Positions 1 through 64,000 of a stretch of 64,000 nt of DNA are shown in pieces. Position numbers and translations under genes: made by a program. Each line of letters opens with the position of its first letter. Within the stretch, counting starts at the first letter, position 1. Location: positions 1 to 64,000 of the forward strand of contig JAGOLX010000014.1 of assembly GCA_017993835.1 (NCBI GenBank), written 5' to 3'. The notes below the pieces were generated by a model. That model was not told the DNA's origin. It searched no databases and worked only from the letters and a program-made list of their open reading frames with translations. The DNA comes from Phycisphaerae bacterium. Lineage in GTDB: Bacteria > Planctomycetota > Phycisphaerae > Sedimentisphaerales > Anaerobacaceae.

Positions 1-214
1 GGGATCGGCCACATAGCTTCCGGGGCCATCCATGACCATATCTCCAAGAAACCGCTTTCTGGGAAATATCGTCCAACTGCGGCCTCGAAGCTGAGAAAAT
101 CCTCTGTAACAATGCTACAGTCTCATAATTTGTCACCGATTGTTGCAGCCGACCAGCGTTTCCGGCAGCGGTCGCTGAGCTTGATCATTGGGGCGGGGTC
201 GTGAGAGATGCGGC

Positions 215-1144
215 CTACATTGGTCGGGTGAGGAAGCCGATGGTGGATTCCATGATGCGGGCCTGGAAGGCCTCCTGCTGCGTTTCCTGGCTCTGGCTCT
301 GGAGGTCGTCTAAGTTGGCCCGGCAGAACCGACAGCCCAGGACATTGAGGTGGAACTCGATGTACTTGTGCCAGTCGGGCTCCAGGGTTCCGAGCATGTA
401 GGCGCCGATGGTGTTGCGCTTGGGACAACTGAATCGGTAGTATTCCCAGAGATCCGTCAGGAGCGAGTCCGGGATCTCCGCGTCGGCGTCCACCGGCGCT
501 GACTTGCGTTCCGCAATCCCCAGCCTTCGGCCCACGTTCTCGCGGATCTGCTTGAGATTGCGATGCTTGATCAACGCGACCGCCTTCTCGTCGAGACCCA
601 TCTTCTTCGCGACGTCCTTGTTGGGGATCTGGCAGTAGAAGAGCATCTCGATGATCTGGAGGTCGCGGAGGTTCAGGTTCTTCTTCAGGCCGTCGACCAG
701 GTCGGAGAGGGCCTCCGCGAGGATGGTCTTCTCCATGCTCTGCCGCTCGTCCGCACGGGCGTACCAGCTCGCGGTCTGGGCGGGACTGGGGACGACGTCG
801 AGCAGGTCGGAGCACCCTTCTTCCTCGCGGTCGCTGTCCCAGGCGTCCTGGATCAGGCAGACCTTGCGGGCGCCGGCGCTGCGGTAGCAGTCGATGATCT
901 TGCGGCGGATCAACGCAAAAAGATAGGTCTCGAGGTCGCACTCGCCGCGATAGCGAGAGATGCTCCGAAGGAAGGCGACGAACGTCTCCTGGACCACGTC
1001 CTCCGCGTCTGCGCGCTGCGGGAGCTTGGCGCGGGCAAAACGCACGAGCCGGCCTCGGTAACGACTCACGAAGTCGGCCCACACCTGCTCATCGCCCTGC
1101 TTGATGCGATCCAGGAAGTATTGTTCGCCTTTGGTTACAGCCAT
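215..1144 (-). CDS. ECF-type RNA polymerase sigma factor with C-terminal Cys motif
   Basis: About 309 aa. The N-terminal half has sigma-70 region 2 (FVSRYRGRLVRFAR, then DAEDVVQETFVAFLRSISRY) and, after a linker rich in acidic residues and Ser, a region-4-like helix-turn-helix (LNLRDLQIIEMLFYCQIPNKD). It should direct RNA polymerase to a small regulon. The C-terminal extension carries HKYIEFHLNVLGCRFC, an H...H...CxxC pattern like the zinc-binding anti-sigma domain, so control may be built into the same chain. The start at 1144 (MAVTKGEQ) is preferred because the upstream 29 codons translate the AT-rich intergenic element; no strong SD is visible. It is the last gene of the kinase operon, 102 bp after the membrane-protein gene. 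Sigma role is secure; the regulon is unknown. Confidence 0.88.
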   Translation of the reverse strand: MAVTKGEQYFLDRIKQGDEQVWADFVSRYRGRLVRFARAKLPQRADAEDVVQETFVAFLRSISRYRGECDLETYLFALIRRKIIDCYRSAGARKVCLIQDAWDSDREEEGCSDLLDVVPSPAQTASWYARADERQSMEKTILAEALSDLVDGLKKNLNLRDLQIIEMLFYCQIPNKDVAKKMGLDEKAVALIKHRNLKQIRENVGRRLGIAERKSAPVDADAEIPDSLLTDLWEYYRFSCPKRNTIGAYMLGTLEPDWHKYIEFHLNVLGCRFCRANLDDLQSQSQETQQEAFQARIMESTIGFLTRPM

Positions 1145-1145
1145 C

Positions 1146-1262
1146 GATCTTTGCGATTTATGATTGTTGATGTCTGATTTTTGATTGGAAGAGCGAGGTC
1201 CGACTTCCCCAAATCGACAATCAACCATCACACATCACACTTCATCTCACCTCACAATCATC
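1146..1262. repeat. AT-rich bipartite GATT/AATC element A
   Basis: On the plus strand a run of GATT-type words (around 1150-1188) is followed by a GC-rich spacer and then AATC/ATCA-type words (1212-1262). The two halves are partly inverted copies. The element starts over the stop codon of the membrane-protein gene and ends against the start of the sigma-factor gene. Five similar elements occur in the window. Confidence 0.6.
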
Positions 1263-2689
1263 AGGATCGAGACGATGGCGACGACCGCCAGAACGACGCC
1301 CGCGATCCTCAACGACCATTCATAATACCCTCTCGTGGCCATGTTGAGGAAGAAATAAATCACGCTGATCAGCACGAGCACGCCGACGACGGACAGGCCC
1401 ATCCGCGCCCAGCTCATCCGCACCTCGCGGGTCTGGCGCACCTTCACGTTCGCCAGTTGCCACAGCTTCTGGCCGGAGACGTCGATCAGCATCGCCTGCC
1501 GCCAGACTTTGCCGGTCGTGGTGTCGAAGCTCTGCACGAAGCGGTCTTCGACGAATCCGCCGTTGAGCACGTCCAGGGTCGAGATCGGAGGCCGGCCCAG
1601 TTCCGCAAGACTGCGGCCCGTCTCCCGCCCCAGCGCCTCGGTCAGCCGCGATCGGGCATCATCCAGTGATTGCTGATTCGCCTCGCTCTCGCTCGTGCAA
1701 GCTCCAGTGGACCGAGCGACGATCAACGACTGCTCCGGCTGTGTGCTTGCGAAAGTACCGAAGTGCTCGACCCAGGGCTTGAGGATGAAGCTGGCCTCGG
1801 CGCCGGCACGACGGTCCTCCGTGAAGGCCGTGGCTTCGATCCGGGTGCTCTCCTGCACACTGCCTTCGATCTTCATCCCGCTGCCGCCGGCGAAGGCGGC
1901 GGCTTGCGGGCCACTGACGCGGAAAGTCAGGCCAATTTCGCTCGGACGGATGTTCCGCAGATCCGCCTCGACGGAGCACTGCACGTCCGGCAACTCCTGT
2001 TCCAGCGTCTGCGCGAATGCCGCCATCCACAATCGCTCGTGGCTCTCCTGGAAGAGAACGACCTTGATTGGCGCATTGGGATCGCTCGCAACGATCCGGA
2101 TGGGTTTGGCCATCCGTCGACCCAGCGCCCTGGCGGCTGTCACAACGGAGGGATAGACATCCGCCTCGAACTCCTGCTCGACGCCCTCCGACCAGATCGG
2201 CGACAGGGGGCCGGACGGAGTTGTGGGAGCAACCGGAGCCCAACCTTCGTGCACCGCCTCGCTGTCCCCGTCGATCACCGCGATGGCCGCACTGGGGTGC
2301 GCCCGCTGCTCGATCTGCGCATACGGCACAGGCTGCGGGACATAGACTTCGGGACTATGACTGAAGAACATGACGATGAAGCCCCCTGCCACCACCATGA
2401 CCACGAGTGCCACGATCATCGCGATACCCGCTTTGGGGGCCTTCGCCAGCAGGATCACCAGGAGAACGAAAAGGAACACCGCCGGCAGGACAAACAACGG
2501 AATGACCACCTCCTCGTCATGGGCCAACCCACCCCCCTTGGCAAACCGGTACAGGATCAGAGGAGCCAGGAGGAGCAGCCCACCCACGATCCATGCTCCG
2601 GCCTTGGGGGCCTTGCAGACGAGGATGATCAGCAGGACGAAGAGGAACGTCAGCGGCAGAATGATGATTGGCAGCATCGTCACACTCAT
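1247..2689 (-). CDS. Polytopic membrane protein with duplicated hydrophobic module
   Basis: 480 aa, not recognised as a named family. The first about 115 residues hold four hydrophobic segments made of two copies of one module: each copy has FLFVLL-I-L followed by KAPKAG and a second hydrophobic stretch. A soluble region of about 300 residues follows, then two more hydrophobic segments at the C terminus ending ILMIVR. The start ATG at 2689 overlaps the kinase stop as ATGA, which implies translational coupling and a partnership with the kinase; an upstream in-frame Met at 2749 would lie inside the kinase gene and is rejected. Its position between kinase and sigma factor suggests a membrane sensor or effector in the same signalling pathway, but this is inference only. 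Confidence 0.75.
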   Translation of the reverse strand: MSVTMLPIIILPLTFLFVLLIILVCKAPKAGAWIVGGLLLLAPLILYRFAKGGGLAHDEEVVIPLFVLPAVFLFVLLVILLAKAPKAGIAMIVALVVMVVAGGFIVMFFSHSPEVYVPQPVPYAQIEQRAHPSAAIAVIDGDSEAVHEGWAPVAPTTPSGPLSPIWSEGVEQEFEADVYPSVVTAARALGRRMAKPIRIVASDPNAPIKVVLFQESHERLWMAAFAQTLEQELPDVQCSVEADLRNIRPSEIGLTFRVSGPQAAAFAGGSGMKIEGSVQESTRIEATAFTEDRRAGAEASFILKPWVEHFGTFASTQPEQSLIVARSTGACTSESEANQQSLDDARSRLTEALGRETGRSLAELGRPPISTLDVLNGGFVEDRFVQSFDTTTGKVWRQAMLIDVSGQKLWQLANVKVRQTREVRMSWARMGLSVVGVLVLISVIYFFLNMATRGYYEWSLRIAGVVLAVVAIVSILMIVR

Positions 2690-5600
2690 AGGACAACTCC
2701 CTGCGGGGGCATCGGTGCAAAGACCGGCGTCCGCCTTCGCGGCGGCCACGACATGACCAGGACGGAGACCAGCATGATGACGCCCGCAACCACCGCCTCT
2801 TCTTGGCTGAGCACGTCGAACAATCGCTCCAAAGCAGGACCAGCCTGCTCCTTGCGGAAGAGATCGACAATGTTCTGCGTCTCACCGCGCGACATGACTT
2901 CGTTGCAGAAGAAGCTGATCCCAAAGAAGAAGCCGACCAGGCCCGCGAGCGCACGAATCACGTGGGCCGGACCGTTCTTCCGTCGGCCAATCACGATCAA
3001 GACCGCCGCGAGGAACAGCAGCACCACGGACAACAGGGTCCCCGCCTGTTCGACCACGCGCGGCCAACTGTCCCCCAACATCTGTTGGAACTGGACCATA
3101 GGTTCCTCCTGCGGCCAGGCGGCGCTCGCCACGGCGGGCAGATGCAATCCGACGATCAGTCCGATCAGAATCGCCGCGAGGGCGAGGATGTGCCCCGCCG
3201 CCGCGAGGAGCCCGCCGAGCGGATCAAAAGGTTGATAGACCGTCGTCGTGTTGCTGTAAGACGGCCACGAGGGCGGCTGCACGACCGCCGGCTGCGGTTG
3301 CGGCATCTCCGCGGCAGGTTCAACCGGTTGGGCAATTCCTACCGCCGGAATCGGCGGTGCGTCGGCCGCCGGCCGAGAACCCGACTGGGCTGTGGCCGCG
3401 CTGATTTCGCGCGGATCGCTCCAGACCACCAAAGGAAGCTGATTGCTATCCTTGAACTGACCGACCAGGATGAGAATCACGTCGATCAACTGGCCCACAC
3501 CCAACAGGCCGCCGGTAAAGAGCCAGAGAATGCCGGTACCGATCTTCCCGACGTAGAACCGGTGCAGGCCGCACAGACCGAATATACCAGGCACGGTCAA
3601 CAGCAGCGCCGTCACTCGTTTAGCCGGAGAGACGGCCCCGCGTTGTGCGGGTCGTGCCTGGACTTTGACGACATTCGCCGTCCCGAAAAAGCGGGCCGGC
3701 AGGAACAGAATCACGAAGAACAGGATGGCCGGAAAGACGATGAAGAACGTCGCGATGGCCAGTTCCTCGTTGTGGAGTCTCATCGTGCCCAGCGAGATAG
3801 CGGCCGTCACGATGGTCAGGACGCACACCAGGAGCAGCCCCGGACGGACAAGATATCGGTACCAGCCCGCGAAGGTCCGGCGGAAGAGCATGATGAAGCA
3901 GAACAGCGACGCGATGAGACTGTCCACCCCGACCGCCACGGTGACTCCGAAGTCGTCGCCGTACATTCGCGTAGTTCCGGCCATGATCACAGCCAGCAAG
4001 CCGCCGCCCAAGGTCAACAGCCAGCCGATCAGCCAGAGCGTATGTACATATCCAGGGACGGCGACAGTCGCGACGCCGACTGACCCGGCCCTCCAGGCAG
4101 CGCCTTGCGCCCCGTTGGGAGCTACCCCGACCGGGGTCTCGCGATACGCCCCTTCGACAGGCTCAGGGCAGGCTCTTGCGGGTGCGCGACCAACCTGTTC
4201 TACGCCCTTGACCGCGTTATCCGACCCTGTCGTCGCTGCGGGATTCGCCACCGCCGTGCCCCAGGGACATCGGGTCTGAACCACCAGCACGATGCCCGCC
4301 AGCGTGCAGGCGGCAACCGCCGGCTGCAAGCCGAAGATCCCGCCGGAGATCAGACCCATCACGCCAACCAGCACAGGCCACCCCAGCACAACCCGCTTCG
4401 GGCGGCGCGGATCGGAAACCTCTCTCCAATCCACCAGCAGCATGGGCAGCGCCAGGGCCAATGTCAGGCTGGGCCAGCCGGCAAAAGGACCGAACGGGAA
4501 CCGCAGTGGGCCGGGCAGTCCACGATGGATGGAGAGGGAGGGGATCACATCCAAGCCCCCGGCCAGTGTCGTCCCGACCACGACCGCTACGAAGGAGGCC
4601 AGCAGGGACGTGCCGAACTTACCCAATCCCTTCTTCTCCTCGTCCATCGCCCGCCACCACCGCTGGAGCGAGCGAGTGACGATGGACGAGGCCACCAGGA
4701 TCATGGCGAAGACAACCACGGCCAGCCCGAGCTTGCCTTCGTCGCCGCGCCCGCAAAGGAAACCCGCTCCAAGGGCGGTGGCCGCACACGCGATCATCGC
4801 CAGCTTCGCTCGCTGGTGCGGACTGAACGGGTCGGCGACCATCGTCTGGGTCCGGCCGACCTGGTGCGCCCGCTCCTTGATGGCTTTGGCCTTCTCGACC
4901 CACTGCCCGCTCAAGACCTCGGCCTTTTTGGCGAACTGCTCCGCCTTCTTCGCGAATTGTTCGGCCTTCTTGCCGACCACCTTGCTGAAATCGCTTTCCG
5001 GTTCAGCCTGCGCCGGGGTCTTGGGCTGCGCATGCGCCTGGGCCCGGGCCGCCTGCATCTTCTGGGCGATGTGCTCGGCGACGACGGACAGCTCCTCCGG
5101 CGCGAACTGAGACACGCTGTTGCGGACGTGCTCGGTGCCGAACACGTCCTCGACCATCTCCTGGACGCTCTGGTACCGCTCGGCGGGGTCCTTGGCCAGA
5201 GCCCGTCGGATCACGCGAGCGAACGGATCCTCGATATTCGTCAGGTCCGGCGCCGCGGTCATGTGCTTCATGAGGATCTCCGCGGGACTGGCCCCGAGGA
5301 ACGGGACCTGGCCCGTGAGCATCTCATAGAGCAGCACGCCAAGGGCGTAGATATCGATGCTCCGGTCGTATCGGCCCGCGCCGATCTCCGGCGCCATGTA
5401 GTGGACCGTGCCCACGGTAATGGTATGACTGACATGATGGCTGGCGCTGATCGCCTTGGTCAGGCCGTAATCGCCGATCTTGACGTATCCGTTCTCATAA
5501 AAGATGTTCCCCGGCTTGAGGTCGCGGTGCACGATCCCGCACTCGTGGAGAAACGAAAGGCCCTTGCCGATCTCGCGGAGGAAGAACGCCGCCTTCTGGC

Positions 5601-5919
5601 TGCCGAGTCCGCCGGGCGATTCCTTGATCAGGTCCGCAAGCGACGGACCCGCGACGTATTCCATGATGACGAACGGCCGACCCTGGTCGTTGTGCTTGAC
5701 GTCGAAGATGGTGACCAGGTGCGGACTCTTGAGGTTCATGCACTGGCTGATGCCGCGCAGCTCGATTTGCTCATAGCTCTGGACCGCCTTGAGCGCGACC
5801 TGACGGCCGCTGTCGCTGATGGCGTAGTAGACCTCGCCGAAACCGCCGCGTCCGGCCGCACGCTGGATGGTATATCCTTCGAGCGGCCGATCTCCATATT
5901 TGTATTGGTACGTGTCCAT
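2686..5919 (-). CDS. Membrane Ser/Thr protein kinase with C-terminal TM2 domain
   Basis: 1077 aa. The Hanks-type kinase domain covers about residues 14-265: glycine loop GRGGFGEV (23-30), Lys44, catalytic loop HRDLKPGN (131-138), DYG in place of DFG (150-152) and APE (176-178), so an active kinase is expected. A charged AEQFAKKAE-repeat coiled region (about 315-345) leads to many membrane segments, and around residues 765-820 there is a TM2 domain (GLCGLHRFYVGKIGTGILWL). Two further hydrophobic segments and a Pro/Ala-rich linker complete it. A short dispersed repeat is inserted in frame near residue 583 (ACPEPVEGA). The start has GAAGAA upstream. It lies 35 bp after the FHA-like gene and overlaps the next gene by ATGA. 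PknB-like function is secure; substrates (perhaps the FHA or sigma proteins) are inferred. Confidence 0.92.
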   Translation of the reverse strand: MDTYQYKYGDRPLEGYTIQRAAGRGGFGEVYYAISDSGRQVALKAVQSYEQIELRGISQCMNLKSPHLVTIFDVKHNDQGRPFVIMEYVAGPSLADLIKESPGGLGSQKAAFFLREIGKGLSFLHECGIVHRDLKPGNIFYENGYVKIGDYGLTKAISASHHVSHTITVGTVHYMAPEIGAGRYDRSIDIYALGVLLYEMLTGQVPFLGASPAEILMKHMTAAPDLTNIEDPFARVIRRALAKDPAERYQSVQEMVEDVFGTEHVRNSVSQFAPEELSVVAEHIAQKMQAARAQAHAQPKTPAQAEPESDFSKVVGKKAEQFAKKAEQFAKKAEVLSGQWVEKAKAIKERAHQVGRTQTMVADPFSPHQRAKLAMIACAATALGAGFLCGRGDEGKLGLAVVVFAMILVASSIVTRSLQRWWRAMDEEKKGLGKFGTSLLASFVAVVVGTTLAGGLDVIPSLSIHRGLPGPLRFPFGPFAGWPSLTLALALPMLLVDWREVSDPRRPKRVVLGWPVLVGVMGLISGGIFGLQPAVAACTLAGIVLVVQTRCPWGTAVANPAATTGSDNAVKGVEQVGRAPARACPEPVEGAYRETPVGVAPNGAQGAAWRAGSVGVATVAVPGYVHTLWLIGWLLTLGGGLLAVIMAGTTRMYGDDFGVTVAVGVDSLIASLFCFIMLFRRTFAGWYRYLVRPGLLLVCVLTIVTAAISLGTMRLHNEELAIATFFIVFPAILFFVILFLPARFFGTANVVKVQARPAQRGAVSPAKRVTALLLTVPGIFGLCGLHRFYVGKIGTGILWLFTGGLLGVGQLIDVILILVGQFKDSNQLPLVVWSDPREISAATAQSGSRPAADAPPIPAVGIAQPVEPAAEMPQPQPAVVQPPSWPSYSNTTTVYQPFDPLGGLLAAAGHILALAAILIGLIVGLHLPAVASAAWPQEEPMVQFQQMLGDSWPRVVEQAGTLLSVVLLFLAAVLIVIGRRKNGPAHVIRALAGLVGFFFGISFFCNEVMSRGETQNIVDLFRKEQAGPALERLFDVLSQEEAVVAGVIMLVSVLVMSWPPRRRTPVFAPMPPQGVVL
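4148..4178. repeat. Short dispersed repeat inserted in frame in the kinase gene
   Basis: The word CTTCGACAGGCTCAGGGC is a very common dispersed repeat core in bacterial genomes of this kind. Here it is read in the kinase frame as PEPVEG without breaking it, in a linker between membrane segments. Confidence 0.6.
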
Positions 5920-5954
5920 GGTTTCTTCGCCGGATAAGACTCACATGTTCACTT

Positions 5955-7556
5955 CTATGCCTCGGACCCTGTCACGACCATCGAGAGTCTCCCGATCTCG
6001 ATGGGTTTGCCCACCGCAAGGCCCACACTCGGATCGAAACTGCGGCCGTCCACCAGTATACCGTCTTTGGCCCGGCAGAGCAGCCGGCCGTTCTGGACGA
6101 ACAGAGCGACCACGTCTTTCAACTGTTCGGTGCGAATGTGATTGTTGGCGTACGGCCCGACCAGGATGTCACGGTCCATCAGGACGACCTGGCGAATGTC
6201 GGGTCGCGGCAGCCTGCCGCCGGAGATCGTCAGCAGAGCCGTCGTGCTGGCCGGATTCGGCAGGTGGAACCGCACGACGCACCGAGCCGACAAGGTGATG
6301 CGATCTCCGTCGCGGAGCATCGCCTCGCCGACCGACCGGCCGTTCACATCCACCGGCCTCTCAGATCGCAGGAAATAATCGTCGTCCACCCGCTCGATCG
6401 CCACCGTCGGCAGGTGCGGATCGGCCATCAGACCCACCATCGGCCGAGCGGAAGAACTGATCGGACCGACCGTCACGCGCGAGTCGCGGAAGACCAGGAA
6501 ACTGCCGACGCCGTCGATCTGCATGACGAACTTCGAAGGCAGAGAATCGCCGCCGGTTGCCGGCATCATCTGTTCCCGCATCGCTACTGCTTGTTCCCAA
6601 TGGTTCGCACAGGCCGACGCAGCCTGTGTGTCCGACTTGCCCGCTCCCATGATCGGCGCCACATCCACCAGCGTCAAGCCTAAAGGCCCGGCCTGGAGTT
6701 CTTCGTACGCCTCCGAAGCCCGTTTGGCGTTGGAAATCGCGTCATCCAGCCAGCGGGCCGACGGGCACACCATCTTGACCTGACGCAGCAACGGCAGCGC
6801 CGCCGCGGGTGTGCCGGCCGCGACGTATGCCGCCGCCTGGCGGCACCGGTTCAACGTCTCGACCAACTCGACGATTTCAGACCCGTCCGTGCCCGGCATG
6901 GCGGCCCGCCTCACGAAGGCAGCGGCGCGATCGATGCGTCCCTGTTCCAGGTCCGACCGAATCCGCTCGATCGCACGGGCCTTGATCTGGCCCAGAAGCT
7001 CGCCGGCCCGGCCGTTCTTGCTCTGGTTAAGCCCGGTGGCCCGCGCGATCTTCATCGCCTCTTCGAGATCGCCTCGCTGGAGCGCCAGCTCGGTCTTGAC
7101 CACCGCATCTTCGGCCTGAAACCTGGCCGCCGCCAGTTCCTGGCGAACCAGTTGGGCCCGACCGTCGCCGGCGGGCGATTCTTCGAGGATCCGCCCGCCG
7201 ACGGAGAGCCAGCCGTCGCCGATTTGCTGCTTGGCCTGCGCAACCCGCAACGCCTGTTGTTGATGCTCATGCTGATCCTTCATCATCGCGTCGCAGATCG
7301 CGGTGCGAAGCTGAGTGACTTCCGAAGTGGCGCCGCCCAGTTTCTCCGCTTTGTTGCAGTCGAGCAAGGCCGGCTGGAACCGCCCGGCCGCCAGGTTCTC
7401 CTGCCCTCGCCGAACCATCGCGCGGGCCAGCCGGCCGATGAGCCTCTGACCGTGTCGGTGACCTCGAACGTCATCCGCTTTCGCGATCTCGAAGGCTTCA
7501 TCCAGCCGGCCGTCGGCCAACGCACACTCCGCTTGTCTGATTCGCAGGATCAACAC
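5955..7556 (-). CDS. Helical-repeat protein with two C-terminal FHA-like domains
   Basis: About 533 aa from the GTG at 7556, which has GGTGAGG eight bases upstream. An ATG at 7610 is also in frame, but its extra codons translate the AT-rich intergenic element. Roughly the first 330 residues are alpha-helical, Ala/Leu/Arg-rich and TPR-like. The C terminus has two beta-rich modules: about 345-440 (FLVFRDSRVTVGP ... VDVNGRSVGEAMLRDGDRI, the typical FHA strand pattern with an N-G-x-x and a DGD turn) and about 445-530 (ILVGPYANNHI ... GILVDGRSFDPSVGL). FHA domains bind phosphothreonine, so it is a likely reader of the adjacent kinase, which starts 35 bp downstream. The second module lacks clear binding residues. 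Confidence 0.82.
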   Translation of the reverse strand: MLILRIRQAECALADGRLDEAFEIAKADDVRGHRHGQRLIGRLARAMVRRGQENLAAGRFQPALLDCNKAEKLGGATSEVTQLRTAICDAMMKDQHEHQQQALRVAQAKQQIGDGWLSVGGRILEESPAGDGRAQLVRQELAAARFQAEDAVVKTELALQRGDLEEAMKIARATGLNQSKNGRAGELLGQIKARAIERIRSDLEQGRIDRAAAFVRRAAMPGTDGSEIVELVETLNRCRQAAAYVAAGTPAAALPLLRQVKMVCPSARWLDDAISNAKRASEAYEELQAGPLGLTLVDVAPIMGAGKSDTQAASACANHWEQAVAMREQMMPATGGDSLPSKFVMQIDGVGSFLVFRDSRVTVGPISSSARPMVGLMADPHLPTVAIERVDDDYFLRSERPVDVNGRSVGEAMLRDGDRITLSARCVVRFHLPNPASTTALLTISGGRLPRPDIRQVVLMDRDILVGPYANNHIRTEQLKDVVALFVQNGRLLCRAKDGILVDGRSFDPSVGLAVGKPIEIGRLSMVVTGSEA

Positions 7557-7570
7557 GGCCAAACCCTCAC

Positions 7571-7632
7571 CATTGATTACTGATGATCGACTATTGATTA
7601 TTGACGCCAATCATCCATCATCCTTCATCAAT
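7571..7632. repeat. AT-rich bipartite GATT/AATC element B
   Basis: GATT-type words (7572-7602) followed by ATCA-type words (7609-7632), with a very short spacer. It joins the stop codon of the coiled-coil gene to the start region of the FHA-like gene, and part of it would be translated if the upstream ATG at 7610 were used. Confidence 0.55.
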
Positions 7633-8464
7633 TCTGGACGGCCATCGTGACCGCTGTGTTCTCGCCCGACTCGTTCTCGCGGGTCTTGAAGTAATCGTCG
7701 ACCTGGGCGACGAGATCCGTCTCGGGAACCGCGTCCGGGGCGCCCACCGGGATCGACTCGACGAACTTGCTCTCGTGAGCCAGGACGCGCTCGGCAACGT
7801 CGAGACGCTTGCGAATCTCGGAGATGAGCTTCTCGGTCTGCGCAATCTTGCTGCTGTCGAGCTGGAATTGCGAGCCCACCGAGGCCGCCTTCACCAGACG
7901 ATACTGGCTGGCCAGGGTCTCGATCTGGTCTTCGAGGAGGCGCTTCTGGCTCTTGGTCTTCTCGAGCATCTGCATGGCGCCGGTCAACTGCTTCTCACGG
8001 TTGTCCAGCAGCTTGACCTTGCTGGCCAGGACCAGCTCGCTATCCCTGAACCGCTCGAACCGGGCGGCCAGGTCGGTCGTCACCTCGGACCGGTCGTAGC
8101 TCTTGCCGGCGAAGGTGTACTGGACCCTCGGCTGCTCCAGGGCCACTCGCAGCGTCTTGATCTTGTTCTCTTCGTCCTGGAGGGCAGTCCGGCCCTTCTC
8201 GATCTCGCCCTTCAAGGCGGCCACTTCCACCTCTTCCTGGGCGATCAAACGGATATTGGCGTGCATCTCAGGAATGATCCCGTCCAGCAGATCGCGAGCC
8301 CTGCGAAGCTCGAACTCGATCGGGACCGAATCCTTCACCGCCGTCCGCACGCCCCTGGCGGAACTCTTGACGTAGCTGACCATGTCCTTGCCAAAGATGG
8401 CCCCGCCGACCAACCCCAGGCCCACCACACCCATCACACCATATTTTGCCCATCTGAGAATCAT
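7628..8464 (-). CDS. Membrane-anchored coiled-coil protein
   Basis: 278 aa. A single N-terminal hydrophobic segment (YGVMGVVGLGLVGGAIFG, about 8-25) is followed by an almost wholly helical, charged region with heptad character (residues 50-245, e.g. EEVEVAALKGEIEKGRTALQ and EKTKSQKRLLEDQIETLASQ) and a short flexible tail. AAAGGAG lies eight bases before the ATG. It is the first gene of the kinase/FHA/sigma operon and may act as a scaffold or envelope-stress sensor in the manner of PspA-type coiled coils; no direct family match was recognised, so that comparison is only structural. Confidence 0.8.
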   Translation of the reverse strand: MILRWAKYGVMGVVGLGLVGGAIFGKDMVSYVKSSARGVRTAVKDSVPIEFELRRARDLLDGIIPEMHANIRLIAQEEVEVAALKGEIEKGRTALQDEENKIKTLRVALEQPRVQYTFAGKSYDRSEVTTDLAARFERFRDSELVLASKVKLLDNREKQLTGAMQMLEKTKSQKRLLEDQIETLASQYRLVKAASVGSQFQLDSSKIAQTEKLISEIRKRLDVAERVLAHESKFVESIPVGAPDAVPETDLVAQVDDYFKTRENESGENTAVTMAVQN

Positions 8465-8855
8465 AGTACTGCTCCTTTAATCTACTAACCCTCTTGTGGA
8501 CTCATTCAAGCCGAAAACCCCGGCTACATAAGGTTGGTCGCGGACCCAGGTTGTTTATTGCACGGCCGGACGGCGAATTCAGATGCAAAAACCGCGTTCT
8601 CGGACCCGAACGGGCACACGCCGAGCCACGAGCACCGCGATAGGGAGAAAGCTCAACTCCGTTTCGCACAAATTCTGGGCTCCGCCCCTGAAACGCACGC
8701 CCGCCATACGTCTTCATTCATATGAGAACGACGCATGAGCCGGTCTCAAGACGGGCAGGAAAATGCCGAGGCGCCCCACCGTTACTCGTGGGTCTCGGAA
8801 TGCCTCCCATAGGACAAGGGCATAGATGTGCAGATTCATCATGGAGGATTAAGCC
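8465..8855. other. Intergenic region without a supported gene
   Basis: 390 bp between the start of the coiled-coil operon and a small plus-strand ORF. It must hold the operon promoter, but I see no convincing -35/-10 pair. Short ORFs here have improbable compositions. Confidence 0.4.
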
Positions 8856-9194
8856 ATGAAACGAATCATAGTGAACCACAGAGTACAGATCAAACAACTG
8901 CTGTACTGCGACCGCGTCCTGGCCGTGAGGGACGACGCCTGCCCGGCCTTCGGCGGGTTCGAACTGTGGTGGTATGACAAAAAGCACGACATCTGCCGAC
9001 GCTGCCGGTCCCACTGGTCGGACCGGAGAAGACGAATTGACGCGCACACCCTGGACCGGGCAGCCGCGATTCTCTGGCAAAGTCGCGACGCGCTGTATCT
9101 GCGAGACCGCCGCCTCTCCGACGACCATAAACTCATGCAGCTTAACTACTTATGCAATTGGGGGCCACACATTTGCAGCCTCCGGCTTGTGTAG
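8856..9194 (+). CDS. Small hypothetical protein
   Basis: 112 aa, unrecognised. The best support is a GGAGG eight bases before the ATG. The product is basic and Cys/Trp-rich (GGFELWWYDKKHDICRRC, then LDRAAAILWQSRDALYLRD), with a CxxC that could bind metal. An antisense ORF covers the same DNA, but its composition is less protein-like. No operon partner; the next gene begins 162 bp downstream on the same strand. Confidence 0.4.
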   Translation: MKRIIVNHRVQIKQLLYCDRVLAVRDDACPAFGGFELWWYDKKHDICRRCRSHWSDRRRRIDAHTLDRAAAILWQSRDALYLRDRRLSDDHKLMQLNYLCNWGPHICSLRLV

Positions 9195-9356
9195 GGTGCG
9201 TATCACACACCATACCATTATCGATGTGCCGCGTACTCGCAAGAAGGATCGGTGCGTGGGCATCCTGCTCGGCATATGGGTTGCGGCGGTTCGCGTCTTC
9301 GATTAGCATTCCCCTCGGTTCGAATGAAATCCATCGTTATGCGAAGGGGAACGCCC

Positions 9357-9932
9357 ATGAAGGTCGTCGCATTCAACGGCAGTGCCCGCAAGGACGGCAA
9401 CACCGCAATCCTGGTCCGGCGGGTCTTTGCGGAGCTTGAGAAAGAGGGGATCGAAACGGAACTGGTCCAGTTCGCGGGCCAGACCCTCCGCGGCTGCACC
9501 GCCTGCGGCCAGTGCTTCAAGAACAAGGACCGCCAGTGCGCGGTCAAAGGCGACATCGCCAACGACTGCATCGCCAAGATGGTCGCCGCCGACGGGATCA
9601 TCCTGGCCTCCCCCACCTACTTCGCGGACGTCAGCGCCGAGATGAAGGCCCTGATCGACCGGGCGGGCTTCGTCGCGAAGGCCAACGACGAGCTGTTCAG
9701 ACGCAAGGTGGGCGCCGCGGTAATCGCGGTCCGCCGAGGCGGCGAGATCCACGCCTTCGACTCGATGAACCACTTCTTCCTGATCAGCCAGATGGTCATC
9801 CCCGGTTCGTGCTACTGGAACATGGGGTTCGGCTTGAACAAAGGCGAAGTCGAGCAGGACGAAGAAGGCCTGCGAACCATGCAACTCCTCGGCCGGAACA
9901 TGGCCTGGCTGCTCAAGAAGATCAACGCCTGA
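9357..9932 (+). CDS. Flavodoxin-family NAD(P)H-dependent reductase
   Basis: 191 aa. It opens with the FMN-binding pattern [17 protein letters not shown] (phosphate loop GSxRKDGNT) and has the iron-sulfur-flavoprotein-like Cys cluster [15 protein letters not shown] at about 47-61. [21 protein letters not shown] is the usual second half of the flavin site. It probably transfers electrons from NAD(P)H via FMN, possibly with a metal centre at the Cys motif; the physiological acceptor cannot be read. The start at 9357 has AAGGGG nine bases upstream; in-frame upstream codons lack support. It is a single gene, convergent with the M50-like gene. Confidence 0.88.
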
Positions 9933-9943
9933 CACCGGGGATG

Positions 9944-9980
9944 ATCGCGCCGCTTTGGCCGGCGCGATTGATCCCTTGTT
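9944..9980. terminator. Probable bidirectional terminator
   Basis: A perfect nine-base-pair stem (arms 9944-9952 and 9960-9968, seven-base loop) lies between two convergent genes and is followed on the plus strand by a T-rich stretch. The T tract is interrupted, so efficiency is uncertain. Confidence 0.5.
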
Positions 9981-9990
9981 TGGCTCTTTC

Positions 9991-10470
9991 TCAGCTCCAC
10001 ACCCACTTCAGAACTGCTGCACACAGCGCCGCCAGCACCAGACCGATCAAAGAGATTGCCAGCGGAGGACAGTTCGTTTGCTGCATGAACTTCTGAATAT
10101 CGCCATCCGGGATTCTGACGCCAAGGACGGCAACCAAAGGCAGGCACAACCACGCGAGAGCTTGGGCCATCATCGGCACGAAGAGCCAGACTGCGTACCT
10201 GATAGACGGCCACCTGCTTGCGAGCAGAATGACACCGAGAGCGCCCGCCAAGCCAATCAGCACACTGAACAGCATGCCCGAAATGCTGATTGCCGCATTC
10301 CAGAAGCCGGTGGGCTCTCCCGACAGCCGCAGACCGGGCGGAAGGATCTGAATGTAGACAACATTGAGTCCCGCCATCTTCCCGGCAATCGCATGACCAA
10401 GCTCGTGTGCTGTCCCGGACAGCACCACGCCACACAGAACAAAAACGCCAATGATCAGTCTCGGATGCAT
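9991..10470 (-). CDS. Small M50-like membrane metalloprotease
   Basis: 159 aa, four to five hydrophobic segments. The zinc-binding motif HELGH lies in the first segment (SGTAHELGHAIAGKMAG, about residues 19-35), the hallmark of site-2-protease-type intramembrane peptidases. A possible third ligand is in VRIPDGD near residue 122, matching the DG of the family's second motif, but the NxxP part is not clear. It is shorter than typical family members and has no PDZ domain. The SD is weak (GGGATAAC). It follows the DUF6602 gene on the same strand after 157 bp. Substrate unknown. Confidence 0.7.
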   Translation of the reverse strand: MHPRLIIGVFVLCGVVLSGTAHELGHAIAGKMAGLNVVYIQILPPGLRLSGEPTGFWNAAISISGMLFSVLIGLAGALGVILLASRWPSIRYAVWLFVPMMAQALAWLCLPLVAVLGVRIPDGDIQKFMQQTNCPPLAISLIGLVLAALCAAVLKWVWS

Positions 10471-10627
10471 GTTATTCGTTATCCCATAGTAGGTAGCTGT
10501 CCCCCGTGTCTACAAGAGAATCTGTACCCGACGCAATCACACGGCCAGCGATGGTAGTATCCCCCAACGACACAGCACATGACTCCCGTTGAACTGCGCC
10601 GCGGCACTGGGTAGGCTGATTGGCGAG

Positions 10628-11443
10628 TCAGGGCCCCGCTTGGAGATTTGGAACAGAAAAACCAGAAAGATACGGAATCGCGTTGAGCCACTTCGCTTCG
10701 ATGTTTGCGGTTGCATTCTGAATCAGCAGGAAAAGAAACAACAAGTTCCCGTTGGGAGTATCCGAGAACACCCACTTCAGAGAGGGATTCGCCTTCCGAG
10801 CCACGTTGTCCAGGAATCCAATAGGAGTGTTGTCATAGTAAAGGAATCCCTTGCCGAGGACAAAGACGGCATCAATCGCCGGTGAGGGCATCTCAGTTCT
10901 GTCGCTTGCACACTGCGGCGATTGAGACACCCGAACGCCGAGCTTCTCATACTCTGGGCCAACCCACCCGTAAACCGTCTTCATATTTGCAGGACCATCG
11001 TAAGCCACAACATAATTAAGGACACTTGGCGGAGTATATCCCGCGCGAAAAGAACTCACCGTGTTCGGAACAAGTGCTTTGCAGTTGCGAGCGGCCTTCA
11101 CTGCATTGTTGAACTCAGTCTGGGTTAGACTGGATTTCACTTCGATAGTAGCAACTACAGATTCAATGAGAAATGCAGAAATCCCCCCGCCAAAATCCAG
11201 CTTCGGGTAGGTTCTTCTATAGATGACGATGTCATACTGATTCCTGGATTGCCCAGGCCTGGACCGCGCATCAATCAACTCACCTGTTCCAATCGCCACA
11301 CTCGATGGAAGATGCGTCTCCAGATACTCCTTGATGAATGCCTCTCTGGGAGTCCCTTTGTGGAGCGCATGACCTGAATTCGCTGGAATCCGACTAATAC
11401 TGAGGAGATGTTCCTCAACCGCATCCATATGGCTCTTTAGCAT
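10628..11443 (-). CDS. DUF6602-type protein, PD-(D/E)XK nuclease-like
   Basis: 271 aa. Residues about 45-110 carry the pattern seen in DUF6602 proteins: AIGTGELIDARSRPGQSRNQYDIVIY, then ESVVATIEVKSSLTQTEF. The Asp of QYDIVIY and the E-x-K of IEVKS fit a PD-(D/E)XK nuclease core. The C-terminal half is not recognised. GGAGG lies six bases before the ATG. The gene looks lower in GC than its neighbours and has no metabolic context, which suggests horizontal transfer. Nuclease activity and a defence role are inferences; the family itself is uncharacterised. Confidence 0.72.
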   Translation of the reverse strand: MLKSHMDAVEEHLLSISRIPANSGHALHKGTPREAFIKEYLETHLPSSVAIGTGELIDARSRPGQSRNQYDIVIYRRTYPKLDFGGGISAFLIESVVATIEVKSSLTQTEFNNAVKAARNCKALVPNTVSSFRAGYTPPSVLNYVVAYDGPANMKTVYGWVGPEYEKLGVRVSQSPQCASDRTEMPSPAIDAVFVLGKGFLYYDNTPIGFLDNVARKANPSLKWVFSDTPNGNLLFLFLLIQNATANIEAKWLNAIPYLSGFSVPNLQAGP

Positions 11444-11593
11444 ACGTATCCTCCGCTATTCTGGGGACGCCCTATCTCCCATTCATTCCTCTGATCTTAC
11501 CGAGTCGGTGACAATAAGATGGTCGCATCGCCACTCGCGCGATCCGAGAGCCTCCAGATTCCAGGGACCTCATACCTATTCCATGTTGAACCT

Positions 11594-11998
11594 TCATTTC
11601 TGAGGCAAGCCTTCTGGGTACTGCGGGATCGAGTCGCAGATCTCGTGCCAGGGGGCCTTCGCGCCGGTCCAGATATGGCATTGCGGCTTCATCTGCGGGT
11701 CGTCGTCCAGGGAGCCCGCCCGGACGAAGACCATGCCCGGCCTGTGTTCTGCACGCGAGAAGATGTGGCAGCCGCAGGTCTTGCAGAAGCTGCGACGCTT
11801 GCCGGGCGAAGACTGGTACGGGACGAGATTGTCCTCGCCGCAAACGATCTTGAACCCTTCGGACTCCGTCACCAGGACCGCGGAAAACGCCGAGCCGGTG
11901 AACTTGCGACAGTCCGGACAGTGGCAATTCGCGAACATGAGCAATCGGCCGTGTATCTCGTACTTCACCGCGCCGCAGTAACAACTCCCTTTGATCAT
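11594..11998 (-). CDS. GFA-family zinc protein (Mss4-like fold)
   Basis: 134 aa, the usual length for the glutathione-dependent formaldehyde-activating (GFA) family. All zinc-ligand Cys motifs are present: CYCGAVKYE near the start, CHCPDC at about 25-30, and FCKTCGCHIF at about 71-80. Many members are not enzymes of formaldehyde metabolism, so the name describes the fold more than the function. AAAGGAG lies eight bases upstream of the ATG. The start overlaps the stop of a short leader ORF (ATGA), so expression may be coupled to it. Confidence 0.88.
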   Translation of the reverse strand: MIKGSCYCGAVKYEIHGRLLMFANCHCPDCRKFTGSAFSAVLVTESEGFKIVCGEDNLVPYQSSPGKRRSFCKTCGCHIFSRAEHRPGMVFVRAGSLDDDPQMKPQCHIWTGAKAPWHEICDSIPQYPEGLPQK

Positions 11999-12108
11999 CT
12001 CTGAAGCTCCTTTCGCCCGATGGCGGCAACCGCGACAAGGGCATGACACCGCGTCGCACGACAACCATCCCGGCTTGTGATGTGGTTCGTCTCTTGCACC
12101 GCCATCAT
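11995..12108 (-). CDS. Possible 37-aa leader peptide coupled to the GFA gene
   Basis: The ORF begins MMAVQETNHITSRDG and ends in a TGA that overlaps the GFA start codon as ATGA. Its first codons resemble the start of the downstream-mapped NmrA-like protein (MAAVQEM), because its 5' region is a copy of that gene's promoter and start region. GGAGAG precedes it. It may be a remnant of duplication rather than a functional peptide. Confidence 0.35.
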   Translation of the reverse strand: MMAVQETNHITSRDGCRATRCHALVAVAAIGRKELQR

Positions 12109-12163
12109 ACGACTCTCTCCAACTGTCGCCCACAATTGTAGCCCGGCCGGTCGGGCAGGTCAA
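12091..12163. repeat. Copy 1 of a duplicated promoter/start region
   Basis: About 73 bp closely matching 12949-13021. The shared part covers the -35 and -10 boxes, the GGAGAG ribosome site and the first codons (M-A-V-Q-E). Confidence 0.6.
12135..12163 (-). promoter_or_regulatory. Sigma-70-type promoter of the leader/GFA unit
   Basis: On the minus strand TTGACC (12158-12163), a 17-base spacer, then TACAAT (12135-12140). Confidence 0.6.
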
Positions 12164-12219
12164 CTTGGCAGGCGAGACATTTCGTCCAGCCGTGCTGCCT
12201 ACGTTGCGCAGGAACCCTT

Positions 12220-12966
12220 TCACGACGACGTTTTGTTGTAGATCACAGGCATCCGGCCTTTCCATCGGTTCCATGTGTCTGGGTCCGCGATCAGATCGGC
12301 CATGAAATGGGCGACGTTGATCCGACTCGTCCTGCCCGCGTTGAAGATGGCGCTGCGAATGGGCGAAGGATACACCTCATACTCGGTGACCTCGTTTTCG
12401 TTGATGAGACTGTCGGGACGGACAGCCGCCCACTCGATCGCATCGTCGTTCGGGCCAATCTCGGTCCGCAGGTAGTCCGCAGCCTGCTCGTTGTCCACGA
12501 GCGGCGGCAGCAGTAGACGTAACAGCCCAATGAGGCACCGCTGGGCAAACGACACAGGCTCGTGCAGGTCTCGGTTGCTGTTGCCGGCCGTGTTCATGAG
12601 GACGAACTTCGTTGGCTTGTCCGACCTGTTTGCCTTGATGGCGGCGCACAGTCGGCGCGTGGCATCAGTCACAAGCCTGCGCGGGTGGCCGTAGATGCCC
12701 TTCCAGGTGATGTTGTGCCCCAGACACGAAGCGACCGCGTCGCAGCCGCTCACATGCTGAGCCATTTCCGCATCGCTGAGGTCCAGGATACTCGCGCGGA
12801 TCACGGCCAGGCGGTCGTGGTGCTTGAGGGTTTCGGGCAGCTTCTCGGGGGATCGCACAATCACCTTGACGTCGTGCCCGCGACGGAGCAGTTCGCCCAC
12901 CAACAGCCGTCCGGTCGCTCCGCTCGCTCCAACGACCAGGACCTTCATCTCTTGCACCGCTGCCAT
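12220..12966 (-). CDS. NAD(P)-binding NmrA-like (atypical SDR) protein
   Basis: 248 aa. The Rossmann motif VLVVGASGATGRLLVGELL (about 9-27) has the GxxGxxG signature of atypical short-chain dehydrogenases, followed by VIVRSPEKL and a C-terminal SDR-type region (AVRPDSLINENEVTEYEV). Such proteins are NAD(P)H-dependent reductases or redox sensors. The first ATG is chosen because GGAGAG lies six bases upstream and a promoter stands 27 bases before it; the Met at residue 7 is an alternative. It is transcribed alone; upstream lies the DUF3795 gene. Confidence 0.87.
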   Translation of the reverse strand: MAAVQEMKVLVVGASGATGRLLVGELLRRGHDVKVIVRSPEKLPETLKHHDRLAVIRASILDLSDAEMAQHVSGCDAVASCLGHNITWKGIYGHPRRLVTDATRRLCAAIKANRSDKPTKFVLMNTAGNSNRDLHEPVSFAQRCLIGLLRLLLPPLVDNEQAADYLRTEIGPNDDAIEWAAVRPDSLINENEVTEYEVYPSPIRSAIFNAGRTSRINVAHFMADLIADPDTWNRWKGRMPVIYNKTSS

Positions 12967-13021
12967 GCAATTCTCTCCAACTGTTGTCGACGAGTGTAGC
13001 TTTGCCGGTCGAGCGGATCAA
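12949..13021. repeat. Copy 2 of a duplicated promoter/start region
   Basis: Matches 12091-12163 with scattered substitutions; here it is followed by the intact NmrA-like gene. Confidence 0.6.
12993..13021 (-). promoter_or_regulatory. Sigma-70-type promoter of the NmrA-like gene
   Basis: Minus strand TTGATC (13016-13021), 17-base spacer, TACACT (12993-12998), then GGAGAG and ATG at a normal distance. Confidence 0.6.
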
Positions 13022-13103
13022 GCGTGAAAGCCGGACCTCTCTTGGGGTATTCCGGAAGCGTCGTACGTATCTCGGTCTGGAATCGAATACGCGGCGCCCG
13101 AAT

Positions 13104-13505
13104 TCACGGCTGCCTGAGCTGGTCGAGGCGGCGCCTGTTCTCATAAGGCGCGATGAAGTGTTCCCGATCCTCGGCGGGAATCGAAAACGGTGTTCGCGCC
13201 ACGATGTCCTCGTAGACGACGAGACGTTCGGTGAGCTTCTCGCAGGCGTAGTTGGGACACTGCGAGCAGTTGGCGAATCCATGCTCGATGACGCATGGTC
13301 GGACGGGACACGCTTTGTCGATGAGACAGGGGTTCTCGGCCATGCACCCGTCGCAGACAATCTCTTCCGCGGGAATCCGAAAGCCAAAGTACTTGTGCCA
13401 ACCGTCGCTGAGTTCCTGCCGGCGGGCGGGATTCGCCTCCACGTTGGGACGATACGCAAGACACAGATCGCACCGGTAGCCACATCGAGCAAGGATTTCA
13501 TCCAT
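13104..13505 (-). CDS. DUF3795 family Cys-rich protein
   Basis: 133 aa with about ten Cys: RCGYRCDLCLAY at the N terminus, CDGCMAENPCLIDKAC and CVIEHGFANCSQC in the middle. The pattern matches DUF3795, small cytosolic proteins thought to bind metal; no activity is known. GAGGTG lies six bases before the ATG. The stop of the upstream oxidoreductase gene lies nine bases away, so the two genes are probably co-transcribed. Confidence 0.82.
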   Translation of the reverse strand: MDEILARCGYRCDLCLAYRPNVEANPARRQELSDGWHKYFGFRIPAEEIVCDGCMAENPCLIDKACPVRPCVIEHGFANCSQCPNYACEKLTERLVVYEDIVARTPFSIPAEDREHFIAPYENRRRLDQLRQP

Positions 13506-13514
13506 GATTGCACC

Positions 13515-14837
13515 TCAGACCAACTGCGTCTTGCCCGGCATCGGGACGGGAACCACCGGGAGGTTGCCCAGTTCGTAGGCCGGCGGGGTCAGGTCGAGCT
13601 TGGAGGCGTTCATGGCCCAGTCCCACTTGATCGCCCGGCCTGTATAGGCGCTCATCCTGCCCAGGATCGCGGTCATTGTGCTCTCGGCAACCTGCCTGCC
13701 CTCGTTGAGCGGTCGGCCTTCGCGGATGCTCTGGATCAGGTCGGCGTGCTCCTGCTCGTAGGGGTTGGGCGTCGGACCTTCGTATTTGTAGGGTTTTGCG
13801 CCTTCGATGAGCCCTTCCATCGCGACGCCCTTGGCGCCGACGATGCGCTCGGCGATCCGATCCGTGCAGCCATCGATCTGGCGGGCCATGCTCAGGATGC
13901 GGGTGCCGTTGGCGTACTCGAATTCGACCGCGAAGTGGTCGTAGATGTTGCCATACTCGGGCTCGATGCGGACCTGCCGGCCGCCCATGCCCAGCGCCGT
14001 CACGGGGTGCCCGCCCATCGCCCAGTTGATCACGTCGATGTTGTGGACGTGCTGCTCGACGATATGGTCGCCCGAGAGCCAGGTGTAATAGTACCAGTTG
14101 CGGCACTGGTTCTCCATGTCGGTCCAGCCCGGCTGCCGCTCGTGGTAGAAGCCCCACTGGCGGACGAAGCAGCCAACCCAATAGCATTGACCCGCGACGA
14201 GTTCGCCGAGATCGCCATTGTGGACCCGTTTCATGACCTCGATGTACTTGGGATCGTGACGACGCTGCGTGCCGGCGACGATGGCAAGGCCCTTCTGCTT
14301 GGCCGACTCGGACGACTGGAGGATCGAGCGAATCCCAACCGGATCGACCGCGACAGGCTTTTCCATGAATACGTGCTTGCCCGCCTCGACGGCGGCCTTC
14401 AGGTGCATGGGGCGAAAGTGCGGCGAGGTGGCGAGGATGACCAGGTCCACGCCGCTATTGATGACCTTCCGGTAGGCATCGAAGCCGGTGAAGCACGTCT
14501 CTCGCGTGACGCGCACCTTGTCCGCATGCCGCCAGGGCTGCGAGGAACTCCAATCCTTCTCGCCATCCTTTTTGATTGTGGCTAGGCAGGCGTCGACGCG
14601 GTCCTGGAACAGATCGCCCAAGGCAACGATCTCGACATTGGGCGAGGAATCGACGCAGTTGCGCACAGCCCCTGTCCCCCGGCTGCCGCAGCCGATCAGC
14701 CCGACGCGGATCCTGTCGGAACCCGCAGCATAGAGCCGGCTGCCCACGACGCCCAGTGCGGCCAGTGACGCCGAACCCTGGATGAACTGCCTCCGTGAAA
14801 CCGATGTCCCCTTCTCCTGCGCCGCTCGCTGTGCCAT
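13515..14837 (-). CDS. Tat-exported Gfo/Idh/MocA family oxidoreductase
   Basis: 440 aa from the ATG at 14837, which has GAGGTG seven bases upstream; the Met at 14855 has no SD. The N terminus has a twin-arginine signal (SRRQFIQGSASLAALGVVG). The Rossmann domain follows (IRVGLIGCGSRGTGAV, about 42-57), then the family Lys motif EKPVAVDP near 160 and the C-terminal alpha/beta domain. It should use NAD(P) on a sugar or sugar-derived substrate in the periplasm, as the many planctomycete members do. The specific substrate cannot be told. Downstream DUF3795 gene is nine bases away. Confidence 0.9.
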   Translation of the reverse strand: MAQRAAQEKGTSVSRRQFIQGSASLAALGVVGSRLYAAGSDRIRVGLIGCGSRGTGAVRNCVDSSPNVEIVALGDLFQDRVDACLATIKKDGEKDWSSSQPWRHADKVRVTRETCFTGFDAYRKVINSGVDLVILATSPHFRPMHLKAAVEAGKHVFMEKPVAVDPVGIRSILQSSESAKQKGLAIVAGTQRRHDPKYIEVMKRVHNGDLGELVAGQCYWVGCFVRQWGFYHERQPGWTDMENQCRNWYYYTWLSGDHIVEQHVHNIDVINWAMGGHPVTALGMGGRQVRIEPEYGNIYDHFAVEFEYANGTRILSMARQIDGCTDRIAERIVGAKGVAMEGLIEGAKPYKYEGPTPNPYEQEHADLIQSIREGRPLNEGRQVAESTMTAILGRMSAYTGRAIKWDWAMNASKLDLTPPAYELGNLPVVPVPMPGKTQLV

Positions 14838-15163
14838 GGTAGTCACCTCATGCAAGGGATTCTCCAGCCGGGCGTGCCGTGCACGCCGCTACAACGACCT
14901 CCAGTCTCTCCACAGCCTGTCGCAGTGTCAAGCGAATCCGGCCGCCTGCGGACGTTGTTCGTAGTGACGCCGTGAGGCGTTATCTTCCGCGCCTGTGAGG
15001 ACGTGCCCTTACGGACACACTCCGAACGGGCCGGCGCAGTGAAGAAGGGCAGGCGACGAAGGCGCGTATCACCCACCCTTGTAGTAAGAGGATTGATTAT
15101 CATTGCCTATCCTCAGCATACCCGCGGGTGTTAGATTGTGATTAGGCCAAGACAAGAAATGGA
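14838..15163. other. Intergenic region with a palindromic repeat core
   Basis: 325 bp between two minus-strand genes. It contains a short palindrome at 14966-14981 (GACGCC-GTGA-GGCGTT) inside a word common as a dispersed repeat (14956-14984). I see no gene and no convincing promoter. Confidence 0.45.
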
Positions 15164-15709
15164 TTAAATCGTGACGCGATGGAATCGGTCTTCGATGTCC
15201 GCCAGGAAGCTCGCGGCTTCGGGACTGCCCTCCGGCGGGGACCAGGGTGCGAACTCCTTGTCGGTAGTGGGATCGTACGGTCCCGGCTTGACCTCGAAGA
15301 CTACCGTATCCGGCGCCAACGCGAAGATCGTGTGCCAGACGCCCGGGCGGATGTCACAGCCGTAGAGGCACCGGGCCGGATCGATCAGAATGCAGCCTGC
15401 CTCGTCGAGCGACGCATCGTCGGCGAAGGCGATGAAGGCGAGCGAGCCCTGGAGCACGATGATCGATTCCGCCTTCGGCGGCTTCAGGTGACGGTGCGGT
15501 CGGACGTAGCTGCCCGGCTGGATGGCGTTGAGCATCCGTTGCAGGGTGTCGGGGTCGCCCTGGTGGAAACTGTGAATCTCGCGTTTGCGGGCGCTCCGCG
15601 CGGCATCCGCGGCTTTCTGTCGCACGAGGTCGCGGTCGATGCGGGCCACCGTCCTGTGGTTGGATCTTGTGGCGACGGGGGAGATTCTCACGATCTGCGG
15701 CTGGTCCAT
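15164..15709 (-). CDS. WbuC-family cupin metalloprotein
   Basis: 181 aa. The segment DTLQRMLNAIQPGSYVRPHRH (split here at residues 54-74) and ESIIVLQGSLAFIAF (81-95) are typical of WbuC-type cupins. Metal ligands would be His72, His74, Glu81 and His126 (GVWHTIFA). WbuC proteins are found with polysaccharide genes, but their reaction is unknown. The ATG lies three bases after the LemA stop, so it is co-transcribed with LemA and the DUF3137-like gene. Confidence 0.85.
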   Translation of the reverse strand: MDQPQIVRISPVATRSNHRTVARIDRDLVRQKAADAARSARKREIHSFHQGDPDTLQRMLNAIQPGSYVRPHRHLKPPKAESIIVLQGSLAFIAFADDASLDEAGCILIDPARCLYGCDIRPGVWHTIFALAPDTVVFEVKPGPYDPTTDKEFAPWSPPEGSPEAASFLADIEDRFHRVTI

Positions 15710-15712
15710 AGG

Positions 15713-16273
15713 TCATCCGAACTGTGCGTCCGGCACCTCTCGCACGGACGGCGGCACATTGAAGTAGTCCTGCGACTCGAATCCGAACATGCCCGCGATC
15801 ATGCTGCTCGGGAACATCTCGCACTTGTTGCGGTAGTCGCGGACGTTGCCGTTGAAGAACCGCCGGGCGGCCTGGATGCGGTCCTCGGTGTTCGTCAATT
15901 CCTGCTGGAGCTTGAGGAAGTGCTGGTCGGCCTTCAGTTGTGGATAGTTCTCCACGACCGCCAGCATCTTCTGCAAAGCGGCCACGAGCTGGTTCTCGTC
16001 CACCGCCTGCTCCTCGGGCCGGCCCTGGCTGGCCATGCACTGGACGCGGAGCTGCGTGACGCGGTCGAAGACCTCTTTCTCGTGGGCGGCGTAGCCCTTG
16101 ACCGTCGCGACGAGGTTGGGGATCAGGTCGTACCGGCGCTTGAGTTCCGTATCGACGTTCGCCCAGGCGTCGCGGATGTGGTTGCGCAGCGCCACCAGCG
16201 TGTTGTACGTCGCGATGACGTAGATCAACGGCAGCAGGACGACCGCGCCGACGACGATCAGAAATGGTCCCAT
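15713..16273 (-). CDS. lemA: LemA family protein
   Basis: 186 aa, normal length. One N-terminal membrane segment (FLIVVGAVVLLPLIYVIATYN) is followed by the LemA signature: VALRNHIRDAWANVDTELKRR, YDLIPNLVATVKGYA and a helical bundle, ending DYFNVPPSVREVP. The ATG at 16273 is chosen over an in-frame TTG six bases earlier because AGGAG lies seven bases before it. It is two bases from the stop of the DUF3137-like gene, a pairing often seen in bacteria. The role is unknown but envelope-associated. Confidence 0.92.
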   Translation of the reverse strand: MGPFLIVVGAVVLLPLIYVIATYNTLVALRNHIRDAWANVDTELKRRYDLIPNLVATVKGYAAHEKEVFDRVTQLRVQCMASQGRPEEQAVDENQLVAALQKMLAVVENYPQLKADQHFLKLQQELTNTEDRIQAARRFFNGNVRDYRNKCEMFPSSMIAGMFGFESQDYFNVPPSVREVPDAQFG

Positions 16274-16275
16274 AC

Positions 16276-16947
16276 TCAACTCCTGGCAAACAGATACTCC
16301 GGCATCAACGACCGCAGGGCGACTAGGCGATTGAGGTTCGGCTCGATCCGTTCGATGTCGAGGCGGGAGCCGAATGTGATCGCCAGGACGTTGCCCTCGA
16401 TCTCGATAGTCAAGTCGTCGTTGGCCATCAGATATTCCATCATTCGCGCATGGCAGACGTCGTAGGCGAACTTCTTGTCGCGCGAGCGGACGCAGAATCG
16501 ACGAGAGAACTCGTGCGACTCGAAGTCGATGTCGTCGTAGCCGACCGCCTGGGCGATCTTCGACAGGAACCCCTCCTTCGCAATGACCAGTTCCGGGAAG
16601 GACATCGGCAGGTGCAGGAGGAAGCAGGAGAAGTAATGGTGATGCGTCTGCTGGTGGCCCTTGGAGTCGGTGGAATGGGTCTCGTAGTGGTAGTCGAACA
16701 AGGCCACCTCATGGCCCTGATACGTCCCGGTCAGCGTGTTGAAGGCGTAGCGGTTCGAGCCGGACCGCAGCTTGTCAAGAAAGTCGTATCGTCGGGCCAG
16801 GTCCCGGTCCTTGTCCGCGTCGAAGCGAAGGCCCAGCCTGGCGGCCAGGGCCATCATCGCCTCGCGACGCTTCTTGGCGCCGAGGTAGCCGAAGATGCCA
16901 AAGACGATGATCAGCCCGATGAAGGCAACGAAGATCAGTGGTCCCAT
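16276..16947 (-). CDS. DUF3137-like membrane protein
   Basis: 223 aa. An N-terminal membrane segment (LIFVAFIGLIIVFGIFGYLG) is followed by RREAMMALAARLGLRFDADKD and a beta-rich domain with GTYQGHEVALFDYHYET and a His-rich loop QQTHHHYF. The ending (IERIEPNLNRLVALRSLMPEYLF) is typical of LemA-neighbour proteins of the DUF3137 group. AGGTGG is seven bases before the ATG at 16947. It leads the operon with LemA and WbuC and has a good promoter about 75 bases upstream. Function unknown. Confidence 0.78.
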   Translation of the reverse strand: MGPLIFVAFIGLIIVFGIFGYLGAKKRREAMMALAARLGLRFDADKDRDLARRYDFLDKLRSGSNRYAFNTLTGTYQGHEVALFDYHYETHSTDSKGHQQTHHHYFSCFLLHLPMSFPELVIAKEGFLSKIAQAVGYDDIDFESHEFSRRFCVRSRDKKFAYDVCHARMMEYLMANDDLTIEIEGNVLAITFGSRLDIERIEPNLNRLVALRSLMPEYLFARS

Positions 16948-17021
16948 GCATTCCACCTGTGACAGCGTATTCCCGATTGCCGGTCGCGAAAACAGCACTC
17001 CATTGCTTTCCGACCGGCGGC

Positions 17022-17050
17022 ATTGTAGCCCATCGACCCGGCGTCTTCAA
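17022..17050 (-). promoter_or_regulatory. Sigma-70-type promoter of the DUF3137-lemA-cupin operon
   Basis: Minus strand TTGAAG (17045-17050), 17-base spacer, TACAAT (17022-17027). It sits just beyond the stop codon of the peptidase gene. Confidence 0.6.
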
Positions 17051-17058
17051 CTGTGGGA

Positions 17059-20000
17059 TCATGGGGACTTGCTGGCCTGGGCGGTGCCGCCGTAGGCGCC
17101 CAGATCGACGCGTTTTCCGTTCGGGGACGGCTCCTTCGAGTAGCTCGTCGACGGATTGCCCGCATCGATGCACGGACTCGTCACATCATCGAGGACCCAG
17201 CTTGCGGTCGTCGGGTCCCAGCGGCCCGCCTGAGACTTCAGGTGGTAGTCTCCATTCTCCGCGTCGGCAAACAGCGGATCGACGTCGAGGTTGCCGGTGC
17301 CGCTCCAGCCGCCCTGAATGTCGTTGTAGCGGACATTGTATTCTCCATTCAAGACATCGTCAGACATGTAGATCTCGTTGTCCCAGACGATGTTGTTCAT
17401 GACGGAGACGGTCTCCATCCCCCAGAGCGAGGACGTAGTCGATTCCAGGTGCAGCCCGCTGGGTTTGTTGGCGGCAAACGTGTTGTTGCGGATCACCGGC
17501 GTGCTCATCCAGTTCATGAGGCCGCCGGCGCCCCCCGCGTCGTTGCGGGCGATCACGTTGTTCGCAACCGTGCAGTACGCGTACCACATGACGATGCCGC
17601 CGCCCCAGCCGTCGGCGGTATTATCCACGATCACGTTGTTCGTGATGGTCGCCTCGGAGCCGTAGTAGCACATGATCGCGCCGCCCGTATACGCGTAGTT
17701 GTTGGCGATCCGGCAGGAATCGATCGTCGGGCTGGTAATCAGAGGCTGGCCCGGCTCGTGGTCATACGAGCCACAGGCCAGGATCGCACCGCCGTGGAGG
17801 TTCTCAAAGCTGCCGCCGCCCATGCGGGGTTTCATCGCATATTCCAGGGTGCAGTATTGCAGCATGTCCTCCGTCGAGCTGTTGATGAACCGGACGCCGT
17901 ACCACCCTTCGGTGGTGTCGATGGCGGTGAAGACGATGCCGCTGTCCACAGTCCCTCGGGCGAGCAGCGTCGCCCGATAGCCGACGGTCAGGCCGAAATG
18001 CCCCGCGAATTTGACGGTGACGCCGGGCTCGATGGTCAGCGTCTGGTTCTTCGGGATGCTGATGTCGCCCGTGACGGTGTATGGACTGTTGGCTCTCGTC
18101 CAGGTCCCGCTGACCGAGCCGGCAGGGACCATTGTCCCTGTAACGCCCACGCCGCTCAGCGACACCGCCAGGGAAGAGGCGTTGCTGCTGGTCGAACGGA
18201 CGAACAGCGTGCCCGCGTACACCTTCTCCTCGGCGGGTCGGAATCGCAGCGTCACTTCGATGGATTCGCCCGGCGTCAGAACGCGGTTCTGAACGGGCGT
18301 ATCGACCGAGAAGACTTCATTCGCATCGCCAACGAGGACTTCAGCAACCTCGAAGTCCAGCGTCCCGGTGTTCGCAATCTCCACGACGGTCGCGGCACTC
18401 GCGTTGACCGCCACGAAACCGGCATCGACCGTCAACGAGGGCGTGATCGTCATCAAGGGCAGATCGGACTGGTTCTCGTAGGCTCCGAGGTCGATGACGT
18501 CGCAGTGAATCCTGTCGGCGCCCGCCAGGTCGGTCGTCGGGAGGTCGCCCGCCTCCATGCCCACGTTGATGCATGGCGAGACACTGGCGAGTGCCCAGTT
18601 CGTGGAGGTTGCGTCATAGTCGGCTCCGATGCTCTCGGTGGGATCGAGGAAACAGGGGTCCGCAGCAAAGTTGCCTTCGCCGGGATAGCCGTCCTCGACG
18701 TCGCAGAAGGTGACAGTCGGGGCGCATTGGTCCGTGAAGATCTGGTACCGCTCGTTGCCCCAAAGGATCGTGTTGACTACGGTCAGTCCGTCCCAGGATG
18801 AGGAGTAGATGCCGCCGGGGAAGTTGTTCACAATGGTACAGTTGTAGATCTCCGGCGCGCCGGACCCGTCACAGAGAATGCCGCCGCACTGGTTCTCGCC
18901 GCCCAGGGATGAGTTGTTCGCGATCACCGTGTTGATGATGAGAGGATAGGCGTCCGTGCAGTAGATTCCGCCGGCCATTTCGCCCTTGTTGTTCGCGAGG
19001 ATGCAGTTCTCGATGGTTGGATCGGAGTTACTGCAATAGATGGCTCCGCCCAGGGAGTTGGCGTCCGAGACCGTCGCGTTCTCCTCCTGCGGGTCGAGTC
19101 CCGTGTTCTTGTTGGCGTAGGTAATCCGGCAGTAGCTCAGCGTGTCGTCGGAGCCGGAATCCACGAATCGCAGGCCGGCCCAGCCGGTCGCTTGGTTCCA
19201 GGCGGTGAACTCGATGGGCTGGGCGTCGCTGCCCTCGGCGAGAAGCTTCGCCTTCTCGCCCACGGTCAGGCCGTAAGAACCCGTGAACAGGACCTTCACG
19301 CCGGGCTCGATCACCAATCGCCCGCTCGCCTCGACCGTAATGTCTCCGGTCACGAAGTACGGCGAATTGGCCGCAGACCACGTCCCCGACACCTGCCCGG
19401 CGGCCACGGTCGTCCCTCCCTCGCAGGCAATCCCGTCGAGGATGACGTTCCGCATGCTGCCGTCCTCGCAGCGGATCGCGAGGAGTCCATAGTAGCCGCC
19501 CGCGTCGGCGGGACTGAATGTGACATGGATGGAGGCCCCCCGCCCGGGCGCGTCGATGACGAAGGCGCCGATCCGACGGGCGTATCCCTGGCCCTCGCGT
19601 TCGATCAGGAACCCGTCCGGGCACGTGATCGACGCAATGGCCAGATTCGCCGTGTGGTTCCCGATCCGCAGGACCTTGGCGGCCGACTGCTCGCCTGGCA
19701 TTGCATGGAAGCTCAGCGAGCATACATCCGTATCGATCGAGGGCTGCGCCGGCCGGATGTTCAGGATGCTCTCCGTGATGATGCAGTCCTTGTAGAGATA
19801 GGCGGTAGGCAGAGCATACCAAGCCTCGGTGATCTCCTGGGGTCGCGTGGTACCCCAGCCGAAGTTGAGATGATACTCGCCGTTGGTGTTGTAGCCATCG
19901 CAGACGATCACGTGGCCGCCCCAGTTGTCCGGCGGGCTGAAGCTCAGCAGCGCGGGCAGTCCGTTGACCACGTTCTCCTGCAGGACGATGAGGCCTTGGT

Positions 20001-20988
20001 CGGTCAGACCGCCGTACATGTCCGCGGAGTGGTAGCCGAAGCGGTCGAGCAGAGCACCCTGCACCGTGTAGAGCGAGGCGCCGGAGCCGTCGCTGGAGTA
20101 GTCCATCTCCGCGGCCACGCCACAGGCGAAGTTCAGCGCTGCGACATCCAGATCGTTCAGATCGATGCCCTGGGAGTACTTCAGCCGGATCGTGTCGAGA
20201 TAGCCGTTGAGCGTCTCGAAGGACGGGAAGTCGTAGAGTTCGCTGTCCGCGTCGATCTGTGTCCCGCTGTACATCGTGTAGGAATCGTCGTCGCTGAAGG
20301 TCGCCTCACAGAGCTTGTGATAATGGACAACTTGTGCGAACGCGGTCGCGACACAGCCCACGTACGAACGGATGCCGGTCACCGAGTCCAGCGGGCAGAA
20401 GGCATTGTAGGGCGCACCCTGCACCCAGGTCGTTCCGAGCCAGCCGCCGGTGGAGGTCGCGCCATCGGAGGGCCACTGCTGGAACACGGCGTCGTCGGCA
20501 TCGTCCGTTTCGCCGCTGACGAGCAATTGCCACTGCTCCGCCGTCCGGGCGGTCTTGAGTTCCGGATATTCCGCGAGGGCCTCGGTTCTGAGCTTCATGT
20601 CCGCTCGAAGCATTCGATAGAGAGGATTGGAGGCATCGCTGCTGGTGGGGAAGGAGGCCGTGAACGAGTACGCGACGACCGGGGCAATATCCGTATCGGC
20701 GGACAGCGCCACGAAGCCAGTGGGGTCAAGGTCGGCCACATAGGACAGAACAGTCCCATCGTCGTCCTGGATCGTGCGGAAGCCAGAAGGCGTCAGCGCC
20801 GTTGCCAGCACACGAATCGAGCCGCGCGTCGTCTGCCCGTCTGGCGCAAATCGCGTCACAAGGAAGCCGTCCGTCGCCTTCCTCGCCCTGGCCAGATCGA
20901 CCGACTCCGCGAGAGCCGCCGAGTGCAGGAACAAACCGACGACAACAGCCGCGATCCCAAACGACCTTCTCCCATCCACTTGTGTCAT
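17059..20988 (-). CDS. Secreted C10 (streptopain-like) peptidase with beta-helix repeats
   Basis: 1309 aa. After a signal peptide (AAVVVGLFLHSAALAES) comes a pro-region and a C10 cysteine-peptidase domain: the catalytic Cys lies in YVGCVATAFAQ (about 212) and the His in GGHVIVCDGYNTNGEYHLNFGWG's first half (about 359). The rest has two copies of a module with VTGDI...IEPGVKVLFTG...GLTVG, each followed by right-handed beta-helix repeats (GGAIYCSNS, GGIYCTDAY, GGAIMCYYG), separated by an ASPM/choice-of-anchor-D type domain. It ends in VDLGAYGGTAQASKSP with no sorting signal. GGGAGGTG is five bases before the ATG at 20988, so the upstream Met codons are rejected. It is probably a surface-acting protease that binds polymer; C10 assignment is strong, the target is not known. 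Confidence 0.88.
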   Translation of the reverse strand: MTQVDGRRSFGIAAVVVGLFLHSAALAESVDLARARKATDGFLVTRFAPDGQTTRGSIRVLATALTPSGFRTIQDDDGTVLSYVADLDPTGFVALSADTDIAPVVAYSFTASFPTSSDASNPLYRMLRADMKLRTEALAEYPELKTARTAEQWQLLVSGETDDADDAVFQQWPSDGATSTGGWLGTTWVQGAPYNAFCPLDSVTGIRSYVGCVATAFAQVVHYHKLCEATFSDDDSYTMYSGTQIDADSELYDFPSFETLNGYLDTIRLKYSQGIDLNDLDVAALNFACGVAAEMDYSSDGSGASLYTVQGALLDRFGYHSADMYGGLTDQGLIVLQENVVNGLPALLSFSPPDNWGGHVIVCDGYNTNGEYHLNFGWGTTRPQEITEAWYALPTAYLYKDCIITESILNIRPAQPSIDTDVCSLSFHAMPGEQSAAKVLRIGNHTANLAIASITCPDGFLIEREGQGYARRIGAFVIDAPGRGASIHVTFSPADAGGYYGLLAIRCEDGSMRNVILDGIACEGGTTVAAGQVSGTWSAANSPYFVTGDITVEASGRLVIEPGVKVLFTGSYGLTVGEKAKLLAEGSDAQPIEFTAWNQATGWAGLRFVDSGSDDTLSYCRITYANKNTGLDPQEENATVSDANSLGGAIYCSNSDPTIENCILANNKGEMAGGIYCTDAYPLIINTVIANNSSLGGENQCGGILCDGSGAPEIYNCTIVNNFPGGIYSSSWDGLTVVNTILWGNERYQIFTDQCAPTVTFCDVEDGYPGEGNFAADPCFLDPTESIGADYDATSTNWALASVSPCINVGMEAGDLPTTDLAGADRIHCDVIDLGAYENQSDLPLMTITPSLTVDAGFVAVNASAATVVEIANTGTLDFEVAEVLVGDANEVFSVDTPVQNRVLTPGESIEVTLRFRPAEEKVYAGTLFVRSTSSNASSLAVSLSGVGVTGTMVPAGSVSGTWTRANSPYTVTGDISIPKNQTLTIEPGVTVKFAGHFGLTVGYRATLLARGTVDSGIVFTAIDTTEGWYGVRFINSSTEDMLQYCTLEYAMKPRMGGGSFENLHGGAILACGSYDHEPGQPLITSPTIDSCRIANNYAYTGGAIMCYYGSEATITNNVIVDNTADGWGGGIVMWYAYCTVANNVIARNDAGGAGGLMNWMSTPVIRNNTFAANKPSGLHLESTTSSLWGMETVSVMNNIVWDNEIYMSDDVLNGEYNVRYNDIQGGWSGTGNLDVDPLFADAENGDYHLKSQAGRWDPTTASWVLDDVTSPCIDAGNPSTSYSKEPSPNGKRVDLGAYGGTAQASKSP

Positions 20989-21042
20989 GTCGACACCTCC
21001 CATTCTAGCCACCCCTTCCGCAAGAGCACGCATCTCAGTCCT

Positions 21043-21061
21043 ATGCCGATGTTATCGGCAT
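21043..21061. promoter_or_regulatory. Operator-like palindrome in the peptidase leader
   Basis: Two perfect eight-base arms (ATGCCGAT / ATCGGCAT) separated by three bases, 55-73 bases before the peptidase start codon. It could be a regulator site or a small RNA hairpin. Confidence 0.4.
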
Positions 21062-21254
21062 TTGGAACGACGACATTCTGAACTGATCTCTCCAGACGGT
21101 CACTCCCCCGCTGCGGCCTGTGCCGCTCATTCGAGTCGTGGGATGCCCATCTCGACGTCCGCCACGCAATTCCTCCGGCCCGCGGCCCCCTCGCAGGTCG
21201 AGGCTCGACAACTCCACAATGCCACAACAACTCGACCGGCCCACTATGCGTCCC

Positions 21255-21283
21255 ATAATAGCAGAGTGTGACGCGATGGTCAG
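21255..21283 (-). promoter_or_regulatory. Candidate promoter for the C10 peptidase gene
   Basis: Minus strand CTGACC (21278-21283), 17-base spacer, TATTAT (21255-21260). The leader would be about 260 bases. Confidence 0.35.
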
Positions 21284-21336
21284 CGGTAATCACGCACGCT
21301 GGGCAGGCACGGAGACCACGTCGCGTCGTCGCACAG

Positions 21337-22944
21337 TCAGTCCCGGCGCAGATAGCCGACAAGGGGACATCCGCCCAGCGATTCAAGCCCTTCGACCACG
21401 CATGCTGCATTGATTCGGGCGCCGACCGCCGAGGTGTGCGTGTGCTCGCGGAGCGGAAAACAGACCGCGGTCACCTGGGCCTGGCCCATCTGCTCATATC
21501 GCTGGGCGATGCGTTCATTGAGATCGATGAAGGCGACGCTTTCGGCCTGGGCCGCCTCGGAAGCCCATTTCCCGTAGCCCAGCGAGGCCCGACCGACCTT
21601 GCCATCCTGCCAGTTGTTCCGCGGGATCGGCGAGCAGACAATCGCGGTGGCCCCCTTGGACCTCGCATCCGCGATGAACTTGCGGATATACCAGCCGTAG
21701 GTGTGGACCACTTCGTGCCGCCCGGTGAGCAGGTTGTCGATTTCCCCGGTCTGGTCGCCGACGCCCGGGATCGTGCCGCGAGCCCGCTGCCTGTCGTTGA
21801 GCGGCCCCGCGTCGTTATGGCCGAATTGCAGAATGACGTAGTCGCCCGGCTTCATGTCGGCCAGGACCTTCTCCCAGGATCCCTGGGTCTGGAACGTCCG
21901 GCTGCTCGTCCCGCCCCAGGCGCGATTCTGCACGTTGATCCTTGTGCGGTCGAAGAAGTCGGCAATGGGAGCGCCCCAGCCCCATTGGCCGTTGGCGCCG
22001 TTGCCGAGGCTGCCCGTCCGGACGGTGGAATCGCCGATAAGAAACAGCGTCGGCAGGTTGGGGTCGGGCTTCGGCAGTGCGTCGGGCATCCAGGGGCGCG
22101 CGAGGATCTGCTCCGTCTGCTTGACGACCACATGCTCCGCGTACGGAGTCACCGCCTGTCCTTCGGGTGAGAGCATGTCCGCCAGGAGACAGTCGGCCAG
22201 CGTCTTCAATCCCGAGACCATCAGCACCGCATTGAGATTCGCCCCTTCGACGCTGGTGTGCGTGTGATCGCGAGGGAAAAACTCGGCGATTCGAATCGCT
22301 CCGAGCAACTCGTACTGGTCGGCGATGATGTTCGTCAGGTCTATGAAGGGCACGCCTTCGGCCGTGGCAATCTCGGCGGACCACTGGCTGAAGCGACCCG
22401 AGCCTCGCTCCACCTTGCCCTCCTTCCAGATGTTGCGAACAGTTAGCGACAGAACGAGGGGGGTCGCCCCCTTGGCTTTGGCGTCCGCGATGAATCTGCG
22501 CATGTACCAGCCGTAGGTGTGGACGACCTCGTCGGCGTTGGTGACCTTGTTCCGGATAGCCTCTGTCTCGTCCCCCAGACCCGGCAGCGACCCGCGAGCC
22601 CTGCGGTCGTCATTGATGGGCCCGCCGTCGTTGTGACCGAACTGGATCAGGACGAAGTCGCCCGCTCTCATCTCCCCCAGGACCGCGTCCCAGAGTCCCT
22701 CCGTGAGAAACGTCCGGCTGCTCCGCCCGCCGCGAGCCCGATTCACGACGCGGATCTTCGACGAATCGAAGTACTTCGCCAGGTGACTCCCCCATCCGAG
22801 GTCCGACCCGTTGCTGGCGGTGGAATCGCCGACGACGAACAGCGTCGGCACATTCGGCTCGCCAACAGCCTGAATCTGGCCATCAATCACCCCCGCAAGA
22901 ACCAACATCACCGCCGCGACAACGACCGCACTTCTTCCGCCCAT
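21337..22944 (-). CDS. Secreted tandem SGNH esterase (rhamnogalacturonan acetylesterase-like)
   Basis: 535 aa with a signal peptide (VVVAAVMLVLAGVIDG) and two complete SGNH/GDSL hydrolase domains. Domain 1: GDST (39-42), QFGHNDGG and the catalytic pair in DHTHTS. Domain 2, from about residue 300: GDSTVRTG, ILQFGHNDAG and the closing EHTHTS, where the Asp of the D-x-x-H pair is replaced by Glu. Both halves share VVHTYGWY and RRARG/RQRARG. The family removes acetyl groups from pectin-type polysaccharides in the periplasm or outside. GAGGAG is seven bases before the ATG. It is a lone gene with no carbohydrate cluster beside it. Confidence 0.87.
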   Translation of the reverse strand: MGGRSAVVVAAVMLVLAGVIDGQIQAVGEPNVPTLFVVGDSTASNGSDLGWGSHLAKYFDSSKIRVVNRARGGRSSRTFLTEGLWDAVLGEMRAGDFVLIQFGHNDGGPINDDRRARGSLPGLGDETEAIRNKVTNADEVVHTYGWYMRRFIADAKAKGATPLVLSLTVRNIWKEGKVERGSGRFSQWSAEIATAEGVPFIDLTNIIADQYELLGAIRIAEFFPRDHTHTSVEGANLNAVLMVSGLKTLADCLLADMLSPEGQAVTPYAEHVVVKQTEQILARPWMPDALPKPDPNLPTLFLIGDSTVRTGSLGNGANGQWGWGAPIADFFDRTRINVQNRAWGGTSSRTFQTQGSWEKVLADMKPGDYVILQFGHNDAGPLNDRQRARGTIPGVGDQTGEIDNLLTGRHEVVHTYGWYIRKFIADARSKGATAIVCSPIPRNNWQDGKVGRASLGYGKWASEAAQAESVAFIDLNERIAQRYEQMGQAQVTAVCFPLREHTHTSAVGARINAACVVEGLESLGGCPLVGYLRRD

Positions 22945-23055
22945 GCCGTGACTCCTCGTGTCTGAACATCAGAGACTACATCTTGACTACTCGTCACGGC
23001 CTGTCATGTCAACGGGTATTCGCTGCCCCAGGAACGACGCAGACCCCAATCTGGA

Positions 23056-23892
23056 TCAGTAGTCCTTGAAGGTCCGCATCCATTCGGGCCAGTCCTCCGA
23101 CTGGACGCCGCCGGCCTTTGTCCATAGCCCCTCCGTGTTGAACGACCGGTGCCACTTCAGCATCCAGAGTTCCTTGAGCCCCACCTTCCGCACGGAACCA
23201 TCGACGAACAGGCAGTTCACCGCGCCATCGTGCCGATTGATGCAACAGCGAGCCATGTTGTTGGCGCTCCAGGCTGCATTCTCATTCTCTGCGGGCGCAT
23301 CTGTATAGCGTGGCCACAAGTCAAAGCGAAGCGCGTCGATGAACAACGGTACGCGACGGGCATCGGGAACATCCTTCAGGTCCGCCCAGCCCTGGCTCGC
23401 CGGCATGCCGCCTTCGTACGTGCTGACAACCTTCAACGTGTAGCCGTTGAGACTGTAGCTGCCGGCAATCCCATTAGGGTTCATCTGATATGTCGTCTCC
23501 CCGTAAGTCATGGACGTTGGAGTGCTGAAGATGCCCCAGGCACTGAAAGTGGTCGGCATTGGGGAAATGAAACCCGACTCGTCATACATCGGTGTGGTGG
23601 CTGTCGGGCAGAACCACGTGCGGTTCCTCGTCCAATCTTGATACTCAGGCGACAGTTGGAGGGGCCAGTAGTAGCCGGATGAACAAACGCCGGTGAAGAA
23701 GTGGCCGTCATTGTTCTCGATGTAGCTCTGGAAGATCCCGCTCCACTGTCGCAGATTGGACTGACACACGGCTTCCTTCGCCCTCCTGCGGCCGGTTTCA
23801 CCCACCGCCCCGAGGGACATCAGGACCAGGGCCGCACAACCTAGGATCACAATCCAATCGATTCGATTGATTCTCTCGCGTGTTTCCATCAT
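23056..23892 (-). CDS. Pseudopilin-like H-X9-DG protein
   Basis: 278 aa. The N terminus has one hydrophobic helix (IDWIVILGCAALVLMSLGAVG) followed by RRAKEAVCQSNLRQWSGIFQSY, the usual sequence after a planctomycete prepilin helix, and the C terminus has RHDGAVNCLFVDGSVRKVG, the H-X9-DG motif. However, the G-F-T-L-I-E cleavage motif is missing, so it may not be processed as a pseudopilin. ATGGTTTC region: SD TTGGAG lies before the first of two adjacent ATG codons. It overlaps the PQQ-propeller gene by four bases (ATGA), so the two proteins are made together. Confidence 0.78.
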   Translation of the reverse strand: MMETRERINRIDWIVILGCAALVLMSLGAVGETGRRRAKEAVCQSNLRQWSGIFQSYIENNDGHFFTGVCSSGYYWPLQLSPEYQDWTRNRTWFCPTATTPMYDESGFISPMPTTFSAWGIFSTPTSMTYGETTYQMNPNGIAGSYSLNGYTLKVVSTYEGGMPASQGWADLKDVPDARRVPLFIDALRFDLWPRYTDAPAENENAAWSANNMARCCINRHDGAVNCLFVDGSVRKVGLKELWMLKWHRSFNTEGLWTKAGGVQSEDWPEWMRTFKDY

Positions 23893-25304
23893 GGTTTCTC
23901 CAACACATAGCGGCTCGCACCACGCGTGGGCGTCGATGCAGAGACCGGAGCGATCGCCCAGATTGCGTTCTTCTCGCCAGTGTTCAGCGACGAATAGTCC
24001 TTCGAATCCGCCAGGATCAGGAGATCGTCGGCCGCAATGACAGGGAAGGCCGGCCAGCCACCCGTCGTAAACTCCCCGATGGTCAGGCTTCCCGGAGAGA
24101 CGACATAGATGACGCCGCTATCCGAAGCGGCATAGACGATGCCGCTACCGTCAACAGTCAGCGTGAAACCACCTGCTTCCTCTGCTGCTTCCTCGGATTT
24201 GGATATCCCGGTGAGATCGGGCGCCCACCCCCAAGGAGACGTTTCTTCGATAAGGCTACCCAAGTGCGCCACCCACCTGAGAATCCCGCTGGGGTGGACC
24301 GCCCGCAGATAGGGATCGTCGAGACTGACATAGATCGTCCCATCGGGCGCTACGACCGGCTCGGACCAACCGTCGCTGGCGGTCGGTGCATTTGCGCTGC
24401 CGCCGAACATGTGGGGATCGCACAGATTGACGGACCACCGGATCACACCGGTCGCCGGCTCAATGGCATAGAGATTGGGGTCGTAGAGCAGCGTCTGGTA
24501 GATCGTGCCATCCTTGGCCACCACAGGCGAGACAAAGGACCAGCCACCTGTGTCCGGATCATCCGAATTCGCCGGGAACCGACAAACCCACTTGATGCTG
24601 CCGTCAGCAGGATTGAGAGCATAGAGGCTCGGATCATAGAGGCCCGCGACGTAGACCGTGCCGTCGAGACCGATGGAAGGCGAGGCAAAGATCGCGCCGT
24701 TGAACAACAGGCCCGCCCCTTTGGTCCGGAATTGCCACAGTTCCTCGCCGGTCTGACCATTCAGGGCATACAGCATGCCGTCGGCAGAACCCACGTAGAC
24801 ATTCCCGCCGGCATCCACGGCGGGCGAGGAATAGATCTCGCCGTTCGTGGTGTAAGTCCAACGCAGCCGGCCGTCGGGATCCACCGCGCAGAGTTTGCCG
24901 TCCTTGTCGCCAACGTAAAGACTGCCGTCGGAGCCGATACTCGGGGCGGTCAACAAGGCACAATTGACATCGCACACCCAGACGAGACTGCCGTCGGAGT
25001 CGAGCGTATAGAGCTTCCCATCCTCACAGGCGAGATGGATGCGGCCATCGGAGCCGACAGTGACGCTGCCTGCCACAGCCCCGTCCGTCTCGAACTTCCA
25101 CCGGACACCGCCTTCCAGCGGCCCGAAATCGCCGCTCTGCCCATCCCGGCGGAAGTTGCCCCCCAGCGTGGGCCACTTGGGCTCTGCGGCGATACCTACT
25201 CGCGCACCGTTCGTCTGGGCCCCTGGGCCGGCAATCAACGGCAGGGCCGCCCCCAAGACAACCACAAGCAAAGACGAGACTACCGAACAACGTCTTGCGC
25301 GCAT
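23889..25304 (-). CDS. Exported PQQ-like beta-propeller protein
   Basis: 471 aa. A signal peptide (SVVSSLLVVVLGAALPLIAG) precedes about seven propeller blades. Repeats include GKLYTLDSDGSLVW, GKLCAVDPDGRLRW, GMLYALNGQTGEELW and PSLYALNPADGSIKW, with intervening APSIGSDGSLYVG-type strands. These are BamB/PQQ-dehydrogenase-like blades without PQQ-binding residues that I can identify, so a scaffold or binding role is more likely than catalysis. GGAGAG lies before the ATG. It is translationally coupled to the downstream pseudopilin-like gene. Confidence 0.86.
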   Translation of the reverse strand: MRARRCSVVSSLLVVVLGAALPLIAGPGAQTNGARVGIAAEPKWPTLGGNFRRDGQSGDFGPLEGGVRWKFETDGAVAGSVTVGSDGRIHLACEDGKLYTLDSDGSLVWVCDVNCALLTAPSIGSDGSLYVGDKDGKLCAVDPDGRLRWTYTTNGEIYSSPAVDAGGNVYVGSADGMLYALNGQTGEELWQFRTKGAGLLFNGAIFASPSIGLDGTVYVAGLYDPSLYALNPADGSIKWVCRFPANSDDPDTGGWSFVSPVVAKDGTIYQTLLYDPNLYAIEPATGVIRWSVNLCDPHMFGGSANAPTASDGWSEPVVAPDGTIYVSLDDPYLRAVHPSGILRWVAHLGSLIEETSPWGWAPDLTGISKSEEAAEEAGGFTLTVDGSGIVYAASDSGVIYVVSPGSLTIGEFTTGGWPAFPVIAADDLLILADSKDYSSLNTGEKNAIWAIAPVSASTPTRGASRYVLEKP

Positions 25305-25516
25305 TGCAGCTCTCCTTCCTCATACGATTCCCGCCATCCACCAATACCAAGGAGACACCACGATTGGGAGCCCCATGGCCGCCGGTCTTCCGATCTAAGT
25401 ATATATGTCCAGGAAATGGGTTGGACGTTGCACAAAAAACCGGGACTTCGGCAGATTTCTTCCTCCGCACAGGCACACTCAAAGCAAGTTCGAGCATGGC
25501 ACCCATCCCAACTGCT

Positions 25517-25870
25517 TTATCCCCCCGCGCGCTTGACGGTGTAACCCCGCTGGGTCAGCTCTGCCATCAGCAGATCGCGGTGGTCGCCCTGGATCTCGAT
25601 GGTCGCCCCCTTCACGGTCCCGCCGGCTCCGCATTTTCGCTTGAGTTCCGTAGCGAGCTTCTGCAGCCCATCGTCATCAAGCAGCACGCCCGTAACGAGA
25701 GTGACGCCTTTGCCCTTGCGGCCCTTCGTCTCGCGAGAGACCCGCACGATCCCGTCGCCCTGCGGAATCACCGATTGCTTGCGGCACACACATTCGGCAA
25801 CAGGCTTGCCGCAGCCCGGACACATCCGCCCGTATTCCGTCGAATAGACTATGCCGGTTTCTCTTGCCAT
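25517..25870 (-). CDS. yciH: SUI1/YciH-family translation initiation factor
   Basis: 117 aa. An N-terminal Cys motif CPGCGKPVAECVC (17-29) precedes the SUI1 fold: KGRKGKGVTLVTGVLLDDDG, LKRKCGAGGTVKGATIEIQGDHRD. The pattern is that of bacterial YciH, a homologue of eIF1 that is thought to influence start-codon choice on the 30S subunit. It starts six bases after the amphi-Trp gene stop, so both are co-transcribed. Confidence 0.93.
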   Translation of the reverse strand: MARETGIVYSTEYGRMCPGCGKPVAECVCRKQSVIPQGDGIVRVSRETKGRKGKGVTLVTGVLLDDDGLQKLATELKRKCGAGGTVKGATIEIQGDHRDLLMAELTQRGYTVKRAGG

Positions 25871-25876
25871 ATCGAA

Positions 25877-26101
25877 TCAGGGATTAGTCCATTTGACCTG
25901 GAATTCGATCTCTTCGTCGTCGCCCTCGCGTTCGTGCTCGATGTTGAATTCGGCCCGAACAGGTACGTAGATCCGCTCGCCGGCGATCTGGATATCGAGC
26001 TTCTCACCCTTCTCCAGGGCATCCGCCAGCCGTCGCAGCTTCGCCACGAATTGGGCCGTCGGGTATCCTTTTTCAATATCTCGTTCGGATCTCTTCTTCA
26101 C
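25877..26101 (-). CDS. Amphi-Trp domain protein
   Basis: 74 aa from a GTG at 26101 with GGGAGG six bases upstream; longer in-frame ATG starts lack a ribosome site. KKRSERDIEKGYPTAQFVAKLRRLADALEKGEKLDIQIAG is the helical part and YVPVRAEFNIEHEREGDDEEIEFQVKW the amphipathic strand pair that names the family. Function is unknown. It is co-transcribed with yciH. A TTGACA at 26140-26145 (minus strand) may be its -35 box, but no good -10 follows. Confidence 0.78.
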   Translation of the reverse strand: MKKRSERDIEKGYPTAQFVAKLRRLADALEKGEKLDIQIAGERIYVPVRAEFNIEHEREGDDEEIEFQVKWTNP

Positions 26102-26255
26102 AGTCGCCTCCCATCCACACAATTCTTGTGAAGACCACCTGTCAAACGCAGTTGCCCCTTCCCGTTGGCGGGGCCGCTTTCTATGAGACATACCCAGAGC
26201 ACTCCTGAACTCCACAGGCAATCCTCAGGAGACGGAGGTCATGTCGCGCGGTGGT

Positions 26256-26762
26256 CTACCGGTTGCCGCGGGGCGGGCCGCCTCTGGGCGGGCGGTTTCC
26301 CGAGGGCTGGTCGTACCGGGGCTGGCCTCGGCCTCGATACTCGCGGATTCGCGGGCCGCGAGGTCTGTCGCCGCCACCGCCGCCCGGCCTGCGGCGGAAG
26401 CCGCTCTTCTTCGGGACCGGTCCCTGCTTCATCAGCAGCAGCGACTTGGCGCAGACGTCCTTGGTGATGCGGTTGGAGTGCGTGAGCCCCTTGGTGAGCA
26501 CCTCTTCCGCCAGTTTTCGCATCCGACCGTTCATGCTCCGCAGGCCGTAGGCCGCCGCCTGCTTGGCCGTCCGCGGAAAGCTGCCGAAGAGCGCCTCGAC
26601 AAAGATATCCAGACCGTCCTCCTGCATCCAGGAGAGGGTGAAGGCGGCCTTTCTCGCCGTGGAGATATCCTCGCTGTGCAGCTTCTGACGCAACTCCGCC
26701 AATCGCTCGATCGCTGCCCGATCCTTTTCCCTGCCCGATGGTTTTCTTTCTTCCAGCTTCAT
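26256..26762 (-). CDS. HEAT-like protein with RG-rich tail
   Basis: 168 aa. Residues 12-115 are helical with HEAT-like repeats (ARKAAFTLSWMQEDGLDIFVEALFGSFPRTAKQAAAYGL). From about 123 the chain is Arg/Gly/Pro-rich (FRRRPGGGGGDRPRGP, YRGRGQPR, NRPPRGGPPRGNR), resembling eukaryotic RGG boxes that bind RNA. The gene has GAGGGG before the ATG. RNA binding is an inference from composition. It sits upstream of the amphi-Trp/yciH pair, also linked to translation, after 154 bp. Confidence 0.75.
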   Translation of the reverse strand: MKLEERKPSGREKDRAAIERLAELRQKLHSEDISTARKAAFTLSWMQEDGLDIFVEALFGSFPRTAKQAAAYGLRSMNGRMRKLAEEVLTKGLTHSNRITKDVCAKSLLLMKQGPVPKKSGFRRRPGGGGGDRPRGPRIREYRGRGQPRYDQPSGNRPPRGGPPRGNR

Positions 26763-27030
26763 GGGGTCATCCCCTCATCCGTTCAATCCCTTGTCTCCGG
26801 ATGGCATCTGGAGGTCCCTATGCAACTCGTCGCGCACGGCACCCTTGGCCGGAGGGCGTTTGTCTTCATTCCTTCACGTAGACCCTTGCAGTCCACAACA
26901 GTCCGCATGAGCAACGGGCCCAAGCGTGTTCATTGTGGCCGGGATTCACCAGGAACGCAAGAGAATTCCAGAAAGTCGAGCCTTCAAGCCGTCAGTCCTC
27001 CGGGGCGGACGAGCCATCGTGGTCCCGGAA
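26763..27030. other. Intergenic region, nothing recognised
   Basis: About 270 bp between two minus-strand genes; ORFs here are short and overlap only shadows. Confidence 0.4.
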
Positions 27031-27387
27031 TCAACCGGAGAGCCATTGGACCGCCTGTTCGGAATCCGTGAATACCCGGCTGTTATGCCCGCGGTTCACC
27101 GAGACCGTCTCATAGAAATCGAACCACCTCTTATTCTCCGACCGGTCCAGGATGGCCACACGCAAACCGTGCATGGCTGGGTAGACAGAGATCAGGCTAA
27201 ATGTATCCAAAACCCCTGGACGAGCCTTGGCTTCGCGAATATCGATGAGCACTTTTGAACCATTGTATGCCGCGATTTCGCGAAGGATCGCCGCGACAGT
27301 CTCCTCAAAGGCACGCGCATCCACGTCGCTCACAAGGCGGATGTTCAGATACCCGGGCTGAGGGTTCGCCTCTACGCGCCACGCCAT
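27031..27387 (-). CDS. SpoIIAA-like (STAS-type) protein
   Basis: 118 aa from the ATG at 27387, five bases after GGAGG. MAWRVEANPQPGYLNIRLVSDV, then VLIDIREAKARPGVLDTFSLI and GLRVAILDRSENKRWFDFYETVSVNRGHNSRVF match the SpoIIAA-like/STAS fold, including the exposed D-R-E region. Such proteins bind lipids or nucleotides or act as anti-anti-sigma-like partners. No kinase or anti-sigma factor is adjacent, so its partner is unknown. It follows the ABC exporter genes by 159 bp on the same strand. Confidence 0.75.
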   Translation of the reverse strand: MAWRVEANPQPGYLNIRLVSDVDARAFEETVAAILREIAAYNGSKVLIDIREAKARPGVLDTFSLISVYPAMHGLRVAILDRSENKRWFDFYETVSVNRGHNSRVFTDSEQAVQWLSG

Positions 27388-27546
27388 CATTGCCTCCATC
27401 ACGTGTTTGAATTGTGAGACACGAACAGACATACGTTTCCCATGGCCGGGCAACCATATCATGAATCCCCACTAGGTTCAAAGGGAATATGAGAATAGCG
27501 AAGGAGATACAACACTCGTCCCGGTGGGCAGATTCCCTGTCAGATT

Positions 27547-28374
27547 CTACAGGGGCAGGTCGCGCCGGCGCCAGATGACACCGCCGACAAGTACGATGCC
27601 GAGGAGAATAGCCGCCAGCTTGGCCATGTTCTCGACGGGCCATCGGAGCCAGATGTCCGAGTAGTACATGAGGTAGAAGAGCGTCGCCTTCCGCATGAAT
27701 TCCAAGCTGGGCCACCACGCCGCCACAATGGCGATGAAGTAGTTGATCGTCAGGAACCCCACGGCGACGCTGACAGCCAGGTAGAGTCGTCCGAACGACG
27801 CGGCGCACAGCAGGGCGAACGCACCGAACGTGCTGGCCAGCAGCCCGCCATTGATCGCCAGACGGAAGAACAGGCTCAGATCGATCGGCTCGCTGAAGGT
27901 ATAGAGGTGCACAGCGACAACCGTCCCCAGGAACATGACCATGACCAGAGTGAACATGCCGAGGAGCGTCAGGACCGCGGCACAGATGTAGACTTGCGTC
28001 TTGGTTATCGGACGGCTGAGAATCAGCTCCATGGTCCCCCGCTGCACCTCGCCCACGAGAAGACCCGTGGGCGTCCCCACCGCATAGACCATGTACAGGA
28101 ACATGATGAACGGGTGCTGGTATCCAACAGTCAGCAGGGCCGTCATGTTACCGGATTCCAGCATGTCGCCCCCGAGCGCCGTCCTCACGATGGAAGGCAG
28201 CAATCGGAGGAATCCCAGGAAGGTCCTGACGTTCGCGTTATCGTGTACGATGGCGGCAATCGCGATCTGCATCAGGAACATGACGGCCGCGATGCCGAAC
28301 CATGCGGGCAGCAAGCGAAGGAACCAGAACCACAGCAGTCTCAACGGAAACGACGGGCGCGAGGATTGAGTCAT
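27547..28374 (-). CDS. ABC-2-type transporter permease
   Basis: 275 aa from the ATG at 28374, which overlaps the ATPase stop as ATGA. Six hydrophobic segments are visible, including FGIAAVMFLMQIAIAAIV, ICAAVLTLLGMFTLVMVMFLG and NMAKLAAILLGIVLVGGVIW; EVQRGTMELILSRPITKTQVY between segments is the typical ABC-2 loop. It should form a dimeric membrane channel with the ATPase. Substrate unknown. Confidence 0.88.
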   Translation of the reverse strand: MTQSSRPSFPLRLLWFWFLRLLPAWFGIAAVMFLMQIAIAAIVHDNANVRTFLGFLRLLPSIVRTALGGDMLESGNMTALLTVGYQHPFIMFLYMVYAVGTPTGLLVGEVQRGTMELILSRPITKTQVYICAAVLTLLGMFTLVMVMFLGTVVAVHLYTFSEPIDLSLFFRLAINGGLLASTFGAFALLCAASFGRLYLAVSVAVGFLTINYFIAIVAAWWPSLEFMRKATLFYLMYYSDIWLRWPVENMAKLAAILLGIVLVGGVIWRRRDLPL

Positions 28375-29318
28375 GAACGCGGCCCTTTCAAATCCCCGCA
28401 GGCCGGGTTGGTGACGCTGGGCTGCTGCTGGTAGTACTGCATGAACGCATCCTGCAAGGAGATCTGCGGCGTGGTGATCCGATCCACAGGGAACCGACCG
28501 AGCCACTTAAGGATCGGATCGGCGGGACCCTGATAGGCGACGTGGAGAACGCCGGGTTGTCGCTCGACGATTCGCACGCCGGGCAATTGGGCCAGCGGCA
28601 CCTCCGGCAACAGGACCCCATCCGCGAACCACACCTTCAGACGCTGCTCGCCCTGCTGCATGATCTGGGAGATTGGCGCCGTCTCCACGAGACGGCCCTC
28701 GCGAAGTATCGCGGCCCGCCCGCAGATGGCCGAGACTTCGGCCAGATCGTGCGAGGAGAGCAGAACCGCAGCTCCGGCGTGTGCCGCTTCGCAAATCAGG
28801 TCCAGCACGACCTGACGCATGAGCGGATCCAGGCCGGCCGTCGGCTCATCGAGGATCAACACCTCCGGCTGATGCTGAAACGCCAGAAGCACCGCCACTT
28901 TCTGCCGATTGCCCTTGGAGAGGTCTCCGACCGGGCGATCCAGGTTCAGATCGAGACGCTCCGCCAGCGCCCTGCGCCGCGCCGCCGCGGCGCGATCCCC
29001 ACCCAGAGCGGCCAACATGCTCAGCGAGGTCCTCGCCTTGGGACGACCCCAGATGCGGAACTCGCCGGGCAGGTAGCCGATTCGCGCGTGCTGCGTGCCC
29101 CGACCCGGAACGATGCGCTGTCCCAGGACGCGAACCTCCCCGCCGCTCGGGCGCAACATGCCCATGAGACAGCGGATCGTCGTGGTCTTGCCCGCGCCGT
29201 TCGGCCCGAGGTACCCGAAAACCTCGCCGGCTTCGATCGCGAAGGTGATGTCTTCGATCCCCCGCGACCTGCCATACCATTTTGTCAATGACCTGATCTC
29301 AACCGACGCCATATCCAT
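28371..29318 (-). CDS. ABC transporter ATP-binding protein
   Basis: 315 aa. Walker A GPNGAGKTTTIR (about 37-48 in this numbering), signature LSKGNRQK in place of LSGGQ, Walker B VLILDEPTAGLDP, and H-loop SSHDL. A C-terminal extension of about 100 residues (ISQIMQQGEQRLKVW onwards) is common in CcmA/DrrA-type exporters. Start choice between the two ATG codons at 29318 and 29312 is uncertain; the ATG at 29372 is unlikely. It leads the permease gene and lies 88 bp downstream of the vWA/tubulin cluster's last gene, on the same strand, so read-through co-expression is possible. Confidence 0.9.
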   Translation of the reverse strand: MDMASVEIRSLTKWYGRSRGIEDITFAIEAGEVFGYLGPNGAGKTTTIRCLMGMLRPSGGEVRVLGQRIVPGRGTQHARIGYLPGEFRIWGRPKARTSLSMLAALGGDRAAAARRRALAERLDLNLDRPVGDLSKGNRQKVAVLLAFQHQPEVLILDEPTAGLDPLMRQVVLDLICEAAHAGAAVLLSSHDLAEVSAICGRAAILREGRLVETAPISQIMQQGEQRLKVWFADGVLLPEVPLAQLPGVRIVERQPGVLHVAYQGPADPILKWLGRFPVDRITTPQISLQDAFMQYYQQQPSVTNPACGDLKGPRS

Positions 29319-29406
29319 CCATGCTTGTGCACGAGGTGTCCCCAGCACGATAGTCGCGAACGACTGCGACATGTTGCAGGGAGTCTACATCCGCTCGTCG
29401 AAATGT

Positions 29407-32088
29407 TCAACTGTCGGCGTGATTAAGTGTGTTTGGGGTCTCGCGGCCGCGCGTGATGTCCGCCTGCGGCTGTCCCGGCATGCCCGGGAAACCCCGCCAC
29501 CCCTCGGACAGGCCCTGAACGACCCGCAGGACAACCACCGCATCGCTGCGGACGTCCCAATCGAGGGGCACGATCGGCGTCGAATCGGCTGCCTCCGCCA
29601 GCGGTTCCAACACCTCCCACAGCGGTCTGGCCACTGCGATGACGCTCGCGCTCATCTCGGGCTCCGCGCGGGAGGTCGGCCAGTGAGGACAGGCCGTGCG
29701 GGCGGTGAGACGCCCGAATCGGTCGAAATCCACCTGCACGAGGTTTAGCAGCTCCCCCAGCGTGTGCGATTCGATCCAGGCGTTGACCGCCTGCAACGCG
29801 AGCAGGGAGGTCAGGTCATAACACCTGGCTCGGGGGTTCTGAAGCTCCTTGGCGACGCACTCGGTCCACAGCCCGGGCTGCAGAGCCAGAGCAGCAAGCG
29901 ACTTGCCGGACCGCTTCTCCAGGGCCAGTCGAAAAGCCTTTGCCAACTGTTCCTCCCAGTCGGCCGCCAGGAAGTCGAACAGGGTCTCGCGATCCCGCGG
30001 CACGGGCATCGCCCGGGACCGGCTCAGTCCCGGATCACCCGCCAGCGACAGGCGATCGATCCAGTCGGCCATGGTGGCGATGCGATATCCCATCTCCGGC
30101 TCCTGGGTCGCACAGCCGATCCCGCCTGCCAGCGGCAGCGGCATCTTCGGGACCCGTTCGATGAGATGGGCACGTCCCGTGCGGGGCAACAGGACCCAGC
30201 CGATCCCCACCCCCGCCAGCAGCAATCCGCCGATGTGGGCGATCCACGGGAGAGCCGTCTGAGGCGGTGTTGGCGACGGGATTCCCAGACTCAGGACAAT
30301 CCACGCCAGCGCCAGGCACGACAGCCCCGCGGCGCAACACCGCCACGCCGGAGGACTCGTGTGGCCCGGCGCATCGGTCTCGCTCACCCGCTCAGGGTGT
30401 GTCTGCGAGGGACATCCGACGATGGCTGCGACGCCGAGCCCCGACATCACGGCCAGGACAATCGCCCAAACCAAGGTCGTCGGCGTCCACTCCTGGGGCC
30501 ACAACGGCCACGTCAGGCCCGCCAGACCCACGAGAATCATGAGCATCGAAGCGAGGAACACCTGTCCGCTCGGCCGTTTTCGGTATGGGACTGCCGGAAT
30601 CGACGCAGAGACTTCCTGCCCTTCCCGAATGCGGTGGCGAGAATGGCGAACCCACCCCGTCGGCAGCGTCATGAGGACCGACGCAGCCAGGGACAGCAGC
30701 CCTCCACCCAGCACGAACCACCGTTCGCGGGTCAACGATCCCGCCAAGATGGCAACCAGTCCGGCCGCGAGCAGAACCAGCCCCGCCCAGTACCCCCGCT
30801 TGGCCGCGGGCCGACCCACCGCCACGTAGGAGACCTCTTCTTGCTCGGGCGTGAAGCGGTCGGTCCATCGCGTCTGGGTCTGCGACAGCCAAGTCCTCAT
30901 CGGCTCGTACGTCGTGCCCTCCTGCTGACGAAGGGTCGCCATCGCCGACCGCCGGGTTCTCGTCCGCTCCCACAGTCGTTGGCGGGTCAGCAGCGCCTGC
31001 AATCTCGGTTCGAGACGTCGCAGGAAATGGCACAGACTCACCAAGGGCTCGCGCGAGCACACGTTCTTGACGGCCTTGCCGATTGCCTCGTCGATTTCCG
31101 CGTCGCACGGTGCAGCACCCCCGGCCTGATCTCGCCGCTCGCCGGGGAACAGATGGGCCTTCTCGCACAGATTGGCGATCCTGTCGACCAACGACTGCGC
31201 CTGCTCGTCGAGACTCTCGGGCCAGCCGGCCGGCATCGGCCGCCTGTACAGTTCCGCGAGATCCTCTGCGGCTACCCTCTCCGCGATCCTCTCGGCCACG
31301 ACGGAGAGGTCCGCCCGAATCGTCCGGCAGCCGAACGAACCACACACGTTCAGCATGTTCTCACCCAGCGAGGTGCGGGCTCGTTCGCCCTGTCGGAGCA
31401 AACCACGACAGGTCAGCCCGTGGTACAGGAGGAACTCGGCACCCAGCCGATGCAGTTGCTCGGGGCGGTCGAACCAGGTCTTGTCCGCGTCGCTGCCGTC
31501 GAGAAGGTAGATTCGTTGCGCCAGGGGCTCGTTCTGGAGTTCCGTCAGCAGGTGCGTCCAGACCTCGAACCAGGCGATGTCCCGGGAGGAATCCGTTCCC
31601 GCCGTCCTGGCGGTCAGTCCCAGGACCGTCACGTCGAGGGCAGGCTCGGCCTTTCGCAGCGCCCGCGTCAGGCGGACGGCCGAGGAGACAACGCCGGAAT
31701 CGGACAGATCGAGCAGTACGGTGCAGCCCATCCGCAGACGTCCCGGACCCACGGGGTCGGCGCCCGGACCGACCGACCGCAACCGGCGCACCAAAGACGA
31801 CAGGATCGTCAAGAGCTTCGCATCATCAGGACCGACGAACTCGGACCGATCGCGGAACACCGAAGGGTCTGGAATCTTGAAGTCATTGACCCACGGCCAG
31901 TCACATTGAAACAGGTCCTCGCAGCAAGAGTCCGCGAGCACCAAGCCAAACGGCCCGTCGATGCGCACGGTCAGGCGACGCGCCAGCCGGGAGAACTCCG
32001 CCAAGGTCCTCTCGGCGCAGGGCCCGACCCCGACGAACAAGGTCGGCCATGGCCCCATCACTTTCTTCTGACCGTTCTTCGCACCCAC
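29407..32088 (-). CDS. Membrane protein with degenerate tubulin-like N terminus
   Basis: 893 aa starting with GTG, with AGGGGG five bases upstream. The N terminus (PTLFVGVGPCAERTLAEF, 15-32) resembles the opening of the next gene's product (PTLIVGLGGTGG) but the Gly-rich loop is broken, and the second Gly loop is replaced by LLDLSDSGVV (125-134). About six membrane segments lie at 420-640, followed by a soluble domain (MADWIDRLSLAGDP, FDFLAADWEEQL). It probably cannot bind GTP but could pair with the intact tubulin-like protein at the membrane. The AT-rich element C sits between it and the tubulin-like gene. Homology to that gene is by eye only. Confidence 0.72.
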   Translation of the reverse strand: MGAKNGQKKVMGPWPTLFVGVGPCAERTLAEFSRLARRLTVRIDGPFGLVLADSCCEDLFQCDWPWVNDFKIPDPSVFRDRSEFVGPDDAKLLTILSSLVRRLRSVGPGADPVGPGRLRMGCTVLLDLSDSGVVSSAVRLTRALRKAEPALDVTVLGLTARTAGTDSSRDIAWFEVWTHLLTELQNEPLAQRIYLLDGSDADKTWFDRPEQLHRLGAEFLLYHGLTCRGLLRQGERARTSLGENMLNVCGSFGCRTIRADLSVVAERIAERVAAEDLAELYRRPMPAGWPESLDEQAQSLVDRIANLCEKAHLFPGERRDQAGGAAPCDAEIDEAIGKAVKNVCSREPLVSLCHFLRRLEPRLQALLTRQRLWERTRTRRSAMATLRQQEGTTYEPMRTWLSQTQTRWTDRFTPEQEEVSYVAVGRPAAKRGYWAGLVLLAAGLVAILAGSLTRERWFVLGGGLLSLAASVLMTLPTGWVRHSRHRIREGQEVSASIPAVPYRKRPSGQVFLASMLMILVGLAGLTWPLWPQEWTPTTLVWAIVLAVMSGLGVAAIVGCPSQTHPERVSETDAPGHTSPPAWRCCAAGLSCLALAWIVLSLGIPSPTPPQTALPWIAHIGGLLLAGVGIGWVLLPRTGRAHLIERVPKMPLPLAGGIGCATQEPEMGYRIATMADWIDRLSLAGDPGLSRSRAMPVPRDRETLFDFLAADWEEQLAKAFRLALEKRSGKSLAALALQPGLWTECVAKELQNPRARCYDLTSLLALQAVNAWIESHTLGELLNLVQVDFDRFGRLTARTACPHWPTSRAEPEMSASVIAVARPLWEVLEPLAEAADSTPIVPLDWDVRSDAVVVLRVVQGLSEGWRGFPGMPGQPQADITRGRETPNTLNHADS

Positions 32089-32100
32089 GAAACCCCCTGC

Positions 32101-32208
32101 TATTTATGATTTACGATTTTCGATTGACGATTCGCGGCGCCCGTGCAGCGTACCAACCGCAGTAAACCACAAATCGTAAATGGTAGATCATAAATCATCA
32201 ATTCGAGA
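32101..32208. repeat. AT-rich bipartite GATT/AATC element C
   Basis: GATT-type words (32103-32134), a GC-rich spacer, then AATC/ATCA-type words (32168-32205). It starts over the stop codon of the tubulin-like gene and ends before the GTG of the next gene. Confidence 0.6.
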
Positions 32209-35062
32209 TCCCTTCTCGGAATACCTGGATGTCGCTGCGGCAGGTCTCGACCACGTCGGCCATCGCGTGCCGTTCCTTCTCGGGCAGGCCCACGCTGCAC
32301 TCATCCACGTTCTGGATCAGCGTATCCAGCATCGCCAGACACCGGGCCAGCCCCTGCCGAACCGCGTCGGAATCCGCCAGCGGCATGCTGTGCAGCATCA
32401 GATCGATCCGCGAGCTGGTCCCGCCGTGCAGTTCCGCCATCCGGATGCCGACCTCCGAGTCCGTCACCGAACGCATCTGCTGGCGCAGCCGTCCGCTGAC
32501 CGACTCGATCAGTTTTCGCAGGGAGCCCGTCCTGGCGGCGTTGGCTTCGTAGGTTCGCCGTTCCGTATTGTCCTTCTGCGGACCGGCCTGGCTGTGCCAC
32601 TCCGCCAGAGCATGCTGGTAGGAGACGTACCAGTTCTTGTCCAGCCACAGATCGGAGAACTCGAATCCCATCCGCCTGACGTATTCGTCGGTGGCCGCTG
32701 CGTACTTGGCGTACCGGCTGATCGCTTCCAGACAGAAGCCATACCGAAGGCGCAGGATCTGGAGCCATTCCCCCGTGACATGGCGGAAGTTCTCGTCCAC
32801 GTTCGCTTCCCGCAGGCTCATTTCGCAGTTGTGCGTCAGCAGTTGCGGGACGCACGAGCTCGGGACCTGTTGAGTCACCGTGACATCGAGCGGCGCCGCG
32901 TACTTGCGGGACTTCGACAGGTCGATCTTCGGCTCCGCCAGCCGCCAGATCTCGCAGATGCTCCGGTAGTACGGATGCTCGTTCGTCGCCTGGTGCTCGC
33001 CCAGGCCGTTGCGGAACACCTCCCACCCGTGATTCTCGATGTCGCGCAGGAAGCGTTTCATCTCGCCGGCCAACTGGCCCAGATTCTGCGACAGGCGGTC
33101 CTCGACCGCGCGGACATCCGCCAGTTCCGGCCGAACCTCCCGAATGGATAGGACCGTTCCGAACAGAACCGGCTTGATCAGGCTCTGACGCAGGTCCCGC
33201 GCCGAAACATTGTCCAACGCGTTCGATGCGTCGAGCGACGCACACAAAGGCGTGGTGAAGAAATCCGCCAGTCGCGGCGTGCCGTTGGAACGCCCGCCGT
33301 TGCTGCGCTCTCCACTGGTCCGACGCTGCCAAGCCAGCTCGATGAGCGCCTCCATGGCCTGTTTGCGAATCGAGAACACGCGCAGCGTCGCCTTGATGGC
33401 TCCGACGGAGTTCTCATGGAGCAGCGCCTCGGCGCAGGAGGCCCATCGGGCATCGATCACTTCGCCCACGAGCGGAGCTATGTCGGAACTCGTCCACGAC
33501 AGGGGAGGAACCCGCTGTTCCAGACTCGCCAATCCCTGGCGGATGCCGGCGAGGATCTCCGTGACGACCGCATTGACCGTGGGTTTCGCGACGGCCTGCC
33601 TGTGATCCAGCAGGGTTTCGACGCCCTCCGTCCAGGCGTCCAGACACGCCCCGATCTGGCTGATGGGCTTGAGTTGCTCGGCGTTGAAGAAGTCGCGTCC
33701 GAGCATCTCGTCGGCCGCCTCCAACAGGCCGGCGATCGGCTTGTTCGGGTCCTGGACTCGCTCGCCTTCCTTGCGGGCCGCCGGCAGAACCGAGATCTCG
33801 ATATATCGACGGACGCTCTGCAGGACGTTGGACACCACCTCCTGCGACGTCCCCCTGCCCGGCGGGTCCCACGCAAACGGCACCGATGGGCGGATGAATT
33901 CATTCGTGCCGGGAGAGGCACCCAGAGCGGTCGCGATCCGTTTCTGCACCTCCTGGCGGTAGTCGGCGCGGGCCTGCTGACGATCCTGGCCCAGGGTTTC
34001 CAGTTCACTGAGGATTCGCGACTCGATGTTCGCCCGCCTGTGTCCGGGCGTCCCGCACCACAGGCCGTAACTCGAGAAGCACTGGCGATGGTTGTTCACC
34101 GGGTCCCGCTGAGGCAGGATCTCCGCCAGCTTGTTGTTCGCATCGGATCGGACCTGCTGGCCCAGGGGTTCGAAGGCCATCGCGCGGATCACCCGGGCGA
34201 TCTGACGGACCAGGTGCTTGCGGTCGCCGCTGCCCATATCGACCTGGCCGTTGAGCAGGTACAGGAAGTTGAACGGCGCGGTGTCCCGTCGGAAGCAGTC
34301 CTCGCCCGCCCGGTTGCTGCGGTATCGGACCGGGATGTCCGGGCGGCGCTCATCGCTGAGGAACTCGATCTGGTCCAGCGTGGCGCTGGCGGTGGCCTCC
34401 AGCTTGGGCCGGAGCATCGGATCGACTCGGAACGCATCGGGCAGGAGCAGATGACCGATGACCTCGGCGGGCTTGGGGAACGATTCCCGCGACCACCAGC
34501 GGAGGTTGTAGGCCATGTCGATGAGCATTCCGGCGCCGGTCCCGCCGCAAACACTGCTAGCGATGTGTACCGCCGGCGCACCGTCGGCGGCCAGGACGAA
34601 CTGGTCCGGCTGTTCCTCCACGAGCTGCTGCGTGCTCGTCCGAAGACTGCTGAATCGCGTCGCGACCGCCTCGTGGATGACCGTCTCGCGCAGCTCGAAG
34701 AAGACCAGGCGTCCGAGCCGGGGTATGCCCTGGCATCCGTAGTCCGCGAACGTTGCGTCCTCGCGGAACCCGCGCATCCAGTCCAGGTGCGGATGGAATT
34801 CGGGGAAGCTGACGTTGTCGCGGACGACCTCGCCGACATCGACATAATGGAACAGATTGATGAAGTCGGACAGGATCCCCTCGGGGGGCCCGCCGTCGTC
34901 GGAAGCGTCCGTATCCAGTTTCAGGAAGCGGATGAACGACGGGACGTGCCCGAACAGCTCGCGGATGTAGTGCTCCGCCCACTGGCAGACCAGGCCGCCG
35001 GTGCCGCCCAGCCCGACGATGAGTGTCGGTCGCACAACAATGGGACTATTGCTCAGTCGCAT
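32198..35062 (-). CDS. Tubulin/FtsZ-superfamily protein (Tubulin_2 type)
   Basis: 954 aa. The first 250 residues have the order of a tubulin-like GTPase: PTLIVGLGGTGGLVCQWAEHY (12-32, first Gly loop), KLDTDASD, and the tubulin signature ASSVCGGTGAGMLIDMAYNL (168-187). The C-terminal 650 residues are helical and unrecognised, far longer than FtsZ, which has about 380 residues. It should bind GTP and might polymerise or work as a switch near the membrane. The ATG has GAGGA seven bases before it. It is 68 bp after the vWA gene. Tubulin-superfamily membership is strong from the two glycine motifs; the cellular role is not known. Confidence 0.85.
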   Translation of the reverse strand: MRLSNSPIVVRPTLIVGLGGTGGLVCQWAEHYIRELFGHVPSFIRFLKLDTDASDDGGPPEGILSDFINLFHYVDVGEVVRDNVSFPEFHPHLDWMRGFREDATFADYGCQGIPRLGRLVFFELRETVIHEAVATRFSSLRTSTQQLVEEQPDQFVLAADGAPAVHIASSVCGGTGAGMLIDMAYNLRWWSRESFPKPAEVIGHLLLPDAFRVDPMLRPKLEATASATLDQIEFLSDERRPDIPVRYRSNRAGEDCFRRDTAPFNFLYLLNGQVDMGSGDRKHLVRQIARVIRAMAFEPLGQQVRSDANNKLAEILPQRDPVNNHRQCFSSYGLWCGTPGHRRANIESRILSELETLGQDRQQARADYRQEVQKRIATALGASPGTNEFIRPSVPFAWDPPGRGTSQEVVSNVLQSVRRYIEISVLPAARKEGERVQDPNKPIAGLLEAADEMLGRDFFNAEQLKPISQIGACLDAWTEGVETLLDHRQAVAKPTVNAVVTEILAGIRQGLASLEQRVPPLSWTSSDIAPLVGEVIDARWASCAEALLHENSVGAIKATLRVFSIRKQAMEALIELAWQRRTSGERSNGGRSNGTPRLADFFTTPLCASLDASNALDNVSARDLRQSLIKPVLFGTVLSIREVRPELADVRAVEDRLSQNLGQLAGEMKRFLRDIENHGWEVFRNGLGEHQATNEHPYYRSICEIWRLAEPKIDLSKSRKYAAPLDVTVTQQVPSSCVPQLLTHNCEMSLREANVDENFRHVTGEWLQILRLRYGFCLEAISRYAKYAAATDEYVRRMGFEFSDLWLDKNWYVSYQHALAEWHSQAGPQKDNTERRTYEANAARTGSLRKLIESVSGRLRQQMRSVTDSEVGIRMAELHGGTSSRIDLMLHSMPLADSDAVRQGLARCLAMLDTLIQNVDECSVGLPEKERHAMADVVETCRSDIQVFREGISN

Positions 35063-35130
35063 TCTATGTTCCTCTACTGTCTCTCAACATACTCCAACTC
35101 CAGACCCGAAGGGCATGCCCTGCGCGTCTG

Positions 35131-38100
35131 TCATGTCTCTCCCTTCGCCATTCTCCGGATTCGAATCGCCACGCGCATCGTGCGATTGACGCCGTCCACT
35201 CGATACGGAAGATCCAGATACACGGTCTTGATCTGCCCCTCGGGCGGCAACGGGCCCGAGCCATCCTGGCAGGACCACACGCGACCACTCCGGGCCCCCG
35301 GTCCCGTCCATACGCACATCAGTCCCGTGCGGGCAGACCGTGCGTCGCCCCGGACTCTCGGGATCACGGCCATCCAGGCCCGACGACGCGGACACAGCGC
35401 CCGTCGGAGGAAGACGCGGATCGGACCCGCGATCAGCGCCGTGGCACTGCCATTCCAGCGACTCCGCAGATACCGCGTATACATCCGCACCTCTCTCCCG
35501 AAGGAGGTTTCCTGCAGGTCGACCAGAACCGGGTTGTCGAGCCGGGTCGGCTCCACCACGGCGATGTTCTCCTCCAATCGCATGTCCAGGGCCAGCCGGC
35601 TCGGACTGGGGACGGACAGCCTGAGGACCGCTGTCAGGACAGCGACGACCAGGAACGCCACCACCGGCCACCAGCACAGCGGAACCACCCAGGGCGTGTT
35701 CAACTGAACGCTGTAGAGGTCGCTCCACTCGGTTACCGCGCGGTCGGCCGGCACGTCCGCCGTTGCCGACTTCTGGGCTCGGTAAACGACCGACGCCACC
35801 AGGGAGTATTGCTCGCTCGCAGGACGCGTGGGCCAGCCGAAAAGACGCAGGCCGGCTCGTCTCGGCATTACGCGGACGGGTTTGCCGGCCGCCGGATTGT
35901 CGATTTTGAACGACAGAATAGCCGCTCCGCCTGCCGCCTGGTCCTGCAAGCTCTCCAACATGCGGGCATCCATCTGGCTGCTGGCGGTCTCGCCAGTTCG
36001 ATGACGCCATAAGAATACGCTCGATTCCGACGGGGCCCACTGGCCTTCCAATTCGGGCACTGCGCGGAATTGCGGGCGGACCCAAAGCTCGGAGGAACCG
36101 TCGAAGGCCAGTTCGGCGCCCTCCAGGGCGATCGGACCGGCTTTGCCCCCTGGGCTGAACGTCAGGCGGCCGAGGACCGGCTCAATCACGCGGATGTCCG
36201 GGCAATCCCATCGCAGCAAGTCAAGGCCCTGCGAAGAGAGCTTGAATTGCACTGCCCCATTGCGGAGTCCCTGTGTCGCGGGCATAACCTTCGGGCCTTT
36301 GACCAGGATCTGTCGGGCCTCGGGCGTCTGCGACAGAATCGAGGAGGTTCCGTCCATCCAGGTTTCGCTCTGCCCCGGCAGTTGGAACTGGAACGCCACC
36401 GCCTGGGGCGGGCTGGCCTCGGCCGACTCCTGGTGCAGCGTCACCTGGTACTCGAAGGGCCATTGGCGGACCCGCGAGGTCAGCCACGCGGGCGGCGCCG
36501 TCGTCGGCTTGATCTCGTGCGGCTGGATCGATGCGACAATCGGCGTCTGGAAGAACACCGTCCGACGGCCGGACTGTGGATCCTGACCGGTCACTTCCAG
36601 GATGTACTCGCCATTGGCGGCGATCTGGATCTCCTTCAGGAACGAGCCCTCGCTCGTCAGTTCGCCTGCATCCGAGAACTCGGTGGCCCAGTCGGCATTC
36701 GAAGATGGACGCCGCAACAGACGAATCGTGGTGCGCCACGACCGCGACTGCCCCGTAGCAGCCCCGTCATTGCTGCGAACCTCCACCCGCAGACGGGCGG
36801 AGAACCGCGTCGACAGAGCAGACACGCCCCCTTCGCCGGCGATCCACCGACGGGAATCAAACACAGGCTCATCGCCCGTGGCGGTGAGCTTGCGAATCGT
36901 GACGGCCAATCGAGGCGACTTCGTCAACAGGTGCGCGGAGACGCGACGAGGCGACGACTGGCTCGCACCCTGCACCGCCGGCGTCTGGGCGCTCAGTTCG
37001 ACGGTGGCCCGGCCCGGCGCATCGGGCGTGTACGTCGCGTGCCCGATCAGCGTACACCGGCGGTCCGGCCCTTCCGCAGGCGTCACGGACGTCCACTCGA
37101 TCGTCTCCGACACGTCCCGCACGTCGCCCGTCTTGGCCGTGACCGTCACGGTGCAGGATTTCTTGAACTCATCGACGGCGGCGTTATGCCGCGGGTCCGC
37201 GGCGGTATAGCCGGTGAACACCGCCTGCAGCGGGATCTCGACCGGCTCCCAGGCGTAGGCCGTCATGTCCATCAGGGCGCCCTCGCCCGCCTTCAGGTCC
37301 TCCAGACTCACCCGCCGGTCCTCCGTGCGGAACTGCCCGCCCACGAGCTTGATCTGCACGGCGCGATCCGCGCCGGCAGGCTGCATCGTGACGTGGACGA
37401 ACACCGGAACGACCTGCCCCCGACTCAGGCCGGGGAGGACCCGCTCGAGATCGGCCTTGCCGGTTGCGGCCGTCACCGGCAGATCCACGAACATCGGCTC
37501 GTTCGAATCCGCCTGTGGCATCTCGAAGCGAACTGCGGAGATGTTCTGGTCCGCCTGCCACTCGGCGTGGAACTGAACCGGTTCCCCACAGAACAGGGCC
37601 TCCGAGATCGACCCCTGTCGCACCGTCTGTCCCGGCTGAGTCATAAACCATTTGAACAGACCCCGTGCCGCGGGATCGACGACGGCGTAGGTCTTCAGAG
37701 TCTCCTGGAGGTTCTCCATAGCCGGACCGAGATCGATCTCGCACTTGTCCGCCGGCGGGATCGGAACCGTGGACTCCACGAAGTACGTCGCGGTGACGGT
37801 CCGTCCTTCGTACCCGCCTGCCTGCGGCGGTTCAAGGACGCGACTGGCGGGACTCGATACCTGGGTCGTGCCGGTCCGCATGTCCACTGTCCGGACCTTC
37901 GTCTGTGGCAAGGCCTGTGGGAACAGGCTCACGGTCGCCTCGCGGAACCGCTCGAAGACCGGGAATGCGGAGATCACCACAGGCTGCTTGTGCAATTCGC
38001 CTACCCACAATGCGTCGCGAGTGTCGGTGAACCTGCTCTCGATCCGCATCGGCGCCGGCGAGTAGACCAGATCGAATCGCGGAAGAACAATGCGGCGGAT

Positions 38101-39846
38101 TCCCGCGTCGGTTCGGACGTCCAGCTCCGCCCATCCGACAAGCCGCTCTTCCTGCTCGATGAGCCGAATGGGACCCGCCAGCAGATTGCCCTGCTCGTCC
38201 TTGCGCATCGGCCAATCGGTCTGAGACAACGGCTCCAGGTGCAACGCACCCGAAAGCGGCTCGACCTTGAACTGGCCTCTGCCTGCGATCCGGAAATCGA
38301 CCTCTTGCCCGCCGTGCAGGTCGATGTTGACCGTGGCCCCCGCGGTCGGCGGCACTTCCGCGAGCGCCTCGCCCGAAGCGGCACTGACCACACTGACGCC
38401 CACGCATTCTGAGTGTACGTACACATCGCCTGTCTGCAACAAGATTGGCACATTCACATCGCCGATCGCGTGACGCAGCTCGCAGTTGAGCCGGTACAAT
38501 CCCGGCTTTCCTATCGTGAAAGGCCCCGTTTCGTACCGCCTCGCCGGCTCGATCCAGAGGCCCCGGCTGGCCGCGACGGAATTCGTGCCATCGGAAGAGT
38601 TCGCCTGGACCCAGATCGACAGGTCCGCCGCACTTGCTGCGGACGCGGCTGTTCGCGAGTCCGGCCCTTTCTTGTGTCGCTCCAGCAGATACGCTCTGGT
38701 CTGCACCTGTTCGTGAAGCCACCAGGGCAACTCGGGCTTGAGCGCCAACTGCATCAGGAAATCGGGGATCCGATAGATCCGGACCGCAGGCCGGGACTTG
38801 CCGTCCCCGGCGCCCAGCGTCCATTTCCCCTGCCAGAAGCGATCGACGAGGTCGCCCGCGTCGGGGCGACGCACAACCGTCGTCTGATACCAGGGGGACG
38901 CGATCACGCTGGACCGGATTCCGGAGGCGGCCTCCATGCTGCTGTCCATCGTCAGCGAGCGAGGTCCCTGGTCCGGTCCGCCCATCGGCTCCACGGTCGC
39001 CGACGCCACCGACTCTCCTACCGTGACGATGGCCCAGTCGTACCGACTGACGAGCAGATCGTCGCGGACCTGCATGCCCAGGTCGAAGACGTCCATGAGA
39101 ATATCGGCGAAACCGAAGTCCGGCGCGAGTCGGTAGGCTTTGCCTCCCGTTGTCGAAGCGACCGATTTCATCAGGTCCTCCGCGGCGATCTCATCGGCCG
39201 ACAGCCGGGATCGCTTGTCGCTGGATCGGAACGAGGCCCCGTCGATCAGAACAGGGTACACCTCGATCCGCACCGCAGCCACGCGCTTCGCCATCTCCAG
39301 GAGCGGACCGCGCCCACGATCCAATTCCCGCGCGCTGTCGCGAGGGGCCCCGTTCGTCAGCACGATCACCTTGCCCGCGCCAGGCCCATACTGCCGACGA
39401 GCGGCCTCGATGCGACCCGCGGCCCAGCTCACGCTCTCGGCAATGTCCGTTCGGTAGGCCCCCAGAAACTCCACGGGACGCACCATGTTGCGGCAGGCCG
39501 ATTCCGTCAGGAAGGTCTGCCCCCACGGCAGCAGAGGACCGGTCTCGTCGCTGGGCAGCGAATAGCGGACCTTGTCGGAGAAATGCCCAACGCCCACGTA
39601 GAGATCGGACCGCAGGAACGGCAACAACTGCAGGAAGATCAACTGCCCGTCGTCCCGCAGCGTCTGGCGTCTGCCGCCCGCGTCCGCCGGCGCGTCGCTG
39701 CTCTCCATGTTCCCGGAGACATCGACCGCAATCACCACGTAACAGGGCTCGCGCCGATCGGGGGCCGTCGCGGTATCCGTGGCCTCAGCACCCTGTGCCG
39801 AGAGCAACGCTCCGATCAACACCACATTCAACAGCATCGTGCACAT
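35131..39846 (-). CDS. Giant secreted or membrane-anchored vWA-domain protein
   Basis: 1571 aa. Signal peptide (LLNVVLIGALLSAQGAEA), then a von Willebrand A domain from about 34 to 225. The MIDAS motif is DVSGN (42-46), with Asn in place of the last Ser, so metal binding may be altered; TNGAP appears later. A long stretch of beta-sandwich modules (about 330-1370) follows. A single membrane segment (PVVAFLVVAVLTAVLRL, about 1394-1410) leaves a 160-residue basic cytosolic tail. It lies one base after the upstream gene stop, indicating coupling. In this position it could be the external sensor or adhesion part of a membrane-spanning system with the tubulin-like GTPase inside. Confidence 0.85.
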   Translation of the reverse strand: MCTMLLNVVLIGALLSAQGAEATDTATAPDRREPCYVVIAVDVSGNMESSDAPADAGGRRQTLRDDGQLIFLQLLPFLRSDLYVGVGHFSDKVRYSLPSDETGPLLPWGQTFLTESACRNMVRPVEFLGAYRTDIAESVSWAAGRIEAARRQYGPGAGKVIVLTNGAPRDSARELDRGRGPLLEMAKRVAAVRIEVYPVLIDGASFRSSDKRSRLSADEIAAEDLMKSVASTTGGKAYRLAPDFGFADILMDVFDLGMQVRDDLLVSRYDWAIVTVGESVASATVEPMGGPDQGPRSLTMDSSMEAASGIRSSVIASPWYQTTVVRRPDAGDLVDRFWQGKWTLGAGDGKSRPAVRIYRIPDFLMQLALKPELPWWLHEQVQTRAYLLERHKKGPDSRTAASAASAADLSIWVQANSSDGTNSVAASRGLWIEPARRYETGPFTIGKPGLYRLNCELRHAIGDVNVPILLQTGDVYVHSECVGVSVVSAASGEALAEVPPTAGATVNIDLHGGQEVDFRIAGRGQFKVEPLSGALHLEPLSQTDWPMRKDEQGNLLAGPIRLIEQEERLVGWAELDVRTDAGIRRIVLPRFDLVYSPAPMRIESRFTDTRDALWVGELHKQPVVISAFPVFERFREATVSLFPQALPQTKVRTVDMRTGTTQVSSPASRVLEPPQAGGYEGRTVTATYFVESTVPIPPADKCEIDLGPAMENLQETLKTYAVVDPAARGLFKWFMTQPGQTVRQGSISEALFCGEPVQFHAEWQADQNISAVRFEMPQADSNEPMFVDLPVTAATGKADLERVLPGLSRGQVVPVFVHVTMQPAGADRAVQIKLVGGQFRTEDRRVSLEDLKAGEGALMDMTAYAWEPVEIPLQAVFTGYTAADPRHNAAVDEFKKSCTVTVTAKTGDVRDVSETIEWTSVTPAEGPDRRCTLIGHATYTPDAPGRATVELSAQTPAVQGASQSSPRRVSAHLLTKSPRLAVTIRKLTATGDEPVFDSRRWIAGEGGVSALSTRFSARLRVEVRSNDGAATGQSRSWRTTIRLLRRPSSNADWATEFSDAGELTSEGSFLKEIQIAANGEYILEVTGQDPQSGRRTVFFQTPIVASIQPHEIKPTTAPPAWLTSRVRQWPFEYQVTLHQESAEASPPQAVAFQFQLPGQSETWMDGTSSILSQTPEARQILVKGPKVMPATQGLRNGAVQFKLSSQGLDLLRWDCPDIRVIEPVLGRLTFSPGGKAGPIALEGAELAFDGSSELWVRPQFRAVPELEGQWAPSESSVFLWRHRTGETASSQMDARMLESLQDQAAGGAAILSFKIDNPAAGKPVRVMPRRAGLRLFGWPTRPASEQYSLVASVVYRAQKSATADVPADRAVTEWSDLYSVQLNTPWVVPLCWWPVVAFLVVAVLTAVLRLSVPSPSRLALDMRLEENIAVVEPTRLDNPVLVDLQETSFGREVRMYTRYLRSRWNGSATALIAGPIRVFLRRALCPRRRAWMAVIPRVRGDARSARTGLMCVWTGPGARSGRVWSCQDGSGPLPPEGQIKTVYLDLPYRVDGVNRTMRVAIRIRRMAKGET

Positions 39847-39847
39847 A

Positions 39848-42238
39848 TCATCCTGCGGGGATTTCCGCCCTCAATCGCGCGACCTTCTGAACAATATCCG
39901 ATTCTCGAATCCGACAGATCTCTTCTTGTGACACGCCGTCCGCCCAAGCCTCCAGACCCGCCAGCACGCGTCTCTGCACGGGGGGGGCATCCTCTTCGTG
40001 ACATGCGGCCAGATAGAATCCGGTCGCGACCCGCCGGAGCTGATCGCGCGTGTCGAGCCCGAGACGCAACAGATCGCTGTACGCGGTCTTCGCCTCCTGC
40101 CACAACGCCGGACGGGCGTCGAGCGCCTGCCGGGCTTCGACCAGGCGCCGGGCCTTCTCGCACGATTCCAGAAACACACGCACCGGATTGCGGGGATCCG
40201 CACGTCCGACCAGACCGGTTCCTGCGTTCGGCCAGTGATCGAGACATCGCTCGGCCAGTTGCCTGACCTGGGCAATGGCGTCGTGGTCGTCTGTCACCAG
40301 AACAGGCGACAGCGTACTCGCCACACACCGCCACAATTCCATGCACCGATTCGCCTGCCCGTCGATCTGCGGAAAAGCGCGTTCCAGCAACTGGGCGGCT
40401 CGAAGCAGGAGATCCTGACTCCCGGCGTTCCGCGAATCGGACAGCCCGAACAGCGGCGCCATCGCCAACCACAGGTCCGGCTTGAGGACCAGCGCCCGGG
40501 TCAGGTCCTCGTCCACCGAGTCCCAGGGAACCTCTCCCGCCCGCACGACGGCCAGGACCTTGTGCCAATGGTGCTGTCCCTGGTGGGCGTCGAGCCGGTC
40601 CCGCAGAGCGGGCCAATTCTCGACACAACACTCGGGATCGCTGCGATGGCATTGCGCGAGGGTCTCGTACACCGACTGGGCAACCGGCGTCGCCCAGTCG
40701 CCCGGCCAGTTCCGCCGAAGGAATCGCAGGGGCTCGCGAATCGCTCGGCGCATCTCGATGCGTCTGAGCCTGCGGACGTGACGATCCAGACGACCGGTCA
40801 GTTCATCGAGGAGTGCCGCCACTTCGTTGCCCGCCTGGGGCTCCAGGCCGGACCGGACCCGGCGGATTCTGCCCGCGAGGTCCTCGTACTGGAGCTGGGC
40901 CTGACAGAGATCGACAATCCCGCCGAACTGCTCCACTGCGGACGTCAATCCGACGCACGCCCTCTGGAGGTGGAGCTGCTCATTCTGGGACTGAAGATAG
41001 TCCACTCGTTCGAGTTGCGCGTCGATGCGGGCAATCAGGCCGGCAAGTCGTCCCCGCCGGTTCAGCGACGACAGGATTCTCCGCTGCGCGTGCAGTCGGG
41101 ACCGCACCAACTCATACCGGCTCAGAGCCAGACGGCTCTCGATGGTCGCCAGTTCCTCCCGCACCGACTGTTCCGCGCGGGCCAACGGACTCTCCAGCCT
41201 CGTCAGGGACGACGGAATGTCATCACTCAGGAGCAGGCTGGCCGCCTCGGCACAGTGGTCATAGGCCGCGTGCGAGGACCGGTCCGGATGGTTGCTGGGA
41301 CCGTCTCCGCATCGGGACTCCCACAGAGTCAACCGAGATGCCGCCGCAGACAGAGAACCCGTCGTCGAATCCGACTCGTTGCCGGCGAATCCCTTCGCAC
41401 GCGAAGCCAGACACGAGGTCAGGGTGTTCAGTCGCCGGAAGGTCGGATCGCGCAGGATCGCAAACCCCCCATCGGGCTGCTCTTCGCAGCACAGATCTTC
41501 CGGCGTCGCGTCGGTCTCTCCCGCGGCGTCCCGTCCGAGCCAGAAAGCCCTCCCCTCTTCGGGAAGGCGACAGAAGAAGTCCGCCAATTCCCCGTCGGCC
41601 GCCCGCGCGAGGGAGCTGGATGCGAGCGACACGTTGATGAGATTCAGGAGGTTGAAACAGGCCGCCGGCAGCCCTTCGACCGGCAGGTCCCCCAAAGCGG
41701 GATTCCCCCCCGGACAGCCGTCCTGAGTCTGTGCGGACAGCTCCGGAATGGCCGCCTGCAACAGGTCCGAGACGCCCTCGAGGCGACCGAGCCGGATGCG
41801 CAGGACACCCCGATTGTTGTAGGCCAGCAGACGGAGGTGGGTCTCCCGGCACGGCGTCTGAAGGAACGCGTCGTAGAGCTGGGCCGCAGTTTCCAGGCGA
41901 TCCATCAGGTCGTTGAGCCACGCGGCCGTCCAGAGGAACCTCGCGGCGACATGGGGACTCGTCCAGCGCCAGCGACACAGACGCTCGACCTGCTCGCAGA
42001 ACGCGCGGATGTCGACAGCAGGCGATGGGGAGGCGTACATCGAGCGCAGGCGGCAGAGCAGCTCGTCGCTCAGGGCCTCGCTGTACGGCGAGTCGAGAGA
42101 CTGTTCGAGCGTTCTGTCCGCGGTCGCGCCCGGCGTCCTCGACGGACTGTGGCAATCCACACGGCCGTCGAACACGAGCCTCGCCAGGGAGGCCGGCGTC
42201 ATCTCCACCTCGCGTCCGTCTATACGAACAGTTAGCAT
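39848..42238 (-). CDS. Helical-repeat (TPR-like) protein of the vWA/tubulin operon
   Basis: 796 aa from the ATG at 42238 (MLTVRIDGREVEMTP); longer in-frame starts lie in non-coding-looking DNA. The first 40 residues form a small beta module, the rest is almost wholly helical with TPR-like pieces (LLAYNNRGVLRIRLGRLEGV, LLRAAQLLERAFPQIDG) and a central coiled-coil (DAQLERVDYLQSQNEQLHLQ). No catalytic motif is seen. As first gene of the operon it may be the cytosolic scaffold. A C8 tract (minus strand) at about 39970 is in frame here. Confidence 0.78.
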   Translation of the reverse strand: MLTVRIDGREVEMTPASLARLVFDGRVDCHSPSRTPGATADRTLEQSLDSPYSEALSDELLCRLRSMYASPSPAVDIRAFCEQVERLCRWRWTSPHVAARFLWTAAWLNDLMDRLETAAQLYDAFLQTPCRETHLRLLAYNNRGVLRIRLGRLEGVSDLLQAAIPELSAQTQDGCPGGNPALGDLPVEGLPAACFNLLNLINVSLASSSLARAADGELADFFCRLPEEGRAFWLGRDAAGETDATPEDLCCEEQPDGGFAILRDPTFRRLNTLTSCLASRAKGFAGNESDSTTGSLSAAASRLTLWESRCGDGPSNHPDRSSHAAYDHCAEAASLLLSDDIPSSLTRLESPLARAEQSVREELATIESRLALSRYELVRSRLHAQRRILSSLNRRGRLAGLIARIDAQLERVDYLQSQNEQLHLQRACVGLTSAVEQFGGIVDLCQAQLQYEDLAGRIRRVRSGLEPQAGNEVAALLDELTGRLDRHVRRLRRIEMRRAIREPLRFLRRNWPGDWATPVAQSVYETLAQCHRSDPECCVENWPALRDRLDAHQGQHHWHKVLAVVRAGEVPWDSVDEDLTRALVLKPDLWLAMAPLFGLSDSRNAGSQDLLLRAAQLLERAFPQIDGQANRCMELWRCVASTLSPVLVTDDHDAIAQVRQLAERCLDHWPNAGTGLVGRADPRNPVRVFLESCEKARRLVEARQALDARPALWQEAKTAYSDLLRLGLDTRDQLRRVATGFYLAACHEEDAPPVQRRVLAGLEAWADGVSQEEICRIRESDIVQKVARLRAEIPAG

Positions 42239-42695
42239 AATTCGCGGTCCACCAGTGCTTCGAGCCCTCATCCGAGGACTACGCCAATGCGCTGACCCCA
42301 TACTGCACGCGATGCCCGCATGATGCCATAGGCGTCCGTGTCGGCGTCTCGTCAACGTCAAGGACCAGACGCAGAACGCAGACCCTCGCGCGCAATCCAT
42401 GTACATCCATCTCCGGGATTATCGACCGTTGAGCCGATGGAGTAAGGCGGCTCCGCCATGGACCGATATGTGTCCCGAGCAAGACGTTGTGAGCCGGTGG
42501 AGCGTCAGGCAAGACCACGGCGCACCGTCCGATAAGGCGATAGGATTCCCTCCCTTCGGAGCGACCCGATCACGCCGCGGCGCCACATTCCATACGCGAT
42601 GCCTACAGCCCCGTCGTGAAACCGCCGAAGAAGTTGACAGCGGCCTTTCCAGAGCGGCGTGATCCGCAGGAACCGAGTGACCGCAATCGGAACAG
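42239..42695. other. Divergent intergenic region
   Basis: 457 bp between the leftward vWA/tubulin operon and the rightward pilus region. It must hold promoters for both directions; a TTGACA at about 42634 has no matching -10 at 17 bases. No gene is supported. Confidence 0.4.
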
Positions 42696-43253
42696 ATGGG
42701 AACAGTCATGAACAGTACGGCGATCTCCAGGTTCTGCACATTCGAGGAAGCGGCCCGGCGACTCGACGCCACACAGGAGCAGGTCGAGGATCTGCTGAGA
42801 AGGAGCGTTCTCCGCGAGTTCCGCGACGGCCCGCACCGGCTGTTGAGAACGGCGGATGTCGCCGCGATTGCCGCAGCCAAAGATCGACGCACTCTCCAGC
42901 GGGGACAGGCATCGCAGTTCGGGCACGCAAGCGGTTCCTTCTCCGTCGGAGAAGAGAGCAGATCCGGATTCGAACGATCAGGCGCATTCCGGCCCCGCCG
43001 CCCGACAGCCGGCGATTCCCATGCGTCACCCCGCTGCGTGGGCCGGTCCGCTCCGTCGCAAGGCGGCATCGCGACGAGAAACCGGATGAGACCCGAGACT
43101 CCATCTTCCGACCCCAGTGCGTCCATTCGGGAATGGTTCTGGACCGGTCTGATCCAGGACCGTCCTGTGGCCATCGCTCTGTTCTCCTCGCTCGTTCTGC
43201 TGGCGCTCTCGGCCCTGGCCGCCGGGGCATACATGCTGGCGGATCTTCTGTAG
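42696..43253 (+). CDS. HTH protein with C-terminal membrane anchor
   Basis: 185 aa. The N terminus (FCTFEEAARRLDATQEQVEDL, then LREFRDGPHRLLRTADVAAI) looks like a MerR/excisionase-type helix-turn-helix; a low-complexity linker follows, and one membrane helix ends the protein (PVAIALFSSLVLLALSALAAGAYML). A membrane-tethered DNA- or protein-binding role is inferred. The first ATG (42696) or the fifth codon ATG (42708) may be the start; neither has a strong SD. It lies before the pilus genes and may be a regulator of them. Confidence 0.65.
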   Translation: MGTVMNSTAISRFCTFEEAARRLDATQEQVEDLLRRSVLREFRDGPHRLLRTADVAAIAAAKDRRTLQRGQASQFGHASGSFSVGEESRSGFERSGAFRPRRPTAGDSHASPRCVGRSAPSQGGIATRNRMRPETPSSDPSASIREWFWTGLIQDRPVAIALFSSLVLLALSALAAGAYMLADLL

Positions 43254-43646
43254 ACCGACGCCCCCGAGCACGCACCACGAATGAACGTCTTCCTCGCGAA
43301 TAGGGAAAAAGTGATTTCCTTGGCACATCCGGACCGCCTGGTTCCGATAACAACACACAGGCTGGACCCAGAGCGGCCATCACAGAATATTGTAGATCCG
43401 AAGATCCAACTTTTGTCCGCTTCATCTTGACATCCGTAGCGCAATCAGGTATACTCAGTTCTGTATTGCTAATTCCCGATGGAATCGGCTTGCAGTGGGA
43501 TAGGGGTCTCAGAGACTTCAGTAACCAGGACAGAAACGTAGTTCTTCCTGGGGGGTAGAGTTGACAGTTCGGGGTGGTTGGTCGGAGAAATTGTCGAAGT
43601 CCTTCGACTTCAAACTTTCAAAATCAGGGTTGTTGGAGGTGATGAA
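43254..43646. other. Leader and promoter region of the PEP-CTERM gene
   Basis: 393 bp holding the promoter at 43427-43455 and a leader of about 185 bases. In the leader, 43593-43612 has two alternative six-base hairpins (GTCGAA/TTCGAC and GAAGTC/GACTTC), which cannot form together. Confidence 0.45.
43427..43455 (+). promoter_or_regulatory. Near-consensus sigma-70 promoter
   Basis: TTGACA (43427-43432), exactly 17 bases, TATACT (43450-43455). It is the best promoter match in the window and drives the PEP-CTERM protein gene. Confidence 0.75.
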
Positions 43647-44336
43647 ATGACGAAGACGAATGTGTGTGTGCTGTTGGCTTGTTTGCTGATGGCGGGTTCG
43701 GCGGTGGCGAGTCCCACCGTCTCCGTGAAACGGATCGATGGGTACTATGCCGGCGACGGCGGGGAATTCACCCTCACGCCGAATGCGGAGCTGGCAGGAC
43801 TCCTGGGGAGCTCCGTGAAGTTCGAGAGCTTCTGCCTGGAGAAAGAGGAGCAGGTCAGCTCCGGCGGCCAGATCTACCGCGTCGTGATCAACGATGAAGC
43901 GCTCCTGGGCGGCGGCAACGACGGGGATCCCGGCGACGAGGGCGGCGATCCGCTTTGCGAAGTGACGGCCTATCTGTACACCGAGTTCCGCGCGGGCACG
44001 CTGACCGGGTATAACTACGCCGTGGGCGCGGGCCGGGAAGCCTCGGCACAGGCCCTGCAGAACGTGATCTGGTATATGGAAGATGAGATCGACACCTGGA
44101 CGTGGGCAGACGGATCGCTCGAAGACATCTTCCGCGATGCCGCTGAGCAGGCCATCAACTCGGGAGAATGGGAAGGCGTGGGATACGCCTGCGTCCTGAA
44201 CCTGTACGATCAGCGCACGGGCGAGTACAAGCAGGACATGCTCGGCTTGTCCAGGGTTCCGGCTCCTGGCGCCATCGTGCTCGGCGCCCTGGGTAGCTGT
44301 GTCGTCGGCTTCCTGCGACGTCGGCACATGCTGTAA
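43647..44336 (+). CDS. Exported PEP-CTERM (VPAPGA) anchor protein
   Basis: 229 aa from the ATG at 43647 with GGAGGTGAT directly upstream, a near-perfect SD. A signal peptide (VCVLLACLLMAGSAVAS) is followed by a secreted domain with acidic Gly-rich loop (GGGNDGDPGDEGGDP) and WYMEDEIDTWTWADGS. The C terminus has VPAPGAIVLGALGSCVVGF and a basic end RRRHML, the planctomycete form of the PEP-CTERM sorting signal handled by an exosortase. No exosortase is in the window. Strong promoter and terminator suggest high, separate expression. Confidence 0.88.
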   Translation: MTKTNVCVLLACLLMAGSAVASPTVSVKRIDGYYAGDGGEFTLTPNAELAGLLGSSVKFESFCLEKEEQVSSGGQIYRVVINDEALLGGGNDGDPGDEGGDPLCEVTAYLYTEFRAGTLTGYNYAVGAGREASAQALQNVIWYMEDEIDTWTWADGSLEDIFRDAAEQAINSGEWEGVGYACVLNLYDQRTGEYKQDMLGLSRVPAPGAIVLGALGSCVVGFLRRRHML

Positions 44337-44362
44337 CACCCCCTTCCATCGAGGTGTTTGCC

Positions 44363-44398
44363 AAAGAGCTGCGAGGACTCTCGCAGCTCTTTCTTTTT
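44363..44398 (+). terminator. Strong Rho-independent terminator
   Basis: A thirteen-base-pair perfect stem (AAAGAGCTGCGAG with CTCGCAGCTCTTT), four-base loop, then CTTTTT. It separates the PEP-CTERM gene from the pilus operon. Confidence 0.92.
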
Positions 44399-44570
44399 GC
44401 GCGCCGCCCAGGCATGGGGCGGCCGTCCCCCCCCCCGCCCAAATTGCCTGTCGTTGTCCGGTTCCATCCAGGTCTGCTAAAGCGAAAGCTCGATACAACC
44501 GATAGGGACAACGAGTAGAGATCTGTTGGATCATGAAGTGCTATCGATAATACGAGGCTCCGGTCATGCC

Positions 44571-45335
44571 ATGAAGACGACATCGGGAAGTTTTTCCGTT
44601 CTGGAAAGCAACGGTCGCCATCAGTTCGGTGAATTGCTCGTCAACAAGGGCATGATCACCCAGGATGAACTGCTTGGAGCTCTCGACGAGCAGCGGGAGA
44701 AAGGCGGACGCATCGGCGAAATCCTGATTCGCCGGCGGATCCTCGACGATCTGACCCTCAGCACGGTCCTGGCCGAGCACCTGTGCATGGAGTACATCGG
44801 TCTCGACGATCACTCGAAGATCGACCTGAAGGTCGCTCGGGCGCTGCCGGAGAGCATCGCCAAGCGATTCTGCCTGCTGACCCTGCGGGAGGAAGACGGC
44901 AAACTGGTCACGGCCATGGCCGACCCGCTCGACGTGGTCGCCATCGACACGGTCATGCTGAAGATGCAGCGTCCGATCAAGCCGGTGATCAGCGCACCGG
45001 GCGAAATCCGCCGGGCCATCGAGCTCATCTACCACGGCTCGGACATCGAGGAACGCCAGCTCCGAGACCTGGTCGCAACCGAGAATGACGCGGACGAGGA
45101 GATCGCGGCGAACATCCCCGCGGTAGAGGGGTTCGACGGAGCCACCGGCGGCGAAGAAGCGGCGAACCAGGCCCCGGTCATCCGGTTCGTCGACCTGTTG
45201 CTGCGCCAGGCAGTCAAGAATCGGGCCAGCGATATCCACATCGAACCGCAGGCCGAGACGACCATTGTGCGCATTCGCGTGGACGGCGTGCTGCGAGAGG
45301 TCGTGCCCCCCCCAAGAGGATGCACGCAGCGGTGA
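44571..45335 (+). CDS. GspE/PilB ATPase, N-terminal part (before frameshift)
   Basis: About 254 aa before a premature stop. It has the T2SSE/PilB N-terminal domain (FGELLVNKGMITQDELLGAL, then LAEHLCMEYIGLDDHSKIDL and ALPESIAKRFCLLTL) and the beginning of the ATPase (APVIRFVDLLLRQAVKNRAS, then DIHIEPQAETTIVRIRVDG). The reading frame is lost in a run of eight C at 45306-45313; one more C would fuse it exactly to the next ORF. The ATG at 44571 is preferred over the in-frame TTG at 44526. It is the first gene of the pilus/secretion locus and would power assembly from the inner membrane. Confidence 0.82.
   Translation: MKTTSGSFSVLESNGRHQFGELLVNKGMITQDELLGALDEQREKGGRIGEILIRRRILDDLTLSTVLAEHLCMEYIGLDDHSKIDLKVARALPESIAKRFCLLTLREEDGKLVTAMADPLDVVAIDTVMLKMQRPIKPVISAPGEIRRAIELIYHGSDIEERQLRDLVATENDADEEIAANIPAVEGFDGATGGEEAANQAPVIRFVDLLLRQAVKNRASDIHIEPQAETTIVRIRVDGVLREVVPPPRGCTQR
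45306..45313 (+). other. Poly-C frameshift site in GspE/PilB
   Basis: Eight C where nine would keep frame (GTG then CCC CCC CCC AAG AGG ATG). It may be a natural phase-variable slip, a fixed mutation or an assembly error. Confidence 0.7.
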
Positions 45336-46336
45336 TCGCCCGCATCAAGATCCTGGCTCAGATGAACATCGCAGAACGGCGCCTCCCCCAGGACGGCCGG
45401 CTGCGAATCCGGACCTCCGGACGGGAGATCGACGTGCGAGTCTCGACCATCCCCACCATCTACGGGGAGAAGGTCGTGATGCGAATCCTCGACACCGCGG
45501 CAGTCAGCCACGATTTGAATCGGCTCGGCATCGAGCCCGACGCAATGATCGAGCTGAAGTCCATGCTCTCGCGTCCCCACGGCATCATCATCGTCACGGG
45601 CCCCACCGGCAGCGGCAAGAGCACGACGCTCTACGCGGCGCTCAACTATCTGAAGAATCCCGCGGTCAATATCACCACGGTCGAGGACCCCGTCGAGTAC
45701 CGCCTGGCGGGCATCAATCAGATCCAGGTGAAGCCGGAGATCGGGCTCGATTTCGCCCTGAGCCTCCGCGCCATCCTCCGACAGGACCCAAACATCATCC
45801 TGATCGGGGAGATCCGCGACAAGGAGACCGTCGAGATCGCCATCAAGGCCTCTCTGACGGGACACTTGGTCCTGAGCACCTTCCACACGAACGACGCGCC
45901 CAGCGCGATCAGCCGGCTCGCCTACATGGGGATCGAGCGGTATCTGCTGGCGTCCACGCTGAACCTGATCGTGGCACAGCGGCTCGTGCGGAAGATCTGC
46001 GAGAACTGCAAGGAGCCGGCTCGGCCCTCGGACGAGATTCTCGGACGCCTGAAGCTGGACCCCGTCAAGAACGCCGACGCGAGGTTCCACCGGGGCAAGG
46101 GCTGTCCCATCTGCGGCAACACCGGCTATCACGGCCGGCTCCCCATCTTCGAGTTCCTGGTCGTCGATGAGGACATCGGCGAGCGGATCATCGCCGGACA
46201 GAGCGAGGCCCAGATCAAGGAGGCGGTGCGAGCCAAAGGATATGGCAACCTCCTCGACAGCGGAGTCCAGGCCGTCCTGCGGGGTCTGACGACCCCCGAA
46301 GAGGTCATCCGAGTGGCGTCCATGGGAGAAGCCTGA
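45320..46336 (+). CDS. GspE/PilB ATPase, C-terminal part (after frameshift)
   Basis: 338 aa from an internal ATG. It contains the ATPase core: Walker A GPTGSGKSTTLY, Asp box TTVEDPVEYR, Walker B ILIGEIRDKETVEIA, His box LVLSTFHTND, and the tetracysteine zinc motif CENC ... CPICGNTGYHGR. Fused to the preceding ORF it would be a normal PilB/GspE of about 590 residues. AAGAGG lies immediately before the ATG, too close for good initiation, which supports it being part of a single gene. GspF follows after five bases. Confidence 0.85.
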   Translation: MHAAVIARIKILAQMNIAERRLPQDGRLRIRTSGREIDVRVSTIPTIYGEKVVMRILDTAAVSHDLNRLGIEPDAMIELKSMLSRPHGIIIVTGPTGSGKSTTLYAALNYLKNPAVNITTVEDPVEYRLAGINQIQVKPEIGLDFALSLRAILRQDPNIILIGEIRDKETVEIAIKASLTGHLVLSTFHTNDAPSAISRLAYMGIERYLLASTLNLIVAQRLVRKICENCKEPARPSDEILGRLKLDPVKNADARFHRGKGCPICGNTGYHGRLPIFEFLVVDEDIGERIIAGQSEAQIKEAVRAKGYGNLLDSGVQAVLRGLTTPEEVIRVASMGEA

Positions 46337-46341
46337 GAACG

Positions 46342-47553
46342 ATGAAAAGCTACACATACATTGCCCGAGACCACGCCGGCACACGACGCGAAGGACTCCT
46401 GGCGGCCAACTCCGCCCACGAGGCCCTCGAGATCCTGCATCACAAGCGTCTCACCCCGATCGGGGTCCATGAGACCCTGGAAGCAGTGAATCGAAAACGC
46501 AAGACCGTGCATCGCGGCAAGGTCCGGTCCGCCGACCTGGGCGCCATGGCCTGGCAACTGAGCACCATGCTCGACGGCGGCCTGAGCATCACCAGCGCCC
46601 TGGAGATCATCGCGGAAGATACCGATAACCTGCAGCTCCGCCATGTCCTGCAACAGACGCTCGCCAAGGTGGCGGAAGGCAAGCTGCTATCTGACGGTCT
46701 GGGCGAGTTTCCCCACGTGTTCAACCCGCTGGCGCTGGCCATCGTCATCGCAGGCGAGACGAGCGGCGACCTGGGCCAGGCCCTGCGGACCCTGGCGGAG
46801 TACTTCGACAACCGGGACCGCATCGCCAAGAAGGTTCGCAGCGCCGTTTCCTATCCCATCTTTGTCCTGACGCTGATCAGCGGGATCGTGGTCGGCATCA
46901 TGACGTTGATCATTCCGCGATTCCAGATGATCTTCGACCAGCTCGGGGGCCATCTGCCTGCGTTCACCCGCGTTTTCATGGGGTTCTACAGCTTCCTGTG
47001 CCACAACGCGCTCTACGTGGCCATTGCCCTGGCGGGGCTGGTCTTCGGCGCAGTGAGCCTGTCGAGAACCCGGAGCGGCCATCAGCTTCTGAGCCGGGCC
47101 GTCCTGCGACTGCCCCTGTTCGGCAAGCTGTTCACCGAGGCGTTCATCGCCACGTTCTGCAGGACCATCGCCACCCTGCTCGACGCGGGCGTCCCGGTCC
47201 TCGAATCGTTCGATATCCTGCGCGGCATGAGCCGCAACGACGTGATCTGCTCCGCCATCGCGAGGGTCAAGCAGCACGTAATGGGCGGATCGAACGTCGC
47301 GTTGGGCATGACTGCGGCCGGCTTCTTCCCCAACATGGTCGTCAAAATGGCCCAGGTCGGCGAGGAGAGCGGCTCGCTGCCCATGATCCTGCGAAAGACC
47401 AGCGACCACTACGAGCGAAAGATCACTGCGACGATCGACACGCTGACCCGTCTGCTGGAGCCCGTCATGATCACTACAGTCGGCGCCATCGTCCTGGTCG
47501 TCGTCATTGCCCTGTACCTGCCGATCTTCACCATCTCGGATATAGGGCACTGA
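46342..47553 (+). CDS. GspF/PilC inner-membrane assembly protein
   Basis: 403 aa, the normal length. Two T2SF domains are seen: the first with LGAMAWQLSTMLDGGLSITSAL and IVIAGETSGDLGQALRTLAEYF, the second with EAFIATFCRTIATLLDAGVPVL and MAQVGEESGSLPMILRKTSDHY. Three membrane segments (ISGIVVGIMTLIIPRF, YVAIALAGLVFGAVSL, TTVGAIVLVVVIALYLPIF) have the usual spacing. It forms the platform contacted by the PilB/GspE ATPase encoded just upstream. Confidence 0.94.
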   Translation: MKSYTYIARDHAGTRREGLLAANSAHEALEILHHKRLTPIGVHETLEAVNRKRKTVHRGKVRSADLGAMAWQLSTMLDGGLSITSALEIIAEDTDNLQLRHVLQQTLAKVAEGKLLSDGLGEFPHVFNPLALAIVIAGETSGDLGQALRTLAEYFDNRDRIAKKVRSAVSYPIFVLTLISGIVVGIMTLIIPRFQMIFDQLGGHLPAFTRVFMGFYSFLCHNALYVAIALAGLVFGAVSLSRTRSGHQLLSRAVLRLPLFGKLFTEAFIATFCRTIATLLDAGVPVLESFDILRGMSRNDVICSAIARVKQHVMGGSNVALGMTAAGFFPNMVVKMAQVGEESGSLPMILRKTSDHYERKITATIDTLTRLLEPVMITTVGAIVLVVVIALYLPIFTISDIGH

Positions 47554-47589
47554 GTCATAAAGTCGATGGTCCGCACAGACGATAAGGAT

Positions 47590-47685
47590 GTGGAATTGTT
47601 GATGTTGGATTGTTGATTTGAGGAGGTCGGTTCCCGGCGCTCCTGAAATCAAAAATCACGAATCGGAAATTGCAAATAGGTTTCG
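47590..47685. repeat. AT-rich bipartite GATT/AATC element D
   Basis: GATT-type words (47595-47618), a GC-rich spacer and AAATC-type words (47646-47680), between the GspF stop and the major pseudopilin's ribosome site. Confidence 0.6.
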
Positions 47686-47701
47686 TTCTCTGGAGGTCTG
47701 T

Positions 47702-48133
47702 ATGAAGAGCAGCAAAGCGTTCACAATGGTCGAGCTCATGGTCGTGGTCCTGATCGTCGGCATCCTCGCCGCGGTCGCAATCCCCCTCATGAGCGGCCGA
47801 GTCGACTCATCCAAGTGGTCCGAGGCCAAGGCCGCAATGGGCACGATCGCCACGGCAGTGCGGGCCTATGCAGCGGAGAAGGGCACCTTCTCCACCACGC
47901 CGTCGCTTTCCGATATCGGGATCTCGGCCAATGAACTGGATGGCACGTATTTCAGCAATGGATGCTACGCGCTTACGTCGGCCTCCTGCGCCACCATCGG
48001 TCAGGTCAACTTCGTAATCACTTGCACGGCCGGCAGCTCGACAAGGTCCAGCAAGCCGACCAAGCCGGCATCGATGACCCTTACATCCAGCTCGGCCAAC
48101 AGCTACGTGGCCACGTTTGCCGAAGGCAGCTAA
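47702..48133 (+). CDS. Major type IV pilin / pseudopilin
   Basis: 143 aa. The start has GGAGGT seven bases upstream. The prepilin motif is KAF-TMVELMVVVLIVGILAAVAIP, with Ala in place of the usual Gly at the cleavage site, which would slow or alter processing. The rest is a short pilin head with a Cys pair near the middle (GCYALTSASC) that may form the D-loop disulfide. It follows element D and is followed by a hairpin, in the position of PilA/GspG. Confidence 0.88.
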   Translation: MKSSKAFTMVELMVVVLIVGILAAVAIPLMSGRVDSSKWSEAKAAMGTIATAVRAYAAEKGTFSTTPSLSDIGISANELDGTYFSNGCYALTSASCATIGQVNFVITCTAGSSTRSSKPTKPASMTLTSSSANSYVATFAEGS

Positions 48134-48150
48134 TCGTAATCTCCATGTGT

Positions 48151-48182
48151 ATCAGGACCCGCAATCCCCTGCGGGTCCTGAT
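48151..48182 (+). terminator. Intercistronic hairpin after the pilin gene
   Basis: Perfect thirteen-base-pair stem (48151-48163 and 48170-48182) with a six-base loop and no T tract. It could stabilise the pilin mRNA or partly terminate. Confidence 0.5.
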
Positions 48183-48211
48183 GCATTTCCAGGCAGGCAC
48201 TCCATCGTGCA

Positions 48212-48787
48212 ATGGGCGGGCGCATGAAGAGAATCGACTCATCCACTGACGGAGCCCATAAGACACGGCTCGTCCGGTTCGCCGGAGGGTTCACCCTGAT
48301 CGAGCAGGTGGTGGCCGCGGCCATTCTGGCGATTGCCGCTCTGGGGGCCCTGCAGTACGAGTACTTTGCGGCGGGACACGCCCGAATCGCGAAGGTGCAG
48401 ACGGCCGCCGCCCGCGCGGCGCAACTCCTCATCGAGGACTGGAAGAGCACCGGAGGCTCGACCGAGTACGATCCTGCGTCGCTGGAAGTGGGTTTTGCGA
48501 ACGCCGGCGCAGCGCCCTCCGGCTTCACGACCGCCACCGGCCTCGGGGGCACGCTACACGACGCGGTCTACAGCATCACCCTGTGCGATATGCCCATGCT
48601 GATGATGCTCAAGTACGTGGACGTCGATGAGGACACCGTCGCCGACACAACCCTGCGGCAGCTCGCCGTGATCGTCCGCTACGGGCAGACCGGCGCGGGA
48701 GGCATCACTTCCCCCGATCCGAGATTCGACGACCTGCCGCCGATCATCTTGGCAACCTATGTGCGACTGGACGCCACCGATGGCTGA
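48212..48787 (+). CDS. PilV-like minor pseudopilin
   Basis: 191 aa. After a basic leader (MGGRMKRIDSSTDGAHKTRL) the cleavage site is AGG-FTLIEQVVAAAILAIAALGALQ, a canonical G/F-T-L-I-E motif. The start may be the Met at residue 5 (48224). The head is beta-rich, of the PilV/MshB-like type. It belongs to the pilus tip or pseudopilus. Confidence 0.82.
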   Translation: MGGRMKRIDSSTDGAHKTRLVRFAGGFTLIEQVVAAAILAIAALGALQYEYFAAGHARIAKVQTAAARAAQLLIEDWKSTGGSTEYDPASLEVGFANAGAAPSGFTTATGLGGTLHDAVYSITLCDMPMLMMLKYVDVDEDTVADTTLRQLAVIVRYGQTGAGGITSPDPRFDDLPPIILATYVRLDATDG

Positions 48788-48935
48788 AGATCGAAATCCG
48801 AATATCGAAATCCGAAACAGATTCGAATGACCAAACAGAAGAAAACCCAATACAGAACATCCGATAGACGCCGGCGTTTCGGTCATTTGGATTTCGGTCA
48901 TTCCTGCTTGCTTCGGATTTCAAATTTTGGGCTTC
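48785..48935. repeat. AT-rich bipartite element E (reverse order)
   Basis: GAAATCC-type words (48787-48826) precede GGATTTC-type words (48888-48930), inverted copies of each other, between two pseudopilin genes. Confidence 0.6.
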
Positions 48936-48952
48936 GAGCTTCGGGGCGCAAC

Positions 48953-49609
48953 ATGGGCATGACCCTGGTCGAGCTGGTCATCGCCATGGCCATCTCCTTG
49001 ATCGCGATCGTAGGCGTGGGCATGCTCATCGACGGCGGCAATCGTGCCTGGCTCCGCGCTTACAAATCCGCCAACGACCAGCTCAACATCGACGCGCAGG
49101 CCATCGTCGCCGCGTTCGGCGCGGTGGGGCGCAAATCCAATCGCGGCAGCTACATCCTCTACGAGATCAGCGACGGGACCCTCATCCCGGCGCTGCCCCC
49201 CGCCAACCAACCCGACTCCGTCGTCTTCGGCGACGCGGTCGAATTCCGTTACTGGGACGTCCCGCTGAACACGACCGACAGTTACGGCCTGATGGACGGC
49301 GACACGACGGCGACCGCCTATGCCCTCTTCTACCTGGAGGGAGACGAGATGAAGGTCGATTACGGATCGTATCCGCCCGGCGCGGCCCCCAGCGGCGGAG
49401 GCGCCCGGAACACCACGGGGATCTCCACCGCGGTGCTGGCGGAAAACGTCAGCGTCGAGATCGGCGACGGACCGTTCAGTCATACGACGGTGGCCGCCAC
49501 CGGCCAGGGCTCGGTCCGATTGGACGTGACCCTGACGGACCCCAACGACAACAGTCGAACGACGCAGGTGATGACTTCCACTCTGATGCGAAACATATGG
49601 CCCCGGTGA
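48953..49609 (+). CDS. Minor pseudopilin (PilW/GspJ-like)
   Basis: 218 aa from the ATG at 48953, which gives a minimal leader MG before M-TLVELVIAMAISLIAIVGVG, so cleavage after Gly2 is possible. An in-frame ATG at 48827 lies in the repeat element and is rejected. The head ends in a domain with DVTLTDPNDNSRTTQVM, typical of PilW/GspJ. Confidence 0.82.
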   Translation: MGMTLVELVIAMAISLIAIVGVGMLIDGGNRAWLRAYKSANDQLNIDAQAIVAAFGAVGRKSNRGSYILYEISDGTLIPALPPANQPDSVVFGDAVEFRYWDVPLNTTDSYGLMDGDTTATAYALFYLEGDEMKVDYGSYPPGAAPSGGGARNTTGISTAVLAENVSVEIGDGPFSHTTVAATGQGSVRLDVTLTDPNDNSRTTQVMTSTLMRNIWPR

Positions 49610-49610
49610 A

Positions 49611-49712
49611 ATCTGTGATTGTTGATTTGTGATTGTTGCTTTTATGGCGACGCCCTATCTCCCAATGAAGAATGACAAATCAAAAATCAAGAATCAGAAA
49701 TCAGAGATCCGT
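49611..49712. repeat. AT-rich bipartite GATT/AATC element F
   Basis: GATT-type words (49612-49640), a GC-rich spacer and AAATC-type words (49677-49709). The second half is translated as part of the PilX-like protein's N terminus. Confidence 0.6.
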
Positions 49713-51404
49713 CGTCGCGGCGTGAGCCTGGTGCTGGCCCTTGTCGCGGTGGTCATCCTGACGACGGTCGGAATGGGCCTGCTCACCATCGGCTATGGCG
49801 TAAGGCACCACGCAATCTCCGCGAAGGCCGACGCGGCCGCCATGCTCGCCGCGGAAGCGGGCTATGAGAAGGCGGTCTTCTGGATGGGCCAGCAGCAGGA
49901 CATGCTCAGCGCCCTGCAACAAGGCGCCGCGGGCACCTCGGGCTCGCTCACCTTTCCCGACAGCTCCTGCACGTATCAGATCGGCCTGTACACGTTCGTC
50001 AAATCGAGACCGGTGTTTCGCGTCGTCTCCCACGGTTACAGCGGCATCTTCGAACGGTGCGTGGACGTGCTCACCGTCCAGATGATCAGCGGGTGGGACA
50101 TGGGCTTGTGTCGAATCCCCACCGGCGCCACGAGCACGGACGAGGTCAACTTCAAGACCGGTGAAGTCATCGATCTGCCGATCCACATCAACAAGGCCTC
50201 TGACAGACCGGACGTTAAAGACATCTTCATCATCGGCAGCCCGTCCTTCCTTCAGGCCGTCGCGATGGGCGAGGACCGCTACACCGCCGGCGGCGGCGAC
50301 AAGTACTCCGGCGTCATGTCGCTCTTCGACGGAGGCATCTACTTCAATCAGCCCGCCAGCCGCGTCACCGATGAAGGCTCGGTGCAGAGCAAGGTGAGCC
50401 GCTTCCGCGACAGCACGTTGCCGCAGTACCAGTTCACCCCGACGGCCACCGCCACGAGCCTGACCAACCGCCTGCCTGCCGTGCAGCTCGAATTCTTCGT
50501 CGAAGGCGGCATCGGCAAGGTCCGTATCACGAACAACTGCTCCGTGCGAGGGTTCCGTCAGTCCTCTGACTCCAGCACGTATGATTTCAAGATCAGAGCC
50601 GGCACCGGCGGCGCCCAGTACGAACGCTACTACATCTACACGTATCATGTCGCCTCCAGCACTGCGGTCTCGACCACGGTACCCCTGACGAGCACCTATG
50701 TGACCCAGTCCTTCGGCGGGACCACCTCCGACCCCGGCGGCCAGATCTTCGTCAACGGCAACGTCGTCATCGGAGGCAACTCCACCCTGCACAACAACGA
50801 TCAGGTCGTCAAGGGCACCGTCACAGTCGTCGCCACCGGCAACATCTGGGTTGCCGATGCGATCTACGTCGATGGCACCCACGACGCGGACGGCCTGCCC
50901 ACCGATGACAATCCCAGCGTCCTCGGACTGCTCGCCCAGGGCGTCATCAAGGTGGCGGACCCCGGCCTGAGCGATATCGACGGCATCGTGAAGATCAAGG
51001 GATATGCCTACATGCCCGTGGGCCGTCCGAACTACCCCAGCGCCGGCTCCTCCAGCAGCGACTACTACCAGCGATATCTGCCCGACCCGACGGTCGTCGA
51101 GGCCGCCATCACCGTCGGCGGCGGCGGCTGGGGCGCCGAGAACGTCTGGCTCAGCAGTTTCGGAGGCGGCGTGGCCGGACGCAAAGAGGCCACCGGCTCC
51201 CAGGATTACCTCCGCGTCCATGGGACCATCACCGAGTGCATCCGAGGCGTCGTCGGCGTCAGCGGCTTCATGGGCGCGGACGGATACCTGAAGTCCTATC
51301 ACATGGACAACCGACTCCTGACCGGCATCGTCCCCGGCGACATCTGGCTGCGCGGCAAGTACGTGCCCGCGCCCGCCGGCTGGCATGACTACCGCCCCCA
51401 GTGA
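49665..51404 (+). CDS. PilX-like pilus assembly protein
   Basis: About 579 aa. The N terminus (KNDKSKIKNQKSEI) is encoded by the AT-rich element. RRRGVSLVLALVAVVILTTVGMGLL resembles the PilX membrane segment, with R-R-R-G-V in place of a prepilin Gly-Phe. A GTG at the Val of GVSL is another possible start. The long head has beta-rich, Gly/Thr-rich parts (IFVNGNVVIGGNSTLHNND). It is longer than usual PilX. It is the last pseudopilin-type gene before pilM. Confidence 0.78.
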   Translation: MKNDKSKIKNQKSEIRRRGVSLVLALVAVVILTTVGMGLLTIGYGVRHHAISAKADAAAMLAAEAGYEKAVFWMGQQQDMLSALQQGAAGTSGSLTFPDSSCTYQIGLYTFVKSRPVFRVVSHGYSGIFERCVDVLTVQMISGWDMGLCRIPTGATSTDEVNFKTGEVIDLPIHINKASDRPDVKDIFIIGSPSFLQAVAMGEDRYTAGGGDKYSGVMSLFDGGIYFNQPASRVTDEGSVQSKVSRFRDSTLPQYQFTPTATATSLTNRLPAVQLEFFVEGGIGKVRITNNCSVRGFRQSSDSSTYDFKIRAGTGGAQYERYYIYTYHVASSTAVSTTVPLTSTYVTQSFGGTTSDPGGQIFVNGNVVIGGNSTLHNNDQVVKGTVTVVATGNIWVADAIYVDGTHDADGLPTDDNPSVLGLLAQGVIKVADPGLSDIDGIVKIKGYAYMPVGRPNYPSAGSSSSDYYQRYLPDPTVVEAAITVGGGGWGAENVWLSSFGGGVAGRKEATGSQDYLRVHGTITECIRGVVGVSGFMGADGYLKSYHMDNRLLTGIVPGDIWLRGKYVPAPAGWHDYRPQ

Positions 51405-51582
51405 CGTGAGGATCTGCACGAAAGCCTCGGTCTGTGGGACGTGAAAAGTCCGATATGCCGATGCGGTGATCGCAAGGGACTTCCTATCCTGTGGAGGGCA
51501 TTTGCGCCCGCACGAATCGTCTTTCTGTGCGTGTGCCGCGGGCAAGTAAAGTCGCCTGTCATGTTGTCCGATGAGGAATGAT

Positions 51583-52731
51583 ATGATTGGATTTCGCAGG
51601 AAGAATCTGATTGGACTGGACATCGACACAACGGCCGTTCGCATGGTGCAGTTGCGGCGGGAGGACGATGCGTACACCGTCACAGGGGCATGCGCCACGG
51701 AGATCGCCCCCTGGGGCGACGATCCGGAACTCCACCGAATCCATACGATCCGTGCGATCCAGCAGAGTCTCTCCCAGCGCAGTGTTCGCGGCCGCCTCGC
51801 GGTCTGCGGCGTGCGGGGGCCCGAGGTCGTCGTGAGGAGCTTCGAGTTCCCGGTCCTGCCGCCCGAAGAGATCGGGTCGGCGGTCGGACTCGAGGCGTCC
51901 CAGATCTGCCCCTTCAGCGCCCAGGAGAGCACCTTCGACTACCAGGTGACCTCGATCGACGCCAAGAAGACGCGGGGGTTCTGGGTGGCCGCCAACAACA
52001 GCCTGATCCGCAGCACTCGTCACCTCGTGCACCAGGCGGGCCTGCACTGCGCGATGATCGATGTCGCCGGGCTGGCCCTGCTCAACTGCGTGCAGAACGC
52101 GGCGAATACGACCGACACGGCACAGGACCCCAGCGACGCTCCCGGTAACACGGCGGTCGTCGACATCGGCGGTTCCTGCACAACCATCGCTATCGTAGAC
52201 CAGGCCGGTCGGCCATTCGTCCGCGACATCAGCTCGGGCAGCGACGAGATCCTCCGCCAGATGGCCCAGGCGGCCCAGGTGCCGCTGGAGATCGCCAAGA
52301 CCGCCCTCTGGAACTACGGCGTGGAACCCAGCGCCGCGGAGAAGGCACAGGCCGAGGCCGCCGGCTCCCAGGTGGAAAACAACGCCCTCCTGTGGGACAA
52401 CCTGGAAGGGGCTTGTGGCGCCCTGGTGGATGATATCGCGACGACGCTGCGGTACTACGCGGCGCAGCACGGCTCGGGACTGCCTCAGCAGGGCGCTGCC
52501 GCGGGAAGCCCGGCGTCCAGAGTGGAGCGCCTGCTCGTCTGCGGCGCATTCTCCAAGGTGACGGAGTTCATCGAGCTGCTGCGCAGCAAGCTGTATGTGG
52601 ACGTGACGGCCTGGAATCCGATCGAGACGATGCCCTGTGCCGCCGCAAAGGCCCGGTCGCTGGCCCCGGTGTTGCAGGAGGCCGGCTCCTCGATGTCCCT
52701 GGCCGCAGGTTTGGCCATGAGATGCCTGTAA
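51583..52731 (+). CDS. pilM: PilM-like actin-fold ATPase
   Basis: 382 aa. The start at 51583 has GAGG seven bases upstream. NLIGLDIDTTAVRMVQL is the phosphate-1 loop of the actin fold, and VVDIGGSCTTIAIVDQAGRPF the phosphate-2 loop. PilM binds the cytosolic end of PilN and links the pilus platform to the ATPase. Six downstream genes follow the usual pilMNOPQ order. Confidence 0.87.
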   Translation: MIGFRRKNLIGLDIDTTAVRMVQLRREDDAYTVTGACATEIAPWGDDPELHRIHTIRAIQQSLSQRSVRGRLAVCGVRGPEVVVRSFEFPVLPPEEIGSAVGLEASQICPFSAQESTFDYQVTSIDAKKTRGFWVAANNSLIRSTRHLVHQAGLHCAMIDVAGLALLNCVQNAANTTDTAQDPSDAPGNTAVVDIGGSCTTIAIVDQAGRPFVRDISSGSDEILRQMAQAAQVPLEIAKTALWNYGVEPSAAEKAQAEAAGSQVENNALLWDNLEGACGALVDDIATTLRYYAAQHGSGLPQQGAAAGSPASRVERLLVCGAFSKVTEFIELLRSKLYVDVTAWNPIETMPCAAAKARSLAPVLQEAGSSMSLAAGLAMRCL

Positions 52732-52799
52732 TCGGTAATGCGACGTCTGATTCCGTCGCGACGCTCCATAGACGCAGAACCGCAAGGAACGGACAACGA

Positions 52800-53489
52800 A
52801 TGGGAAGTAACGCCATGTATACTGTCGACCTCCTCCAGGGGGAGGGGATTCCGATCCGCAGCCGACCCGGGGGGATCGCCCTGGCCTGTCTGATCGTCGT
52901 AGTCCCCCTGCTGGTCGGGCTGGGCATGACCAGCTTCTACCTGGACGGGCAGGTCATTCTATCCATCGAGAAGCAGCAGTTGAGCAACATCGAGTCGGCA
53001 TCGGGAGCCCTGACTCATGCGTTGAAGAGGAAGGAATCGCTGGAGCAGGAGAAGACCCGGACCACCGCCGTGCTCGCACAGATCAAGACCGCGATCGATG
53101 GACACACGCAGTGGTCGCGAACGCTGGACGCGCTAGCCGAGAACCTCTCGGAGACTCTGGTCATGACCCGCGTGGAGGCCACGCAGAGGATGGTCCAGCA
53201 GAAAGTCCCGTCCAAGGACGATCCGACCCGCAAGGTGGAGGTCAGTGTGCCGATGCGGACGCTGAAGCTCTGTGTCTGCGGGCGACAGGCAGGAACCGCC
53301 CTGGGTGCAGTACAGACCTTCCAGGAGAATCTGCGTTCCTCGCCCGTCATCGGGCCGAAGATCGATACGATCACCGTCTCCCAGAACGTCGCCATGCTGG
53401 ACGATCAGGAAGGCGTCAAGTACGAGTTGGAATGCGTGTTCAAGCCCGGACAGCCCCTTCGGAAACCCATTGCGAAAAGTGACCGGTGA
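52800..53489 (+). CDS. PilN-like membrane protein
   Basis: 229 aa from the ATG at 52800 (a second ATG at 52815 is possible). YTVDLLQGEGIPIR precedes one membrane helix (GIALACLIVVVPLLVGLGMTSF), then a coiled-coil (IEKQQLSNIESASGALTHAL) and a ferredoxin-like domain. The N-terminal NLL motif bound by PilM in classical PilN appears as VDLLQG. It overlaps pilO by four bases (GTGA). Confidence 0.8.
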   Translation: MGSNAMYTVDLLQGEGIPIRSRPGGIALACLIVVVPLLVGLGMTSFYLDGQVILSIEKQQLSNIESASGALTHALKRKESLEQEKTRTTAVLAQIKTAIDGHTQWSRTLDALAENLSETLVMTRVEATQRMVQQKVPSKDDPTRKVEVSVPMRTLKLCVCGRQAGTALGAVQTFQENLRSSPVIGPKIDTITVSQNVAMLDDQEGVKYELECVFKPGQPLRKPIAKSDR

Positions 53490-54058
53490 ATATGAGGGTT
53501 CGAGACAAGTACCTGCTGATCATGGCCGTGGTATGGGGGCCCTGCCTGGCACTGGCGGCGGCGTCCTATGCCCTGGTCCTGCGTCCTCAAATGGAGCACC
53601 GACGCCAACTCGAAACGAACGTCGCGCAGGCGAAGGAGCATTACGCCCGCGCCGTGGAGGCCGCCAAGCCGGAGCTTCAGGCCCGACTGACTGAGCAGGT
53701 GGGCCACCTGCACGACCGCATCGCGGACTTCCTCACCGAATCGGAGGATGTGCCACAACTGGCCTTCGATATCGCAACGCTGGCCCAGGAAACAAGACTG
53801 GAGTCCTTCGAGATCCAGCCGGTGAGCACGCGCGCTTCCACCGAGTCCAGCGACCGCGCCCAGATCACAGAGTCCTGCTTCCACGTGAGCTTCCTCGCAA
53901 GCTATACGCGATTCGCGGCCTTTCTGAACGCTCTGGAGCGACGCCGTCCCGTGGTCTTCGTGGAGACGTTCACCATCGATCGCGCCCTGGAGGCCGAGGC
54001 CCAGCCCCAGATCGAAATGGAATTGGCGGTGCTCGTGGAGAGACCGCAGGGGATTTGA
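53486..54058 (+). CDS. PilO-like membrane protein
   Basis: 190 aa. GTG at 53486 overlaps the pilN-like stop; an ATG at 53492 is an alternative. One N-terminal helix (YLLIMAVVWGPCLALAAASYALVL) is followed by a coiled-coil and a ferredoxin-like domain (SCFHVSFLASYTRFAAFLNALE), as in PilO/GspM. It would form the periplasmic ring of the assembly platform with the PilN-like protein. Confidence 0.82.
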   Translation: MNMRVRDKYLLIMAVVWGPCLALAAASYALVLRPQMEHRRQLETNVAQAKEHYARAVEAAKPELQARLTEQVGHLHDRIADFLTESEDVPQLAFDIATLAQETRLESFEIQPVSTRASTESSDRAQITESCFHVSFLASYTRFAAFLNALERRRPVVFVETFTIDRALEAEAQPQIEMELAVLVERPQGI

Positions 54059-54060
54059 CT

Positions 54061-54870
54061 ATGGCCGGCATGAAACCAGATTCCACCCGACAAGAGGACC
54101 CCGGTGAGCGAAGACCCGATCCTGGGATTTCGCCGGGTTTGCGTTTCGGCAGACTGTTCGGTCGCGGCAGGACGCGCAAGCAGCCGTCGCACCTGCTCGT
54201 GGAGGAACGAGTGGACCAGCGAGGCGGAACGCTTCATCCGGGTTCCTCCAGCCAGTACGCCAGACGTCAGGAGACCAAGACGCTCCGGACAGCCTTGCTG
54301 GCCAGACGAAAGGGCGCCGGAGGAATCTCCGTCATGCAGAGATCGGCAGGCGGTTCCCCCCAACATTCCCGTCTGAGACCCACCAAGTACGCTTCACCGG
54401 AAGACGGCGGGGGCAGGCAGAAGGTCATGGTCGTGTTGATCCCGATCCTGGCCGTCGCGTTGCTCTATCTGCTCAAGAACCCACTGTCGGGGTCCACCGT
54501 CGCAAAGGCAGAAGACACCGAGCAGATCCCGGAAGTCATGCCGACGAAGGCTCCCGACATCGAGATCGCGTGGGAACTCCCTCCTCTGTATCAGCCGGGA
54601 GGGCGTGATCCGATGCGATTGCTCGCCCCTGCCGTGGTCGTGACGGTCGAGGAGCCCGTCGCCGCGCCGGCGCAGATCGAGCTCGATTTGATCGTGACCG
54701 GGATTCTCCACAGCGAGGACCGGCCTGCCGCCATCATCGGCACGGCTGTCGTACACGAGGGAGAACAGATCTCCGGAGCTACTGTGAAGAAGATCGAGAA
54801 GAACGGCGTTGAATTCGAGATGAACGGCCGGACCTGGAAACAGGCCGTCGGAGCCGGTGAAAAACGATGA
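54061..54870 (+). CDS. PilP/GspC-like protein with long cytosolic extension
   Basis: 269 aa. AGGGGAT is six bases before the ATG. About 120 residues of basic, disordered-looking sequence precede a membrane segment (VMVVLIPILAVALLYLLKNPL). The C-terminal 80 residues (ELDLIVTGILHSEDRPAAIIGTAVVHEGEQISGATVKKI) are the HR/PilP fold that binds the secretin N domains. The long N-terminal extension is unusual for the family. It overlaps the secretin gene by ATGA. Confidence 0.8.
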   Translation: MAGMKPDSTRQEDPGERRPDPGISPGLRFGRLFGRGRTRKQPSHLLVEERVDQRGGTLHPGSSSQYARRQETKTLRTALLARRKGAGGISVMQRSAGGSPQHSRLRPTKYASPEDGGGRQKVMVVLIPILAVALLYLLKNPLSGSTVAKAEDTEQIPEVMPTKAPDIEIAWELPPLYQPGGRDPMRLLAPAVVVTVEEPVAAPAQIELDLIVTGILHSEDRPAAIIGTAVVHEGEQISGATVKKIEKNGVEFEMNGRTWKQAVGAGEKR

Positions 54871-56363
54871 CCGGGAGATTGAACATGAGACCCTGCACAA
54901 TACAATCGTGGGAACCGACGCAGTATTCAGCCCATTACGCATGGGAACCCTGGATACAACTGCTCAAGCTCGCGGGCCTGATCTGGATTCTGTGGTCGCT
55001 CCTGGCGGCCCAGGTGGCCCGGGGCGCCGAGTCGCAGGAACCGGCGCAGACGCCTCTCGAGCAGCGTCTGGAGAAGAGAATCAGCGTCGAGTTCCGCAAG
55101 ACCCCCCTGGAGGACGTCATCCGGATCATCGCCGAGCAGGCCGACGTCGATGTGGTCGCCAGTCCCAGCGTCAAGGGCGAAGCCACGGTGAAGCTGACCG
55201 ACGTCCCCCTGCAGGAGGCTCTGCGGAGCATCCTGGAGGTGCATGGATTCGACTACGTCGTGGGCAACAACATCATCCGCGTGCTGGCGCGGGAGGAGAT
55301 GCCCCAGGTGCCCGAGAGGCAGGTCACCGAGATCTTCGAGATCACGTACGCCGACGTCTCCGAGGTGGTCAAATCGCTCGACAAGTTCAAATCGGACGTC
55401 GGATCGGTCTCGCACATCGAGGGCACCAGCCACATCCTCGTCACCGACAAGGAGGGCAAGATCAAGGCCATGGGCGACTTCGTCAAGGCGATCGACTGCA
55501 TCACGCCGCAGATCCTGGTCGAGGCCCGCATCTACGACATCACGAGCAAGGACCGGTTCGACCTCGGCATCCAGTGGGCCGCCGGCACAAGGACCGAGTT
55601 CGACGCCATCACGGGCGTCCCGAATGCGGACACCGAGACGAACCCCTTCAGCCGGAGCGTGTTCAACGGAACCGTCGCGAAGACGGAGAACACCACCGGC
55701 TCGGTCCGCCTGGGTTGGCTGACCAGCGACGTGGACATCGACATGATGCTCAAAGCCCAGCAGGAGAACCTCCACGCCAAGCTGCTGGCGAATCCGCGAG
55801 TCCTCGTGCTCAATGACAAGACGGCGAAGATCAAGATCATCTCCGAGATCCCCTACCAGGAACTCCAGGAGTCCTCCCTGGGCGGCAGCATCGGATCGAC
55901 CGCCTTCCGCGAGGTCGGCGTCGAGCTGCAAGTGACGGCTCACCTGGCCGTCCGTGACGAGATGATCCGCCTGCAAATGAAGCCCGCCTTCAGCGTCGTC
56001 ACCGGCGAGGTCCAGGTGGCGGGCATCGGGGTGACGTATCCGCAGCCGGTGGTGGACCGGCGCGAAGCCGACACGACGCTCATCGTGAAGAACGGCCAGA
56101 CGGTCGTCCTGGGCGGACTGAAGAAGAAGGAAGTGAGCCAGCAGATCGACAAGATCCCGCTGCTCGGGGACCTGCCGCTGGCCGGCGCGCTGTTCCGATT
56201 CAAGTCGGAGGAGACGATCAACAGTGAGCTGCTCGTGTTCATCACGCCGTGGATTGTCGCGCAGAACCAGTTGACCGAGGGGGAAACCCGCGCATACAAG
56301 GAAACCGAGTTCCAGCCCCCGCTGCCGTCCTATACGAACGCAGAGGAAGCCGAACAGGACTGA
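54867..56363 (+). CDS. Type II/IV secretin (GspD/PilQ-like)
   Basis: 498 aa, short for a secretin. A membrane/signal segment (LAGLIWILWSLLAAQVARG) is followed by an STN/N0-like domain (ISVEFRKTPLEDVIRIIAEQ), one N1-type domain and the beta-barrel domain with LLANPRVLVLNDKTAKI, LIVKNGQTVVLGGL and the end motif IPLLGDLPLAGALFRFKS. It forms the outer-membrane gate of the pilus or secretion system. The Met at residue 7 (54885) with GGGAGA upstream may be the real start. Confidence 0.92.
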   Translation: MTGRLNMRPCTIQSWEPTQYSAHYAWEPWIQLLKLAGLIWILWSLLAAQVARGAESQEPAQTPLEQRLEKRISVEFRKTPLEDVIRIIAEQADVDVVASPSVKGEATVKLTDVPLQEALRSILEVHGFDYVVGNNIIRVLAREEMPQVPERQVTEIFEITYADVSEVVKSLDKFKSDVGSVSHIEGTSHILVTDKEGKIKAMGDFVKAIDCITPQILVEARIYDITSKDRFDLGIQWAAGTRTEFDAITGVPNADTETNPFSRSVFNGTVAKTENTTGSVRLGWLTSDVDIDMMLKAQQENLHAKLLANPRVLVLNDKTAKIKIISEIPYQELQESSLGGSIGSTAFREVGVELQVTAHLAVRDEMIRLQMKPAFSVVTGEVQVAGIGVTYPQPVVDRREADTTLIVKNGQTVVLGGLKKKEVSQQIDKIPLLGDLPLAGALFRFKSEETINSELLVFITPWIVAQNQLTEGETRAYKETEFQPPLPSYTNAEEAEQD

Positions 56364-56365
56364 CC

Positions 56366-57019
56366 ATGCCCGAGCAATCGTGGATGGTGACCCTGCCCGG
56401 CCCGTTGTACCGGCGCCAGGGCCAATGGTGGTGGGAAGTCAGGCTGCCCGGAGAGGACCAGGCAACAGCGCGATCGTTGAACGTCCCCGCGACGTATGGG
56501 CCCGAGATCGCCGAGAAGGCCGCCCTCGATCTGTGGACGCAGGCTGTCGTGCGGGACAGGACCCGGCAGATCCTCCTGGATTGCTCGCAGAAGGTGGAAC
56601 GATTCAAGGCGCAGTTCCTCGACAAGCTCCGGCATCTCACGGAGATCGTCGGATCGGCGAGCGTGAAGGCCCAGGCCGAGGCCAGTGCCAGAGCCGAGAT
56701 GGAGGCCCGGCTGAACGCGATGATCCTGGCCGTCGGATTCGGCCCCCTCGAATCAAGACAGGAAGCGACTTCCTCCACCTCCGGCGTCCCGGATTGGCCG
56801 GTGAATCTCCAGGTTGATCCGTCCACGTCGCCCGCGATCCAGCATCCCGCGCCGTCGGCCGAGTTGGGATTCTGCGAATCCTGCGGCGCAACGAGCATCC
56901 CGACGGCAGACCTCCAGCAGATCGACTCCGGGCAGTTTCTCTGTCCGGACTGCCTGCACGCCCTGCGTGTCGAAGCGATGCAGGCGGAACTGAACGCCCT
57001 GACCCGAAGCCTCACGTGA
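56366..57019 (+). CDS. Zn-ribbon protein downstream of the secretin
   Basis: 217 aa, not in a named family. The middle has a helical stretch (ASVKAQAEASARAEMEARLN) and the C terminus a CESC...CPDC zinc ribbon. It starts two bases after the secretin stop and so belongs to the pilus operon; no signal peptide is visible, so it is likely cytosolic. Confidence 0.7.
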   Translation: MPEQSWMVTLPGPLYRRQGQWWWEVRLPGEDQATARSLNVPATYGPEIAEKAALDLWTQAVVRDRTRQILLDCSQKVERFKAQFLDKLRHLTEIVGSASVKAQAEASARAEMEARLNAMILAVGFGPLESRQEATSSTSGVPDWPVNLQVDPSTSPAIQHPAPSAELGFCESCGATSIPTADLQQIDSGQFLCPDCLHALRVEAMQAELNALTRSLT

Positions 57020-57074
57020 CGATTCGCCCTGCCGGCGTCTGAACGCGGAACACCCCGAGCGAACGACGCGGCGC

Positions 57075-58391
57075 CTACGCCTTCACGATCTTCGAGCGGC
57101 CGGCGCGAACCTTGGCTGTCGCGTTGCGGGAATCTACGACGAGCTGTGAGTGCCTCACGATCCAATGGTAATCGTAGTCGCTGTGATTCGTCGAAATCAG
57201 GACCGCATCATAGCCGGCAAGCATCTTGGCGGTGAGCTTCTTGCTCGTCATCTGCAGGTTGTACTCCCGCTGCTTGTGCGTCTGCGGGATATACGGATCG
57301 TTGTAGTCCACCTTGGCGCCCTTGTGCTTGAGCAGCTCGATCAGCTCGAGGGAGGGAGACTCGCGCACGTCGTCGATGTCGGGCTTGTAAGCCAGGCCGA
57401 GCACCAGCACCTTCGAGCCGCGCAGGCTCTTGCGCCGGTCGTTGAGCGCATCGGCGAGTCTGTCCACCACGTAGTGCGGCATCCCCGTGTTGATCTGGCC
57501 CGCCAGCTCGATGAACCGCGTGGTCATGCCGTACTGGCGAGCCTTCCACGTGAGGTAGAACGGATCGATCGGGATGCAGTGCCCGCCTAGTCCGGGACCC
57601 GGATAGAACGGGCTGAATCCGAACGGCTTCGTGCTGGCCGCTCGAATGACCTCCCACACGTCGATCCCCATCCGGTCGAACAGCATCTTGAGCTCGTTGA
57701 CCATCGCAATGTTGATGCAGCGATAGGTGTTCTCGAGGATCTTCGCCGCTTCCGCGACCTCGCAGTTCTCCACAGGGACCAGCTTCTCGATGGCGATCCG
57801 GTACACGTCCAGGGCGCGCCGGAGGCTCTCCTTGCCGTGGCCGCCGACGACCTTGGGAATGGTGGACGTCCGGAATTGCCGGTTGCCGGGGTCCTCCCGT
57901 TCGGGCGAGAAGGCCAGGAAGAAGTCTTTCTCCACCTTCAATCCGGACTGCTCGAGGATCGGCAGGACGATCTCGCGGGTCGTGCCGGGATAGGTGGTGC
58001 TCTCCAGAACGACGAGTTGTCCTCTGCGCAGGTACTTGACGATGCACCGGCTGGTCGATTCGATGTACTGAAGGTCCGGGTCGCGGTTCTTCGTCAACGG
58101 CGTGGGCACACAGATGATCAGCGTATCCGGCCGCGACAGTTTCGCCATGTCGTCCGTGGCGCGGAACCGCCCGGATCCAACCATCTCGGCGACTGCCCCG
58201 TGAGAGATGTGCTTGATCGGACTCCTGCCCTTGTTGATGAGAGCCACCATCCTCGAGTTGATGTCGAAGCCCAGCACCCGGGCGCCTCCGCGGGCAAACT
58301 CCCGCGCCAGTGGCAGACCCACGTACCCCAGGCCGATGATTCCCACATAGGGGCCCGTCGCCTTACGACTCACTTCGCTGCGCTTTGCCAC
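57075..58391 (-). CDS. Nucleotide-sugar dehydrogenase (UDP-GlcNAc/UDP-Glc 6-dehydrogenase family)
   Basis: 438 aa from a GTG with GGAGG five bases upstream; an in-frame GTG at 58421 is less likely. VGIIGLGYVGLPLAREF is the NAD-binding motif, LGGHCIPIDPFYLTWKA holds the catalytic Cys272, and VLVLGLAYKPDIDDVRESPS marks the C-terminal domain. The sequence resembles WbpA/WecC type enzymes that oxidise UDP-HexNAc at C6 for capsule or O-antigen sugars. Exact donor (Glc or HexNAc) cannot be decided. It is convergent with the pilus operon. Confidence 0.93.
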   Translation of the reverse strand: MAKRSEVSRKATGPYVGIIGLGYVGLPLAREFARGGARVLGFDINSRMVALINKGRSPIKHISHGAVAEMVGSGRFRATDDMAKLSRPDTLIICVPTPLTKNRDPDLQYIESTSRCIVKYLRRGQLVVLESTTYPGTTREIVLPILEQSGLKVEKDFFLAFSPEREDPGNRQFRTSTIPKVVGGHGKESLRRALDVYRIAIEKLVPVENCEVAEAAKILENTYRCINIAMVNELKMLFDRMGIDVWEVIRAASTKPFGFSPFYPGPGLGGHCIPIDPFYLTWKARQYGMTTRFIELAGQINTGMPHYVVDRLADALNDRRKSLRGSKVLVLGLAYKPDIDDVRESPSLELIELLKHKGAKVDYNDPYIPQTHKQREYNLQMTSKKLTAKMLAGYDAVLISTNHSDYDYHWIVRHSQLVVDSRNATAKVRAGRSKIVKA

Positions 58392-58446
58392 AGTCACCTC
58401 CGTATCAGCATCCACACACAATCCTTAGAACAATCTGCGACCACGC

Positions 58447-58851
58447 CTACGAGCACACAGTATCGGCTTCCAGACGTTTCTTGACAAGAAAAACCAGACA
58501 GGCCAGGGCAATGCCGATCAAGTCCGACGCGTAATCGCCCACGCTGGCGATCCGGTTGACAAGCGGTTGTGTCGTCTCGTCGAGAATGCCGACTCCGGCC
58601 AAGACCAGAAGGCCGACCACCGCAGGGATGCGAGACCCACCGTTGGGAAGCGACAGGAGAAAAAGGATCGTGATTAGGCCGTAGGCCCCGACGTGCTCGA
58701 CTTTGTCCAGCAGGTGCCTGTTCAACACCTTCGGCATCACCTCCTGGGGGATGTGCGTCAATACCAGCACCAACGCCATACTCGCCAGCGAGGCGAAGAG
58801 CCACCTCCTGCGGAAACCCGACCGTGTCTTGTCACTGGGCATGGGTCTCAT
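58447..58851 (-). CDS. VanZ-like membrane protein
   Basis: 134 aa with four hydrophobic segments. KVEHVGAYGLITILFLL and ILDETTQPLVNRIASVGDYASDLIGIALA carry the conserved H, E and D-x-x-x-N residues of the VanZ-like fold. Function unknown apart from membrane association; some family members give teicoplanin resistance. It lies 55 bp upstream of the dehydrogenase gene on the same strand. Confidence 0.87.
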   Translation of the reverse strand: MRPMPSDKTRSGFRRRWLFASLASMALVLVLTHIPQEVMPKVLNRHLLDKVEHVGAYGLITILFLLSLPNGGSRIPAVVGLLVLAGVGILDETTQPLVNRIASVGDYASDLIGIALACLVFLVKKRLEADTVCS

Positions 58852-58904
58852 GTTACCTGCTCGTCGCGAGCGTGTACACAGGAAACCGCCGGCCGCGATC
58901 CCTC

Positions 58905-59048
58905 CTACTTCTTGATCCCGAGCAGGTATTGTCCGAGGATCATGTGACTGCGCTTGTCGCCTTTCTTCGCACCCTTGGGCTTCATCCAGAGTCGGTAACA
59001 GCTCAGTTGCTGATCCTGCGCGCCGGGCTTCGTCTTCGTTTCATTCAT
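58905..59048 (-). CDS. Small basic protein of 47 aa
   Basis: The product begins MNETKTKPGAQDQQ and ends GQYLLGIKK; it is Lys-rich (KPKGAKKGDKRS) with one Cys. GAGAGGG is six bases before the ATG, which supports real translation. No family is known to me. It lies between the VanZ-like gene and the hypothetical 123-aa gene on the same strand. Confidence 0.55.
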   Translation of the reverse strand: MNETKTKPGAQDQQLSCYRLWMKPKGAKKGDKRSHMILGQYLLGIKK

Positions 59049-59126
59049 CGGTACCCTCTCTTCATAGATCCAGGCTGATTCGTCACCACGTGGCGAACAC
59101 CCAGCGGGACTTCACGGCCAATCGAA

Positions 59127-59498
59127 TTACTGCGAGACACAAACGCTCTCGGACAACCAATCGTGGACGCGCGGCTGTTCCGTCTGTTTCTCGGCACGAC
59201 AGTAGCCTTCCCAGATGCTGCGTGCCTCGGACGGGACCTCGAAGTACGGCGTCCAGGTGTTCACGATCGGCGCTTCCACCATCTCGTGGATCTCGTCGAG
59301 GCGCTCACGCACCTCGCGGAGCATACGAGTGAGCTGCTCGTCGTGCACATCCAGGGCCGCCTTGGCCTCGTCGTAGCGGATTCGGCGAGGTCCGGTCCTG
59401 GCCTGTCGGGCGACCCAGTCGCACAGCCGCCGTTGCTCATCCGTGAGATCGAATCGGAACTGATCCATCACATCGCATTTCATTGCTCGATTCTCCAT
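59127..59498 (-). CDS. Hypothetical charged helical protein
   Basis: 123 aa, unrecognised. The sequence is charged and mostly helical (LTDEQRRLCDWVARQARTGP, LTRMLREVRERLDEIHEMV), with an aromatic tail region (NTWTPYFEVPSEARSIWEGY). The Met at residue 6 (59483) is an alternative start with GGAG upstream. No signal peptide. Confidence 0.6.
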   Translation of the reverse strand: MENRAMKCDVMDQFRFDLTDEQRRLCDWVARQARTGPRRIRYDEAKAALDVHDEQLTRMLREVRERLDEIHEMVEAPIVNTWTPYFEVPSEARSIWEGYCRAEKQTEQPRVHDWLSESVCVSQ

Positions 59499-59740
59499 GG
59501 TTATCGGTCACTCAAGACCCCGTGCCACAGGCGTTTCATCGGTCGGATCGGGGAGCACCTTAATCAGGCGATTCCGAAAATCTGCCGTGAGGGAAGACAG
59601 AGGGTTGTGCGGATCAGGAGAGGACAAGGGAGCCTCTGTTCCCCGTGAGATCCTGGGGATTCCCGCTTAGGCGGAGACGGCGGAATGCAGGCGGTTGCCC
59701 CCTGCTTCCATCGTGCCCCAAGCTCTGGATGAACCGGCGA

Positions 59741-60838
59741 TTACGCGCCGAAACTGGTCCCGACGGCCATGGCCGCCTTGACCAATCCGTAGTTCTTCGG
59801 GACGGTCTTGGTCCGCCCGGCCACGAGCCGCAGACTGATGCTGGTGAACCGCCCGTCCTTGAGAACGACCAGGTGGTTCTTGACGCCCTTCATGAGCAGC
59901 TCCATGGCGGTGTGCCCAAAATTGGTGGCCAGGGTCCGATCATTCGGCGTGGGGGTACCGCCCCGTTGGACGTGCCCGAGGACGACCGCCCGGCAGTCCA
60001 GGTGCGTTCTGGCGCTGATGTCGGACGCCAGCTTGTTGCCGATCCCGCCGAGACGAATGGGATCGGGACTGTGTGCGACGCGATGGCTGACCACCATGGA
60101 CCCGCCTTTGGGCTTGGCTCCCTCGGCAGCCACGATGATACTGAACCGCTTGCCCCGTCGCGAGCGTGCCAGGACGTAGTCACAAACCTTCGGCAGCTCG
60201 TAGGGGATCTCCGGTATGAGGATGACATCCGCTCCGCCCGCGACGCCCGCGTGCAGGGCGATCCAGCCGGCGTATCGTCCCATGACCTCCACGATCATAA
60301 CGCGATGGTGCGAGCTGGCGGTGGTGTGGATCTTGTCGATGGCCTCGGTCGCCGTCGTCACGGCGGTGTCGAAGCCGAACGTCACATCCGTGCCGTACAG
60401 GTCGTTGTCGATGGTCTTCGGCACCCCCATGACCGTCAGGCCCTTGCGGGCGAACTGCGCCGTCATGGCCATCGTGCCGTCGCCGCCGATGCAGACCATG
60501 GCGTCGATTCCCTTCTCCTGGAGGAATCTGAGGCACTCGTCGGACACGTCCTTGTACCTCTGCCCGTGGATGGTCTTGATGGCGTGCCGGAAGGGATTCG
60601 CGGTATTGCTCGTGCCCAGGATGGTCCCGCCCAGCGTCAGGATGTTGCTCACGTGGTTGTAGCTCAGGCGATCCATGCGGTTCTCGATCAGGCCCAGGTA
60701 CCCGTCGCGAATTCCCCACACGTCGAGCTTGTACTTGTTGATGGCGGTCTTGACCACCGCCCGAATCACGGCGTTCAGCCCGGGGCAATCGCCGCCACCG
60801 GTCATTACAGCAATCGTCCGGATGCGTTTCGCAGCCAT
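59741..60838 (-). CDS. 6-phosphofructokinase (Gly/Lys active-site type)
   Basis: 365 aa from the ATG at 60838 with AAGGAG eight bases upstream. Motifs: AVMTGGGDCPGLNAV (11-25), GGDGT (118-122), PKTIDND (140-146), GRYAGWIAL and GHVQRGGTPTPNDR. Gly121 at the phosphoryl-donor site suggests ATP rather than pyrophosphate as donor, whereas Lys141 is the residue typical of PPi-dependent and plant-type enzymes. It phosphorylates fructose 6-phosphate in glycolysis. The pyruvate kinase gene lies divergently 528 bp away. Confidence 0.94.
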   Translation of the reverse strand: MAAKRIRTIAVMTGGGDCPGLNAVIRAVVKTAINKYKLDVWGIRDGYLGLIENRMDRLSYNHVSNILTLGGTILGTSNTANPFRHAIKTIHGQRYKDVSDECLRFLQEKGIDAMVCIGGDGTMAMTAQFARKGLTVMGVPKTIDNDLYGTDVTFGFDTAVTTATEAIDKIHTTASSHHRVMIVEVMGRYAGWIALHAGVAGGADVILIPEIPYELPKVCDYVLARSRRGKRFSIIVAAEGAKPKGGSMVVSHRVAHSPDPIRLGGIGNKLASDISARTHLDCRAVVLGHVQRGGTPTPNDRTLATNFGHTAMELLMKGVKNHLVVLKDGRFTSISLRLVAGRTKTVPKNYGLVKAAMAVGTSFGA

Positions 60839-61004
60839 CGTCTTCACTCCTTGCCTGTCATAACACCAACCGTCCGCGCACGAGCCCGTCAATATACGCT
60901 GCGTGACGCTGCCACGCCACCACAATCTCGTCCTGCGCGGTCAACGGGGATGCACGACCACGGCTGCAACCTCGCGCAGAGTGATAAAACGTCGCCCCGA
61001 CTCT

Positions 61005-61088
61005 GTCATTCCTGCGCACGCAGGAACTCAGGAACTGTGGCTAGCGACGTATCCCGGGAAGTGGATTCCCGCTTTCGCGGGAATGACC
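61005..61088. repeat. REP-like palindromic pair
   Basis: Begins GTCATTCCTGCG...CGCAGGAA and ends TTCCCGCTTTCGCGGGAATGAC; both ends are hairpins and the ends are inverted copies. The same kind recurs at 63001-63085 and 63190-63260. Confidence 0.75.
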
Positions 61089-61186
61089 TTCCAGGGTCTC
61101 CATGAACCCCTATCGCAAACGTGCAGATCCGGTCATGCACCCGGTCAACGGGTGGGGCTCATCCTGCCGGCAGGCGACTGGCGTTT

Positions 61187-61274
61187 GTCATGCTGAACGA
61201 AGTGAAGCATCCGGGCGCCGAACGAGACGTCTCACCATTCGCTGGCCAGATCCTTCGCTTCGCTCAGGATGACA
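61187..61274. repeat. Second dispersed palindromic repeat
   Basis: GTCATGCTGAACGAAGTGAAG at one end and CTTCGCTTCGCTCAGGATGAC at the other are imperfect inverted copies. Confidence 0.7.
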
Positions 61275-61366
61275 AAGCTCACACCCGCATAGACACGCGC
61301 CCGTCCGTGTGATATCCTGCCAACATGCACGTACAACGTGAAACAGTCGATGCAGGAGTCTGTCAT

Positions 61367-62443
61367 ATGCCGAGGACAAAGATCGTGGCGACGCTGGGAC
61401 CCGCCAGCAGCAGCTACACCGTGCTGCGCAAGATGGTCCGCGCCGGACTGGACGTGGTCCGATTGAACTTCTCCCACGGGACGCACAAGCAACACCTGGA
61501 GAACGTCCATCTCATCCGACGGATCAACAGGAAGTACAGGCGGCGCATCCGCATCATGCAGGACCTCGCAGGCTTCCGCATCCGCATCGGTCACTTCACC
61601 GGCGAGAAGACCCGCGTCCTGAAGGACCGCGCCACGGTCTGGCTGACCAACGACGTGCACGCCGTCGGCGAGAAGACCATTCCCTTCGACTACACGGGCG
61701 ACCTGACGAAGATCAAGCCCGGCCAGATGATCTACATCGACGACGGCCTGCTCGCCCTGCGGGCCGAGAGCGTCCACGCCGGCAGCATCCGCGCCACCGT
61801 CATCGAGGGCGGCATTCTCAAGGAGCGAAAGGGCATCAACATGCCCGGCGCCAATCTGGCGTTCAAGGGCATGACGGACAAGGACCGGCAGGACATCGAG
61901 TTCGGCATTCGCAACGAGGTCGATTACATCAGCCTGTCGTTTGTCCGGAACGCCGACGACGTCCTCGAAGCAGCCGCCATCGTCAAGCCGTACCTGCCCG
62001 ACTGCCAGATCGTCGCCAAGATCGAGTGCCGCCAGGCGATCCGCAACATCGACGAGATCCTCGAAGCCGCCGACGGCATCATGATCGCTCGCGGCGACAT
62101 GGGCGTCGCCATCCCGATCTACGAGGTCCCCGTCATCCAGAAGCAGATCATCCACAAGTGCAACGCCGCGGGAAAGTTCGTCATCACCGCCACGCAGATG
62201 CTCGAACACATGACCGAGAGCAGCCGGCCCACCCGCGCCGAAGTCACCGACGTCGCCAACGCCATCCTCGACGGCACCGACTTCGTCATGCTCTCCGCGG
62301 AGAGCGCCGTGGGCAAGTACCCCTACGAATCCGTGCGGATGATGAACGAGATCATCAAGTTCACCGAGGAATCCGAGCCCGAGCTGGCCCGGCTCATCGC
62401 GCCAGCCTCCCGCCGGCCCGCGCGTCGGCCACGCAAGAAATGA
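61367..62443 (+). CDS. pyk: Pyruvate kinase lacking the C-terminal domain
   Basis: 358 aa from the ATG at 61367 with AGGAG eight bases upstream. [20 protein letters not shown], the Lys/Glu site [17 protein letters not shown] and [17 protein letters not shown] match the A domain, and FTGEKTRVL ... IYIDDGLL the B domain. It ends right after the barrel ([16 protein letters not shown]), so the usual allosteric C domain (about 110 residues) is missing. Within the core the usual D-x-K/Q-G-P motif reads [10 protein letters not shown]. It should make pyruvate and ATP from PEP; lack of the C domain suggests no classic allosteric control. It overlaps the GNAT gene by ATGA. Confidence 0.88.
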
Positions 62444-62991
62444 GCGATTCTCCGCAGATCGTCGTGACCCATCGCAGCCAGGTCGAGATCCGACCCGCCC
62501 GCGCTGACGACATGGACGCGCTGCTGACCATCGAGCAGCAGTGTTTCGACGTCTACTATTACGCCTACTACACGATGGACCGGCGCGACTTCGAGTTCTA
62601 TCTCGAAGACCCGGAGAGCCTGTTCCTCGCCGCGATCCTGGACGGCCGGCTCGTCGGCTACGTCCTGGGTCCCATCGAGACGTGGCACGAACCCCCCGCC
62701 GCCCACATCGACAGCATCGCGGTCCTACCCGAGTTCCAGCACAAGGGAATCGGTGCCCGACTGCTGGAGTCCTTCACGGAATCAGTCCGCCGGCAGGGTT
62801 GTCGCATCATCACGCTCGAAGTCTCGCCCGCCAACGAGGTCGGCATGGCCTTCTTCGACCAGCACGGCTTCCGCAAGGTCCACCGCCTTCGCAACTACTA
62901 CGGCAGAGGCCTTCACGGCCTGCTCATGGCCGCGATCATGAACCGAAAACCCTCCGACGCGGATCGCGAATCTCCAGGAAGGGATTCGTAG
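62440..62991 (+). CDS. GNAT-family N-acetyltransferase (RimI-like)
   Basis: 183 aa. [21 protein letters not shown] and [23 protein letters not shown] (acetyl-CoA loop Q-x-x-G-I-G-A) then [23 protein letters not shown] are typical of RimI-like enzymes that acetylate protein N termini. The ATG overlaps the pyruvate kinase stop. Whether it acts on pyruvate kinase or a ribosomal protein is unknown. Confidence 0.9.
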
Positions 62992-63000
62992 CGCCGCGTC

Positions 63001-63085
63001 TGCCATTCCCGCGAAAGCGGGAATCCATTCACCAGGTCGCGCCCAGTCCCACGGTTCCTGGATTCCTGCGTCCGCAGGAATGACA
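63001..63085. repeat. REP-like palindromic pair (copy 2)
   Basis: Begins CATTCCCGCGAAAGCGGGAAT and ends CCTGCGTCCGCAGGAATGACA; same family as 61005-61088 in opposite order. Confidence 0.75.
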
Positions 63086-63189
63086 GAGTCGTGACGAGGG
63101 CGTCCACCAGACTTCCGAGGCGCTGTCGCGCCACCCGCCGTGTCAAAGGACTGTGACGGACTCCCGAGGCGCTGTTCCACCTCACGGCT

Positions 63190-63260
63190 GTCATTCCCGC
63201 AAAAGCGGGAATCCATTCACTCGGTCGCGCTCAGTCCCGTGGTTCCTGGATTCCTGCCCC
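63190..63260. repeat. REP-like repeat (copy 3, truncated)
   Basis: Starts TCATTCCCGCAAAAGCGGGAA and continues like copy 2, but loses the closing palindrome as it meets the 3' end of the next gene. Confidence 0.7.
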
Positions 63261-63263
63261 CGA

Positions 63264-64000
63264 TCACGTCGAGGGCAGGCTTTGCGCAGCGCTCTTGCCC
63301 GTGACCTGGACGTCGTCGAGGTTCCAGCCGGGACAGGAGATCCAGTCGTCCGTCGGACCCATGCCCCAGCGGAACCAGACCGTCGACCGGCCGTCCGCGA
63401 TGCCCGACGGGACCGCGTACTCCACGTACTGCCAGGCGCTGTCCGAGATGTGCGATTGCCCGGTCGTCCACAGGTCGGTCCAGGTCGCGCCGTCGTTGGA
63501 GACCTGGACGCAGGCGTAGTCGTAGGGCGCCTCGACGACGAGCCACCGCCAGAAGCTCAGGCGGATATTCGTGAAGCCGGTGCAGTCGATCGGGCCGGTC
63601 GTCGCATACCGCGTCTCGCCCAGGCCGTCGGGATAGTCGCCAGCGAGGGCATAGCCCAGGACGGCGCTGCCGGTGTGCCCATCGTTCGGATCGCCGGTCC
63701 AGGAGCCTTGGGCGTTCGGGTCGCCCCAGGCCCAGCCTTCCTCCAACGTCCAGCCCGGGTCGGTGTCCATGCTCGTGGAGTAGATCGCATCGGGCACGAC
63801 GGTCACGGACGCATCCCGGCCGAACTGCCGCACACCATCGGTGACCACAAACGAAAGCGTGTACGTCGCGAAGGCCTGATCGACCGTCGGCTTCCAGTGC
63901 AGCGTGAGCGTCTGGGGATCGTACCACGCGCCGTTCGGCAGGTTGCCGACGGACCATCGCAGGGGCAGATTCGCAGGGTTCGAGGCGGTGACGTGCACTT
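63264..64000 (-). CDS. Secreted Ig-like/sandwich-domain protein, 5' end outside window
   Basis: Only the last 245 residues are in view; the frame is open to the right edge. An Ig-like/He_PIG-type domain (SVGNLPNGAWYDPQTLTLHW, TYTLSFVVTDGVRQFG) is followed by a jelly-roll type domain with SFWRWLVVEAPYDYACVQVSN and WFRWGMGPTDDWISCPGWNLDDV, similar to MAM/choice-of-anchor modules. It is probably a large cell-surface or secreted protein. No sorting motif is at the C terminus. Confidence 0.8.
   Translation of the reverse strand, partial: VHVTASNPANLPLRWSVGNLPNGAWYDPQTLTLHWKPTVDQAFATYTLSFVVTDGVRQFGRDASVTVVPDAIYSTSMDTDPGWTLEEGWAWGDPNAQGSWTGDPNDGHTGSAVLGYALAGDYPDGLGETRYATTGPIDCTGFTNIRLSFWRWLVVEAPYDYACVQVSNDGATWTDLWTTGQSHISDSAWQYVEYAVPSGIADGRSTVWFRWGMGPTDDWISCPGWNLDDVQVTGKSAAQSLPST

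Follow-up and report, generated by a model that had tools for sequence, protein, structure and literature searches.

A four-gene planctomycete locus combining a candidate FtsZl1 GTPase, an exported vWA protein and a probable membrane-embedded relative of FtsZl1

Four adjacent genes, here called A, B, C and D, in a 64,000-nucleotide stretch of planctomycete DNA (the window) encode what we propose, with a probability of about 0.5 for the model as a whole, to be one inner-membrane complex, with C as its GTP-binding member, D as a GTP-dead membrane partner and B as the component linked to the cell surface. We view the system as a lineage-specific variant of the known FtsZl1-vWA type, in which the probable loop-less, membrane-embedded protein D is the new part. 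D is a concrete candidate for the anchor by which FtsZl1 proteins would get to the membrane, a question that, like that of their assembly, dates from 2010. The complex would also couple a tubulin-like protein on one side of a single membrane to an exported vWA protein on the other, in bacteria without FtsZ.

In the proposed mechanism, C would be a cytosolic GTP-binding FtsZl1 protein and D an old relative of FtsZl1 in which both glycine loops were lost and six membrane spans acquired. D, GTP-dead and held in the membrane, would anchor C or cap or template its assemblies. B would place its vWA domain and a large further region outside the membrane that it crosses once, and its basic inner tail would make contact with the scaffold A or with C or D. 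If C assembles on D, this might organize B at the surface; in the other direction, something that happens at B might alter how C assembles. Among the things we infer are the contacts between the four proteins, which way signals would run, any coupling to an outside signal, and the purpose of the system, for which surface assembly, adhesion or surface motility appears more likely than cell division.

Organization and selection of the locus

Genes A-B-C-D lie next to one another on the minus strand, from position 42238 down to 29407, with gaps of 1, 68 and 109 bp, in agreement with the coordinates, strand and spacings given in the first-pass annotation of this DNA. Gene A (39848..42238; 796 aa) is an open frame with orthologues at 41-70% identity, and codes for a candidate cytosolic helical/TPR-like scaffold. 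Its frame begins at 42406; the ATG at 42238 is the supported start, the position at which the match of most relatives begins in the alignment. Gene B (35131..39846; 1571 aa), gene C (32198..35062; 954 aa) and gene D (29407..32088; 893 aa) follow on the same strand.

Comparison with an orthologous locus gave dN/dS values of 0.24 for A, 0.18 for B, 0.07 for C and 0.20 for D: purifying selection acts on all four, which are functional genes. The order A-B-C-D is held in every relative with a long enough contig, spanning two genera. It is complete at L022/L015, L024, L026, L027 and L031, and matches up to the contig ends at L014/L030, L016/L023, L025, L028 and L029, so the survey of relatives bore out joint conservation of the four genes. 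The dN/dS range (0.07-0.24) and this conserved order together indicate that the frames did not arise by chance. The host genome (99% complete, 115 contigs) groups with Phycisphaerae metagenome genomes, and its nearest named relatives include Phycisphaerales UBA2218.

A Pfam scan of the neighbouring genes identified an ABC ATPase, an ABC-2 permease, a HEAT-like protein and an HTH-like protein. The ABC transporter ATPase (28371..29372, minus strand; ABC_tran, 9.1e-25) lies directly downstream of D; the ABC-2 type permease (27547..28506, minus strand) matched ABC2_membrane_2 at 2.9e-4, under the family cut-off. These accessory genes adjoin the operon at L014-L016 and L080, all within the genus. 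In the sister genus they do not adjoin the operon, and on that ground we rejected the transporter as a part of the system.

Elsewhere in the window, a Type II/IV secretion ATPase (T2SSE; 44526-46336, plus strand) is split, next to a run of C, into overlapping frames of 269 and 338 aa; its counterpart at L015 is unbroken at that point, and the split is either a sequencing error or a recent inactivation. The window also encodes a 1324-aa protein (17059-21033, minus strand) that combines a C10 peptidase, a Spi-type inhibitor, HYDIN-like Ig domains and a right-handed beta helix, and a 1077-aa protein kinase (2686-5919, minus strand) whose residues 767-815 form a TM2 domain.

Proteins A, B and C

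A counterpart of the operon is present in G161 and G345, two genomes of another planctomycete family; it is made up of an A-like protein (626 aa), a vWA protein with one span (1762 aa), a Tubulin_2 protein (909 aa) and a protein with two spans (698-740 aa).

B had been described as an exported vWA protein with one membrane span and a basic cytosolic tail, and this description holds. A signal peptide is predicted at residues 1-19, hydropathy places the sole span at residues 1390-1408 (35623..35679), and the tail beyond it (161 aa) contains 28 K/R and 14 D/E; the long region between vWA domain and span is predicted to be exported. The vWA domain occupies about residues 34-250 (39097..39747), as judged from the orthologue alignment and a profile match between residues 1-261 of B and 1-239 of the G161 vWA protein (p 2.6e-6). 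Pfam recognizes it weakly (VWA_2, best E 0.014 among eight orthologues) and clearly in diverged equivalents of B (E 8.5e-14 and 7.4e-11). The MIDAS motif reads DVSGN in the host and DVSGS or DVSGG in relatives; the metal site is thus incompletely conserved.

A has no predicted export signal and no clear span. Its earlier description as a TPR-like scaffold fared less well: Pfam gave no significant match in the window's A and no TPR match in its orthologues, and what favours the description is a TPR_17 match (E 0.0022) in the distant equivalent of A from the G161-type operon, to which A itself has a weak profile match (p 0.003).

C matched Pfam Tubulin_2 (PF13809) over residues 14-333 with an E-value of 1.6e-35 and 123.4 bits, against a cut-off of 27, covering profile positions 1-331 of 356; it is the one Tubulin_2 gene in the host genome. 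Its tubulin domain also matched that of the G161-type equivalent (profile p 1.4e-22). Both glycine loops are present, T1 as GLGGTG at residues 17-22 (34997..35014) and T4 as CGGTGAG at residues 172-178 (34529..34549), and each is invariant in every orthologue that covers it, down to 46% identity. The HMM search and the orthologue alignment confirmed the earlier reading of C as a tubulin/FtsZ-type protein with both loops. By the profile match C belongs to the Tubulin_2/FtsZl1 family, and its loops make it a candidate GTP-binding protein that might also polymerize. A structure model of C, built from 12 sequences, has pLDDT below 50 up to residue 358, so that residues 1-260 are of low confidence; it is helical from residue 346 onward. 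Fold searches with it returned helical bundles only, in the tail, and no sequence relative of C was found in the PDB. Because the model is of low confidence in the GTPase region, we base the fold assignment of C on its Tubulin_2 profile.

Makarova and Koonin in 2010 (PMC2875224) described FtsZl1 as a family often accompanied by vWA genes and hypothesized that it remodels membranes; both the association and the proposed role were correctly given in the first-pass annotation. The long C-terminal extension of C, regarded there as unusual, is standard FtsZl1 architecture (PMC2875224). As for remodelling itself, the published hypothesis was drawn from gene context and was disputed within the same paper by a reviewer who preferred transport or signalling. 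Applied to this locus, it would describe a membrane-remodelling or vesicle machine in which C polymerizes on the membrane via D and bends it, with B as the outer partner. Gene context and the published hypothesis speak for such a machine, as does D, which supplies a predicted membrane anchor. Filaments and curvature are conjecture here, however, and no counterparts of the FtsZ filament contacts were identified in the family (PMC2875224). We consider remodelling unlikely to be the role of the locus, while granting it more credit than any other alternative to the surface-linked complex.

Protein D, a probable degenerate FtsZl1 relative

D had been annotated as an 893-aa membrane protein with six spans, and we recovered six hydrophobic segments between residues 435 and 634 (30187..30786) from hydropathy and from the helices of an AlphaFold2 model. 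They are predicted to form three short hairpins and, from the distribution of charge, to leave both ends of the protein in the cytosol. A triplication of the hairpin had been suggested by eye; hhalign found no internal repeat, and we dropped it. The model (mean pLDDT 64.9; below 50 at residues 197-254) opens with an alpha/beta domain at the N-terminus and continues through an extended helical part and the six spans to a C-terminal domain.

The N-terminal domain can be read in two ways. In one, it does not descend from tubulins, and its likeness to them is that of a generic Rossmann-like fold. Foldseek with the D model gave no significant match, listing small GTPases and vWA-type folds at similarly weak E-values. 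Pfam searches with ten D orthologues, at E-values up to 10, returned no tubulin family among the matches listed, and a direct hhalign comparison of D with C of the same family was not significant. Nor did the two D groups, our own and the two-span proteins of the G161/G345 type, match each other significantly when compared directly by profile.

Against this reading stand the ranking of structural matches, broader profile comparisons and the order of motifs. Within the limits of a model with pLDDT 64.9, VIA-align placed CetZ (3zid) at the top for residues 13-254 (Z 10.9, 3.6 A over 170 residues), with tubulins (gamma, alpha and beta) and FtsZ next; for most small GTPases Z was below 8. FtsZl1 proteins of other families, including a tandem copy discussed below, matched D with p 0.003 in local and 0.0011 in global comparison, exceeding 60 of 60 column shuffles; the global score lay at z 8.8 over shuffles. 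When a combined profile of both D groups was compared with a combined FtsZl1 profile, p was 5e-5 and none of 150 shuffles scored as high. One global combined-profile test was left uncounted because its shuffles were unstable (2 of 60 as high). Searched against a pool of neighbouring genes, the D profile found FtsZl1 proteins as its top matches after D's own members. In a joint alignment, D reads GVGPCA at the T1 position and LSDSGVV at the T4 position, both glycine loops being lost, and retains, in order, two motifs further along: YLLDG...R..L, and SFG with a helix. A generic, non-tubulin domain thus strikes us as rather improbable.

A further planctomycete genome, G110, has an intact Tubulin_2 gene followed by a tandem second copy without the T4 loop. 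The arrangement resembles C-D; the second copy differs from D in having no predicted span and in still being recognized by Pfam (E 2.4e-12), and it would form a bridge between intact FtsZl1 proteins and D. On the strength of the VIA-align ranking, the broader profiles and this intermediate, we take the first ~280 residues of D (about residues 13-280; 31249..32052) to be probably a degenerate FtsZl1 domain, as predicted from sequence comparison and the structure model. The earlier pairing of C with a degenerate copy accordingly finds a counterpart in D, which resembles such a copy in fold ranking (Z 10.9), profile tests and joint alignment.

In planctomycete G328, spans are predicted within the Tubulin_2 protein (L057:5128-9420), around residues 177 and 1341. 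This is perhaps another route of anchoring.

Distribution and comparison with known systems

D is present in 12 of the 161 genomes of the order, confined to two genera and found in 6 of 9 genomes of the window's genus. Among 392 genomes spread over the phylum, it occurred in one, the host genome itself. Genome G004 contains a second, strongly diverged set in the same order, with identities of 31% for B, 47% (front) and 33% (back) for C, and 30% for D. This diverged B-C-D copy lies at L012 (G004:C857) and L079 (G004:C872), and its D also lacks both glycine loops.

The host genome contains no match to canonical FtsZ/tubulin (PF00091) at E ≤ 0.001, and the system might accordingly be thought to substitute for FtsZ in the division of its hosts. 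PF00091 is indeed unmatched both in this 99% complete genome and in 12 of 12 genomes with D. However, 133 of the 161 genomes of the order are without PF00091 and only 12 have the system; three genomes of the same genus lack both; G004 has two diverged sets; and elsewhere FtsZl1 coexists with FtsZ (PMC2875224). Since most FtsZ-less relatives do without the system, a role in cell division is unlikely, and replacement of FtsZ very much so.

PF00091 matches do occur in 28 of the 161 genomes of the order, several as tandem pairs, in contrast to a 2020 report that planctomycetes lack ftsZ (PMC6952346). One such pair, made up of divergent FtsZ/tubulin (PF00091) genes in tandem, comes from a different genus of the host's family (L084:1926-4789). 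In the second gene the T4 loop is altered, reading GGAAGSGS instead of GGGTGSGS, and this gene seems to be fused to a C-terminal Fis/NtrC-like region, whose DNA-binding character was judged by eye.

Least credible of all is a vWA-based defence or biological-conflict system: vWA proteins occur in such systems and presence is patchy (12 of 161 genomes of the order), but PADLOC gave no meaningful match, no effector-like domain was recognized, and export, not a cytosolic location, is predicted for the vWA domain.

We return to the surface-linked complex and to its likely purpose. Pilus assembly proteins are binding partners of Sll0445, a Tubulin_2 protein of Synechocystis whose mutant is impaired in phototaxis (PMC9880817). 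In Methanoculleus, an operon of vWA proteins and a tubulin-like protein termed CetZ is upregulated on agitation (PMC12008871). By analogy with the Sll0445 phenotype and the Methanoculleus operon, we lean towards surface assembly or adhesion, noting that the Sll0445 phenotype may not transfer, given its different operon context. Sll0445-Sll0447 resembles the present locus in placing a Tubulin_2 protein in a gene cluster with a membrane or surface link, and differs in having FtsA-like and DivIC-like partners; a vWA gene or D is not reported there (PMC9880817).

The closest comparison is with the FtsZl1-vWA systems of PMC2875224. Their FtsZl1 proteins share with C the family domain, both glycine loops and the long C-terminal region, and, as here, an exported vWA gene adjoins the FtsZl1 gene. 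A P-loop GTPase, kinase or OmpA-type gene is frequent in them, although not universal; none is among our four genes. Conversely, scaffold A and the six-span D set the present locus apart from the systems named in that paper, in which some families are left unnamed. Kinase-fused FtsZl1 loci of other planctomycetes contain no recognizable A or D.

Lastly, C strictly retains its glycine loops and D uniformly lacks them, which suggests a division of labour. Tentatively, and at less than even odds, D could be a pseudo-tubulin: an ancient FtsZl1 duplicate that has no GTP loops, is held in the membrane through three hairpins and assembles together with active FtsZl1 into a two-subunit tubulin system, one subunit binding GTP and the other GTP-dead and membrane-embedded, tied to an exported receptor. 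Alpha/beta tubulin and BtubA/B offer a parallel for such a pair, as paired tubulin homologues of unequal GTPase activity, and together with CetZ they would share the fold predicted for D's N-terminal domain. Unlike all of these, D is without glycine loops and is predicted to be embedded in the membrane, and the C-D heterodimer is a hypothesis; as a membrane-fixed tubulin homologue, D would to our knowledge have no counterpart elsewhere.
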